Assembly: GCA_015039365.1 (NCBI GenBank)
Contig: WION01000258.1
Location: 1 to 64,000, forward strand
DNA: 64,000 bases
Direction: 5' to 3'
From: Amanita rubescens
Lineage: Eukaryota; Basidiomycota; Agaricomycetes; Agaricales; Amanitaceae
The notes below the pieces were generated by a model that was not told the DNA's origin, searched no databases, and saw only the letters and a list, made by a program, of their open reading frames with translations. Within the stretch, counting starts at the first letter, position 1. Each line of letters opens with the position of its first letter. Of the stretch, positions 1 through 64,000 are shown piece by piece. The position numbers were made by a program, and so were the translations under genes.

Positions 1-289
1 AAATCCAGCGTGACCCACGTTGCTTGAATAACATACTGTGTAGGATCAACGATCAGCTCCAATATCTCAATTGAACGACTATCGACTCTTTCCCAAGCTT
101 GACAACAAGTAAGCAATTCCGTTTCTCGTTCTCTGAATACATGTTTACCATGCACAGGATTACTTCGTCCCTTTTCGCCAACAATTGAATGTTCATCAGG
201 TGGGTAGTTGCAACGGGATAATGAGAGCCGTGGAATTGTCTGTTCGTCACGGTCATGTTTCATTGATTCGTCGCTTCGTCTAACTTCGT

Positions 290-489
290 CATTCCGGTCC
301 TTTCAACATCGCCCTTCTGATCGACATATTTCACAACACTTCTTCACCAATGGTAGCATATTTGAGTATAGAAACGTCTATGTCCAGATAATCGGAGTCA
401 TACTCGCAACGCTGTGGGCGACAGGAGTGGTTAGAGGATTTAGGACCAACAACTCGATTGTGCCGGACCAGAAATCAGTGTCGGGGTGA
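290..489 (+). pseudogene. C-terminal fragment of a seven-pass membrane protein (third copy)
   Basis: The translation contains FNIALL and, after a frame change, VYVQIIGVILATLWATG. This lines up with the last membrane segments of the gene at 2146-3338 (LNIALL, FYVQIIGVLLATVWAAG). The upstream two thirds of that gene are not recognisable, and the fragment is shifted between the two motifs, so it is a diverged relic. It marks a third copy of this membrane family at the left edge of the window. Confidence 0.55.
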
Positions 490-1779
490 CAAAGGGACAA
501 CAGCTTCCTCGATCTCATCCCCGCTCTAATGATTACAAACCATGTTAAAGGTTAACTTTATTATAATTATACGTGTCAAACATTCTTCATTGCTCATACG
601 GGGACCTGATAAACAACTCAGCTGCTAATTTGTGAACAGCAAACGATCAACACCCTTTTTGCCCGTGTTACTAGCTCAATCTGACCCTACGCTACATACT
701 GTGACTCTAAGAGCGATAAGGATCAGTTGTTCGCAGCGCGGGACGAGAGTACTTCTTGTCCTTGTACTTGCCGCCCATTGCGGCGTTTTCCGCCGACGTG
801 TGATCAAGGTGTGGTGCGAGCGTTTCATCTAATTTTGCTTCCGTCATGTCATGTTGCCTGTCAGACTTCCAAGAATCAATACACTCGTGATAGAAACTTT
901 GGGTCTCTTACTCAACCCTGAATCGATTCTTCAAAATTCCAAATGATAAAGTAACTTGAAGATAAGGGGATAGCCAAGAGCGACTCGGATGCTAATCTTG
1001 CGGAAAATTGAATACATTGGCTTTAGTTTGCAAGGTCTGCCAAGAAGCAGCTCAGTAGTCAGTATCGGGCCTCGCAGTTACTGGTTACTTGCTTTTTGTG
1101 GTGTTCCCAACGCTTACATTGTTACTTACATTAACTTGATAGTGGAGCCACGGGAATCACCGCGTCATTGCCGGATCATTAATCACTAGTGCCTGGTACC
1201 ATCGGACTAATCCGAGTCGGAGGTCGTGCATTATGCATTATGACTCATCAGAAGCACCCCGTATTATACGCAATGTCATCGTCGATGCAACATGTGGCCT
1301 GTGCAGAGCTACATCAAGGACCAGACCGTGACGACCAAAAGCCTTTTATCATCAAAGACGAGTCGGTGTTACTAAAGCAGGTGAGCCCGGTGATCTTCAT
1401 GTGTTGCCTAGCTCGCGATTGAAAGAATGGCACTGGCAGCGGTGAGGGCGGGAGACACAAGAGATGGATCCACCCGATATTTTCCAGAGCTACCCCAAAC
1501 GATTACGAAAAGATTGAAAGGACAGATGGACATGAACCAAGCGACTGTTTATCATGTTCCAAGAAAGTTAAACTATAATATAATATTGCCTTTGTTGCTC
1601 AAAGGCGTTTGCATGGATCAGGGATATCCCAATGGGTAAGCCATTTCAAATCTCCTGGCAGAAACAGAGTACGATAGGTGTCAAAAGCACAGAACTGATT
1701 TCTTCCCCACACTGTCATTATTAGAAATGTGCAGCCAGCAGCCAATCCATCATACAGTTCATAAATCATAGGGTCAACC
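490..1779. other. No supported gene
   Basis: Only short overlapping frames are present. A stretch at about 1190-1640 has gene-like composition in pieces (frames ending near 1422 and 1639), but the pieces need several frame changes and I recognise no family. It may be a decayed gene. Confidence 0.3.
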
Positions 1780-2145
1780 TAGCGTGAAATAGGGACGGCT
1801 AAGTTGTTGGCATCATATTCGTCAGCCGTCTTAGTGAATACCGAACTAGCAACCCCACATGCCTAATGTTGAACGGGCCCTCGTCGTTGCATGATTCGCG
1901 GCAAGCAGGTTTCTGAGAATGACTGTACGTGGCCGCGAATGATATATACATAGTTCTCAAACCTTGCCGCGCGCAATAGGAACGTAACATCATGATTATT
2001 TAGTCCCTTGTGGACCTTTTTGATGGTTTGATAGCTCGTGGAATCGCCGAGTTGCCCGCATGCATTATAAAACAAGCGTCTCAACTCGAAAAGCATTTGA
2101 TGTTCTCTCAGCGGTCTGCAAGCTGGGCGACGGTTGATTTACTCG

Positions 2146-3338
2146 ATGAACACTTCAACCACGCATTCCAGCTCACCCTCCACATCCGATGCAGACTTTA
2201 TCCAAACTGTTATCCTGCCATCTATGAACATGATGCTTCTGGCGACCGCCTGGTCCGCGACACTCCTTCCTTTGCTCTTTGCCCTGTTTTTCTTCTCCAC
2301 AAAAGCATTGCGTCGAAAACCCGTGTTTATCTTCAATGTCATTTCAATACTTCTGGGCATAGGCCTAGGAGTAATGGATATCTATTACCTGGTAACCGGC
2401 CATGTTTTGCGATACCTATTCATGCTGACCATGGTTCAAACAGTATCGCATATGCTTTCACCCCCCGAACGCGATTGTCAATGACTTTCCCATCACAGCT
2501 ACTGTCGCTTTGGGGATGTCACCTTTGCTCGTAGAATCAGTGCTTCTGTGTCGCTTGTTAGCGGTTTATCCATATCATTCGACGCCTAAACGGACTTTCA
2601 TTGCTATTTTTCTCCCCTTATTATTTCTAAAAGTTGGCAGGTTTGCCAACATGTGTATCTTCATCGATAAATTCGCAGTCGTTATCAAGAATTCTGAGGT
2701 CCCTCTCGACATTGCTCAGCTAGGATGGGAAATCAAGAATGCCAAGGTTGAGTGGATCCTCCAGTTGGTCGACAATTCGCAAGTTCAACCTAATTGAGCT
2801 CTTCTGCTAAAGTCTAATCCGTTTTCTTGCAGGATTTCGTCATTTCTTTTTCTCAAGAAAATCGATTTTCGCCGAGCTCTGTGCAATCCCACAAATCCTG
2901 CGGACAGTGGTTGTCGCTTTAGTCAGTCCATTTTATAAAGGCATTCTATTCCAGTTCTAAGTCAGATTAACAGGCTTACACTCTTCCAAACTCCAGACTC
3001 TCTTTTATATTGGAACGTCGAACTTCATCTTCCCCCTTTTCCTCAATATCGCCTTGCTCTTTCACGCATTTCGGTATACCGACCAAGTGGTAACTGGATC
3101 CTATGTCCTTCTATCAAGCTTCTATGTACAGATCATTGGTGTTCTTCTCGCTACTGTATGGGCTGCCGGCGTTCAATGGACCGAGGAGAAGTTTCACTTC
3201 AGCGTGCCGACAGTTGTTCTGCCAACGATGACTCAGTCGTCCTCCGGGGGTGAAATATCGATTAATGATCGCGACTCCGACTCAAGAACGCGCACCCATC
3301 CAAATAACGACACTAAATCAGAGCTTTCAGTGGTTTGA
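2146..3338 (+). CDS. Basidiomycete seven-pass membrane protein of unknown function
   Basis: Exons read, in order: a start at 2146 with membrane segments around ALFFFS and GIGLGVMDIYYL; an intron from about 2389 to 2440; a second exon with the conserved LLVESVLLCRLLAVYP, LKVGRFAN and KVEWILQ; an intron near 2780-2832; and terminal exons with LFYIGTSNFIFPLFLNIALL and FYVQIIGVLLATVWAAG, ending in a hydrophilic tail. This matches an uncharacterised membrane family that I know from Agaricomycete genomes (receptor-like topology, no ligand known). The junction into the exon starting near 2833 reads in the expected frame only with a one-base adjustment, so the gene may be slightly damaged. A broken inverted copy lies at 51,945-52,735. 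A role as a G-protein-coupled receptor is possible but not shown. Confidence 0.6.
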
Positions 3339-4863
3339 GATGACTCTTGCTCCTAGCGCCTCGACCGCTGTGCGGCTCAGCGTCCTGTCTTTTTAAATGC
3401 TCATAACTGGTCCCCTATCGCAAATTTCATTCGCACTTCGACATATCTACCCAATTTTTTTGTGTCTAATATTATTAACAAGTCGTAATGTCATGTTGAT
3501 ACCGTTCATTCTCCTCTGTATATAGTATATACAGCGGCCAAAATATTGTCACGATGCGTCCCTGGGATGAAAATTGCCAGTGCTTCCTGACAACATCTGT
3601 AAATGTTAGTCGCCATCATCATCGTCATCAATGACGTTGGCGCAATCTCGTCGTTCCTGAGAAACCTTGCAAGCGTACGTGTTTAGGGTAACCGGTAACC
3701 GAAGAAGACGATCGTACTGCCACCGATACATGCAGAATCCCGGGCTCAAGCTCCCTACTTCTCAGTTGCGGAACGATCATCAAAAGCTAATCGCGACACT
3801 GTGCTTAAACACATTACCTTTGGCGGACTAGATCCCTCTTCTGAAGTTCAAACTTGATTCATGCAAACCCATGCCACGTCGTTATAAGCGGTCTGAACAA
3901 CATACTTTTCGTCCAAGTTAGCATGACGAAGGCACTCAATCTCGTTGAACTCTACCCACCTCCGTAAAACGTCAATCTAGCGTTCTCGCGAACTTCCACG
4001 GAGTCGTCGTCAGTCGAGAGCTGGCCAGAGCAACGTACATTATGCCCACGGAAGCCTCCTTTTTCTCGATGACCTGATGCCTCCAGCTCCGAGCGAGAGC
4101 GTGGTGGAAGGATAATTTGTGAGTAGTGGGCGGAGGAGTGCCATGCCGGTTTGATTTGAGTCAGAATTTGTGGAAATGCGGAGGAGAGCAACACTCGCAC
4201 TTGTACGCTCAGAAGATCCCATTTTCCCCCTCACCATATGACTCAAAGGGCGCGCATGAAGGAATCAAACGCAGAGAGGGCGAAAGCAGTGAGCGACCCT
4301 TCAAGCTGCGGCAGCGGCCCCCGCACTACCCGTACCGGGATGAAGTGTCACTGGAATCAAACGGAGCCTGACATACCGTGACATTTCGCGTAAAGGGATC
4401 CGGCCGTTCTCCTACTGTTGCGGGCGGGACCGTTTGACTGATCAGTCAGGTTGACAGTCCAGTGTACACGGGGTGATCGGCCGGCTCAGGACTGGGATAA
4501 ACGTCATTGTTTGGTCATCCCGATGTTCACGTGGAGGCGCGAAGGGCGTTGTCGATGTCTTGCATATGAGTTCGTCTGTTCTGTCAGACGAAATACGGGA
4601 AAACTCTACATGAATATAACTTGACCAGGCGGTCAGGAGAGCCGGGCCGGACGTTGCCGGGATATTTGTGTTTGTTAGGCCTGGCGAGCAAAACAGCCAA
4701 AGTAGAGGGCCACTGCAGGAAAGAGGCGCGCACGATGCAACCTGCACTAAACCTTGCTTTTCAAGGTAACATTGTCGATATTGGCAGGAGCAAGTCACTG
4801 ACGAGTAGGAAGTGGATCTGATGACTGAACCAAATTCAACTATTTGTATGTATTTATTTACCA
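3339..4863. other. Intergenic, no gene seen
   Basis: Short frames only. The first 0.3 kb and the last part are shared with the inverted copy at 51.4-51.95 kb. The middle, about 3.7-4.7 kb, is largely absent from the other arm. A short ATG-initiated stretch at 4821 precedes the Nup53-type start and is kept in the inverted copy, so it may be 5' UTR or an alternative first exon. Confidence 0.4.
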
Positions 4864-6279
4864 ATGACTTTGCCTCCCAACACGTCCCCTCACCGTAACA
4901 CGGCGTCAAGTATGCATGGCTCACCGTTTTCCGTCGCTGGCATGTCGACCTCAGGGAGTGCTCACCATCATAGTCCAAGCTTCAGTGGATGGGGAAGTGC
5001 CTCCGTAAATCCAAGCGGGTCTTTGACATCCTTTTCCGACTCATTATCTCAGAGTCGGAGTCAATATCAACCAGGATACTTGATGGTTCGTGTCGGCCTG
5101 TGCTTTCGCGAATGCGTCACTCACATAATGCTCAGTCAACATCACAGAACCTTGTTGGTCCTTTTCTTCGAGCTAAAACGCGTGACATGTGGCGTTAACA
5201 GACGATCGTGGCTTTCACTATAGAACGCTCAACAAGGCAGCCCAAGACCAGATGACGTGCCTATCGTTCAGACTAAAGCAAAATTGAACCAAGGGCTCGT
5301 GCGTGGAACTGCGTCAGAGTTTGGCATGGACTCGATGTTTGAGAGTTCAAGGTGTGTTACGTCTGCCTGATGTCTTGGGTTTGTAAAATTCTAAAGCATG
5401 TGCGCGTTAAAACCCAGAAAACGACAAACCCTTGCCGATGAAGATGCACCGCCCATGACTTCTGTAGCCGATATTCCACACGAGGCATATGTCGACTCGG
5501 CGCCCGCCGCATTTCAACCAAGGGTATGTATGAAAATATGTCACAGAACATAAAAATTTTAACTGGTACCCAGTCATCGACCTTTGGCACATCATCACTG
5601 TTCAAACCCCGAACCCAACCTAGCGCAATCAGTAATGGCATCCAGCAGTCACGTCAACAACGACCTACCCAAGAGCAACAAGTGCTCTACCTGATTGTGT
5701 TCGGTTATCCTCAAGACCGATATAGCGTAACAGTCGAATACTTCAAGTCGTTAGGCGATACCACTGGGCCTGACCTCAACACGGAAATTATGAACTGCTT
5801 TAAAATCGGTTACCGCGATCCTGGAGACGCCATGCGAGCTGTTCGTAAGAATGGTGAGGTGCTAGGCGGCAGTTATATGGTTGGTGTGAAATGGGCGGTA
5901 AGTCTTGCTGTCTAATAGGGCCATTCAAAGTCTGATCCGTTTCCAGGACCCAGCGCTAGCAGAGGCTCTGCTTGGCCAACTGTCTTTGGTACGGAGCACC
6001 AATGTTCTGCCAGACGTCTCAATACAACCACCAGCCGGGTTGGATGCAAACATGGCTGTTGACTCGAATGCCGCACAACAACCTCATTACGGGACGAACA
6101 CACCTTCTGTTGGTACTCCGATCAGGCTCGCACCTTCTGCGGCAGCATTTAGAAGAGCAACGGGTTCAGCTGATAAGGTACCACCGCCAAATCAACCTGG
6201 TCTAACTTCATCTAGAAGTTGGATTTCTGGTGGAGCTGGCAGGACTATACCACCCCCGGGAATATTCCACGAAGATTGA
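4864..6279 (+). CDS. NUP53: Nup53/Nup35-type nucleoporin with MPPN (RRM-like) domain
   Basis: Exons 4864-5085, 5136-5153, 5224-5351, 5418-5523, 5574-5897 and 5947-6279 join in frame with GT-AG introns and give about 376 residues. The N-terminal half is low-complexity Ser/Gly (SPFSVAG, FSGWGSASV), followed by the family segment PDDVPIVQTKAKLN. The MPPN/RRM_Nup35 domain follows (VLYLIVFGYPQ ... VEYFKSLGDT ... MRAVRKNGEVLGGSYMVGVKWA), and then a C-terminal tail rich in Pro and Ala. Nup53/35 proteins are scaffold nucleoporins that bind Nup170/155, Nic96 and the pore membrane. I see no break in this copy, whereas the inverted copy at 49,985-51,437 is disabled. This is probably the functional gene if there is no other elsewhere. 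Confidence 0.85.
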
Positions 6280-7854
6280 CGTTGCGGCGATTGGAGGGAA
6301 AACAGACTCTATTCAAAGAAGAAGCGTGTTAGGTCACGTATCGGATTTAATATTCGGCTGGTAGAATGTCCTGGACACGTTCAGTACTCAATTGGTTTTG
6401 GTAGTCATTTTCTGTTTTCTGTTTTCCACTTTGTGATTCGAGCAATCATCCGCTCCTAACGGAACGTCACACAGTAGCCATATTGAGACTGCCTCGTTCT
6501 GCACGGGGATGGTGGGGTCCAATTACACGCTGTCTACATTTATTAGTCCGGTCAACGCCCTTTACTGATCAATTAGAAGACTAGCTGGAGGAGGAAATTC
6601 TTCACACAAGAGCGTAGATTTCCCTAAAGGATCGTCTGCGGGTACAACGTAAACTTGGTGAATTTTTTAATTGTTTCTGAGCGGCGAGGCATGGAGTGAG
6701 AAGCTTCACCAGTTACCTGTGGAATTTGACAAATGAGAAAAATGTGAATGAGGAAGGATATTTCGTGTAGTGGAACTTTCAGTCATAGGGGCTGTGACAC
6801 TGGGAAACACTCGCGTCAAACGCCACAGCGAGTGAATCGGAACGATTTTCGTGTGTGTAACAACTTCTTTCTCCTTCAATCCACTTCATCCATAACTATA
6901 GATTCTTATACACTATATATCGGGAACATCGTGAACCTTCATTAAGATGGGAAATTCAATTATACATATACGGTCTTGAAGTCAGGGATACAACATGACA
7001 TAGGGGCTTGCCTGGCTCAAACCTGTACCCTTCGGCGGGCCTCGGAAGATTCCCTAAGCTTTTCGTAATCTGTGGCACTCCCTGATCATCACTCAGGTCA
7101 AAAACGTTACAAATTACTGACTGTAATAGGGATCAAATCAATCCTGACGCTACTCATGAAGAACTTGGAATAATAGGACCACGAATGAAGGAATATTGGG
7201 TCTCGCGAAACGCATAAGCAACCTCGCTCCATTCAATTTTCCGTCCTTCGACTCGCCAAAAGCCATCCGACAATCTCTGAGAACTCGGTAAAGATGGTGC
7301 CTGTAATGCACGACAATCAAAGGCGTCCCGTCACCAAACGGAGAATGCTCAAACCTAAACGCAATCCTGCAATCCTAGATCAGATGCAGCATTGAATTCA
7401 TTGGCTGTTCTTTTCCACGTCTGCTGAACAAGAGAGACGTAATGATTGATATTACGGCGACGATGTGGAGTGTCCATTGAGTCGGACAGCCTCACATGTG
7501 ACCTTGGGAGAGACCCCATTCATAGTACGCCACTATCGACCTGAAAGAAAAATGTCCACTTACCCTAATCAGTCACAGGGTAAGGAAACCACGTGCCAAT
7601 ACAACTGCTACAGTAAATAAGGTAAGTCAGTCACTAACCCATCCCTTGGCATATTCAAAATAAGAAGTGAAAAGATAACGGCATCTATCCGCGTGTTATG
7701 TGCCTGAAAAGTTCATGGGTAAGTGGAGAAAACCAAAAGAAAGGATACTGAACAAAAATGGAAAGCGAAAAAGCCATAAAAGCTCATGCGTTCGACGTCC
7801 TTTCTCCAGCAACATCTGCTTCCACCACTTCTACCAACTCTTCAGTTCACAGTC
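6280..7854. other. Duplicated intergenic DNA between nucleoporin and hydrophobin
   Basis: No gene is seen. The segment matches, in reverse complement, 48,400-49,980 and also 42,400-43,972. It contains the hydrophobin 5' flank, with a TATA-like stretch in the last 150 bases and a pyrimidine-rich leader before 7855. The strong conservation among three copies reflects duplication and is not evidence of coding. Confidence 0.5.
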
Positions 7855-8364
7855 ATGCGCTTCTCTCGTATTGCTCTCTTCGCCCTCCCCGCTCTTGCAG
7901 CTGCCTCAGCCGTCATGCCGCGCAACAGCTGCGATCACGATCACGGTCACCACGAGTGCTGCGACGACGTCTACACTGTCTGTATTCTTTTCTTGTCTGC
8001 AATAAGTAAAAGCTGAAAGCAACCTCAGGTCGATGAGCTTACTCCGGAGCGCATCACCATTCTTGAGCTGCTCGGCGTTGTCATTGCAGAAATTACTGAA
8101 CTCGTCGGTAGTAAGTGTATCAAATGAGACTTTTTGGACCGAATTTGACGATGTGATGGCAGTCGGGTGTGTTGATTATGAAGGCTCATGGTAAGCGACT
8201 TGAACAAATCAGGTTATAGCAAGACTGACGAATATCTTCTTTTTAGCAAACACCACGAGGTCTGCTGCGAGGAATACTTTCTTGGTAAATTCTGACCTTT
8301 TTTTCTTTCCCAATTATGGACTGATTATTCGCAGAGTGAACTTATCGGCGTTGATTGCATCTGA
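7855..8364 (+). pseudogene. Class I hydrophobin, acidic/His-rich type, last cysteine lost by a frameshift
   Basis: Exons 7855-7977, 8029-8110, 8163-8190, 8247-8284 and 8335-8364. A signal peptide (MRFSRIALFALPALAAASA) precedes the hydrophobin cysteine pattern: SCDHDHGHHECC, then a single Cys after LVGIG, then SCKHHEVCC. At the exon 4/intron 4 border there is one base more than in the sister copy at 47,880-48,391 (TTTCTTG against TTTTTG before GT). Splicing therefore joins out of frame and meets TGA at 8336-8338, giving about 91 residues without ELIGVDCI, which holds the eighth Cys. Hydrophobins self-assemble at air-water interfaces on aerial hyphae and fruit bodies and need all four disulphides. 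Either this copy is dead or the base is an assembly error. A noncanonical splice could rescue it. Confidence 0.8.
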
Positions 8365-9450
8365 GTTGACAACGTCCACGTTGTCTTGGAAAGAATATCT
8401 GCTGCGCACTGAGGTTCCCGTGTCATTGTAAACTTTGTACTGCTTTGTTTGTCAGAAACGTGTATGAAATATGATTTTTTTGTATCGTAATGGAGGGCTG
8501 ACCTCTGTATGTGAATGAAATATAAGCAACCGGCTCCGAAGGGGTCGCCATCCATTTCATGCACAGACGCAACAGCTAAATCTAAACGTGAATGATTTAG
8601 ATTAATATAAACACGGACCATCAATATAAAAATCGACTCGCATTATACTGTGGCAACTATCTTCTTCCGATCGGATGAGCTGTGGACCGGCATGCAAAGC
8701 GTTCCGGTGCATCTACGTGGAAGGAATCCAATTGTAACTGTTTACGATTAGCTGATTTACACGCTGGAGAGCCTTGAACAATCTAGAGTGCAGCAGCCAA
8801 GTTAGTACGCGGCCGTATAGTCGACCGTGGGAACAAGTGCTAATAACCCAACTCGACCAATCCCGTCGTGAACGCGCAAGAAGCTGAAAAGCGCAGCTGC
8901 GGGACACATACGCATATAATAATCAATGTGATTGATCACCGTTTAACGTTTAACGATACTTCCGCCACACCCCACTCGCATTTTCGCACTCCTTCTAAGT
9001 TCTAGCGACGGAATGATAAATATCTGATGTCGACGTCGTTAAACGCATTTGGTACGGGATCGTCCATTTGACTATTACCCAATGCTATCAATATCATCGA
9101 GTAAGGAGAATAATATCATAAGATGGACGATGGAAGGAAATGAGGCTTCAGCCTAAGTAGTATGGTGTGCGGATCCTGCATCAGGAACGAACGACATGTG
9201 GGATCCTCCGGGGTTGACAATAGATACCCAGAATCGGCGGCGAAAACTCTGTCGCCTGAACGCAGTGAACTGCACGAGCCAGCTATTCGTAGATACGGCA
9301 CCCGCCACGAGACATTCCACCAGGAACAGCCTCTGTCCGCCTGCTGATTCTGGAAAGGCCCGATCGCAAGAAATAGAAAATGGTGCATTCGGCATCATTT
9401 TCCGGCAAGATCTGTTAGCCCAATCAGTTCTTCAGTGAACACTCAGAGTC
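8365..9450. other. Hydrophobin 3' flank and spacer
   Basis: No gene is seen. The DNA is shared with 46,720-47,879 (reverse complement) and, more distantly, with 40,000-41,820. It holds the 3' end of the hydrophobin transcript and the 5' flank of the hydrophobin relic that starts at 9451. Confidence 0.45.
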
Positions 9451-9627
9451 ATGCACTTCTCTCATATTTCCTTCTTCGTTCTCTCTGCTGCCTCTGCCGT
9501 TGTGCCACGTGATACCAGCGAAGGACCGCGTTGCGAGACTGGTAGAGTCATTCAGTGCTGCAAGCACCGCTATTCTTCCTTCGATTGGCTGTGCAGTTGG
9601 ATAGCATTCAGAACATATATCTAGTAG
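9451..9627 (+). pseudogene. Truncated hydrophobin relic
   Basis: The frame begins MHFSHISFFVLSAASAVVP, a shortened version of the hydrophobin signal peptide seen at 7855. RCETGRVIQCC follows, which has the first Cys-X(n)-Cys-Cys spacing of class I hydrophobins, and the frame stops after about 58 residues. No downstream cysteine exons are found. The two homologous relics at 39,850-39,985 and 46,565-46,715 have lost even the start codon. Confidence 0.6.
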
Positions 9628-9829
9628 TAGCTATGTGATATTAGCTCATCGACAACCTGGTGAACGGTGAACCTTGAGCAAACTGAGAGTACGACAATCC
9701 AAAGCTGAGACTGTGGGAACCTCGTAGTCTACCCGGGCTGGTGCTCGCGAGCTTGAGCCAATCAAATCTTTCCGCAAGAAACCGAAAACACTGAATGAAA
9801 ACATATTAAATAAATGGCCGTACAAATGA

Positions 9830-10770
9830 TGTGCCTAATGACACTTCCTTCCACTCACCTAACTTTCCCAACGTGTATTCACGCACCCTAGCATCAGGAC
9901 ATGCATCTTCCAGCTCCACCACACTTGGACGTCCTTTGCCCCTTGGGACGCCCTCGCAACGGACGATGTCGACGGACAAGATGGCAGGCTCGCATCGCCA
10001 GCTGATAGACGCTATTTATAACATTGAATGACACGACATTGCTTAACGAATCAGAATAATCACCTTTTAACGTTTCATGAACCTTAGTAGTGGTCTCCAA
10101 GTTATGTGTGTATATGTGATGACACAGCGTTACGAATGGATGCGCGGACATCGAAACAGATGTTTTTTTCAGATCTCTCCGCATGCAAGGTATGATTCAT
10201 GTCTAAACACCCAACAGCGACCTGATGTTAATTCAGAAACAATAAGCAACCATGTACATATCCTCGTAAAGTCCGCAATGAAGCCTGGCGGCCTGGTATT
10301 CACGCTTCTAGTTGCGCAGATACAAGGTAAAAAACCCGTCCGCGGCCCGTCACGTTCAAACAGTTCAAAGACATTCGTGCTATCGGTCGCTCAACGTCAA
10401 TCGAGGTCCGACACGAGGGTGTTTGTAACTAAGAACGCGAACGTGCATTCTCAATCGCACCGACAACCTGGAAAACATCTCGTCGACGTCAGATCTCAGC
10501 CTGAGCATCTTAGCCTACTCACCGGCGTTGTTAAACAACACATCCACCTCCCATTTATGTTCACCGCCAGCTTCGTCATCCTCTAGCAGCGGCCTAACGT
10601 CTAGCTCGTGGACATCCGCGCCCTTCTCCTTCAACCCCCGCAGTTTCACCAAAAGACTGCGCATGAGCTGTTGCAATAACTTTGTCAGCTTGTTTAAGCG
10701 CTGCTAGTGCCGAATTGTGATTCGCGCTCTAGCCCTGTGCTGTAACGGCTTCGAAATTAATACCCGTGTG
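9830..10770 (-). pseudogene. Short-chain dehydrogenase relic (left arm)
   Basis: On the minus strand, fragments of the SDR gene at 53,648-54,909 are recognisable. Near 10,760 there is part of the TGxxxGxG region (reads as CACAGGGCT then decays). Next come ACAAAGTTATTGCAACAGC (the KVIATA strand), a piece around VDVLFNNAG near 10,530, and the C-terminal segment near 9,835-10,030. Frames are interrupted repeatedly, and the exon with the catalytic Tyr-x3-Lys is not visible. This is a decayed copy with no expected activity. Confidence 0.6.
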
Positions 10771-11756
10771 GTAGATATAAACTTGGGTGGAACGTATAAA
10801 TGACCCAGAGTCGACATTCATGAGATTTAGGCGGTTCTTTGAGGATGAGGATAAGGGGGTTGCATTGACACTGACACCTATCCGATAACAGAAGTGAGAA
10901 CGCGGGTTGGACTCGGACGATACTAATTACCCAAGGTTTCCTGACGCGCGCTGAGTCTACCTTCTTGCTTCCACCCCTTTCATCATTCCCTTAAACCCTC
11001 ATCTGCAGGAGACGTGCAGTTTGATCTTCGCCCCATTAGTAATATGCGAGGCATTTCCTGCTTCTGGCGGACTGCAGGAGGAAACTCGCCGGTGGAGGAA
11101 GTGGAACGATAACGGAGACCTACAGTGATACTAAGCGCTCAATTTGGCTTGTGCACCAAACCTGCCAAACCCGCCACTCCCTCTCTCAAGTCTTCCGCCT
11201 CCCTCTTAGTCTATCGTGCTGTCGAAAGGTCGAAAGGCTCACCTGCTTGGCGCCCGACTCAAGGACCCACTCAAGCAAATCTATCCCTCTAATGTGAATT
11301 GTGTGATTGGGCCACTATCGGGTCACGCGCCAAGAGAAGCGTTTCCGTCATTATTGCCAAAAGTAGTTTTAGAGTTTATCAAGTTCTGATCGCCGTCACG
11401 GCCGTGTGCACCAGCTACTTCTGCTCTTCTGACAAGGCCACACCATCACGACATCAGAGTCGGGAGTGCTCGTGATGGATTTCCGAACAAACGCGTACTG
11501 TTACTACCTGGGTGTATCAGTCGAAGCGTGGCATGTACAGAAGCATACTATTATGCAACGTGGGTGGGTAAATAAAGCACCCGTCCACGCTACTACACCG
11601 TTAAAGGTTAGTAATAGTAATATGTAATTGTGCCTCGTTGTGCCTTCGGAATGCTCGCTTATTCAAGAGGCTAGTCCGATTCTTGGCGCGTTCTCAGGCT
11701 CCCAGTGATAAATTAGCCAATTCGCTTCATCTTCAACCCCGTCGCGGTGGCCTACC
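10771..11756. other. Intergenic, no gene seen
   Basis: Unique DNA just inside the left arm of the inverted duplication. No frame is supported and no RNA gene is recognised. It presumably contains the promoter of the plus-strand DUF6534-type gene that follows. Confidence 0.4.
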
Positions 11757-13141
11757 ATGGCCACTTCCAGCGAGTAAGTACGTTTTCTAGATCTGTTGTA
11801 CGATCTAGTAAGACGGGCTCTAACGATACCGCGTCAGCCGTTCTACAGCTACATCCTATGTGAGTTTCTTCGCCAATATCCAGTTGTTTACTCATCTAAC
11901 ACCGCTGTTGTTTTGTCAGCTTACGGGGTATCTGTTGAATGTTTTCCTGCACGGGGTGTTGACTGTTCAATCATGCGAGTCCTTATCGCAACTATCATCT
12001 CATTTTCCAATTCAGGTGAATTTACAGGGGAATACTATCTGGATTACCCAAACGATAGACTTTTCATGAGGCTGGCAGTATATGTCCTTTATGCAACCGA
12101 AACCGCACAGACAGTCCTTGTAGTGTATCTGGCATTTGTGGACCTAGTGGTGAAAGGAGAGACTAGTTTCAACGCCTTTGGAGTAAGCGGAGTTGTTTTA
12201 GGGTCCGTAGGTAAAGTCAGCGACCATCAACGGCTTCTTAATGCTAACGAAGATGATAGTCGCGTTCATTTTTGAAATGTTTTACGCGTTTAGGATAATC
12301 CTCTTGTCACGGAGGAGATGGTTAACTGGTGTTATCAGTGCTTGTACGCGTTCCGACACGTTTCTGACGTCGTTTGTCTCATCATAATGCGACAAGCTGG
12401 CATCTGTACAGCTTGGGACAGGCATATGGGTCGGTGCTGTAGGTCTCAAGGATAAAAAACGGACCAAAAGCAGGTTACTTGCCATACAACATACGCGCGT
12501 ACCTGGTACGTTAGTTACAAACGAAGCCAAATTTAGCTGAATACCTACGATAGGCATGGTTTGGCGTAGCAGCCCTATGTGATGCCACAATCACAACGGC
12601 CATGATCACTCTCGTAAAAAAAACCTCTTCCCCTCCAGCATTGATTCTGACTTACATTTCGGCCCTAGCTCATTCGAAACGACAAGGGACTATCAACCAC
12701 TCGTCGACTAACAAAGCGAGTTTTAAAACTCACCGTCGAATCCGGGGCAATCACAAGTACGTCTCCCCCTCCCCACCAATCGCTGCTAATAATTTGTGAC
12801 GCTCACCAGCCATCGCCACCATACTATGCATCACCCTCATCGCATCAACAAACGGCCAACTCTTCTTCGTCCCCATCCTCCAATCCTTACCAAAACTATA
12901 CTCCAATTCGCTCCTCGTACAACTCAACAGTCGTTCAAAGCCATATGAAATTGATCTGGGTCAGTTGGACCCTATCGATCTTTCGTTCGTTAAGAGTAAT
13001 GGAGGGCAGTCGCATCCCCATCACTTTGAGACGGTGGATATCGAGACGCACCAGTCGGCGGCGGGGGTAAACTTGAAGGATGATGAGCCGCCACCTGACT
13101 TTTCGCCGACTGAGACGGATAGCGCTACGCTTTTAGCTTGA
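11757..13141 (+). CDS. DUF6534-type multi-pass membrane protein
   Basis: A start at 11,757 (ATGGCCACTTCC) is followed by short exons. Recognisable segments are LTGYLLNVFLHGVLTVQ, then after an intron YYLDYPNDRLFMRLAVYVLY with further membrane helices, and near the end LFFVPILQSLPKLYSNSLLV followed by an acidic tail rich in Pro and Asp. The PxxKLYSNSLLVxLNxR box and the YPND motif are typical of basidiomycete DUF6534 proteins, whose function is unknown. The paralogue at 55,141-56,240 shares GYLLNVFLxGxLTVQ and the terminal box. Exon borders in the first 150 bases and around 12,230-12,800 are uncertain, and I could not get one uninterrupted frame, so it may be partly decayed. Confidence 0.6.
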
Positions 13142-13231
13142 AGACAACTTTAATAGATGGAATGGGTTTGGTTACAAGCGCACGCTCAGCGTTACAAGGT
13201 CATCATGTTGTAATGTACCACATGTTATACT

Positions 13232-13318
13232 GCCCGCCTAGCTCAATTGGATAGAGCGTCAGACTTTTAAAAGAAAGTGGGCATCTGAAGGCTGCGAGTT
13301 CGATCCTCGCGGTGGGCT
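13232..13318 (+). tRNA. tRNA-Lys(UUU) with a short intron
   Basis: Acceptor arms GCCCGCC and GGTGGGC pair with one G-T. The D stem is GCTC/GAGC, the anticodon stem TCAGA/TCTGA, and the T arm GCGAG-TTCGATC-CTCGC. The anticodon loop reads C-T-TTT-A, giving anticodon UUU. About 13 extra bases after position 37/38 form an intron at the usual eukaryotic site. Confidence 0.92.
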
Positions 13319-13447
13319 ACTTTGTTTTTGTTTTTGCTCCCTTTATGCAACTCTACATAACCTTTATCTGATAATACAAGCACAAGTAGTATAGAAATAC
13401 AAGAAACGTCGCGGTCCATTTATCCTTGTCCTTCTTCCATCTATTAC

Positions 13448-15413
13448 TTAAATATACAACCTCCCAATACCTCCACATTGATCACACTGCGAACTATCCA
13501 AAATAAAAAAACTAACTGTCCCGCCCCCACCACACCTCCAACACCGGGAACCCCCCAGCCTAGGATCACCAGCCGGGTAGACGATGGCATCGGGAGGCGC
13601 ACCACCCACTACAGTAGCCATACTTCCAGGAGCAGGCGAACCAAAAGGCCGTGAAGTGCTTCCCGAGACGGGCGAAGATGACTCGGACAACGAGTACCGG
13701 TGGGAACGCAGTCTGTTAGGTTGAGGCCTTGCTGCTCCAGGACCGCATCCGCTCGGAGTTCGCATTGTCTGCGAGGGGGCAGGAGGTCGAGTTGATGGTG
13801 GAGGGAGAGAGCGGGAGCACTCTGCGGAGGAATCAACCTGGGCAAAGGCCGTTGAAGAGTCGTCACCGCGTTCGCGTCTGGGGCGTACAATAACGCAGGA
13901 GTGTATGCCTTTGAATACTTCTTCCAACATTTTTTGCAAGGATGACGTGGGTCTGCGCGTTTATATCCCACGTTGAAGCCTGCAAGTACAGGTTCATTTG
14001 TGGCGACCAAAAAGAAAGAAAAAGCGTACATTTTGAACACGTGTGGCCTCTGGGATATACGAGGATCTTTCCGTCCCGCAGGAGCGGATGTCCCGGGGCA
14101 GGTTTCGTCGTTGGACGATTATTGTCATCATCGACGGTAGCTCGGGTTGGCTGTGATTGGGCGGTGCTCGAAGTCGCAATCGGGGTCGCGTCGTCGAACG
14201 AGCTGCGTCGGCGTGTAGGCGGTCTTCGGGGCCCTCCGTTCCGCGGTCCCTCAGATTCCAGGTTTATCAATCCGTCTGCTTCACCAGCGGCATAAAAGTC
14301 TCGGGCAAAATCGGACCGCGTCGTTGTCGTCGTTGAATTTAGTCCTGTTTCGGGGGGTACGGCTCTGTTAGGATTAGGGGATGGTTGATTTGGTGGTAGG
14401 GAGCTGGAGGTAACGAATTGGTTGGAATCGAATGAATTACGCCGGCGTGCTCGGGCACCAGGCGGTGTCGACCACGACGACGGTGGCGGTGAGCCTGCGT
14501 TTCCCTGTTCAGGGACGCGGTGAGAAGATGGATCCGAATCAAGGTTCAGCAACCCTTCCGCTTCGCCGGTAGCATAAAAGTCTCGGGCAAAATCGGACCT
14601 CACGGACGCTGTACTTGCAGTTCTCGCTGTTGCTGTTGTCGAATTTGATCCTGTGCTGGGCGATCTAGCTCGGCTAGGGTTGGTCGGAGATGATGTGCTT
14701 GGATGAGGAGAAAGTCGTGACATGGAGGAATTCTGTCGAGGTGGAAGTGGAGGGGGAGGAGATGCGGGTGTGGAACCGACTGAGTTTGGGGTGAAAGATG
14801 AAAAAGAGCGAGTATGGCGAGGACCTTGAGATCTTGAAGATTGACCATTGTCAGGGGCAGTGAGATTTCCGATGCCCGTGGTGGTACTGAGCTGCTCAAA
14901 AGGAGGAGCGAGAGCATCTACAAGGAGGTTAAGGAGACCTTGTCGCTGGCGACGAGGACGGGGAAAAGAGGTTCCAGTAGGAGTTGGTGAGAGATAGTAG
15001 GTCGAGGCGAGGCCCGGTCCGGTGAAAGAGGGGGAGAGACCTGGTGCGGGACTAGGTCTGGCAGTAACCCGTGGCTGCTGGAAAGGACGCCTAGGACCGA
15101 GTTCAAGAGTACTTTCGCCATGGTTGACGTCTGGCCTAGCCGAATAAGCAGGTGGTTCTTCTTCGTCTTCTTCCTGGATATGAGGCGGGGGCGGAGGATC
15201 TAGGGTGATGATAGGAGAAGAGGGTAAAGATGGTAAATCCCTCTCTTCAGCGATGGATGGTAAATCTGGTACGATATCTGCAAGTGGATTGATGGTTGTT
15301 TCATCATCACCAGCTACGCTATGGAATGACGGCGGTGGGTTTATTGAAACTCCAGTTGCGTTTGGAGAGAGAGGATTAGCACGAAATGGATTGTGAGAGG
15401 AGATTGTGGCCAT
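13448..15413 (-). CDS. Conserved basidiomycete CxxC-rich protein with an internal repeat
   Basis: The start is at 15,413. The first exon runs to 14,030 and encodes a long disordered region rich in Pro, Ser and Thr, ending HPLLRDGKILVYPRG-HTCSKC. A clean GT-AG intron (13,980-14,029) joins to FNVGYKRADPRHPCKKCWKKYSKAY. After a second, short intron near 13,885 (exact borders unclear) the C-terminus has CWRCGGGGTVSF and CDQCGGIGRLYI. The four CxxC pairs resemble a DnaJ-type zinc ribbon, so a zinc-binding module is likely. I recall this architecture in other Agaricomycetes but know no function. The disordered part holds two copies of RSDFARDFYAxGEAxGLxNL, 94 codons apart. No signal peptide or membrane segment is visible. 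Confidence 0.7.
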
Positions 15414-15497
15414 TTTGCTGTTGAAGTTTGCAGGAGTGCAGCTTTTTGACTGCGGCGCTGAGGCTGTGACTCGGACTACATATTACAAATGATATCA

Positions 15498-17620
15498 TCA
15501 TGATTTGGATTTGGAACTCTCCCCGATAGCCTTTTTGCTAACTGGTATCCGCCAGTTCTGGCCACTCCGCTGTCCCGCTGCTGGTCCTCCTTCATCCCCT
15601 ACCGGTTCATTTGTAATTGAGAAATCAGACTCTCCTCCTTTACGCCTTTCACGATAATTCGTTACTGCGAAACATCAGTAATGATGATCATGTGCACTTT
15701 TAAAACTTACCCATGCTGTTGAGTAATTCCTGGATCTTGTCCTTGTTCATTTGCACACCTCGTCCGTCACCGTTACATCTATAGAGCAACTGCTTTGGCA
15801 TTTCCACCGCCCACGATGTGTTGATCAACCAATTTCTAGGAGTAATCCGGTTCCCAACTAAGAAGTGGTGCTAAGATCTTGTTTTACTTGCGGAAAATAA
15901 GACTCACTAACGACAAACTCTTTCTCAGAGAAGTATTCTATAGCGCTTTTCCAGTAACTTTTCCACGGCGGGAGCCTAGACGTCATTTCTGCGATAAAGT
16001 AATGCTCAGGTTCATCTGGCACTTTGCCGACCGGGACAACGAAATGCGTTATGTCTTTCGAATCCTTTTGGGGCTAGAAAAAATTATTCGAACCGTTACC
16101 CTGGAATACGCAGATGGCTGAACTCGCCGTCTTCATCCAGTATAGGTAACCCAGTTTAACTGAGAAATCAGTTGTGCCTTCCCCTTTAGACGTGAATCCA
16201 GCGGGGTCGTATTGATTCAGATCGTCCTTGTTGAAGTCCAATTTAAGCGATCCCGATTTAACCCTTTTATCATAATTCGCCTCTGTGAAATGTCGGTAAA
16301 ATGATCATGTTTGAGCTGAAAGCACTCACGCATGTTCTGGCGTATTTTCTCCATTTGATCCTTTTTCAAGTGCGCGTGTTTCCCATCTCCCTTCTGTCGT
16401 CCGTAACAGAATGATACGTCCAGCGCCACCTGCGCCCAACCTATGTCCATCTCATCTTTAAGGAGCCGTCTTCCCGAGTTATCTAGGAACTTGCCGCTAG
16501 CATCTTTCTTTATCCCTATAAAAAATATCCTACTCACGAGTGGTCAACGATGAGCTTTCAAAGTAAGCTCCAGCTGTAGCCTTATATTCATCCTTCAAAG
16601 GCAGATATCCTGAGATTTGGGCGAGAAAGAAAAGATCGCGACCGGGGTTATTCGGGTCGTTCACCTTGCCAATCGGGATGACTGGATGATCGGCTTCGGA
16701 GCCTGATGCGTCTGGTGGGGAACCCTGTTCGGATAGATGTCAACATTTCACAATGTCTGTAACAGATGGCTGACCAAAAGCTTCGGCTTCATCCAATATA
16801 CGACACCAAATTCAAAATACGGTTCAAAGGTCTGACCAAGACCATCTTCGACCAAGTCCAGTTTAAGTGATCGCGAATTGATCCTTTCTTTAAAATTTTG
16901 TACTGCGACATGTTCAATAGTTAAAAATGGTCATTGGCGCTCATACTCACGCATATTTTCATATATCTTTGTAATTTTTTCTGGAAACCGTATTTTCATC
17001 TGCTGGCCTTTTACCGCCTTGAAGACTGTTCCTTTTGCAATTCGCGCCCACCCTTTGTTGATTGATTGGTCTCTGAGATTCACCTTAGTGCTAGCATCTA
17101 AGAACTTGCCGCTAAGATCATCCCTTATCTCGAGAAAAAAATGGACTCACGAAACACGGTCTGGTCGGACTCGTGGAAGTAGGTTGTAGTATCTTCTGTA
17201 TATTTATTATCCAGAGGAAGATCATGCCACACGTCTGCGATAAAGTAAATGCCATGATCGACGTTATTGGTGTATTCCAGTGGTACTTTGCCGACAGGGA
17301 TGACTGGACGAGTGATTTTGTCGCAGCGTGAACATTTGGCACCCTGTTCGGACCGATGTCAAGCTTCCCTCAAACCGTAATGCAGTGCTCACAAGGTTTG
17401 TGAGTGCCACCATGTATATGACGCCCAGTTTTATCTTGGATTCAGTTTTAGGAGGTTGAGAGGAGCTGGAGGCACCGCGCTGGTGTTTCTTTTTGCCTGA
17501 ATCTTGCTTTTTGCCTGTTGCAGAAGAACTCTGCTTGTCGCCTGTTGCAGAAGAAGATCCGCCTGCTGCAGCAGAACTGCCGAAAAGTACGAATAAAAGC
17601 AGCAAGTGCAAGAACAACAT
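15498..17620 (-). CDS. Secreted multi-module protein, unassigned family (paralogue B)
   Basis: Starts at 17,620 with a signal peptide (MLFLHLLLLFVLFGSSAA) and a Ser/Lys-rich linker. At least three repeats of a three-exon module follow. Exon a carries PVIPVGKVP...YFIADVW..LPL..KY.....YF. Exon b carries FLD.S......GWA..A.......K. Exon c carries R..S.SLKLDF......F..GV.YWM. The third exon a reads HFVVPVGKVPDE and the protein ends in a charged tail with GESSKSKS. All introns are about 50 bases. Near-identical modules occur in paralogue C (30,878-32,887), and a shorter relative (A) lies just upstream at 18,220-19,735. I do not recognise the family. The signal peptide suggests an extracellular or cell-wall role. 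One third-module exon needs a frame choice that I could not verify. Confidence 0.6.
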
Positions 17621-18219
17621 TGATTCTGATAATTTTGAAGAGAAATCTGACAGTCAATAAGGAACAAAACTACGTTGGACAACTCACAGTCAACAATTGC
17701 AGTGGAGAGGTCGGAAAGAATAAATCGGAGACGAGCTTTAGGGACAAGGAAGGTAAAACTATGATACGAGTGCAACCCTGGCACTATCGTGATGCGGGGC
17801 TATCCAGCGTTGTCGCACTGTGCGCACTGTGCCGAGAAGCCCTTCCGATGTCGTCAAGCATCCTGTTACAACTTCAAGCAAGTACCATCTGGAGTACGAT
17901 AGATGGGATCAATAACGTTGGCTACCAGACGAACAACCATCTTCTTCACAGACGAGACCTTGTGGCGACGACGCGGCGCCGCGTTTATGTTGGAGCGAAG
18001 GAGTGGTGTGTCACGGCCTCATAGTAACAACCAACCGTATCGATATCTAGTGTGCAGGCAAATTTAGAAAAGGCTCTCACTCGCGCTTTGCAGCTCGACG
18101 TTTACCGACAACAATTCGCGGAATCGTGTACATAACGTTACAGTCGTTGCCAATGTACGCCCTATCGAAGCAAAACTGCTTATTGAGGTTGACCGTATCG
18201 CTGAGGTCAACACCCTCCA

Positions 18220-19735
18220 TTATTTCCCCTTATTTCCCCTGTTATTTCCCCTGTTATTTCCTCTATTTCCCCCACCTCTAGTCGCCGATCCACCTCCCCC
18301 ACTTCCACCCGCAATCGCCGATCCACCACCCGCTCCCTGACCGCCGCCTGATTTCTTAAGGAACGGGATCATTAGATTGCTTTGACCCAGATCAAGCTTA
18401 TTGTTGAAATTCAAGCTATCCACCAGATTCCTCGACCTGGCATTCTTTCTGCGAAATGTCAGTTATAACAATACACACACGCTGAAAGTACTTACCCATC
18501 ATCTCATGTATTTGCTGCGGTTTTCCTTCCAGCATCCGCAGGTCTTGTCCTACTCCCCTATTTCGGCGGTAACAAAAGGCTCCGCTCTCCGCAATCAGCG
18601 CGAATAGAGTGACGAGTTTAGATTTTTGGAACTTGAACCTTCCCGCGTCATCTAGGAACTTTTTTCGTAAGGTCTCACCTTTCCTCGTGGGTAATAGGCT
18701 CACCTTCAGTACTAAGCGTTGCACCATTGGGGAAGTAACTTTTTATAACAAACATGTATTCGTTCCGCAGAGGGAGGTTTTCTGATAGCATTGTGACATA
18801 GAAAAGATCATGACCGTTCTTATCTTTCTGATCCACCCTGCCAACAGGCGAGATGGGACGAGGTCTAGTGGAAGTTGGTCCTGTGAAACCCTGTCAGGGC
18901 ATACGTCAAAATCTTTGCAATTGCTCAAATTGTAACACTTGGGCTGACCAAATCCGCCGCAGCTAGCCAGTATATGGATCCAATTTCAATATACGGTCGG
19001 AAGACTTGGCCTAGGGAGGGGCTCTTAAAGTCCAATACAAGTTCTCCCGAATCGATCCTTTTTTTTAAAATCGTCGACTGCGAAATGTAAGTTTAATGAT
19101 CTCGCTCATATGGAAAGTACTCACGCATGCTGTTATATATTTCTTTCCTGTACGAATCCTTTATTTGCGGGCCTCCAGGTTGCCCATCTGGCCTCTTATG
19201 TCGTCCGGGAATGGAAACGAGCTCTTTGATTGTCGTAAACTGCGCCAACCCTACGTTGATTGAAAGTTTACTGAGATCATATCTTTTTCCATTCGATGCT
19301 AAAAAACTGTTGATAAGATATCTCGCTATTTCGCGAGAAAAACAGACTCACAAGTGATTGATGCACCCCGGGGAAAGTATTCTTTAGCATTTTTCTTATA
19401 TTTGTCTTCCAAAGGGAGATATTCCCAAAGTTCTGCGACAAAGACAAGACCCTCGGGCTGCTTGAACTCATTCGGCACCTTTCCAATAGCGATGACTGGA
19501 TGATAGGCTTGAGAGTCTTGTCCTTGGGCACCCTGTTTGGATAGATATCAACATTTTGCGATTGATCAGATTGGAACATATGACTGACGAAAACACTCGG
19601 GGGTAGCCAGTAGAAGCAACGGATGTCAAATTCGGATTGGGAAGGCCCAGAAGAGCTTGAAGTAATGGGAGCCTGGGACGTTGCCGCAGAAGTGCTAACG
19701 AGGGCGAAAGAAAGCAGCAAGTTTAAGAATAACAT
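18220..19735 (-). CDS. Secreted multi-module protein, unassigned family (paralogue A)
   Basis: The start is at 19,735 (signal peptide MLFLNLLLSFALVSTSAA). The same three-exon module as in paralogue B is seen twice. The first copy has YHPVIAIGKVPNEF...FVAELWEYLPLEDKYKKNAKEYF, then FLASNGKRYDLSKLSINVGLAQF, then SGELVLDF...YIEIGSIYWL. The second has RPISPVGRVDQKD...LFYVTMLSENLPLRNEYMFVIKSYFP and KFLDDAGRFKF. The C-terminus is Gly-rich and basic, ending GGGNRGNNRGNNRGNKGK, encoded by a 12-base tandem repeat (about 18,226-18,263) that could change length by slippage. The modules are clearly more diverged from B and C than B and C are from each other. Function unknown. Confidence 0.6.
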
Positions 19736-20218
19736 TGCTCTAAGAACAGATATTTGATCAAGTTGAGCACCTCACAGGACGGATAGACTTACTGGGAGTG
19801 AAATGGATTAGAAACAGTTGGGACGATACATGATGTTATACGAAGTCTTGAGTGTATTGTTTGTCAAGGAGCATGATGGAACTTCAGACAAGTTCAGTGT
19901 TGTCGACTGTCGGCCGAGAAACCCTTCTGTCGCCACGGACACTTGAAGTATCTGAGGTGTGTGGGTGCCATCAATGATCAACGTTCAACCCCCGACTTTC
20001 GACGGAGAAAGCTGGCGACCATAAGTCAAGTGGCAGGTACATATTGCTTCTAACTTTCCTGAATAGGCAGCGCTTCGGCGACGTCGTGATCGCTATACTT
20101 GGCGGATATTCGAGAAGAAGGATGCCAATCATGTCCAAGCCATAAATAACCATCAGAGTCGGCCATTGCCGAATGAGTTACCATCGAACGCGTTTTGGGA
20201 CCACAATACGCGCGCGGT
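19736..20218. other. Divergent promoter region
   Basis: About 480 bases between the minus-strand secreted protein gene A and the plus-strand gene starting at 20,219. No gene is seen, and it probably carries both promoters. Confidence 0.4.
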
Positions 20219-23200
20219 ATGTCAAGATTTCATGTATCAGCGGACTCGATTACCAACCATGGGTCTACGTTACCTGTGGAAACGGTTGAGAGCGACGTCA
20301 CGAACGATGGTAGTACACGTCACGAAGGATTTATTTGGGGAGATTCTACTCGCGAAGCCGTTTATTCAACAAGACAACAACATCCATCATTTCCGGCACC
20401 CATACCTGGTCCCAACCCCGATGAAGGTGGCCATGGAACCTCGCGTCTTATAGGGAATGATCAAGTTCAGGCCTTTCCAAATGGCGATAGTACCGCGCCT
20501 GTACAAATACATCACCGGACTATGTCGATCGACAGAGTTTCTTCAGCTCCGACACGAAACGAGGCCAATGACAGGCCCCCTGTGAAAGCTAGGAGCAAGG
20601 AGAGGAAATTCGAACAAGAAAAAAAACCGAGTCATGAACCCTCCACGAGCGCGAAGGGTATTCCTATTTCCCGTCCGGACATACGGAACGTTCCAAGAGC
20701 AGAATCTCTGCAAATGCATTGCCACCAGACCATCAGAGTCACAGAGCTTTAGCCTCTACCTCGACTGCGCAACTTCCCTCAACTTCCGAGACCCCGACTT
20801 CTATCGTTGTTATTCCCTCCAGCGTCGCTGCCGCCTGGGGGAGTAACTATGGCTGCCACCCAACCGGTTCATCCCACCCTCGCTACAATGACTCAGACAG
20901 CGGCCATATCCGCAGATCAACCGGAGAAGCCTTCTCGGAAAAGAAAGAAAAATCAAGCCAGCGCGGCAGATGAAAGGTGGTAAACCAGTGAAGAAGCCCA
21001 GGAAAAAGAAAGGCGAGGTCGTGGAAAGTAGGACAGAACCCGGACTTATCGAAGGTGAAAGTGGCCGACCCCGGAAGAAGAAGAAAAAGGTAGATGGAGA
21101 GGTTATCACTGCTTTAGAGAGCGGAATGGTACAATTGAACGTCCAAGATGCGGCCAATCGAAACGCTGACGTTGAGTCCACGAGCACAGCTGTGACCCTT
21201 GTGGCTCATGATAAGAATGTCAGGACGGAAGTCGCAGTGGCCGAGGAGAGAGGAAAGGTGGAGGAGAAGAAAACAAGTGGAAGAGGACGGAAGAGGAAGA
21301 AACCTGGAGATGAGGGGGGCTCAAGCTCGTCACAAAAGAAGAAGAAAGTCAAGTTGGAAGATGAAGAGATGGGCGGAGATGAAGGCGGCAACGATGAAAT
21401 GGACGATCCCATTTCCGGGAACAACGCAATAACGGGGGAATGGGCAAGGAAACGGACTAGGACTTTGAAATCGAATGTCAAATGGACGGTGTTCTCCGGG
21501 CCAAAAACTGACGAAAACTTCATCATTACAAAGCCGACGAAAGTATCTAGGTCGAAGCGAGTTGCGAGTTCCTCGGTAGAAACTACAGGAAAGGGTTTTA
21601 TACCAGAACGAATACTACGACCTAACATATGGGCTGCTGTACGTTTTCTGCATTCGCCATATCAAAATAACTAAAAATCAAATAGAGCAAATCCGAACTT
21701 GTATTCGTCCTTCCCTGAACTGTCGCAATCTAGATCTCACAACGGCGTAACGGAAAGCTCGTCGAATTTCCCTATGGTCCTGTTGGACGAATCGACGGCA
21801 GGCAGTATAAACGTTCAAGTTGAAAAGTTGGGCGGTGATGGCCCTTACGGTATGGTGAGATTGACATTGTACGCTCCTCTTTTTTTTCGAATCTCGGAGG
21901 TGACCTGAGGATCCTTATTGATAGGGTGAGAGACTTTGTTTGTCCTCTTGAAGAACTTGCGGGTAGCGAGTGCAACTTCGCGTCAGGTTCGGCATCTGTC
22001 TCGAATGACAGGCCAGCCCAACCGCAGCAGCAAGAAGAGGACGCGGAAGATAGTGGGCTGGAGTACATCGACGAGCCAATGCCGTCGACCGAAGTGCAGC
22101 CTTCTATTCCCGGGAGCGAAAATGGGCCCGGTGCCATATCTGAGAACATTTCTGTATCTCCTGCCCAACAACAACCGACGATGTCGTCCAATGCTCCTGG
22201 GCACAGTATCCTAACCAACCCCGAGCCCAGTGCCATGACGCTTGTATCTGACCCCATTTCTGCATCTCCTGCCCACCAACAACCGACGATGTCGTCTGTT
22301 CCACCCAGCCATACTCCCAGTTCCGCTCCACTCTTCACCCACCAACCCGCCCACCTCAACCCCATTTTCGGCTCCAACACCCCCATTCCTCGCACACTTT
22401 CTCCCGAAATTGACATCCTCACATCAACAAGCAACCTTTCCCTCCCCATCATCCTCATATCCTCAAAAGAGGTGTTCAACCGAGCTTTTTCTTCCATTAG
22501 GAACGAAGCTAGACCTGAAAAAACAGGCTTGGGCGAGGAACACGCATACGTGTTTTGGGGTTTTTTCAAGTTTAGAGAGGGAACCGGCGACAACCCGATT
22601 TCAACCGAGAGTCAAAGGAGAATCGTTGGCGTATGGTGGGAAGGAAAAGAAGGAGAAGAAGAAGGCACTCGTACGTCGGAGGACGCGTAGAATGGGTGTT
22701 TGATCTCGAATGGGTGCCTGGATGGGATGGGAGTAATAACGAAAACGTGAGGCCTTGGTGGGCGGACGTTCTAGGTCCCAGTCCCCCCGAAGCCAATGGC
22801 AAGAATGCGGCGGCGGCGGCGGTGGATTATTCTGACCGGGAAAAAGCAAAGTGGATGAATTTGAACCTTCTCCCGGCGCAGATTGCCGACGGACAGGAGG
22901 AAGGGTCACAGGATGAGGCTATGCCTCGTGGATGGCTTTGTAAGAGGTGTGGGAGGTTGAATCGAAAAGTGATGATGCGTCATCGGTGGTGTGGAGGGGT
23001 TGTGTTGGGGTGTCGAGTGAGTTGTGTTTTGTTACCCCCGTTATTGTGACTAATGATGTGGGGTGTGGTAGGATTAACCCGGTTGGTAAAGGTTATGCCG
23101 TGGAGCTGTGGGATACGAGGGACCCGAGGCAGACGGCGTCGGCGTTTCCGATTAACGTGTGTGATGAGAGGAGGGTGGATGTGAGGGTAGCTGATTGGGA

Positions 23201-24207
23201 TGATGGGATGAGGACTTTGAAGTATAGGCCCATGACGATTGCGCTCAGGCGTATAATCGCGCTCCAGGAACTTGGGGACGAAACGGCGAGACTTGAAGAA
23301 GTGGACGGGAAAGGCATCCTCAAGCACGTGTTTACGTGCAACTCTGAGGAACTGCAGAGGGAAGCTACTCCTCTTTTCTCGAGAATCCAGCGGGACGTGT
23401 GTTTATCCAAGAAGATTGGGGATTCTGGTGAGTAGCGTCTGTTCTGTAGGTGTAATGATCCTGAAGCGGTTGATTAGGCCCATATTTCAAGTGTGACATT
23501 TCGGATTCATACGCGAGCAAGAGGGATAAGTATGCGTTTTCATGTATGACGTGGGAGAACGCACCGCAAGTCGTTCGTGATGCACAGGATTTGATGGTGC
23601 ATATGGGGAGGAGTTATGGAGAGGATCGGGATTTCGTGGTTGATTGGTTGACCATCCTAGGGTGGATCTCGAGTGGGAATAGGAAGGTGCGTTTGACTCA
23701 TGCTCCATATCATGATTTATATATATATGAAGCTAGACGAGCGAGAAGCTCTCTTCAAAGGACCGCACAGTGGCCATGATGTGTTTAGGGAACGATGTGA
23801 TCTTGACGATTACACCGAAATGGGAGATAGAGGAGCCACCGCCAGCGCTAAACGTGGGGTGGGAACAGCGCCATGCGCAATCGACTCCGACAGGAACGCT
23901 GGGAACGTCTTTCTATCCAGTGGTCAGCGGGAACGTGGATGCGGGGGTGGCGGCTGAGACACAGGCGAGCACACGCACACACAACAACGGGCGCCCTATC
24001 AGCGCGCAGACTGGCGTTCCTGCTGGGAAGAAAAGCAGGGTTGAGTCCGCGGAGACAATGAGTGTGACTGTGGTACATGGGGACATGTTGTTATTTTCTG
24101 GGTGTGATTTTGAGGTGAGCGGTTTTGTTTAGACTATGCTGGGTGTGCTGAGAGTGACGCAGTACAGCATCAAACGGCTGGGAACGTCTATACGTGAGTG
24201 CCGTTAA
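20219..24207 (+). CDS. Large nuclear-type protein: basic disordered N-terminus, zinc ribbon, possible dioxygenase-like C-terminal domain
   Basis: The frame opens at ATG 20,219 (MSRFHVSADS). A Ser/Pro-rich region leads to repeated basic runs (PRKKKGE, PRKKKKK, GRGRKRKKPG, SSQKKKKVK at about 20,970-21,360) that look like nuclear localisation signals. After an intron near 21,640 come WTVFSG and other conserved-looking segments. Near 22,925 GWLCKRCGRLNRK..MRHRWC, followed after an intron by CGRINPVG, forms a zinc ribbon. The C-terminal part (about 23,490-24,207) reads WENAPQVVRDAQDLMVHMGRSYG...GWISSGNRKV...VVHGDMLLFSGCDFE-YSIKRLGTSI. That pattern recalls AlkB-like 2-oxoglutarate dioxygenase folds, but I cannot find the HxD...H iron ligands, so activity is doubtful. 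Several exon joins, including the one near 21,685, do not fit without a frame shift. Two neighbouring genes instead of one is possible. Confidence 0.5.
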
Positions 24208-24401
24208 CCATTGTTTCTTTACGGAGGAAACTGATAGATGGGATCAAAAGTTCTTGTTGGAGGCAAGGCCTGATTACTTTACTATAGATGTATCTAGTTT
24301 AAGTGTTATGTTTTGTTATACCCGCGGCTACCCTTTCAAAGCCTTGTTGGCTTTTTCTCCTCAGCGCTACTCTCTACTTCTGTTTCTCATTTCACGCGCC
24401 C

Positions 24402-26724
24402 ATGAGTGCTTCGAATGAAGGTGCCAATGCGTGGGGAAGAGGTGAGTTTGGCGCACACAACCAGGGCCTACGCCTCTGACGCGACTCGTTCAGTTTTGAT
24501 TGCTGGCGGTACCGACTGGTAATTCACCACCATTCTACACCTTTTGTTACCTCTCACAACGCTCTTTAGGCCTAAACTCGGACGAAAAGAACGAGGAGGA
24601 AAGTCTGCCGAGCAAGAGACTCAACAGTGTCCAGACCTCCTCGAACCCCATCTCCTCCGCTCTCTCCTCAACGTCAAAACCACCTCTATCCACACTTCGG
24701 GTAGCGGTTGCCATTTTGTCTGTATTGACATTGACGGCCAGGCGTGGATATTTGGGAGGAACGGCGCTTCATGCTTAGGTCTTCCTGGTACCAACCCAAA
24801 TTCGGGTTCGGGTGTCGACGCGATTTCTGAGAATGCTCCTAGGAGGATTAAAGCCACAAAAGACTTGGGAGCCGTTGAGGGCACGAGAATCGTGCACGCT
24901 GCGTGTGGGAGGAACCATACAGTTGTTGGTGGGGAGTTGCGGAAGTGTTTGGAGTGCAGGTGCCAATACGCACGGCCAGGTGCGTCTCGCTTCCTTCCAA
25001 CTCCTAGGTCCGAAACTGACGGGTTTACTTAGTGTGGTCACTCGGTATGTCCGGAAATATCGTCGTTCAAACTCATAACCGGCATATCACACCACGGGAA
25101 TAAAGAAAAAGTCGTGATGGCCTCTGCTGGTGTCACCTTTTCGGTTGTATTAACAGAAAGCGGAAAAGGTGTGTGTTTTCGTTGTTTCGATAGGAGTTAC
25201 GCATTCTCAACATAGTTATCAGTTTTCACGTTTGGGAGTGCAGAAAAAGGTCAATTGGGTAATGGAACGACGGGAGAGAGGATAACCACGGGGAATAAAA
25301 CAGCGTTTGATATCGAACCCTCTCCTAGTACGTTTCCTTTTTTTTTCCTTTATGCACATATAAATGTGAACTTTTTTTTTTTTGCGCAGTTTACGTGAAA
25401 GAACTGGATGGAAAACATATCGTTCAGGATAGCATCAGGTCCCTCAACATAGCTTGGCAGTGGACGACACAGGGTACGCGTCCTTTTTCTTCATTCGTGA
25501 ATTCCCTAGGGCCTGATGATGTTTGCAAAGTGTGGTGTACGTGTGGGGCTACAATGGATACTGCCGACTTGGATTGGGAAATCAAGTCGACGCGTTGAAA
25601 CCCAAGGTGGTACCCCAGGTATGCTCTTTACCACCCTTGGGTCTTACTCAGTGTAATTGACTATGTGAAAAAAAGTTTGCAGGTCCGAACGACATACAGA
25701 TGGGCGCGCAGGTTGTCGCAGGACCGACAAACAGTGTGGTTATCGACAAACAAGGGATGTATTGGATGGCAGGCAAGGTATATATATCTCTCAGCATATC
25801 AGTAACAATCGAACTTATGAACACGCGCAGTGGAAAAACAGTGGAGAAGGCTCGGGAGGGTCACCATACTCATCGTTCCGGTACATGCAAGAGATCATGT
25901 ACGTCATTTTCAGTACTTTTATTTAACAAGTGTTTAACGCGTCTGTCGCGTAGGGGATGCAAAATGAGCCTGGCGCGGTGTGGAGGAGTGACACATTGGG
26001 CAGTAACGCCTGATGATGACGGGACTCCCATGACCGTTTGTTGGGGACAAAACGCGTCGAATGGTGAGTTGTCAAAAGTCCAAAGTCTCTCTCTCACTAA
26101 CCTTAAACAACAGGCGAACTCGGTCTCGGTCCCGACGAACCCAAAAGCGCTACGAAACCAACTAGGAACGCGACTCTCAACGGATTAGACGTCCTAGATA
26201 TCGCCGCTGGTCAAAACACGACGATTTTCCTCGTGAAAGCCTAGCGAAAACTTTTCGGATATGCCGCGGCATCCGGTTGAAGTTGACCCTCCCGAGGCGT
26301 GTATGGGTTGCGGGAGGGACTATGGTGATCCGCTCGAGTGCGACAAGTGTGATGGGCCTTGGCATTTGGAGTGTTTGAATCCCCCGTTGAGCGCGGTGCC
26401 TGAGGGAGAGTGGTTTTGTCCTGAATGTGATGAGCCTGGTGCGCCTGTTGGGTCGTTTGCGAGGCCTAAGAAGGGAAGGGGGAGAGGAAGGAAGTGGAGC
26501 TGGGGTTGCAGCTGCGGCTGCAGGTGGTGGTGGTGGTGGTGTGAAGCGAGGGAGGGAACACGAAGAAGATGAGGATGATGATGGGGATGGGGAGTACGAT
26601 GATGATGACGAATTTGAAGGATTCAATGTCCAGAATGGCAAGGGTAATCGTGAGTGTGTTTATGCTGTTGTTGTTGTTGTTGACTGACTCGCGATTTTTA
26701 GCGCCGAAGAAGAAGAGGCAGTGA
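24402..26724 (+). CDS. RCC1-repeat protein with C-terminal PHD finger
   Basis: Starts at 24,402 (MSASNEGANAWGR) with introns at about 24,442, 24,520, 25,030, 25,170, 25,330, 25,640 and 25,780. Blades of an RCC1 propeller are visible (GCHFVCIDIDGQAWIFGRN, AACGRNHTVV, VFTFGSAEKGQLGNGT, DIAAGQNTTIFLVK). The next segment, PRHPVEVDPPEACMGCG onward, is a C4HC3 PHD finger (CMGC, CDKC, H, C, WFCPEC) at 26,290-26,430, followed by an acidic tail and a terminal KKKRQ at 26,724. In Agaricomycetes these two domains are, as far as I recall, one protein. Here the frame runs into TAG just after FLVKA because of an apparent extra A at 26,236-26,238, and a second shift sits in the purine run near 26,470-26,500. 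RCC1-type proteins act in chromatin binding or Ran GTPase exchange, and PHD fingers read histone tails. Confidence 0.7.
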
Positions 26725-27329
26725 TCTGGTTTTGCTTGATTACATGCACACCCTACTCTATCATATATCATGTCAAATACTCTGGTCCAGGGAATTGTGT
26801 TTTTTTTGTTTTTTGTATTAGTTTAGAATACTAAAATATACTGTTTTTGTAATGAATGACGACGTTTATGACGCGCTCGCTTAGCGCTTAGCCCCATGAG
26901 AAGGAGTTTTACTCCCACTCGTACACAGCATGTTGGAGCGGCTATATCCGTTATGCTGCGTCGCTTTTCTTTCTTTATGATGTTGACTGCGGCGGTTCAG
27001 CCTGAGACAGCAGGCTAGCGGGAAACACGCGAACCGATGGGACCCGCGTTCAAATTTATATTAAGTTGCTGAACAATGAGCCTAACGGGGATATCAGTTT
27101 AGCCGGCCGTTGCTGACCGTGCCTTGACCCACTTAGTAGTATTAATCCTCGGCTGAGCGTGCCCATACGCGAGCTGAAGCTTGAAGTCGTGGTTTTGTGG
27201 CGTGTATCAGGGTAAATTTGTCTCTTATACCTGGATCGAACTGACACACCTTATTTACAAACTCAAGACACGACTCGAGACACGAACGCCGAGACAAGAA
27301 TATCGAAAAGAGCCCCTGCTTATCGCAAC
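26725..27329. other. Intergenic, no gene seen
   Basis: AT-rich 3' flank of the RCC1-PHD gene followed by the promoter of the M28 peptidase gene. No supported frame and no RNA gene recognised. Confidence 0.4.
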
Positions 27330-30300
27330 ATGTCTTCCGGGAGCGTCAACGGCTCTCTTAAGCATTCCAATGGTAAACTTGAAGGCTATTCAAGTTCAAC
27401 TCACTATCGACGTTGGGGGCCGCTCAAGTCGTTATTGGCACTTTCACCAGTTCTTATTGGGGCACCGTTGCTTGCAATCTGGCATCATAAAAGTGAGTAG
27501 CCGTCCTAGTTCCGTTGTCAACGCTCATCACGCGTCTCTTTTAGGGTTGCCAACACCTTTGACCGAACCGTCAGTGTCTTTCATACGCTTATTTATTCAC
27601 ACCTAACTTGCACAACAGTACCGACCCGCTCACCCACCTTCCGCAAATCTCCGAAACACGCATTCTGGACGTTGCGAGATACCTCTCCGAAGATATTGGT
27701 TATAGAACCGTAGGAACATACGAGCATGCATTGGCGGATAAGTGGTTCTACGACCAAGTTCTCGTTTTCCAGAAAGAGTGTGAAAAAATGATAGAGGCTG
27801 TTTCTGACTCGGGAAAGGGTGGGATGGGTCCAGGAGGGAGAAAGCTCCAATGTGAGGTTTGGAGGCAGCAAGGGAGTGGAAGTCATAGGTGAGCATCCAA
27901 AACAGTGTCATTATTGATTCTGACTGGCATGCTTAGATTCGATATGATGGGAAAGCGACTGTACAAGACATATGTCAACCTGACAAACATCATTGTTCGA
28001 ATATCAAACGGTACACCTCAGGGAAAGGAACACGCTTTACTCCTCAATTCGCATTTGGATAGCACCCTGCCTAGTCCTGGTGCTGCAGACGATGCTTTGT
28101 GTGTTGGGACGATGATGGATGTTATGCGCGTGCTAGTACAGACACCAGGGTGGTCGCCGGAGCATTCTGTTATATTCCGCAAGTGAAACCAGTTTCTACT
28201 ACTTGTGAAAGACTGACGACGATCGATAGTATTCAATAATGCGGAAGAAAGCTTGCAAGACGGATCTCACCTGTTCTCAACACAGCATCCGATCGCCTCA
28301 ACGTACGTCCGTCCGTTCTTCACAACTCATACTACCCCTCACTGCAATACACAGCGTTCGCGCAGTTATAAACCTCGAAGCAGCCGGCTCGACCGGTCGC
28401 GAACTGCTCTTTCAAGCATCGTCAGAACAGATGATCCAAGCCTACTCCCACGTCCCAAGACCCTTTGGAACCATCCTAGCTAATGATATCTTCAGCTCTG
28501 GTTTCATCCTCTCAGAGTACGTTCACTTCCACTCAACCAACGGACCCATCCGCAACGCTCATCGTGTTTAGTACCGATTTTCGACAGTTTGAACAATACC
28601 TGAACGTGACCGGCTTGGATGTGAGTTTCACTTTGTATTTCCCGTCAGACGTGCCTCGTCTGACTTATGTATAGATGGCCGTTGTTGGGAACAGCTATTT
28701 ATACCACATGCGTAAAGTTCGTATTTGTTCATTCTTTACACATACATGCGTCTTACGATGATACGTAGGATCTAGTAGAGAACATCCAACCAGGAGTCGC
28801 GCAGGTCAGTAATCCATCCCACTCCCTCGCTTTAGTTCAGCACGTTTACCTCTTTACGTAGCACATGGCCGAAAACGTACTCGCGCTCGTCAAATACCTC
28901 TCTTCCAACCGCTCCCCCTTGCCCACTCTAACCGAAGGCTACACCCGCCCTTCCACCGTATACTTTTCTCATATCGGAGTCTTCATCATTTACTCTTTCG
29001 CCACAGCTAAAATCATGTACTCTTGTCTATTCCTTGCAGTTTTGTTATTCGTCCAGTTCAATAACAAACTCAGCGGATTGAGCATATGGACCGCGCAAGC
29101 GAAAGGCGTGGGTGCCGTGTTGACCGCATACGTCGGGGGGTTGATAACTCCGAACGTGGTTGCGCTCGTGATGACGAAAGTACTGGGAAAGGGTATGAGT
29201 TGGTTCGCGAATGAGCATTCTGCGGTGTTGTTGTATGGTGTTCCAACGCTATTAGGTCCGTTGAATTCTCTTTACTCCTTCATATACGTGTTGACGACGC
29301 GTCTTCTACTACGACTAGGCATCCTCTCGTCTCAATACTTCTTCTTCAACCCCATCTCTGAACAGACCATGTTCACCGCGTTGCTTCTCGTCCAATCAGC
29401 TACTGCGTTTGGTCTCCAATTGTCCGGCATAGGATCCGCAGCGTTGTTTTTTTTAATGGCGCTTCCGTTGTTTGTAGCGATGGTGATAAACCCAGTGTTT
29501 TCAGCGAGAAAAAGTGAAATTTCGTTGGTAACGTACGCGATCGGGGCTGCACCTGCGCTTTTGACTGGGCCATTGTTGATGCTCGCCGTTGTGGAGTTTT
29601 TCGTACCTTTGGTGTGCATTCTCTCGATACTTTTTGCTGTGACTTGTGAACTAACTGCGTCGGTAGACTGGACGGAATTGGGGCTGATGCTCCCGCGGAT
29701 ACCGTCATTGCGACCATCGTTTCGGCACCCGGCTTGCTGATTTTCTCGTTCTTTTTACCCTTTGCACATCGGTTTGGGAAAAAACCGTTGAGACAGGCAA
29801 TCGTCGTTCTGTCTATACTAACCGTCTTGCTCATGGCCGTGTTCGCGATGAGAGAAGCCGTTCGATGCGATGCACCAAAAGAGGTTGTTTGTCATTCACT
29901 CACAAAATGTGTGTTTAGTCTCTTTTGTTTCCATCTATTGTGCTGATTGAGTCTTTTTTTTCTTTCAGATCACATCAAATGAGAGACATTTACATCTATC
30001 AGCTGCGGATGGAGCTCCCGGTTTTGAAAAGCTCGTCGACGATATTGCGTTTGAATTTGTCAAGGCGGAAGAGAAACCCGTTCCAATTCAGATGAATGAA
30101 CACAATCCAGACTGGGATATATTATATCCATTCTCTTCAGTACGTGACTTGATATACGAGTTTAATAGGAGATTGACTCCCCGTAATACTAGTTCTTGAC
30201 GCCGTTCAAATTTGCATTCCGGTTGAACCTGATCATGTCTCTCCTTGGAGTGACAAGTTTACCGTGATAGCCGAAAATGACGTCGTAGACGTAGAGAGTG

Positions 30301-30751
30301 GGACAAGAAGTTTGACGGTCAAAGTGTATCATCCTGGCTTGATCTGGACGGGTGACTACATTTCCTTTCTAAACCTTTCGATAACTATTTATAATTTACG
30401 TTTTTGCAGTTATTGTCTTTGATGCACACGTGCTCAAATGGACATTGGACGGCAATCCCGCCAGACGAGCATGTGCGACATCATATCAGAGAAGCTTCGT
30501 TTTATAATACGGATGAATGGTCGATTGACCTTGTCCTTAAATTCAACGCTTCGTCGCCGCAGCTCCGGGTTGACTTCGTTGGCATAGAGGAAAAGGGTAT
30601 GTGGCCTGGCAAGAAGGATGCGGTGCCTGTGGAGGAGAGGGGTGAGGCATTGAGGATCTTTGAAGCGTTTGATCTTTGGTTGGAAGAGAGGACAAAAGGG
30701 TCGGTTGACGCGCTCTTGATGGGGACGGTAGTTGGTGTCGTGAGTATTTAA
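27330..30751 (+). CDS. M28-family membrane metallopeptidase (ERMP1/Fxna or vacuolar Pff1 type)
   Basis: The start is at 27,330 (MSSGSVNGSLKHS) with one N-terminal membrane helix (LLALSPVLIGAPLLAIW). The luminal M28 domain shows NSHLDSTLPSPGAADDA (zinc ligand His, first Asp and bridging Asp), then after an intron FNNAEESLQDGSHLF (catalytic and zinc-ligand Glu), AVINLEAAGSTGRE, and FRQFEQYLNVTGLD with MAVVGNSYLYH. From about 28,970 to 29,870 the protein is a run of membrane helices typical of ER/vacuolar M28 peptidases. A C-terminal luminal domain ends at 30,751. The family is a zinc aminopeptidase of the endomembrane system with unclear substrates. About eleven introns of 50-60 bases are seen. 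The join near 29,630 (FVPL to GRIGADAP) is the least certain. Confidence 0.85.
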
Positions 30752-30877
30752 GTGAGGGCGGATATGTAAATATGTATCGAGGGTTTACTCCATTCAAATT
30801 GAAGGTGTGGATGGTAGGTAAATCAATAATTGTGCGTAGCTATTTGTAAATGATGTCATAGACCACATTTCCGCCTG

Positions 30878-32887
30878 CTAATCTTTTTGTGCCCCTTTGG
30901 AACTCTCACCGATAGTCTTCTGGGGCTGATTTCCCGGTTTATTTGTGATTGAGAAATCAGACTCTCCTCTTTGACGCCTTTCATGATAGTTCGTTACTGC
31001 GAAACATCAGTAACAAGGATCATGTGCACTTTAAAAACGTACGCATGCTGTTTAATATTTGGTCGGTCCCTTGCATTTTCGCACTTCGTCCATCACCTTT
31101 ACATCTATAGAGCGACTGCTTTGGGACCTCCACCGCCCACGATGTGTTGATCCACCATTGTTTGGGAATAATCTTCCTCCCATCTAAGAAGTGATGCTAA
31201 GATCTCTCCAAGTCCTGTTTTACTCGCAGGAAATAGACTCACTAACGACGATCTCTTCCTCAGAGAAGTATTCTGCAGCCTTTTTCCCATAAATTTTCCA
31301 CGGTGGGGGCCTAGGTAACAGTTCTGCGACCAAGTAACGCTCTTCCTCTTTGCCGACAGGGACGACGAAATGTTCTATTTTTTTGGAACCCTTTTGGGAA
31401 AAAAATATTCGGACTGTTACACTGCGATATGCAGATGGCTAAACTCACCACCCCCATCGCGTATACGCAACCCAATGCAACAAGGAAATCAGCTGCTCCT
31501 TTCCCTAGAGACGTGAATCCAGCGGGGTCGTATTGATTCAGATCGTCCTTGTTGAAGTCCAATTTGAGCGATCCCGATTTAACCCTTTTATCATAATTCA
31601 TCTCTGTGAAATGTCGGTAAAATGATCATGTGAGCTGAAAGCACTCACGCATGTTCTGGCGTATTTTGTCCATTTGATCCTTTTTCAAATGCGCGTCTCT
31701 CCTATCTCCCCTATGTCGTCCGTAACAGAACGATACGCTCAATGCTACCTGTGCCCAACCTATGTTCATCCAATTATTATTGAACCGCGCTTTCGAGTTA
31801 GCTAAGAATTTGCTGCTAGAATCTTTCTTTATCTCATAAAAAATATCCTACTCACGAGTGGTCAATGATGAGCTTTCAAAGTAAGCTCCAGCTGTAGCCT
31901 TATATTCATCGCTCAAAGGCAGATGTCCTGAGAGTTGTGAGACAAAGATAAGATCGCGACCAGGGTTTTTCGGGTCGTTCACCCTGCCAACTGGGATGAC
32001 TGGATGATCGACTTCGGATCCTGACGCGTCTGGGGAACCCTGTTCGGAATAGATGTCAACACTTCACAATTGCATTGTCTGTAAACAAAGGCTGACCAGA
32101 AGCTTCGGCTTCATCCAATATACGACACCAAATTCAAAATACGGTTCAAAGGTCTGACCCAGACCATCTTCGGCCAACTTCAGTTGAAGTCTTCCCGAAC
32201 TGAACCTTTCTTTAAAATTCTGTACTGCGAGATGTTAGTTAAATAAAATGGTCATGGGCACTATACACACGCATGCTGTTATGTAGCTTAGTAATTTTTT
32301 CTGGAAACCGTATTCTTGCTCCTTTTCCTCCTCCTTTTGGTTGACCCCCCTTGAGGACTTCTCCTTTTGCAATCCGCGCCCACCCTTTGTTGATTGATTG
32401 ATCTTGGAGATGCACCTTAGTAACATCTAAGAACCTGCTGTTACGATCTTTCCTTATCTCGAGAAAAATAGACTCACGAAACGTGGCCTCGTCGGATTTG
32501 CCGAAGTAAGATGTAGCAGGTTCTGTATATTTATCCTCCAGAGGAAGATCATGCCACAGGTCTGCGACGAAGTAAAGGCCATGATCGATGTTATTAGTGT
32601 ATTCCAGCGGTACTTGGCCGACAGGGATGACTGGACGAAAGACTCTGTCGCAGCGTGGACATTTGGCACCCTGTTCGGACCGATGTCAAGCTTCCCAACT
32701 GCCCAAACTATGATGCAGCGCTCACAAAGTGTGTGAGTGTCATCCAGTATATAACGCCCGGTGTTATCTCGGATACGGTTTTAGGAGGTTGAGAAGAGGC
32801 GGAGGCCCCGCGCTGGCGTTGTTTTTGGTTTGTTGCAGCAGAACTGCTGAAAAGTATGAACGAAAGCAGCAGGTGCAAAAACAACAT
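30878..32887 (-). CDS. Secreted multi-module protein, unassigned family (paralogue C)
   Basis: Starts at 32,887 with a signal peptide (MLFLHLLLSFILFSSSAA) and a short basic linker, then SEITPGVIYWMTLTHFVS. It has the same order of three-exon modules as paralogue B at 15,498-17,620. Module 1 reads RPVIPVGQVPLEYTNNIDHG. Module 2 carries DHPVIPVGRV-type and FNKDDLNQYDPAGF segments. Module 3 reads HFVVPVGKEEERYLVAELL. The tail is FSITNKPGNQPQKTIGESSKG and the stop lies at 30,878-30,880. Nucleotide similarity to B extends through the introns, so C and B are a recent dispersed duplication on the same strand, about 13 kb apart. Function unknown; secretion is inferred from the signal peptide only. 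Confidence 0.6.
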
Positions 32888-33943
32888 TGGTTCTGATGAT
32901 TTTCAAAGAGATATCTGGTCAATAAGGAACAATACTGCGTTGGACAACTCACAGTCGCGCAGCGGGTAGATTTGCGGAGGAAAAGAATGGATCGGAACCC
33001 AAGGATTCGGAAGGTAAGCCTGATATCGTAGTGATACGAGTGAAACCGGGGCTGTCCAGCCCGAGAAGCCCTTGTGTCGTCAAGCATCCTGTTGCGATTT
33101 TGGCAAGTGGCATAGTGAAATCAATAATATCTGGCGGTTGCACAGGGTTGCACCCCTTGGCCGCGGCGGCACGCGTTTTGTGATTGGGATATGAGGGGAT
33201 CCTACGACAATCACAGGCATAGAATAAATCACCATTTTACGTTGCATGGAGTGTTTAAGGCAAAAAGCCTACAGTGAACAGAATTGATGCGACCTGATGT
33301 GACTCGACCGTGACTCCAAACGTCCGCCTGTTCAGAGTCCGGACTCCGAAGAAGGAACCCGACCCATGTCTTTCAGGTTCTTGTCTGAAAGTACGTAAGA
33401 CAATCAGAAATGCTTGCCGGGAATTCAGTTGAGTTGTGGGCTCAACCAGTCAACCCAGCTCAACCACGACTCGTACATCAGATGTTACATATTTGTGTAC
33501 CCTCTAAGCTCTTCAACAATTCACCATTGAACAGAACTAGTCGGTATTCCATCCACTAGTTTTAATCACAGCTTGCGCAGACTCGAAGCGTAGCTTTGTC
33601 GAAAAGAGAGTATTATTTAAATCTGAAAAGTGAGTGGTCTGATCACTAGTCCAAGATGCGATCTTTTTTGGTTCGCTAAAGAAGACCAAGCAGAAGTTTA
33701 TGATTGTTGCTATAGTAGCGCAACGGTCTCGGCTGTGCAATGAAAGTGGCGGCGTGTTTCCGAGGTTGCAAGTGCAAAGGGATCCAGTATAAATACGCGC
33801 CCCAATCCCTTAATCCCTTCACTTTTATCCATCAGGAACACCGATTTCTTGTTTCGAAAATCATATTTAGAAAACCTGTTGAAAAAATCGGTGAGTTGTC
33901 AAGTAGAATACATACGCCCCGATTAATCATTTTAAGGCTATTA
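32888..33943. other. Divergent intergenic region
   Basis: Between the minus-strand secreted gene C and the plus-strand small secreted gene. The first 250 bases resemble the 5' flank of paralogue B. No gene is seen. Confidence 0.4.
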
Positions 33944-34629
33944 ATGATTTTATTTGGATACACACTCCTCTTCTTCGCCCTTCTTGGCACTTCCATAGCC
34001 ACTCGTCCACCCTTCAAACCGGAGCCCGCTTCTCGAGGCTGGGTTTACTACTCACCAATACCAGAATTGAAGGGGAAAACTTACGCCGTTCTACTTCTTA
34101 AAGTTCCAACGGGCGAGGGAGATATAATCGGTGTAGAGATTGCAGAAGGGATGGACTGGCTAAAGGCCGAAGGGAAGCAAAAGGAACTTGCCTCAGGTCA
34201 TTTCGACGGAGGCACGAAACTTTCTCGTACGTCTAACAGTCTGCTGCAAAAAAGTGAAGCGCAGGCTAAAAAACGGAACAGTCAACGGGGTTCGGGTCCG
34301 AGCCAGTGCCACTTGGTGAAAATGTATATATCAACGTTTCAGTGCCTCGGAAATTGAATCCCAAATGGGTAAGGTTAGCTGAGAAAAGGCTCACGGCGAA
34401 AGTGTCGGATAAGTACCTTCAGGTGCTCGAACAAAAACTGAGTGAGTGTATTTTAAATGATCGAGCATATCCTAAAAACGTGGTCAATGAAGAGGATAAT
34501 TCTGGCTACGTTCCGCATGTGCCGCCAAAGGAGCCACCTACTGGCCCCCGTAAATGGCGCGAGGAGCAGGAAAGACTTAGGGGCCAGGGATCCGGAATGA
34601 AGCGACGGAGCCAGTACAAGTACTGGTAG
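33944..34629 (+). CDS. Small secreted protein, possible single-module relative of the A/B/C family
   Basis: Starts at 33,944 with a signal peptide (MILFGYTLLFFALLGTSIA). The first exon has GWVYYSPIPELKGKTYAVLLLKVP and ends KLS. A GT-AG intron (about 34,228-34,306, phase 1) joins to LPLGENVYINVSVPRKLNPKWVRLAEKRL, and the protein ends in a charged tail KRRSQYKYW. The order of a VYY/VIYW box followed by a hydrophobic LLLKVP/IPVGKVP box, and then an NPKW/NKGWA segment, resembles one module of the neighbouring secreted paralogues, but the similarity is weak and judged by eye. No known family recognised. Confidence 0.5.
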
Positions 34630-34785
34630 TTATAGGGTTGTAGCCCACTATATGGGGGTCCAAATTACCTATCTTGCTGGGCCATTTTGGTATTACAATT
34701 CCCTGTTAGCCTCTGAAGGGTTATATAATTGAATCGTCGTGTCACTGCTTTGTTGTGACAAACCCTAACCTAACTGCGCCTCTCG

Positions 34786-35713
34786 ATGGTGTCCGTCGCT
34801 CGAGTGCTCGACGCGCTCAAGCCTCATCGCGCTGAAGCATTACAGCGCATCCGTACAAACTCATTCTGCCTTGTCATTCTCGTTGTTCTCTCTTACCTTC
34901 TTCCTTTACCGACGGTTCCCAGTGCTTTCAACCATGCCCTATTCTTGGGAACACGTTCGGTTGGGTTTGAAAGAACAGTAATATCCACGGTGCCCGTACC
35001 ACTCTTACGATGGTCATTCGACGCCGCATTTACCTGGGTGTGCACAATAGGTAAGCCTATAAAATGCAGGTGAAAACTTGGACGAGTAATATTAATAAAA
35101 TATTTGCCTCACGTAGAAGCCTGCCACTGTCACGATATTCCTATTCAACATCATCCAAGGAGTCTACGCGCTCAAATACCCTCCCTCTCCATCCCCGACA
35201 GGTTCACCCACCAAATCAAAAACGCTCCAATCAAAAACTGCACCGACCACTTCACCGAACCGCCACCCCTTCCGACCAATCTCAGGCTCCTCCCCCAAAA
35301 GCACGACGCCCCAAAAACCATTCACATTTTCGCATACTCAATCTCAATCCACGTCCACTCCACCTGGATCCCTATTCTCTTCGTCGCTAGGATTGGGGAA
35401 CACCAGGGTGTATCCAAGCACGCCTGCAGACTCCCCTTCTAGAGGATCTGTGCAGTATACTCTGCCTCCGTTGGGACTCAGCGGTATGGGAGACTCACCG
35501 AGCTCAAAGTTGAACAGATCTTTGTTATCGTCTGGCGTTTCGACGAGCACTTCATCGTCAGCCTCGCAGTTTCCTGCGAGTCCGACACCGGTTATTGCGG
35601 CGTGGAGAGGGAGATATATGGTTGGGGAGATTGGGAGAGCGTTAGATGGTTCGTTTTTGGGACAAATTTCTGGAGGGCAGGATGAGGTTGAGGATCGGGA
35701 GGGAGATGAATAA
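34786..35713 (+). CDS. Probable Pom34-like pore-membrane nucleoporin
   Basis: Starts at 34,786 (MVSVARVLDALKPHR). Two hydrophobic segments (FCLVILVVLSYLLPL and a second one ending in the FLFNIIQGVYALKYP helix after the intron at about 35,050-35,135) frame the membrane domain. A Ser/Pro/Thr-rich tail follows with TPQKPFTFS, YPSTPADSPSRGS and a terminal AWRGRYMVGEIGRALDGSFL. The helix ending in QGVYALKYP followed by a disordered TP-rich segment fits the fungal NPCC/Pom34 family, which anchors the pore complex through Ndc1 and Pom152. The identification rests on pattern only, and another two-pass protein is possible. Confidence 0.45.
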
Positions 35714-36327
35714 TATATCATGCATGTTCTTAATGACTCTATGATCTTGGTATGTCGAGCAACTTTCGATAGTATTTATTCAACGTCTATCTACTTCACT
35801 CGGCTCAGCTTAGTTTTTATTTAAAAGTTATGGGATGTTACACTGAGGACACGTGGACTGCTCAATCGCGATCGCACGTCCAAAATTGCGTTGCCTTGTT
35901 CGGCTACCCTATTCAGCTATCGGCGGCCGCAATGCATGCATTGATGCACGGTGGTTAAGCTTGCGTAGATCAAGATACAAGTAATATCCGAGTCGAGGAG
36001 CACGGAAACGTCAACTTTTGCCCTAAAGGTGGACTGGCTTCGAACAACACCGGCATCCTGAGCGTTTCCGAAGTTTTCGACTTTTCCGTTGTGGGAAAAG
36101 GTGTGAGATATGTGTTATTCTCATAGAAGGTTTCTTTACCACTGTCGATTATATATTATTCCAGCCAATCATATCGCGCCACATTCATAAAATCGATGAC
36201 AATGCGCGTAGCGATAGCTCCACCGCCAATCTATTCTACAATATATCCATAAAAAGCGACTTGACGATCTAAAGGCACGTTCTGATCAACACTACTTACA
36301 ACGGGTTAGATAGCAGAGCACCCACCG
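35714..36327. other. Intergenic, no gene seen
   Basis: AT-rich spacer between two convergent genes. No supported frame. Confidence 0.4.
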
Positions 36328-36540
36328 CTACTTATCAATCTTCAATTTTCTCTCCTCCTTCAATGCATCTTTTAATTTTTTCACCTGAACTGTTACTGCC
36401 CCATTCCCAGCCTGACTTGTCAGACTTCTCGCTTCAAAGTCGTCCAAGAATGCATTTAAGGCCTTTATTGTCTGTTTCGTGGACAATGGCGTACTTGAGA
36501 TTTGGCGAATGCGAATGGGAGGGTCGAGAGGTGGGTCCAT
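36328..36540 (-). CDS. Small conserved-looking protein, 70 residues
   Basis: ATG at 36,540 gives MDPPLDPPIRIRQISS... with TIKALNAFLDDFEARS and VKKLKDALKEERKLK, predicted to be mostly helical and coiled-coil-like, ending at TAG 36,328. It is divergent from the squalene synthase gene, with about 90 bases between the starts, so the two probably share a promoter region. I do not recognise the family. The composition is unlike the random frames around it. Confidence 0.45.
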   Translation of the reverse strand: MDPPLDPPIRIRQISSTPLSTKQTIKALNAFLDDFEARSLTSQAGNGAVTVQVKKLKDALKEERKLKIDK

Positions 36541-36633
36541 GTGGATCACGTGAGATCAAGGGACGAATCGTACGATGGCGGAAAAATAAACTCTGGCGTG
36601 TTCCCCACCTTATCTTACTACTATTACACGACA

Positions 36634-38362
36634 ATGGGCGCTCTCAACTGGGTCGTTCTTTTCTTCACCCACCCTTTGGAGTTCAGAAGCTTACTCCAGT
36701 TTTACATATACCATGAACAAAAGCGCGATATCAAAGCTATCAAAGAGCACCCAACGTCAGGTTGGGATAGAGCTTCTATGCAGAGGTGTTGGTCATTTCT
36801 CGATAAAACTAGCCGAAGTTTCGCTGCTGTGATCAAGGAACTCGAGGGTGACCTTGCACGAACAGTGAGTTGCGCATATATTTTGGTTTATTGGAATATA
36901 TGCTTATATATGCTAGATATGTTTATTTTATCTCGTCCTTCGAGGACTAGATACTATAGAAGATGATATGACGATACCTGATGACATCAAACAACCTATT
37001 CTTCGTTCATTTCACAAACATACCGTGACACCTGGTTGGACCTTTAGCGGTTGCGGGCCAAACGAGAAGGACAGACAACTTCTCGTCGAATATGACATCG
37101 TCGTAGAAGAGCTGAATCGTCTTACACCAGAGTACGCGTTAATTTCATTTCATTCTTGACTAGCAGCCTGACCGGGCAACGCGTAGCTACAAAGCCGTCA
37201 TAGTAGGACATATGCCATAAAATGGAAATCGGGATGGCTGACTACGCGCACAAAGCAGCTACAACAGGTTCCATATACCTTGACACCAGTCTCAGAATAC
37301 GATCTGTACTGCCATTATGTCGCGGGCCTCGTTGGCGAAGGTCTTTCACGTTTATTCTCCGTCTCAAAAAAAGAAGCGTCATGGTTAGGCGACCAGCTAG
37401 AGTTGTCCTGACTCCATGGGTCTCCTTCTCCAGAAAACCAACATCATCCGTGACTACCGAGAAGATGTTGAACAGAAGAGACATTTCTGGCCTCGCGAGA
37501 TTTGGGGAAAACATGGATTCAAAGAAATGAGCGAAATGTGCGCATGGGAGGGTAAAGAGGGCCCGGAAGCGGAGGATATCAAGCGGAGAGCGACGTGGGT
37601 GCAGAGCGGAATGATTCTAGACGCGCTCAGACACTCAACGGACGCGTTGGATTATCTCCGGGTATTGAAAAACCAAAGCGTGTTCAACTTTTGTTCAATT
37701 CCTGCCGTCATGGCGTTGGCAACTCTCGCTTTGTGTTACAACAACTCAGATATGTTTTTACGGAATATCAAGATTAGAAAAGCGGAAGCTGCTCAGGTTG
37801 GTATCGGATTTTTTTGAATCGTTTGTGGTTTGACGTCTGACGAATACCGAATGAATAGCTTATCATGCGCTCTACGAATCCTCGAGAAGTTGGACTGATT
37901 TTCCGCTCCTACGTTCGGAAGATACACGCGAAATGTAACCCAAAAGATCCCTACTTTATACGAATCTCCATCGCTTGCGGCAAGGCAAGTTAGATTCATT
38001 TACCCCAACTCGAACCACATTCTTATTCTTATTATTATTTTGGCATGCAGATCGAACAATGGAATGAACATCATTATCCATCTTTCGTCCTTGTCGTTCC
38101 CGACAAGTCTGGTTCAAAGCCAATGTTGAACACTTCCGATGCGCGCGTGCGTATTTTGGAGTTGGAAAATCACCTAGAGGCGGAGCTGTCCAAAAAGAAA
38201 CGGATAGAGGACATTCGCGCTGGTATCACTACCAATGGCGTGCCAAACAGCTCGAATGGAGGCGGAGGAGAGATCGAGGCACTCTTGTTTGTTGCTGGTG
38301 CTATGGTTTTGATTTTGGGTGCGACGGGGGCGGTTGTGTGGTTGGTGTTGAGGTTTTTCTAG
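36634..38362 (+). CDS. ERG9: Squalene synthase (farnesyl-diphosphate farnesyltransferase), full-length copy with frame breaks
   Basis: Condenses two farnesyl diphosphates to squalene on the ER membrane, the first sterol-specific step. Exons 36634-36864, 36917-37131, 37187-37796, 37859-37984 and 38051-38362 give about 496 residues if three extra bases are discounted. Seen: MGALNWVVLFFTHPLEF, the first aspartate motif DTIEDD (about residue 89), DLYCHYVAGLVGEGL, the second aspartate motif NIIRDYREDV, and a C-terminal membrane anchor (LFVAGAMVLILGATGAVVW). Exon 3 appears to carry three one-base insertions (about 37,206, 37,288 and 37,409). Together they restore the frame but scramble 68 codons including YCHYVAG. 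At the third site the partial copy at 44,192 lacks the extra base. The intron at 37,985-38,050 has a GC donor (AAG|GCAAGT). Confidence 0.88.
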
Positions 38363-38773
38363 CCGTTATCTATCGACTATTTTCTGCTTTGTTTTTGGCA
38401 CACTAATTTTATATCTATATGGAGTTACGTATTCTACTATCATCTGGATGCACAAACTCTGACTGCACAACACTCACGCCCGAATGTATCGTTCCCCGAG
38501 TCGTACCCGCTACTGCTGTGGTGCCGAAATAAGGTAACAGTGGGACCCGTGAGCTGGGTGCTGGACCAAGAACACGAGAGAGCAGGGAATTGATGGGGCT
38601 ATCACTCAGAGAATGGCCAAAGGTGGGTGCCGGGCGCTGGGGATGTGAGCGCGAAAGAGCAGATGGGGATGGCAGGTAACTGCCGTCCTGTTCCAGTTCA
38701 GTTGTGTTCTCACGTCTGTTGTCGGATAGCCAGTGCAACCCACTTGTCCTGGACTATGCCTCATATTCAAAGA

Positions 38774-39600
38774 GCCGCCTAACGATGACTCTGAGTGCGC
38801 GAATTGCGATTTCGGCACTAGTAGCGCTTGACAAAGTTATCGCAACAGCTCATGCGCAGTCTTTTAATGAAACAGGGGAGTTGAAGGAGAAGGGCGCAAA
38901 CGTGCACGAGCTAGGTGTTACGGCGCTGCTAGAGGAGTTGAAGACAATGATGAAGCCGGCAGTGGACATAGATTGTGTTGTTTAACAACGCTGGTGAGTA
39001 AGCTAAGATGCTCAGGTCGAAGTCTGACGTATTTTCAGGTTGTCGGTGCGATTGAGATTTCACGTTCGCGTTCAGCGTATCTGCGAACGGAACAGTGTCG
39101 GTGTTGTTCCCAGATTCAACTACAAGCGCGAATACCCGGGCGTCGGGCTTCATTGCGCGATAAAATGGACTTTACGAGGTATTTACATGGTTGCTTATTA
39201 TTTCTGAGTTAATTTCAGGTCACTGTTGGGTGTTTAGCTGATCATCTGTTTCGACCTCTGGGCTTTCCCCACATCATTCGTAACGCTGTGTCATCAATAC
39301 CAGCCACGTATACACACATTACTTGGAGAAGGCTAATGAAACGTTAAAATAAAAGGTGATTATTCTGATTCGTCAAGCAATGTCGTGTCCTTTTTCCTAT
39401 TCGATGTTATAAATAGCGTCAACCAGCCTGGCAATGCATTGAGCTTGCCATCTTATCCGATGACATCATCGGTTGCGAATGCGTCCCTAAGGGGTAAAGC
39501 CTAAAGGACGTCCAATTGTGATAGAGCCCGAAGATGCGTGGTCTAAGGTGTGTGAATACATGCTGGGAAGGTTAAGTGAGTGGAAGGGAGTTGCCATTAG
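38774..39600 (+). pseudogene. Short-chain dehydrogenase relic (tandem unit 1)
   Basis: ATG at 38,774 opens a frame that lacks the TGxxxGxG cofactor motif but retains KVIATAHAQSF, GELKEKGANVHEL and, after a frame change, FNNAG. Further pieces of the 53,648 gene follow: the exon with ATAAAATGGACTTTACGAG near 39,157 and the C-terminal segment ending LSEWKGVAI near 39,600. Cofactor binding and catalytic exons are broken. Confidence 0.65.
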
Positions 39601-39849
39601 GCACATTAATATTACAACCATTTATTTAGTATGTTCCCATTCAGCTGTGCCAGCGTTTTCGGTTCCCTGCGGAAAGATTTGATTGGTTCGAACTTGAGAG
39701 CACCAGTCACACGTTGGACTTCGAAGTTCCCACAGTCTCAGCGGGCCATCGACAGTTCGAACTCTCAGCTTGCTCAAGGCCCACCCTTCACCGGTTTGTC
39801 GATTAGTTGATTTCACATAGTTACTACCAGATATGCGTTCTGAATGCTA

Positions 39850-39985
39850 TTCAACTACGCAGCCAATCGAAGGAAGATAGCGGCACTTGCAGCACTACCG
39901 ATCTCGCAATGCGGTCCCCACGTGGCACAACGGCAGAGGCAGCTGGGAGAGAGCGAAGAGGATAATGCGAGAGAAGTGGCTGACT
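39850..39985 (-). pseudogene. Hydrophobin relic without start codon (tandem unit 1)
   Basis: On the minus strand CACTTCTCTCGCATTA and AGCTGCCTCTGCCGTTGTG match the signal-peptide region of the relic at 9451, but the ATG is replaced by AGCC. The cysteine exon has lost its CC pair, and the frame ends near the shared SSFDWL segment. Confidence 0.5.
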
Positions 39986-41819
39986 CTGAGTGTTCACTGA
40001 AGAGCTAACTGGGCCAACAGATCTTGGTGGAAAACAATGTCGAACGCACCAACTTTTATATATAGATTTTTCTCTCTCAATTTCTATCTTTTATCTCCGC
40101 CGTCTTTCTCTTTCGATCTTACCATGTGCTCATTATAACCACACGCGAATGGATTCCGTCGCTCCTTATTTCTTGTTTGGAAGACAGGGGACGGCCTGCG
40201 ACATGCTTGAGCGATCTTGACTGCCCCTTTTTCTTTTTTTTGCGAACATAGTAGTAATAGTATTAGTATAGTTATCCCGGAATCAATAAGCGGACGGAGG
40301 CTTATGTTCGAATATCTTGTAGGAGCTATATCTACGAATAGCACCGCCAATCCTGGGCATCTATTTCGAACCCGAAGGATCTCACATGCCATTCGTTCCT
40401 AATGTAGTATCCGCACACCATACTACTTAGGCCGAAGCCTCATTTCCTTCCGTCGTCCATCTTATAATATCCTTCTCCCTACTCGATGATATTGATAGCA
40501 TTCGGTAGTAGTCGAATTGACGATCCCGTCCCAAATGCGTTTAACGACGTCGACCTCGGGTATTTGTCATTCCGCCGCTAGAAAATCACGAGCGGAGTGA
40601 AGTATCGTTAAACGGTAATAATGATTATAATGTATATGTGTCCCCCAGCTGCGCTTTTCAGCTTCTTGCGCGTTCAAAGTTCACGCCCGACGAGATCATG
40701 ATTGGTCGAATTGAGGTTAGCACTTATTCCCACGGTTTCAGACTGTCGATCGCCACGGGGTGACTTGGCTGCGGCACTCTAGATTCCGAGGCCGACTATA
40801 AGGAGGAATCGGTTTTTTTAAGCTCATGTTTTTTGTAACACTTTAAGTTGCCGATGATGGCCGAGGCCCTCTGAAAAAAACAAACTAATCACCATGTTTT
40901 TTTGCCAATGTTACTTGCATCTGGTTCTCACAAATATTATACATATAGGTCTACAGATTTAATAATAAATTATAACTGGTCGTATTTAGAGATTCATAAG
41001 TTTTGGGCAACTCTTTTCCATTTCATTGTTGAATTGTTTTCGCTTCGAACTGTAGCGGCAAATACCGACGCGCGGTATGGCAAGCAGGACCAAATAGTGC
41101 ATGGCCGCCACGGCCCACAAGTTTTATATACTACGTTTAATACTCTATTTCCTCGTCACGGTATATAGTACGCGTCGCTTCTTGCTGGGTAATCTCTTTT
41201 TGTTTGTATTTGCTCCAAATGTATCGTATGAACGTATGGTAGCCGCTTAGGTGTGACTAATCTCTGTTTGTATTTGCTCCAAACGTATGGCCTCGGATAT
41301 GCCACGCAAAGCGGTGGCCCACAGCACCAAGTTGTTCAAGGCTCGTCAGTGTGTAAATCAGCTAATCACAAACAGTTACAATTGGACTCCCTGCCACATA
41401 AATGCACCGAAGCGCTCTGCATCGTCACAGCTCATCCGATCTGAAGAAGATGCTGAGATAGCGAGCATCGCATTTGCCTTACACTGCGAGTCGATTTTTA
41501 CAACCGTAGTCCGTGTTTCGCCTAAATCAGTCAAGAGCCACTTAGTTGTTACGCTCACGTTTAGATTTAGCCGTTGCATCGGTTCATGAAATGACCAGCG
41601 GGGACGAGGGAAATTTTACCTCTTCGGAGCCGGTCGCTTATATCAACACTTTCATGCGCATACAGAGGTTAGTCCTCCATTGCGATGCCATTGTGACGCG
41701 AAAATTTCATATTCCATACACATATTTCTGACAAAACGAGATAGTACAAAGTTTACAATGACACGGGAATCTCAGTGCGCAGCAGAAATTCTTTCCAAGA
41801 CAACGTGGATGTTGTCAGC
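39986..41819. other. Spacer between hydrophobin relic and hydrophobin
   Basis: No gene is seen. Most of it is shared with 46,720-47,879 and, inverted, with 8,365-9,450. A stretch at about 40,800-41,330 is present only in this unit (AT-rich, with a local repeat TTTGTATTTGCTCCAAA near 41,207 and 41,267). This is a small insertion without visible transposon ends. Confidence 0.4.
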
Positions 41820-42378
41820 TCAGAGAATGATAGGGGAGCAATTAATGCCGATAAGTTGTTGCTGCGAATGATCAGTCCATAGTTGGGAAAGAAAAAGGTC
41901 CAGAACTTACCGTATTGACGTTCTGGCAGCAAACATTCTGCTGGTAGCTAAAAAGAAGATGATCCGTCAGTCTTGCTATGACTTGATTTATTCAAATTAC
42001 TTACCAGCCTCCACCAAGTACACTGACACAGCCAACTGCCATTACATTGTCAGGTTCAGGTTCAAAAAGTCGTATTTGATATACTTACCACCAACAAGTG
42101 CAGTAATGTCTCCAACGTTAACTCCAATCAGCGCAAGAATGATCGCGAGCGTCGGAGTGATCTGAGTGGCCTGTGATTGCTTTCAGCTTTTTACTTATTG
42201 CAAACGCGAAAAGAACACAGACAGTGAATGTTTGGTTGCAGCACTCGTTGGAGCCGGTGGAGCACGACTGTCCGCCGCCGCCGCCGCCACCGCCGTGACC
42301 ATTGCCATTGCGTGGCATGATGGCAGAGGCAGCTGCAAGAGCGGGGAGAGCGAAGAGAGCAATGTGAGAGAAGCGCAT
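41820..42378 (-). CDS. Class I hydrophobin, Gly-rich conventional type, intact
   Basis: Exons on the minus strand are 42223-42378, 42089-42170, 42005-42035, 41911-41947 and 41820-41861. All introns are GT-AG, about 50 bases, and the joined frame is open for 115 residues. Signal peptide MRFSHIALFALPALAAASA, a Gly-rich linker, then all eight cysteines: SCSTGSNECC, GCVSVLGGGC, NVCC and NCSPIIL. The central helix ITPTLAIILALIGVNVGDITALVG is typical of class I hydrophobins, amphipathic wall proteins coating aerial structures. Neighbours are duplicated flanks and relics. Its exons differ far more from those of the sister genes (7855 and 48,391) than its introns do. Confidence 0.93.
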
Positions 42379-43972
42379 GACTGTGAGTGTTTACTGAAGA
42401 GCTGGTAGAACTGAAGAGCTAGCAGATGTTGCTGGAGAAACGGCGTCGAACGAACGAGCTTTTATAGCTTTTTCGCTTTCCGTTTTTGTTCCTTGTCGTT
42501 TGTTTTGGTTTTCTCCACTTACCCATGAGCTTTGCAGGCACATAACACGCGTATAGATGCCGTTATACTTTCATTTCTTATCTTGAATATGACAAGGGAT
42601 TGCTTGGCTTGGGTGAATTTGCTGTAACAGTTACGGCACGTACGTTCCTTACCCTGTGGCTGATTAGGGTAAGTTGATATTTTTCTATAAGTCGAATGCG
42701 GCATACTATGATGTATGGGGGAGACTGGGCGTCTCCCACACTGAGGCTAATTGCATCAAGATCACGTGTGAGGCGGCTCGGTGCTGTCCGACTCAATGTA
42801 TATTCCAAATATCATCGTAGCCGTGGTATGTCCTACGTCAATCATGACGTCTCTTTGTTCAACAGTCGGGGAAAGAACGGCGAATGAATTCAATTTTGCA
42901 TCTAAATTGGGATTGCGGGATTGCGCTTAGGTTTGACCCCATGCTCCGATCGGCGACGGGACGCCGTTGATTGTCGTCCGTTACAGGCACCATCTTTACC
43001 GACTTCTCAGAGATTGTCGGTTAGGAATACCTGGCTTTTGGCGAGTCGAAGGAAGGAAATTTGAATGGAGCAAGGTTACTTATACGTTTCGCGAGACCCA
43101 ATATTCCTTCTTTCGTGGTCCGTTATTCCAAGTTCTCCACGAGTAGACGCGTCAGGATTGATTTGATCCCTTGTAACAGTCATTAAAGTCAGTATTTTGT
43201 AACGTCATTGACATGAGTGATGATAAGGGAGTGCCACAGCTTATGAAAAGATTAGGGAATCTCCCGGGGCACGCCGAATGGTACAGGTTTGATGGAAAGT
43301 CTCTATGTCACGTTGTATCCCCATTACCGATGACTTCCAAGGTTCCACATTTGTCGCAACATGTAGAATTAGATTTTCCATCTTAATTGAGGTCCATAAT
43401 GTTCCCGATATATAGAGTGTATGGAATTCTATAGTTACGCTGTGATGAAATGGATTGAAGGAGAAAGAAGTTATTACACACATGAAAATCGTTCCGATTC
43501 GCTCGCTCTGTCGTTTCAAGGCTTGGCGAATATAGACGCAGAGAAGTTATTTCCCAGCGTCGTCACAACGCCCATGACAGAAAGTTCCCCGACACGAAAC
43601 ATCCTTCCTCGTTCACATTTTTCACATTTGTCAAATTCCATAGGTGAATGGTGAAGTTTGATGGCAGGTGACATGTTTTCGCTCCAAGCCTCGCCACTCA
43701 GAAACACATAAAAAATTCACAAGTGTTCCACCTCGTTCGAACCACGTTGTACCCGCAGATGATTCTTTTAGGGCGATCCACGCTCTTGTGTGAAGAATTC
43801 CTCCTCCAGCCAGTCTTCTAATTGATCGGTAATGGGCGTTGACGGGACTAAATATAGACAACGTGTAATTGGATCCCACATCCCCGTGCGGAACGAGGGA
43901 GTGATGATACTGCCACTGTACGACAGTGTACCACATTCCGTTCGGAGCGGATGATTGCTCGGATCGCAAAGC
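42379..43972. other. Hydrophobin 5' flank and duplicated spacer
   Basis: No gene is seen. Shared with 48,392-49,880 and, inverted, with 6,480-7,854. It includes the hydrophobin promoter region. Confidence 0.45.
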
Positions 43973-45143
43973 GGACTAGATACTATAGAAGATGATATAA
44001 CGATACCTGATGACATCAAACAACCTATTCTTCGTTCATTCCACAAACATACCGTGACACCTGGTTGGACCTTTAACGGTTATACGATCTGTACTGCCAT
44101 TATGTCGCGGGCCTCGTTGGCGAAGGTCTTTCACGTTTATTCTCCGTCTCAAAAAAAGAAGCGTCATGGTTAGGCGACCAGCTAGAGTTGTCCAACTCCA
44201 TGGGTCTCCTTCTCCAGAAAACCAACATCATCCGTGACTACCGAGAAGATGTTGAACAGAAGAGACATTTCTGGCCTCGCGAGATTTGGGGAAAACATGG
44301 ATTCAAAGAAATGAGCGAAATGTGCGCATGGGAGGGTAAAGAGGGCCCGGAAGCGGAGGATATCAAGCGGAGAGCGACGTGGGTGCAGAGCGGAATGATT
44401 CTAGACGCGCTCAGACACGCAACGGACGTGTTGGATTATCTCCGGGTATTGAAAAACCAAAGCGTGTTCAACTTTTGTTCAATTCCTGCCGTCATGGCTT
44501 TGGCAACTCTCGCTTTGTGTTACAACAACTCGGACATGTTTTTACGGAATATCAAGATTAGAAAAGCGGAAGCTGCTCAGGTTGGTATCGGATTTTTTTT
44601 GAATCGTTTGTGGTTTGACGTCTGACGGATACCGAATGAATAGCTTATCATGCGCTCTACGAATCCTCGAGAAGTTGGACTGATTTTCCGCTCCTACGTT
44701 CGGAAGATACACGCGAAATGTAACCCAAAGATCCCTACTTTATACGGATTTCCATCGCTTGCGGCAAGGCAAGTTAGATTCATTTACCCCAACTCGAGCC
44801 ATATTCTTATTATTATTATTTTGGCATGCAGATCGAACAATGGAACGAACATCATTATCCTTCTTTCGTCCTTGTCGTTCCCGACAAGTCTGGTTCAAAG
44901 CCAATGTTGAACACTTCCGATGCGCGCGTGCGTATTTTGGAGTTGGAAAATCACCTAGAGGCGGAGCTGTCCAAAAAGAAACGGATAGAGGACATTCGCG
45001 CTGGTATCACTACCAATGGCGTGCCAAACAGCTCGAATGGAGGCGGAGGAGAGATGGAGGCCTTCTTGTTTGTTGCCGGTGCTATGGTTTTGATTTTGGG
45101 TGCGACGGGGGCGGTTGTGTGGTTGGTATTGAGGTTTTTCTAG
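43973..45143 (+). pseudogene. Truncated squalene synthase copy
   Basis: The copy starts within exon 2 (DTIEDDITIPDDIKQPIL) and so lacks the first 85 or so residues. After WTFNG, about 230 bases, including the exon 2/3 intron, are deleted relative to the 36,634 copy, and the frame shifts. From 44,192 on, the second aspartate motif (NIIRDYREDV), the GC-AG intron and the C-terminal anchor are present. A missing A near 44,728 (CCAAAG against CCAAAAG) adds another shift. It cannot encode an active enzyme. Confidence 0.88.
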
Positions 45144-45591
45144 CCGTATCTATTGACTATTTTCTGCTTTGTTTTTGGCACACTAATTTTATATCTATAT
45201 GGAGTTACGTATTCTACTATCATCTGAGTGCACAATACTCACGGCCGCTCCGCGTGTCGGAATGTATCGTTCCCCGAGTCGTACCCGCTACTGCTGTGTT
45301 GCCGAAATAAGGTAGCAGTGGGGCTGGGAGGGTGCTGGACTAAGAGCACGAGAAAGCAAGGAATTGATGGGGCTATCACAGAGAGAATGGCCAAAGGTGG
45401 GTGCAGGGCGCTGGGGATGTGAGCGCGAAAGAGCAGATGGGGAAGGTAGGAAAACCGTCCGAGACTTGGGTAACTACCGTCCTGTTCCAATTTAATGCGT
45501 TCTCACGTCTGTTGTCGGATGGCTAGTGCAACCCACTTGGCCTGGACTATGCCTCATATTCAAAGAGCCGCCTAACTCTCATAAGTAAATG

Positions 45592-46375
45592 ATGACTCTG
45601 AGAGCGCGAATTGCGGCACTAGTAGCGCTTGAACAAGCTGACAAAGTTATCGCCACAGCTCATGCGCAGTCTTGAAACCGGGGAGTAGAAGGAGAAGGAC
45701 GCAAACGTGCACGAGCTAGATGTTACGGCGCTGCTAGCGGACATAGTAAATGGGAGGTGGATTGTGTTGTTTAACAACGCTGGTGAGTAAGCTAAGATGC
45801 TCAGGCCGAAGTCTGACGTATTTCCAGGTTGTCGGTGGGATTGAGATTTCACGTTCGCGTTCAACGTGTCGGTGCTGTTCCCAGATTCAACTACAATCGT
45901 GAATACCCGGGCTTCATTCCGCGACAAAATGGATTTTACGAGGTATTTAGTTGCTTACTGTTTCTTAATTTCAGGTCGCTGTTGGGCCCCCTATGCAGAG
46001 AGTTCACCTAACGATCTGGGGGAAAACATCTGTTTCGACCTCTGAGCTTTCCCTACATTATTCGTAACGCTGTGTCATCAATACGAGCCACGTATACACA
46101 CATTACTTGGAGACCACTGCTGTGATTATTCTGATTCGTCAAGCAATGTCGTGTCCTTTGTCTTATTCGCTGTTATAAATAGTGTCGACCAGCCTGGCAA
46201 TGCATCGAGTTTGCCATCTTGTCCGATGACATCGTCGGTTGCGAGTGCGTCCCCACGGGGTAACGCCTAACTTAGGACGTCCAATTGTGATAGAACCCGA
46301 AGATGCGTGTTCTAAGGTGTGTGAATACATGCTGGGAAAGTTAAGTGAGTGGAAGGGAGTTGCCATTATGTTCCC
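45592..46375 (+). pseudogene. Short-chain dehydrogenase relic (tandem unit 2)
   Basis: Very close to the relic at 38,774 but with further deletions. KVIATAHAQS is followed by a stop, and the segment between TALL and the FNNAG piece is shortened. The exon with GCGACAAAATGGATTTTACGAG (about 45,920) and the C-terminal segment remain. No open frame spans the domain. Confidence 0.65.
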
Positions 46376-46564
46376 ATTCAGCTGCGCCAGCGTTTTCGGT
46401 TCCCTGCGGAAAGATTTGATTGGTTCGAACTTAGACTTCGAAGTTCCCAGACTCAGCGGGCCATCGACAGTTCGAACTCTCAGCTTGCTCAAGGCCCACC
46501 CTTCACCAGTTTGTCGATCAATTGATTTCGCATAGTTACTACCAAATATGCGTTCTGAATGCTA

Positions 46565-46715
46565 TTCAACTACGCAGCCAATCGAAGGAAGATAGTGGCA
46601 CTTGCAGCACTACCGATCTCGCAATGCAGTCCCCACGTGGCACAACGGCAGAGGCAGCTGGGAGAGAGCGAAGAGGATAATGCGAGAGAAGTGGCTGACT
46701 CTGAGTGTTCACTGA
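46565..46715 (-). pseudogene. Hydrophobin relic without start codon (tandem unit 2)
   Basis: Minus strand: the signal-peptide region (CTGCCTCTGCCGTTGTGCC) is recognisable, the start codon is replaced as in the relic at 39,850-39,985, and the frame ends near SSFDWL. The shared loss of the ATG shows it was lost before the tandem duplication. Confidence 0.5.
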
Positions 46716-47879
46716 AGAGCTAACTGGACCAACAGATCTTGGTGGAAAACAATGTCGAACGCACCAACTTTTATATATAGATTTTTTCTCCCTCAAATTT
46801 CTATCTCTTATCTCCGCCGACTTTCTCTTTCGATCTTACCATGTGCTCATTATAACCACACGCGAATGGATTCCGTCGCTCCTTATTTCTTGTTTGGAAG
46901 ACAGGGGACGGCCTGCGACATGCTTGAGCGATGTTGACTGCGCGTTTTCTTTCTGCGAACATAGTAGTGATAGTATAGTTTTCCCGGAATCAATAAGCGG
47001 ACGGAGGCTTATGCTCGAATACCTTGTAGGAGCTATACCTACGAATAGCACCGCCGATCCTGGGCATCTATTTCGAACCCGAAGGATCTCACATGCCATT
47101 CGTTCCTAATGTAGTATCCGCACACCATACTACTTAGGCTGAAGCCTCATTTCCTTCCGTCGTCCATCTTATAATATCCTTCTCCCTACTCGATGATATT
47201 GATAGCATTCGGTAGTAGTCGAATTGACGATCCCGTCCCAAATGCGTTTAACGACGTCGGCCTCGGGTATTTGTCATTCCGCCGCTAGAAAATCACGAGC
47301 GGGGTGAAGTATCGTTAAACGGTGACTAATAATGATTATAATGCATATGTGTCCCGCAGCTGCTTCTTGCGCGTTCACGCCCGATGGGGTTAACATAGCG
47401 CTTGTTCCCACGGTCGACTGTACGTACTACGGTCGCGTACTAACTTGGCTGCGGCACTCTAGATTGTTCAAGGCTCTCCAGTGTGTAAACCAGCTAATCG
47501 TAAACAGTTACAATTGGATTCCTTCCACGTAGATGCACCGGAGCGCTTTGCATGCCGGTCCACAGCTCATCCGATCGGAAGAAGATAGTTGCCACAGTAT
47601 AATGCGAGTCGATTTTTATATTGATGGTCCGCGTTTATTTAATCTAAATCATTCACGTTTAGATTTAGCTGTTGCGTCTGTGCATGAAATGGATGGCGAC
47701 CCCTTCGGAGCCGGTTGCTTATATTTCATTCACATACAGAGGTCAGTCCTCCATTACGATACAAAAAATTCATATTTCATACTCGTTTCTGACAAACAAA
47801 GCAGTACAAAGTTTACAATGACACGGGAACCTCAGTGCGCAGCAGATATTCTTTCCAAGACAACGTGGACGTTGTCAAC

Positions 47880-48391
47880 TCAGATGCAATCAACGCCGAT
47901 AAGTTCACTCTGCGAATAATCAGTCCATAATTGGGAAAGAAAAAAGGTCGAAATTTACCAAAAAGTATTCCTCGCAGCAGACCTCATGGTGTTTGCTAAA
48001 AAGAAGATATTCGTCAGTCTTGCTATAACCTGATTTGTTCAAGTCACTTACCATGAGCCTTCAAAATCAACACACCCGGCTGCCATCACATCGTCACATT
48101 CGGTCCAAAAAAGTCTCATTTGATACACTTACTACCGACGAGTTCAGTAATTTCTGCAATGACAACGCCGAGCAGCTCAAGAATGGTGATGAGCTCCGGA
48201 GTAAGCTCATCGACCTGAGGTTGCTTTCAGCTTTTACTTATTGCAGACACGAAAAGAATACAGACAGTGTAGACGTCGTCGCAGCACTCGTGGTGACCGT
48301 GATCGTGATCGCAGGGGCCGTTGCGCGGCATGACGGCTGAGGCAGCTGCAAGAGCGGGGAGGGCGAAGAGAGCAATACGAGAGAAGCGCAT
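47880..48391 (-). CDS. Class I hydrophobin, acidic/His-rich type, intact
   Basis: Exons on the minus strand are 48266-48391, 48133-48214, 48052-48079, 47960-47996 and 47880-47909, with GT-AG introns and an open frame of 100 residues. The signal peptide MRFSRIALFALPALAAASA is followed by PCDHDHGHHECC, a central helix VDELTPELITILELLGVVIAEI, GCVDFEGSCKHHEVCC and SELIGVDCI, so all eight cysteines are present. The mature chain has many Asp, Glu and His residues, unlike the conventional paralogue at 41,820. The DHDHGHH cluster between Cys1 and Cys2 could bind metal, but this is only a guess. The sister at 7855 differs by a few residues and a one-base frameshift. Confidence 0.92.
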
Positions 48392-49984
48392 GACTGTGAA
48401 CTGAAGAGCTGGTAGAAAAGAAGAGCTAGCAGATGTTGCTGGAGAAACGGCGTCGAACGGACGAGCTTTTGTAGCTTTTTCGCTTTCCGTTTTTTGTTCC
48501 TTGTCGTTTGTTTTGGTTTTCTCCACTTACCCATGAGCTTTGCAGGCACATAACACGCGGATAGATACCGTTATACTTTCATTTCTTATCTTGAATATGA
48601 CAAGGGATTGCTTGGCTTGGGGTGAATTTGCTGTAACAGTTACGGCACGTACGTTCCTTACCCTGTGGCTGATTAGGGTAAGTTGATATGTTTCTATAAG
48701 TCGAATGGCATACTATGATGTATTGGGGAGACTGGGCGTCTCCCACACTGAGGCTAATTGCCTCAAGATCACGTGTGAGGCGGCTCGGTGCTGTCCGACT
48801 CAATGTATATTCCAAATATCATCGCAGCCGTGGTATGTCCTATGTCAATCATGACGTCTCTTTTGTTCAACAGTCGGGGAAAGAACGGCGAATGAATTCA
48901 ATTTTGCACCTAAATTGGGATTGCGGGATTGCGCTTAGGTTTAACCATGCTCCGATCGGCGACGGGACGCCGTTGATTGTCGTCCGTTACAGGCACCATC
49001 TTTACCGACTTCTCGGTTAAGAATACCTGGCTTTTGGCGAGTCGAAGGAAGGAAATTTGAATGGAGCAAGGTTACTTATACGTTTCGCGAGACCCAATAT
49101 TCCTTCTTTCGTGGTCCGTTATTCCAAGTTCTCCACGAGTAGACGCGTCAGGATTGATTTGATCCCTTATAACAGTCATCAAAGTCAGTATTTTGTAACG
49201 TCGTTGACATGAGTGATGATAAGGGAGTGCCACAGCTTACGAAAAGATTAGGGAATCTCCCGGGGCACGCCGAAGGGTACAGGTTTGATGGAAAGTCTCT
49301 ATGTCACGTTGTATCCCCATTACCGATGACTCCAAGGTTCCACATTTGTCGCAGCATGTAGAATTAGATATTCCATCTTAATTGAGGTCCATGATATTCC
49401 CGATATATAGAGTGTATTGGACTCTGTCGTTTCAAGGCTTGGCGAATATAGACGCAAGAAGTTATTCCCAGCGTCGTCACAACGCCCATGACGGAAAGTT
49501 CCCCGACACGAAACATCCTTCCTCATTCACATTTTTCACATTTATCAAATTCCATAGGTGAATGGTGAAGTTTGATGGCAGGTGACATGTTTTCGCTCCA
49601 AGCCTCGCCACTCAGAAACACATAAAAAATTCACAAGTGTTCCACCTCGTTCGAACCACGTTGTACCCGCAGATGATTCTTTTAGGGCGATCCATGCTCT
49701 TGTGTGAAGAATTCCTCCTCCAGCCAGTCTTCTAATTGATCGGTAATGGGCGTTGACGGGACTAAATATAGACAACGTGTAATTGGATCCCACATCCCCG
49801 TGCGGAACGAGGGAGTGATGATGCTGTGCCACTGTACGACATTCCGTTCGGAGCGGATGGCTGCTCGAATCGCAAAGCGGAAAACAGAAAATGTCTTGGT
49901 ATAACCACCTGACCATCAAAATCAATTGAACGTACTGAACGTGTCCAGCATATTCTACCAGCCGAATATTAAATCCAATACGTG
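48392..49984. other. Hydrophobin 5' flank and duplicated spacer
   Basis: No gene is seen. Same DNA as 42,379-43,972 and the reverse complement of 6,280-7,854. Confidence 0.45.
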
Positions 49985-51437
49985 ACCTAACACGCTTCTA
50001 CTTTGAATAGAGTCTGTTTTCCCTCCAATCGCCGCAACGTCAATCTTCGTGGAATATTCCCGCAGATGGTATAGTCCCACTCCACTGCCAACTCCACCAG
50101 AAATCCAATTCTACATGAAGTTAGACCAGGTCGATTTGGCGGTGGTACCTTATCAGCTGAGCCCATTGCTCTTCTAAATGCTGCTGCGGAAGGTGCGAGC
50201 CTGATCGGAGTATCAACAGGGGGTGTGTTCGTCCCGTAATGAGGTTGTTGTGCGGCGTTCGAGTCAACAGCCATGTTTACATCCAACCCGGCTGGTGGTT
50301 GTATTGAGACGTCTGGCAGAACATTGGTGCTCCGTACCAGAGACAGTTGGCCAAGCAGAACATCTGCTAGCGCTGGGTCCTGGAAACGGATCAGACTTTG
50401 AATGACTATATATAGACAGCAAGCCTTACCGCCCATTTCACACCAACCATATAACTGCCGCCCAGCACCTCGCTATTCTTACGAACAGCTTGCATAGCGT
50501 CTCCAGGATCGCTTTTGTTCATAATTTCCGTGTTGAGGTCAGGCCCAGTGGTGTCGCCTAACGATTTAAAGTATTCGTTATACTATATCGGCCTTGAGGA
50601 TAACCGAATACAATCACGTGGAGAGCTTGTTGCTCTTGGATAGGTCGTTGCTGACGTGACTGCTGGATGCCATTACTGATTGCGCTAGATTGGGTTCGGG
50701 GCTTGAACAGTGATGATGTGCCAAAGGTCGATGACTGGGTACCAATGAATTTTTATGTTCTGTGACATATTACAAACATACATTGGTTGAATTGCGGCGG
50801 GCGCCGAGTTGACATATACCTCGTGTGGAATATCAGGTACAGAAGTCATGAGGGTGCATCTTCGTTGGCCGTTTTCTGGGTTCTAACGCGCACACGTTTT
50901 AGAATTTTACAAACCCAAGCCATCAGGCAGACGTGACACACCTTGAACCCTCAAACATCGAGTCCATGCCAAACTCCGATGCCATTCCACGCACGAGCCC
51001 TTGGTTCAATTTTGCTTTATTTTGAATGATAGGCACGTCATCTGGTCTTGGGCTGCCTTGTTAAGCGTTCTATAGAAAGCCACAACCCTATCTGATTCTT
51101 AACGCCACATGTCACGCGTTTTAGCTCGAAAGAACAGGAAGAAAAGGACTAACAAGGTTCTGTGATGTTGACTGAGTATCATGTGAGTGACGCATTCGCA
51201 AAAACATAGGCAGGCACGAACCATCAAGTATCCTGGTTGATATTGACTCTGTCAAAGATCCGCTTGGGTTTACGGAGGCACTTCCCCATCCACTGAAGCT
51301 TGGATTATGATGGTGAGCACTCCCTGAGGTCGACATGCCAGCGACGGAAAACGGTGATCTGACGCCGTGTTGGGAGGTGTTGGAAGGCAAAGTCGTTAGT
51401 AAATACATACAAATAATCAAATTTGGTTCAGTCATCC
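49985..51437 (-). pseudogene. Nup53/Nup35-type nucleoporin, broken copy
   Basis: Minus-strand copy of 4864-6279. SPFSVAGMSTSGS and the C-terminal PDVSIQPPAGLD segment are well kept. In the MPPN domain four bases are missing near 50,580 (RYSITN against RYSVTVEYF), shifting the frame. The NCFKIGYRD segment has an in-frame deletion, and the N-terminal Ser/Gln stretch (SFSDSLSQSRSQ) is gone. The RNA-recognition-like fold would be lost. Confidence 0.82.
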
Positions 51438-51944
51438 GAGATTCCTATTCGTCGGCGACTTCTAAAACTTTGTCCTGCCAATATCGACAATATTTGTATG
51501 ACAATCCATCGGAATAAGTCCACGATACTTACGTAGCCTTATCTCCTTGATTTCGGAGACGGTGTCTAGCAAGCAAGGGAAATATGCGATCACTATTTCG
51601 AGCCGCCGACGTTTCGTGATCAACGCAACCTAGCTAGATGCCCCATCTTTGTCATTCGAACCGACGTAAGGCGACGACATTCAAAGTAAGAACGACTTGG
51701 TTCTGGTTTTCGTCGTAAGATTTTCTCCGCATTTTCCGAACATTGCCCTGGTCCTTGGTCTGGGTTGATTGACCTTGCGTTAGGAATAAAATCGATACAC
51801 TGTCATTCACATAATGAGAGTGTTATACCCGCAAAACGAGGAGACTACGCGAACGTCATTGATGACGATGATGATGGCGGCTAACATTTGCAGATGTTGG
51901 GAAGCAATTTTCGTCCCAAGGACCGTGAGTCGTTCTTGAGTCGG
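51438..51944. other. Spacer between broken nucleoporin and broken membrane gene
   Basis: Shortened counterpart of 3,339-4,863 in reverse complement. No gene is seen. Confidence 0.4.
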
Positions 51945-52735
51945 AGTCGCGATCACTAATCTTCACTAATCGATATTGCACCCCCGGAGGACGACTGACT
52001 CATCGTTGGCAGAACAACTGTCGAAGTGAAACTTCTCCTCGGTCCATCATTGAACGCCGGTAGGCCATATAGTAGCGAGAAGAACACCAATGATCTGTAC
52101 ATAAAAACGACATAGGACCCCACTTGGTCGCTATACCGAAATGCATGAATGAGCAAGGCGATATTGAGGAAAAGGGGGAAAATGAAGTTCGACGTTTCAA
52201 TATAAAAGAGCGTCTGGGGTTTGGAAGAGTGTAAGCCTGTTAAACTGACTTAGAACTGGAATAAAATGCCTTTATAAAATGGACTAACTGAAGCGACAGC
52301 CACTGTCCGCAGGATCAAAATCCTGCAAGAAAACAGATTAGACTCAGCAGAAGACGAGCAAAGGTGACATCCCCAAAGCGACAGTAGCTGCCATGGGAAA
52401 GTCATTGACTATCGCGTTCGGGGGATGAAAGGATATGCGATGCTGTTTGAACCATGGTCAGCATGAATAGGTATCACAAAACGTGGCCGGTTACCAGGCA
52501 ATAGATATCCATTACTCCTAGGCCTATGCCCAGAAGTATTGAAATGACCTTGAAGATAAACACGGGTTTTCGACGCAATGCTTTTGTGGAGAAGAAAAAC
52601 AGGGCAAAAAGCAAAGGAAGGAGTGTCGCGGACCAGGCGGTCGCCGAAGCATCATGTTCACAGATGGCAGGATAACAGTTTGGATGTCCGCACCGGATGT
52701 AGAGGTGAGCTGGAATACGTGGTTGAGATGTTCAT
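51945..52735 (-). pseudogene. Seven-pass membrane protein, broken copy
   Basis: Minus-strand copy of 2146-3338. The start codon (52,735) and STTYSSSP remain, but indels soon shift the frame. Most of the exon carrying LLVESVLLCRLL through KVEWILQ is deleted (the sequence jumps from ATGTCACCTTTGCTCG to the region near the last introns), and the C-terminal exon has lost the YVQIIGVLLATVW continuity. Not functional. Confidence 0.78.
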
Positions 52736-53647
52736 CGAGTAAATCAACCGTCGCGCAGCTTGTGGACCGCTGAGAGAACATCAAATGCTTTTCGAGTTGA
52801 GACGTTTGTTTTATAATGCATGTGGGCAACTCGGCGATTCCACGAGCTATCAAAAAGGTCCACAAGGGGCTAAATAATCATGATATTACGTGCCTATTGC
52901 GCGCAGCAAGGTTTGAGAAGCTACATACTGATACATATCATTGACGCCGGCCAAGTACAGTCAGTCTCGGATACCTGGTTGCCGCGAACGACGAGGGCCC
53001 GTTCAACATTAGGCATGCATCCAGTTCGGCATTCACTAAGACGGCCGACGAATATGATGCCAACGTTAACAACAGCCATACTCTACTTAGCTGTCCCTAG
53101 TAAGTAGTTCGGCCCTGACATCCTCAATTTGAATTTGGCCAAACGTAAGTACTGGCAATGTGATCCTCACCCGCATTACCCTCACAGAAGATTTGAACGC
53201 GTAAAGAAGCCGACGCGACTGATTTGCATTGATTTTGCGACTGGGAATCTGGGATAGTTATAAGCCTCCTCGGAAGGCACTCTGCGAATAGAGGCAAGCT
53301 CTGTTGCAAAAGATGGCCAATCACCGCGCACTTCTCATTAATTATCTGGAAATCAGACAGCATACCAGGATATCCTACTTTTCCGCTCTCAGCCCGCATC
53401 CCAGCACTCGTTGCGATGAAAAAGCGATAATGATCCCGACTTGGATCATGATATGATTATCAAGCAAGGTTTGTGTTGAGTCTTGACCAATTTAGAAGTT
53501 TGAGTTGGATCCGTGCTGAGCGCTGAGCGCTGATGCATTCATTTCCGTCATCGTATGTGTGCGACTGGGGATTATATAAAAAGTTGCTTGTTGCAATGCA
53601 GTGTCTATTGCCATCCATTGCAGCTGCCACCCATCCAACTTTCATAA
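52736..53647. other. Outer end of the inverted arm and SDR promoter region
   Basis: Up to about 53,100 this matches the minus strand of 1,780-2,130. After that the DNA is unique. Short frames only. The last 120 bases, with TATATAA near 53,575, are the likely core promoter of the SDR gene. Confidence 0.4.
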
Positions 53648-54909
53648 ATGGCATCTGGGCTTGTTTGGGTTATCACCGGAACTTCGTACGTTTGACCCGA
53701 GCTCAATTAACAACATCTAATACACGCCTATCCTTCATTTTCTGGTGCAGCACAGGGCTGGGGCGTGAACTAGCTCTAGCTGCTCTAAAGCGAGGTGATA
53801 AAGTTATCGCAACAGCTCGTGCGCGGTCATTTGAGAAAATCGGGGAGTTGAAGGAGAAAGGCGCAGATGTGCTCGAGCTTGATGTTACGGCACCGCTAGA
53901 AGAGTTGAAGATAGTGGCGAAACGGGCGGTGGACATCCATGGGAGGGTGGATGTGGTGGTAAACAACGCTGGTGAGTCATCACGATATGTGTGGTACGTC
54001 TGTGCTGACAATGTATTTTCAGGTTATCTCATTGTTGGTACGGTTGAAGAGTGCACGTTCGTATTTTTGTCCTATCTCTCGCTGATTCAACTGAATATGA
54101 ACTATGTAGACCTCAAGAAACCTTGGATCAATTCAAGTAAGTTATAGTTATAGACATCTGCGTGTCGGTTGACGCGCAAGGATCAATAGTACGAATGTTT
54201 TTGGATGCTTAAACGTGACACGGGCGTTCTTGCCGTATATGCGCGCGCGAAGGAAAGGAGCTATAGTTTTTATGGGATCTGTCGGAGGATGGATGTAAGT
54301 GCATTGTTTCGAGTCTACCAGCGACGACTTGCGATCTGAGGTGATTTGCAGAGGATCCCCAGCCAGTGGGCTTTATTGTGCGACAAAATAGGCTTTACGA
54401 GGTACGTAAAACGGTGTTTCTTTTTTTGCAGCAAATTAACGCCATACCACTGTTACGTGTTTAGGCATAAACCGTTCTTTACATGCAGAGATTTCGCCTT
54501 TAGGTCTGAGAAGCATCTGTTTCAATCTTGGAGGATTCCGCACGCCGTTTCTAACCCCGGATCACTACACGCCATATGAGTCGCGTATAGTTGATTATGT
54601 GGAGACGGCTACCCAAGCTGATGAAAGCTTTAAAGGTATTTCTTAAAGCATGGTCATGTCGCTTTACTTATTCAGCGTTATTACTCGATAGCGATCAGTG
54701 ACAATCAGCCTGGTGATCCGACCAAATGCGTCGAGGTTATCATTGACATAGTCCGCGGCGAGGGCGTCGCGAGGGGGAAAGGACGTCCAATTGAAGTGGA
54801 GCTTGGAAGCGATGTTTACTCCGTCGTTAAAAAGGAGTGCGAAAACACGCTACAGAAGTTAAGTGAATGGGAAGAAGCGTCGTTGAGCACAGATATTGCG
54901 GATCAGTAG
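53648..54909 (+). pseudogene. Classical short-chain dehydrogenase/reductase with one in-frame stop
   Basis: Exons 53648-53685, 53751-53971, 54023-54056, 54110-54136, 54190-54294, 54352-54401, about 54466-54634 and about 54699-54909 join in frame. Seen: cofactor motif TGTSTGLG, VIATAR, DVTAP, NNAG, the N-containing LDQFNTNVFGCLNVTRAFLP, GSVGGW, active site Y-C-A-T-K, then LRGINRSLHAEISPLGLRS and a C-terminal segment ending LSEWEEASLS. Directly after the catalytic Lys, codon 54,389-54,391 is TAG, where both relics at 39,157 and 45,920 read TGG. The stop would remove about 130 residues. Otherwise it is a NAD(P)-dependent oxidoreductase of unknown substrate. It is the best preserved of four copies. 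A sequencing error at one base would make it intact. Confidence 0.8.
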
Positions 54910-55140
54910 TCATTGTAATGCCGTTTGATACTTATGTCCAGATCACAGAGAAATTATGCAATTAATACCCAAGGGGGCGAATTAAGGGGACACTGGAAGC
55001 TAGCAAACGGATGTAAAAAACCTTTAAACAGGTCGTGTTATCTAATATGTGCAAGAGTTGTAATGCCGCTGGAGACAGGAAAGTTATCGATACGACATCA
55101 TCCCTGTAAAGGGTACTCTACGTCGCTGGAAACTGTATCA

Positions 55141-56240
55141 TCATTTAAAGCGACTGTCGTAGAACGAGATCTCATTTTCTGTCAGATCGAGTTGAAGCTC
55201 GTGCGGCTTAGGCCGATTGTTGAGCTGAACAAGCAGAGTGATGGAATATAACTTAGGTAGGGAAAGCAGGACAGTGAGAAAATACGGCTCGCCAACAGCC
55301 ACGAGGACAAGACAGAGAATAGAAGCTCCAGCTACGTATAGCATGAACCTCGTGAAATAAGCTCGAAACATTTGACACGCACTCGTAATCGCTCCTGTTT
55401 CGATGGAAAAGCGCATGACCCGTTTGATGAGACGACGAGTGGCTGACATTCTGGTTCTGGTTCTACTTTTTAAAAGCTACGACAAGGGATTAAGGCAGAG
55501 ATTGAGACATTTAATGACGTCACTCACGAGCGTTACCATCGTCGCTGCGATCGTAATGTCACACAAGGCAAATGCTGCAAACCAGCCCTGTTGCAGAGCT
55601 AAGGACAATTGATCCGCACTCTACTTCGTAGATGACGTACCAATCGTAAGGCGGAATTGCATGATTGACCCAATGACTTCGTTGGCACCAGCCAACGGCG
55701 CCAAATAACATTACTTCCAGCCAATATGCCTAGAACGAGCTGAATGGTCGATAGCTCATCATATCTTATGTTAATTGTCAGTGTTTTATGGGTGAAAGAC
55801 TTACGAGAGCTATAGCTATTGCTGGCCAGCGCCTCTGCGAAAAACGATGTATTCGGAACGCATAAAAACATTGAGCAATAAAAGCAACTAGGTTACAAGG
55901 ATTAATACGTGCAAATGTCCAATGATCCAATGGGACGTCGCACTTACTTATGGCTGGTAAAAGATAGCCACTAATTCCGAGGGGATTGACTCCACTAGTC
56001 CCTTCAGTCTGTAATGCGAGCATTGTGAATCCGTCATATAAGGTGACAGCCGTGTGGGTAATCTCGAGGATGCAGAGGGCATATATCGTCAGTTTGATAA
56101 TGAGCTCATCGTTCGAATGGTCCATATAGTATTTGACTGAGGCATAGTAACAGTATCAGTGAGTTCGAGTCAATTCCGCTAGGCGCGTTAAGGATGACAT
56201 ACAGAATTGAACCGTCAATATTCCCTGGAGGAAGACGTTT
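55141..56240 (-). CDS. DUF6534-type multi-pass membrane protein
   Basis: Minus strand. Near 56,240 the frame reads VAGYLLNVFLQGILTVQF, and after an intron KYYMDHSNDELIIKLTIYALCILEITHT, followed by helices around GISGYLLPAIS and AFIAQCFYAFRI. Another exon has LVLGILAGSN, and the last exon carries TGAITSACQMFRAYFTRFMLY and LLSLPKLYSITLLVQLNNR, the DUF6534 terminal box. It is a paralogue of the gene at 11,757. Function unknown. The first exon and the exact end are uncertain, and the tail after LNNRPKPHELQLD runs to about 55,141. Confidence 0.65.
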
Positions 56241-56812
56241 AGAAGGTAGCCCGCAACCTGAGCTCCGTCCATATAATGATTAGTACGGTGAGGAAAGGCG
56301 AAGGGCTTGAACGCACATGGGCTATTCGTGAACTAGGGCAACGGTGCCATGGTAAGAGGGGGTTTCAAATGCAGGATTTAGATAAGACATACGCGCTTTT
56401 CGCTATCCGCTGTGAAAAGTGGCATGAAATTGACATCTGACGAAAAGAACGTCAACACGTTACTCATTACTTATGAACGCCACCGAATCGATCATAGTAT
56501 TGCGTCCAAGCTAAGGATAATCCCCAATAGATCGTGACCCTGGGCTAGTCTAAGGCCCGTTCTTTTTGGGGAGGCGCTGACCCTGCAAGGGCAGCCTTGC
56601 CCGGGCAATATCAATTTTCATCTTCCGCTGTGTCTGTATAGTTTGTTACATAATACGTAAAGTCGGGTCGTGTATGTAGCATACAAGCAAAAATAAAGTA
56701 GTTTACGTAGCTTTATTGCACTGCGGTGTGAGCTGCTTATCTCACAATTTGACATACTGTATAAAGAACAGGTTACGACATAATTCAGGCAAGCAAAAAA
56801 GTACGTCGCAGT

Positions 56813-56907
56813 AGCCCACCGCGAGGGTCGAACTCGCAGCCTTCAGATGACACTTCCCGGATTGATCCGTAAGAGTCTGACGCTCTATCCGATTGAGCTA
56901 GGCGGGC
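56813..56907 (-). tRNA. tRNA-Lys(CUU) with an intron
   Basis: On the minus strand, the acceptor arms GCCCGCC/GGTGGGC, D stem GCTC/GAGC, anticodon stem TCAGA/TCTGA and T arm GCGAG-TTCGACC-CTCGC match the tRNA at 13,232. The loop reads C-T-CTT-A, giving anticodon CUU, with an intron of about 22 bases after it. Confidence 0.92.
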
Positions 56908-56968
56908 GACAGGCTTTAAAACTCCGAAACTTTACATCATTCGCGATACTGCAACTCGTTTGCGATGA

Positions 56969-57859
56969 TCAACTTGTCCTGCTCTGATTAAACTCGCTTG
57001 TACAGTCAGATTCCTCGTCAAAAAAGGCGGACGAAAGTTCTGTGAGAATCATCGTTGGCTCAAAGAGAGTTCGAGATGGCTTCCAGTAACGTTCTAAATT
57101 GATCATGATGCGACAACCCTTGGACGAATCAGCGATAACGGCCGGAAGATCATTGCGCAGAACGCCTACCAAAGAGGCCGAAATAGAGATAAGCCAGCTA
57201 TCAAAAAGTAAGCAAACATTGTATACCGAAGAACACTCTAAACCCACAAGTAACTCATCACAGCGTACACGCTACTGTATATAACAGTTACCACTGCTAT
57301 ACATGTGATGACTGCATGATTACGCTCGGTCATAAACACGGTGAAAAATTCTAGTATCCTCACATGAGGACGCCAGGAAAGCCAAGATGCCATCACGCAA
57401 CAGTAAAGTCATTATGGACGACCTCGTGCCCTGTTTCATGTCTTTACAGTGCTTGATGATGGTAAGAGCAACGATCACACTCTGAGACACCAACGTAGCA
57501 ATACTTACTCGATTATGAGTAATTGGCTTCTTAGGAACAAGAGGCACCCACCCTAAATATGGGAATGAGCCCGAAGGGGCTTCCACCTCAATCGCGTTCA
57601 TCGCGTTTCTCATCTCGACCTTGCGCCAGATACAGATTGACATAGCCGCAAACTGGCCCACCAATAATAGCGCACATCCAAGTGCTATATAAAGATTCTT
57701 GTTATAAAGGGCATAAACTATGATGAGGTCAGCCACTCGGTCGTTGTTAAACGATAAAATCGACAAACTTCTCATCATCAACATTGATTCCAGCACAGCA
57801 GAGATCACGAAGCAAGTAACGACTTGAGCGATCAAAAAACTGTATATCAAATCCATCAA
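56969..57859 (-). CDS. DUF6533-type membrane protein, N-terminus not recognised
   Basis: Minus strand. ATG at 57,859 gives helices LIYSFLIAQVVTCFVISAV and NLYIALGCALLLVGQFAAMSICIW, a loop, and SVIVALTIIKHCKDMKQGTRSSIMTLLLRDGILAFLA. After an intron near 57,250 the chain continues LVGVLRNDLPAVIADSSKGCRIMINLERY to a stop at 56,969. The LLLRDGxLxF box and the later xRxxxNLR-like box fit basidiomycete DUF6533 proteins. The usual first segment of that family is not seen upstream, so the gene may be 5' truncated or have an unseen exon. Function unknown. Confidence 0.55.
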
Positions 57860-58361
57860 TTCTGGTGATTCATTATCGTTAAAGGACGTTATTCTGCGCT
57901 CGATGGCGAAGTTTATACTAGGGATTGGAGCGAGCGGTCAGAATCGATCCCGTCAACAACTTGAAGCGGATCTGCCCACAGTTGCACGGCGATAGTGAAG
58001 TACCGCAAAAACAAGAACTTCCATTTAACCCAAGATCGCTTCGATTTCCTATAGTCACGATGAGGTGATTATTGAGTCAAGCATTATGACGACGTACGGC
58101 CATATGATTTCAATCTCATCATCTAGTGTAAGGAAGAAATCATAGATAGTGAATACGAACGAGGCAGCTGAGTCAACTCATGGGTCCAGATCGCAGCGGA
58201 AAATGGAAAGACGAGACGAACCGCAGCTTGCTCTAACCGCCGCCAGATCGTGGGGATTTGGTAACATTTCCATTTGTCGAGCGAATTTACAGCCCGTTTC
58301 AAGGACTTATTTTATCCGTCGACTAACGATCCACCGCTTGGAAAGAATAACAGTGAGTGCT
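57860..58361. other. Intergenic, no gene seen
   Basis: Unique DNA upstream of the DUF6533-type gene. No supported frame. Confidence 0.35.
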
Positions 58362-58441
58362 AGTTGAGTGCGATTACTTCGGTACTTATAACAGTGGAGT
58401 CAGTTGAGTGCGATTACTTCGGTACTTATAATAGTGGAGTC
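58362..58441. repeat. Tandem repeat, 40 bases, two units
   Basis: AGTTGAGTGCGATTACTTCG and the following 20 bases occur twice in a row (58,362-58,401 and 58,402-58,441), differing at one base (AACAGTGG against AATAGTGG). Confidence 0.9.
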
Positions 58442-58949
58442 AGTCGTCATGTAAGCATTTACCCCGCTGTGCTTATCATGACAAGGAGATGGGTAAAAGA
58501 AGATATTATTTATCTTGCCAGTCCGCGCAAGAATGGCAAATGTGCCCATGACGTAGGGGCCAAGGAAGGAATGACCTTTTTTTTTGGGTCTGGGCTGCGG
58601 CGATCATGACAACCTAGGCACACTGGCATGGCGTCCTTGGCATGCTTTCACACCTTATGACAGCTGCAGGTACCGAGCCACACTTGTGCCACCCTAGATT
58701 AGCACATGTTGCTCCCAAATCGCAATTCAATGGCTGAATGTGATGGTACTCCTCGACAAAGGTAAAGCGTCCGCGTGGACACCAAAAAGGTATATCCTGC
58801 TCTAAGCGGATTTCAAAAGTTTATTTCATACAGTAAGTACAGACGTTAAATATTGTACTCTCCGTTTACGTTAAATATACCCTGCGAGAAAGGAGGAAAT
58901 TAGTAGTGAAGAAATGCATATACATATACACGATCTATTAATGTCCGCC
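58442..58949. other. Intergenic, 3' flank of the regulator
   Basis: No supported gene; includes the 3' flank of the minus-strand transcription factor. Confidence 0.35.
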
Positions 58950-61900
58950 TCAGCAGCTCTGCTGCATGGCGTTACTGCTTTCCATGATACCACAGTCGTG
59001 GACGAACGTCATCCACCGTGCGTCCATGCCACCTTCTGACGACACCCCGAGCTCAACCATCGCAGAAGGGCTTCCAGAACTGAACCCGTATCCGTTTATA
59101 TAACCTGTATCATGGGGCGTTCCAAATATATCGAACGTGTTAGCGCTAGCAGGTATTTGAACAGAGGAAGGAAGATGAACTCCCAACCGCGTCTGCTGAC
59201 CCATCCCTGCAGGCGTAGCAAAGGCACCTGCATGGGGAGAGGCATGGACAGAGTCTGGAAACGATGTTTCCATACGTTGCATCTGGTCGGGGCTCTGGAA
59301 CGGCGAAGACCCCGTAGAAGATAGCCAATCGAAATAATGCGTATCCGAAAGTGGGAGGGGAACTGGCTCTACTTTGCCATGCCAAGCGGTTGCATCGCTT
59401 CCATCGACCATCGGGCTATCGCTTGAAAATGAATTGCTTCTACTGCCACCGGGAGTCAAGAGGCTACCTGTGGACGGAGTTGACGAAGCGGATGACGCAT
59501 AATTCAGTGATGTTCCAACCCCGGTCTTTCTATCACTCGGTGTCCCGTATAATGGCGTGCCTTCCGCAGTTTTCGGCACCGATTGTGGTACATTCACTTG
59601 CATCTGGGTCCCATTGTTGCACTGAATCGTTGCAGCTTGGCGAGGGGGAGAATGGAAAGTTGCCCCTTGCAAATACTGCAGTAACATGGGATGAACTTCC
59701 TGGTAAGGCGATCCTGGTTTGGTATCCAGAGGAGAACGTGTCGTAGGCGAGGGTGAACCCGTTGAACCCGAGTCGCGTGAAGAGGGAGAATCACCACTGC
59801 TGACAGAAGACGATGACTTGTGCGATTTGCTCTTCCGGGATACCACGCGTTTCTGGCCACCAAAAATAGCCAGTTCATCATCCAACTCGTCGCCTGGTCG
59901 ATTGAACGAGTAAGTCCCCATGGGCTGTGGCACCCCATTGTATTGACTTGAAGCTCGCGTTGCCTTCTCTTTTAGTTTTAGTAAGACATTCTGTGGGAAA
60001 GGTCGTTAAGGAAGGTAGTATATGTATGAAACAAACCATACCAGGGCAGTACGTGCGCGGGAAGATTGTTTCGCTGTCTGTTCAAACAATTCTATAGCCA
60101 TCTGAAGTTCGTAAAAGGCCCTGGGGGCAAATGTGGAACTCGGTGATCGCGTCACAATAGTACCGACGATAATCTGTCAGAGTATTAGATGGCCGATCAA
60201 CGTGATATGATCAAACTTACCGCAGCGGAGAACGTATGATATAATAAGAACCATATCCTCATCCCAATTTCCGCACAGCGCTCAAAGTTTTCCTTGGTAT
60301 ACTTTATGACGAGCGAGGAAGATCTATAGGCTGTTAAGAAAGATGGGGAAAATGGACTAAGTAGGGGATTGGCAGGGTGATCGAGCATAGCTTGAGCGAA
60401 AAAGCTTCGATGAAGATATAGTAGTGCTACCCCGAAATTAGTCCCTTGCTTGATGTGGACTACGTGACACTTACGAACTGTCCGGTGTTGCGTAGCATAC
60501 GCCGCTTTTAGGCTTGCAGAGCTCGACCGATTGGCATCACGGGGGTTTGTCAAACTTGACGGAATGAGAGCCTCTCGAACCTTACGGTCCAAATTCAAAA
60601 CTGCAGCATAGCTGTTGGGTTTGGCCGTCAACGTTGTCTCTATAATCGGCATGAACACTTCACGGGCAAAGACGTGCTTCATCCGCCAGACTGGTCGAGA
60701 GTTTAAGTTTTGAGCCCTTGAAGGAAAAGCGGAACTTACATCCATATTCGATATTCCCGTCATTGTTTAGAGTCGCTTCGTCGTCATTAGGGTATTCGCA
60801 ATCCACGTAAGAGAAATGTATTGATGGTGGACGGCCTAGGGCAAGACTCTGCGAAATCAGTTAGATAGAATCATCGAGGACCCTCAAAAACAGTATCGTA
60901 CATGAGAAACGTCGGCAGCCGTGACCTCCCAAAATACGTTTCTCCGCTTTTCCACCATGAGCGACCCCAGGTTCCATCTCGCGCTGTCACGATCTGTATA
61001 TGCTCGTGTCGGTGATTATGCGTTCAAGCCTGATTCGGAATAGACTCACGTAAACCAATCTGGAAAAGTAAAAAATCAATAAACAATAATTATTGCGGGA
61101 GAAGGCTTAACGTACACTTTGTGCCAATTTCGCTGCGAGGCTCATGAGACACCACTTTGAAGAGCGTTAACGGCATCCCTTCTGGAACTGGAAAATGGCT
61201 TACCTGCACTGTCCCTTGAGTACTTCTTGCCCGCTAAGGTATGATATGTGGCCATTAGTCCTATTGACTGCACCGTTTCAATCGACGGTGAATCGTACAC
61301 TGCCTTGGCCGAAAGCGCCGCCCTACCCAGATCATAATACCGCTCAGCCTCCGCATTATAAGGAGGTAGATTGACATCAAACAATGCACCCAGCGCGAAC
61401 ATGAAGTAACACATGGCGAGCGCATGGCAGTTGCCATGATCTGGTTCCATGTTGACCCCGTTCTCGACATTTTCTGAGTGCGGCGATGATTCAGCGGCAG
61501 CGTTGAAGTTGATCCTCGTCCGAACACGTTGGCTCGCAACGTTATACACGCTCGGAAGTACGCTATTGACAAACTCTTCTCGTTTTATAGGTCTGAAGAA
61601 GAAGGCGCCATGGTCGAAATAGGATTGAGCAAGATTCCATGCGCGGTCAGTTTGATGGAAGATGGTGCTCGAGCAATTCGAGCGAGTGGCATTTGGATTG
61701 GTGTTTCCGAGTGAAAGGGAACAGATTTGAGAGGCTTTCCAGTTCGGTTGGTAGAGATTCACGAGCGTTGTCTTCGTCTTCGCTAGATGAACTAGATTCT
61801 TCACCGACCTAACGAAAATATAATCGTCGATACCACATAACGACATTAAATGACGTACCATCAATGTCTGACAATGCCACAATTCAACATAGATCGACAA

Positions 61901-62622
61901 GCAGGAATAAGGGGACATACCATCGACCCTGCTGATCGCCCAAAGTATGTACCCGTTCCAGACTCATTAAGCGTCAGGGTCCCAATTGCGTCTATTGTTT
62001 GCAACGTCTTCTGTTCCTCTTCTTCTTGCGCCTTCCTCGACCGCGGTAAAGACTCTGAGCCAAACTTAATTTTGAGCAATTCATCACAAAGCAAAGGATG
62101 TCGGTCGTCTGATGCGGTGGATTGGAAAATGGCGAGAGCATCCTCGAGCTGACGGATCCGGTGACTCATTTCGGCAATCTTGGAATGGAGTTGCTCAGTG
62201 TCGGCAAGTATAAACCTTGAAAAACACGTCAGAGGACCCTACGAGAAGACGAGGGTACACACCGTGTCCCTTGTCCAGCGGACAGAATACCTGTTAGGCC
62301 CAATCATAATATTAACACCAAATCCAACAAAAGAACAATCATGGGCGCACGCACCGCAAGGACAGATACTCTCACATCCTCGTCTGCAACACTGACCCAC
62401 ATGGTACTTTCTTGTCACACCGTAGCTTAAGTCGTCTACACTTCGGCACAAGAAAGCTCGCCTATACAGCAGACAGCGTGGATCAGTCCGTCACTAGTAC
62501 ATGGCTGATCGTTCGACAAGCTTACCCCGAATGCGTTTCATCTCAATTTCCTTCATCTCCTCTTCTGTCATTTTCCGCTGTGTCCTGCGAGTGGGAATCG
62601 TTCTAGTTGTGTCGACGGGCAT
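58950..62622 (-). CDS. Zn2Cys6 fungal transcription factor
   Basis: Minus strand, start at 62,622 (MPVDTTRTIPTRRTQRK). After an intron the binuclear zinc cluster reads SCAECRRLKLRCDKKVPCGS, then RRGCESICPCG in the next frame. One extra base (a T on the coding strand, about 62,388) seems to interrupt the cluster. A coiled-coil linker follows (about 62,170-62,060, ISHRIRQLEDALAIF), and then the fungal-specific transcription factor domain (CHALAMCYFMFALGALFDVNLPPYNAEAERYYDLGRAAL; ETVQSIGLMATYH) with exons to about 60,200. The C-terminal exon (59,930-58,950) is Ser/Pro-rich, with TGYINGYGFSSGSPS and a final GGMDARWMTFVHDCGIMES. It acts in the nucleus on pathway-specific promoters; targets unknown. 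Confidence 0.8.
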
Positions 62623-64000
62623 GTTTAGGACTGGGGAGAACTGGGAGGAGACTGGCAGGTGAGAGAGCGCTTTGCATCCGAAGGAGGGTAAGTAGGGGAG
62701 GAGTCGTGTATATAAGAGAAACGGATGGAGATCCTGCCATATATTGGTCATATGGGGATGCCCAATCTTCTCAAGATGTCACCACGCAGTTACTGAGCCA
62801 GGTACCGCGTACCCTCTTCGACCCAAATTCATTTCATACCAACCATCATTCATAGCCGGCCCGTCACGCTTCTAGAACCAGTTCGGCCATATGTGTTTCC
62901 ACGACAGCCCAATTAGCCATTTTAAACGCTATCATTTCCTGGACGTTTGCGATCCTGCACTGTGTTATGCAATGGTCTACGTGACCCCAAGTTAAAGTGT
63001 TACTCTTCCTCGATGCATATCCAGCCAAGCAATCAGCTAATAGAGCGCAACAGAGCCGCTCACCGGTTCGCCAGGCCCGTTGAGTCATTTCGTTTCAGCA
63101 TTAGCTCAAACCCAGGGTATAAGCGAATAACGTCACAATGCCCGCAAAACTAGCACTTGTCAAGGAAATAATTAACCCTGAACCTTGCTTGAATTGGATC
63201 ATTTCACCGCTTTCCTTCCCACGATGTAAATCTACACCCAGCGCATTCTTCTCTCGCCTTGAGCCCGTTTCATCCTTTGAAATCTACCCAGGCGATGTTC
63301 TGAATAGGCGCTATAATACGCCACAAAATCCAAGGCACTCCTCTTGTACCCGCCCAAGGGACCATCTCCGTTATCTGATACTGGTATACGGCAACCAGGT
63401 CCTAGCGCTAACCGTACCTCCACTGAAGCGGGGGCGGGCGGGCATACACGGTTAGACGCTAAAGCGCAGCGCACAGAACAATCTAGCAAACAATGTACAA
63501 CATTCGACGCAACCGCTCATGATCGGCGTCACAAGCGGTTCCTTAAATACTCTCAACACGCAAAGGAACCCTATTTATCCTAGTCTACTCGCCAAGCGAG
63601 ACAGCTCAGCGGATTCCGCGGACTCTCGCTTACTCCATCGACATGACCCTCCCTCGTGCTATCAACCTACCCTTTATAGGGATACTGGTCCCTACAAGAT
63701 CAATTATGCCTGTCAAAGCCAGCATCTACCATCTTCAGGCTTGAAGGTACGATATTCTAAACCTATCATTTCTTCTATCCGCCGCTTATTTTATCATGTT
63801 ATTTTAGCGTTATCGTCCTGAACGGTGACGGTATGTGGCCATTCTACAAGCGATGACAAGTAAACGAATATACGGCGGCCAATCGTAATGTTACGATTGG
63901 GAACCTTTGAAACAACCGCCGCTTAGATTTCATTCACTTCTAGCTTCTTTTAGTTGCTAACCACGTGCGGTGCGCTCTTACAGCATGTTCTGTCTTCGCT
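62623..64000. other. No supported gene
   Basis: Promoter side of the regulator, then short frames only (for example 63,138-63,455 plus and 62,864-63,088 minus). None resembles a family known to me, and composition does not favour any. Confidence 0.35.

What the first reader, a model, noticed from the sequence alone, without database searches (positions are those of the whole stretch)
41820..48391. Hydrophobin paralogues whose introns are better conserved than their exons
I aligned the conventional gene (41,820-42,378) by hand with the acidic-type genes (7855-8364 and 47,880-48,391). In exon 4, 19 of 36 aligned positions differ, and in exon 2, 26 of 82 differ. Intron 1 has about 6 substitutions and one indel in 52 positions, and intron 3 about 8 changes in 57. 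The signal peptide is nearly identical. Coding DNA diverging faster than the introns it abuts suggests diversifying selection on the mature hydrophobin, or replacement of exons by conversion from another hydrophobin.
Basis: seen in the sequence. Interest (0 to 1): 0.75.

Follow-up and report, generated by a model that had tools for sequence, protein, structure and literature searches.

The report
Acidic mushroom hydrophobin with fast exons
In the blusher mushroom a copy of an ordinary water-repellent coat protein gene appears to have been rewritten into a very acidic, histidine-rich version while its introns drifted at the normal pace, and one copy was probably later pasted over a neighbouring gene just behind that neighbour's promoter.

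Summary
Against the conventional gene C (42,378-41,820), acidic genes A (7,855-8,364) and B (48,391-47,880) differ at 15% of intron sites but, in the mature protein, at 36-37% of replacement and 33-38% of silent sites. Introns are ordinary: flanks differ by 18-20%. Mature-region dN/dS is 0.94-1.12, so the usual test shows no positive selection. Composition does: 16 net D/E gains among 43 replacements, reached in 0 of 6,000 neutral simulations from C and 2 of 6,000 from B. B's cysteine domain has charge -16.8 and 6 His; among 112 relatives none is below -5.3 or has more than 1 His. Exon-by-exon conversion is unsupported. Whole-gene conversion is supported: B is A-like over about 1 kb (192 of 202 informative sites) and C-like outside (456 of 499), switching just upstream of the ATG. 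A is frameshifted. Best reading: directional selection made an acidic class I hydrophobin in Amanita rubescens, and conversion put it behind a C-type promoter. Raised silent divergence in exons is unexplained and keeps an opsin-like rival open.

The parts
41820..42378 (-). Gene C: conventional class I hydrophobin, 115 aa, 8 Cys; exons 42378-42223, 42170-42089, 42035-42005, 41947-41911, 41861-41820
   Evidence: gene model; Pfam PF01185 49.2 bits, cut-off 23; deposited as partial F5887DRAFT_1021078
47880..48391 (-). Gene B: acidic, His-rich class I hydrophobin, 100 aa, 8 Cys; exons 48391-48266, 48214-48133, 48079-48052, 47995-47959, 47909-47880
   Evidence: identical to deposited F5887DRAFT_1085911; Pfam PF01185 40 bits, cut-off 23; charge -16.8, 6 His in the cysteine domain
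7855..8364 (+). Gene A: acidic copy, inverted; one-base insertion in exon 4 truncates it at 91 aa (stop ends at 8339) and removes C8
47404..48378 (-). Conversion tract in B (A-like): 192 of 202 informative sites match A; 5' edge between 48409 and 48378, 3' edge between 47404 and 47395
7868..8834 (+). Likely donor tract in A; edges 7837-7868 and 8834-8851
   Evidence: an AAACAC indel narrows the 5' edge to about 7837-7847 if inherited
48410..49881 (-). 5' flank and promoter side of B, C-like
   Evidence: identities per 100 columns; BLAST 95.7% over 470 bp at 49422-49881
37297..43975 (.). Tandem unit carrying C
   Evidence: self-BLAST
44082..49881 (.). Tandem unit carrying B; 147/3315 B-C differences outside the tract in the aligned part
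1806..10716 (.). Inverted copy carrying A; homology to the B side runs in pieces from 1806; A-C divergence outside the tract 560/3154 (17.8%) in the part aligned (6301-10800)
9451..9624 (+). Hydrophobin relic in the A unit: signal peptide and first cysteines, then stop
39760..40090 (-). Same relic in the C unit, start codon lost and frameshifted
46480..46800 (-). Same relic in the B unit, start codon lost and frameshifted

Best explanation
A and C are old duplicate class I hydrophobins whose noncoding divergence is about 18%. In the A lineage directional selection on the mature protein replaced small and polar residues with Asp, Glu and His, keeping the eight cysteines and leaving 20 of 23 large hydrophobic positions hydrophobic, so exons outran introns. 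Later the C unit was duplicated in tandem, giving C and a proto-B, and an interlocus conversion copied A's whole gene over proto-B from just upstream of the ATG. This placed the acidic protein behind a C-type promoter. A is now frameshifted, leaving B as the only intact acidic copy found. Shown: divergence levels, composition bias, mosaic tract, A's frameshift. Inferred: order and direction of events, selection as the cause, and a strongly anionic, possibly cation-binding hydrophobin coat as the function.
For: Introns 31/209 and flanks 18-20% against mature pN 0.36. With dS fixed to the noncoding rate, omega is 2.6-2.8 and omega = 1 is rejected at p 2e-7 to 1e-9. 16 net D/E gains in 43 replacements: 0 of 6,000 neutral simulations from C, 2 of 6,000 from B; restricted to codons from the second cysteine group on, 14 net gains in 37: 0 of 6,000 and 5 of 6,000. 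Acid gains replaced G, S, N, Q, T and A only: 0 of 23 large hydrophobic positions against 16 of 46 others, p = 0.0006. C shares more residues with the outgroup than B does in 117 of 118 hydrophobins, 1 tie, so most change is on the A/B side. Mosaic: inside the tract B = A at 192 of 202 sites, outside at 43 of 499; longest B = A run 45 against a maximum of 11 in 2,000 shuffles. A-B divergence in the tract (20/964) is below B-C outside it (147/3315), so the conversion is probably younger than the duplication.
Against: Silent divergence in the mature exons is also above background: pS 0.334 (B-C) and 0.379 (A-C); fourfold sites of unchanged codons 8/21 and 8/17; against introns plus flanks p 0.01 and 0.003 for S, 0.04 and 0.006 for fourfold, and 0.05 and 0.02, 0.06 and 0.01 after dropping the doubtfully aligned N-terminus. 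Simple positive selection does not predict that, and fixing dS to the noncoding rate fits worse (2dlnL 4.2-10.4). Conventional dN/dS is not above 1. The His gain alone is only mildly unusual: 76, 45 and 23 of 2,000 simulations reach 6 His. The simulations ignore protein constraint other than cysteines and stops; polarity rests on proteins, not on an outgroup gene. B's hydropathy (0.28) is lower than in all but 1 of 112 relatives, so it may be a weaker hydrophobin. No expression data. The assembly appears to contain more than one haplotype (paired hits).
Confidence: 0.62

Rival explanations
1. Opsin-type history: the acidic and conventional genes split long ago (true neutral divergence about the exon silent level, 0.4-0.5) and later conversions homogenised introns and flanks, while selection rejected tracts that changed the functionally diverged exons.
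For: Both pS and pN of exons exceed introns and pN does not exceed pS significantly, the signature reported for gibbon L/M opsins (PMC3213168, passages read). A conversion between these units is seen. A-B divergence is patchy along the unit.
Against: Introns here are 49-57 bp between exons of 28-156 bp, so several tiny tracts ending near exon borders would be needed. Average noncoding divergence is similar everywhere measured (5' flank 17.7%, introns 15%, 3' flank 19.7%, unit outside the tract 17.8%), though no formal test of evenness was run and intron 2 is at 23%. Signal-peptide fourfold sites (3 of 15, my count from the codon list) also sit near background, but are too few to differ from 8/21. 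It still needs selection for acidic exons.
Confidence: 0.22
2. Exon segment switching or conversion from another hydrophobin, as claimed for viper three-finger toxins (ASSET).
For: Same gross pattern of conserved introns and signal peptide with divergent exons (PMC2474615, passages read).
Against: Differences are spread through all five exons rather than in unrelated blocks. No donor found: a DNA search with B gave three matches, all in this window (the tool calls its counts lower bounds), and the paralogues read on C41/C135, C1 and C594 are not acidic by eye (P0004 on C1 has 6% D/E). Further weak hits were not all modelled.
Confidence: 0.06
3. Relaxed constraint: A and B are drifting pseudogene-like copies.
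For: omega near 1; A is frameshifted.
Against: Neutral drift should not exceed the noncoding rate twofold nor give 16 net acid gains; B keeps 8 Cys, splice sites and frame.
Confidence: 0.05
4. B's mosaic is an assembly artefact of near-identical repeats.
For: Genome of 75.7 Mb with paired hits of equal score on different contigs and coincident contig ends at window 56,181.
Against: B differs from A by 2.1% inside and from C by 4.4% outside the tract, so it is not a copy of either assembled sequence; a chimera of unassembled alleles is not excluded.
Confidence: 0.05

Closest known systems
Class I hydrophobins of Agaricomycetes (PF01185; SC16 of Schizophyllum commune, PC1 of Phanerochaete carnosa)
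   Same: Eight-cysteine pattern, Pfam hit over the curated cut-off; the five best PDB fold matches of the low-confidence B model are hydrophobins; signal-peptide-like N-terminus by eye
   Different: B has 18 D/E, 1 K/R and 6 His in 74 residues; of 112 relatives the highest acid fraction is 8.5% against 24%, and none has more than 1 His
Acidic hydrophobins of Wallemia ichthyophaga and W. sebi (PMC3849046, passages read)
   Same: Hydrophobins with an unusually high proportion of acidic residues, moderate hydrophobicity and cysteines kept
   Different: There most of the species' hydrophobins are acidic and the authors link this to salt; here one paralogue is acidic beside a conventional twin in a woodland mushroom, and it is His-rich. 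Their percentages were not retrieved for a numeric comparison
Gibbon L/M opsin genes (PMC3213168, passages read)
   Same: Paralogue exons more diverged than introns at both silent and replacement sites, with conversion active in the array
   Different: There the introns total 3.0-3.3 kb; here each is about 50 bp and matches the flanks in divergence
Viper three-finger toxin genes, ASSET (PMC2474615, passages read); accelerated venom phospholipase A2 genes (recalled)
   Same: Conserved introns and signal peptide, divergent mature exons, cysteines kept, surface charge changed
   Different: No block switching seen here; change has one direction, toward acidity
Heterobasidion hydrophobins reported under positive selection (PMC3879219, abstract and section 14 read)
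   Same: Basidiomycete hydrophobin paralogues with reported dN/dS above 1
   Different: No intron comparison or charge shift in the parts read

Membership tests
Class I hydrophobin (PF01185) | Curated Pfam score | tested here: met
   B 40 bits, C 49.2 bits, cut-off 23; A was not scanned against Pfam
Class I hydrophobin (PF01185) | C-CC-C-C-CC-C pattern of eight cysteines in B and C | tested here: met
   B and C match the pattern
Class I hydrophobin (PF01185) | Eight cysteines in gene A | tested here: not met
   frameshift removes C8
Class I hydrophobin (PF01185) | Secretion signal | not tested
   N-terminus looks like a signal peptide by eye; no predictor was run
Class I hydrophobin (PF01185) | Hydrophobin fold | tested here: inconclusive
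   B model mean pLDDT 59.6; best five PDB matches are hydrophobins, four at E below 0.001
Class I hydrophobin (PF01185) | Self-assembly into an amphipathic film | not testable with these tools
   needs purified protein
Positive selection by dN/dS | omega significantly above 1 with synonymous sites as reference | tested here: not met
   mature region 1.12 and 0.94, 2dlnL 0.10 and 0.03
Positive selection by dN/dS | Replacement rate above the noncoding neutral rate | tested here: met
   omega 2.6-2.8, p 2e-7 to 1e-9, on a model whose fixed dS fits worse than a free one
Interlocus gene conversion | Bounded tract matching one paralogue inside flanks matching another | tested here: met
   192/202 against 43/499 informative sites
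   the one tract fitted has edges just upstream of the ATG and about 470 bp past the stop; shorter tracts were not searched for separately
Opsin-type intron homogenisation | Intron divergence below exon silent divergence | tested here: met
   S against introns p 0.003 and 0.001; against introns plus flanks p 0.01 and 0.003
Opsin-type intron homogenisation | Conversion tracts confined to introns | tested here: inconclusive
   introns too short; their divergence is like that of the flanks; no second species

The most novel reading that the evidence does not exclude
B is a cation-responsive hydrophobin. The segments DHDHGHHE (between C1 and C2) and KHHE (between C5 and C6) would be held together by the C1-C6 and C2-C5 disulfides (connectivity recalled) into a His/acid site, and the acidified surface makes film assembly depend on metal ions, calcium or pH. 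Selection built this in one gene copy, and conversion then made it share the promoter type of its conventional twin, so the fungus would lay down mixed films.
Probability: 0.2. Interest if true: 0.72.

Novelty: new variant of a known kind. Interest (0 to 1): 0.52.

Why it matters
Basidiomycete hydrophobin families expand and diverge, but the forces behind this are called poorly understood (PMC3879219 abstract). Here noncoding DNA interleaved with the exons gives an internal clock, and the direction of change (mature charge at pH 7 about -1.5 in C, -16 in B) says what was selected. The locus also shows a coding region apparently moved behind another promoter by conversion, starting almost at the ATG. 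It is a compact, testable case of charge evolution in a protein that must stay surface-active, and a caution that dN/dS alone would have missed it.

Tried and rejected
Introns as specially conserved: rejected, they match the flanks. Exon-bounded conversion: set aside for lack of such breakpoints or a donor. dN/dS above 1: not met by counting or ML. Silent changes as by-products of neighbouring replaced codons: 7 of 26 unchanged codons next to a replaced codon carry one, against 2 of 8 others, no difference. A neighbouring gene as a neutral yardstick: the Nup35-like sequence has stops and frame shifts in the B copy and was found, within the window, only in the A and B units, so it cannot date A against C. 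Structure prediction of B gave a weak model (mean pLDDT 59.6), so no charge map was drawn. An allelic copy of the genes: none found by DNA search, nor of the window at 26-29 kb. Outgroup DNA: the genome tool states that it holds no relatives of this genome; the viral and metagenome collections were not searched, so outgroups are proteins only.

The alignment near C1 in exon 1 is uncertain; the rate tests and the acid simulation were repeated from the second cysteine group on with the same conclusion, though the silent excess weakens. Six of 118 relatives lacked the full cysteine pattern used and were left out of the charge comparison; of 245 relatives found only the 120 listed could be used, two of them B and C themselves. 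The profile that found them included B.
Full report
Setting. The window is the first 64,000 bases of a 74,988-bp contig (C177) of a 75.7 Mb genome. Two proteins deposited from Amanita rubescens lie on a contig of the same length and are B and part of C. Two further A. rubescens hydrophobins, P0003 and P0004, lie on contigs of 415,399 and 1,667,397 bp, the lengths of C135 and C1 here, where hydrophobin matches were found. The organism is therefore A. rubescens, an ectomycorrhizal mushroom (lifestyle recalled).

Genes. All three genes have four introns of 49-57 bp at the same places. C encodes a conventional 115-aa class I hydrophobin; B a 100-aa acidic one, identical to deposited P0002; A is a copy of the acidic type with one inserted base in exon 4, which ends the protein at 91 aa without the eighth cysteine. 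B and C exceed the Pfam hydrophobin cut-off. A DNA search with B found three places in the genome, these three (the tool calls such counts lower bounds).

The observation. Region by region, B-C: exons 31/126, 25/82, 9/25, 16/37, 9/30; introns 5/51, 12/53, 6/56, 8/49. A-C: exons 1-4 30/123, 26/82, 8/25, 16/37 (exon 5 not compared because of A's frameshift); introns 6/51, 12/52, 7/56, 6/49. The claim of faster exons stands, at p about 1e-6 for mature replacement sites against introns.

What is unusual, exon or intron? A-C divergence is 64/362 in the 5' flank, 86/437 in the 3' flank and 560/3154 over the aligned unit outside the B tract. Introns at 31/208 (interior, splice ends removed, 29/172) are close to that. 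The introns are ordinary; the mature exons are fast.

Selection. Pairwise codon ML gives omega 1.12 (B-C) and 0.94 (A-C) for the mature region, and 0.89 and 0.77 for all codons, not different from 1, because silent divergence is raised too: pS 0.334 and 0.379, fourfold sites of unchanged codons 8/21 and 8/17. With noncoding divergence imposed as the silent rate omega is 2.6-2.8 and omega = 1 is rejected, but that imposed rate itself fits worse than a free one (p 0.007 and 0.0013; 0.04 and 0.009 without the N-terminus). Independent of any rate, the changes have a direction. Of 43 replacements between C and B, 17 are to D/E and 1 is from D/E (one D to E change counts in both), a net gain of 16. 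Neutral simulation from C reached this in 0 of 6,000 runs and from B in 2 of 6,000; from the second cysteine group on, 0 and 5 of 6,000. The gains replaced G, S, N, Q, T and A, never any of 23 large hydrophobic residues, against 16 of 46 other positions; of the 23, 11 changed, 8 of them to another large hydrophobic residue (my count). Five His were gained; that alone is reached in 76, 45 and 23 of 2,000 simulations at three transition biases, so the acid shift carries the argument. Among 112 of 118 relatives with the full cysteine pattern the highest acid fraction is 8.5% (B 24%), the lowest charge -5.3 (B -16.8) and the highest His count 1 (B 6). C is closer than B to 117 of 118 relatives, with one tie; where B and C differ the C residue is commoner in 26 of 40 columns, the B residue in 10, tie in 4. 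So most, not all, of the change is on the acidic side. Limits: the simulations do not model structural constraint.

The silent excess. Positive selection alone should leave silent sites at background. The excess over introns plus flanks is modest (p 0.01 and 0.003; 0.05 and 0.02 after dropping the doubtful N-terminus) and is not concentrated next to replaced codons. Signal-peptide fourfold sites are at background (3 of 15, my count) but are too few to differ from 8 of 21. This is the main unexplained point and the reason the opsin-type rival keeps 0.22. That rival, reported in gibbons with the same S and N pattern (PMC3213168, passages), would require several conversion tracts of about 50 bp fitted between exons; similar average noncoding divergence inside and outside the gene speaks against it, though evenness was not tested formally.

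The mosaic. In a three-way alignment of the units B matches C outside and A inside a segment at 48,378-47,404 (A 7,868-8,834): 192 of 202 informative sites against 43 of 499; the longest run of A-type sites is 45, against a maximum of 11 in 2,000 shuffles. The 5' edge lies between A 7,837 and 7,868, and an AAACAC indel narrows it to within about 20 bp upstream of the ATG. The 3' edge lies between 8,834 and 8,851. Inside, A-B differ at 20/964; outside, B-C at 147/3315. The simplest history is C-type tandem duplication, then A-to-B conversion of the whole gene, with A decaying. Reverse copying (B to A) would require B to have kept an acidic gene inside an otherwise C-like unit, which is less simple but not excluded. 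The result is an acidic coding region behind a C-type promoter.

Function. B keeps the eight cysteines, and its low-confidence model still has Schizophyllum SC16 and HYD1, Phanerochaete and Serpula hydrophobins as its five best matches. It most likely remains a secreted surface-active coat protein with a strongly anionic face, although its hydropathy is among the lowest of the set (1 of 112 at or below). Wallemia is the known precedent for acidic hydrophobins, tied by its authors to salt (PMC3849046, passages); salt seems an unlikely cause here. Cation or metal binding by the His/acid loops is my inference, untested.

Literature. Searches for hydrophobin with positive selection, paralog and intron (10 of 10 listed), with Amanita rubescens (4 of 4), with acidic or charge terms (15 of 311) and with gene conversion (9 of 9) listed no title or abstract start that describes this locus or an intron-exon contrast in hydrophobins. 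A contrary case, seen in the listing only, is purifying selection in Trichoderma class II hydrophobins (PMC2253510). A search on metals in A. rubescens gave a listing only and is not used. The library holds open-licence papers only.

Noticed in passing
9451-9624 (+), 40090-39760 (-), 46800-46480 (-): Each of the three units also carries a relic of a second hydrophobin (leader, signal peptide and first cysteines only); two have lost the start codon.
   Followed up: partly
56181-64000; contigs C85 and C692: Two other contigs end exactly at window 56,181, 100% identical over the 320 bp tested there and 98% at 60.5-63.9 kb. The probes at 10.8-13.2, 26-29 and 53-56.2 kb have no full-length second copy, which suggests a haplotype fork or a hemizygous cluster.
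   Followed up: partly
15602-17691 and 30934-32956: A 2-kb direct repeat at about 83% identity, apparently unrelated to the hydrophobin units; not identified.
   Followed up: no
36944-39230 and 43973-45986: The tandem unit carrying B seems to start inside a squalene/phytoene synthase gene: 44,077-44,622 matches PF00494 only from profile position 113 on.
   Followed up: partly
5442-5915 (+) and 50850-50415 (-): Nup35-type RRM sequence in the A and B units, with stops and frame shifts in the B copy.
   Followed up: partly
41820-42378: The deposited model of gene C is partial: as held here it reads into intron 2 and lacks the last three exons (P0001).
   Followed up: yes
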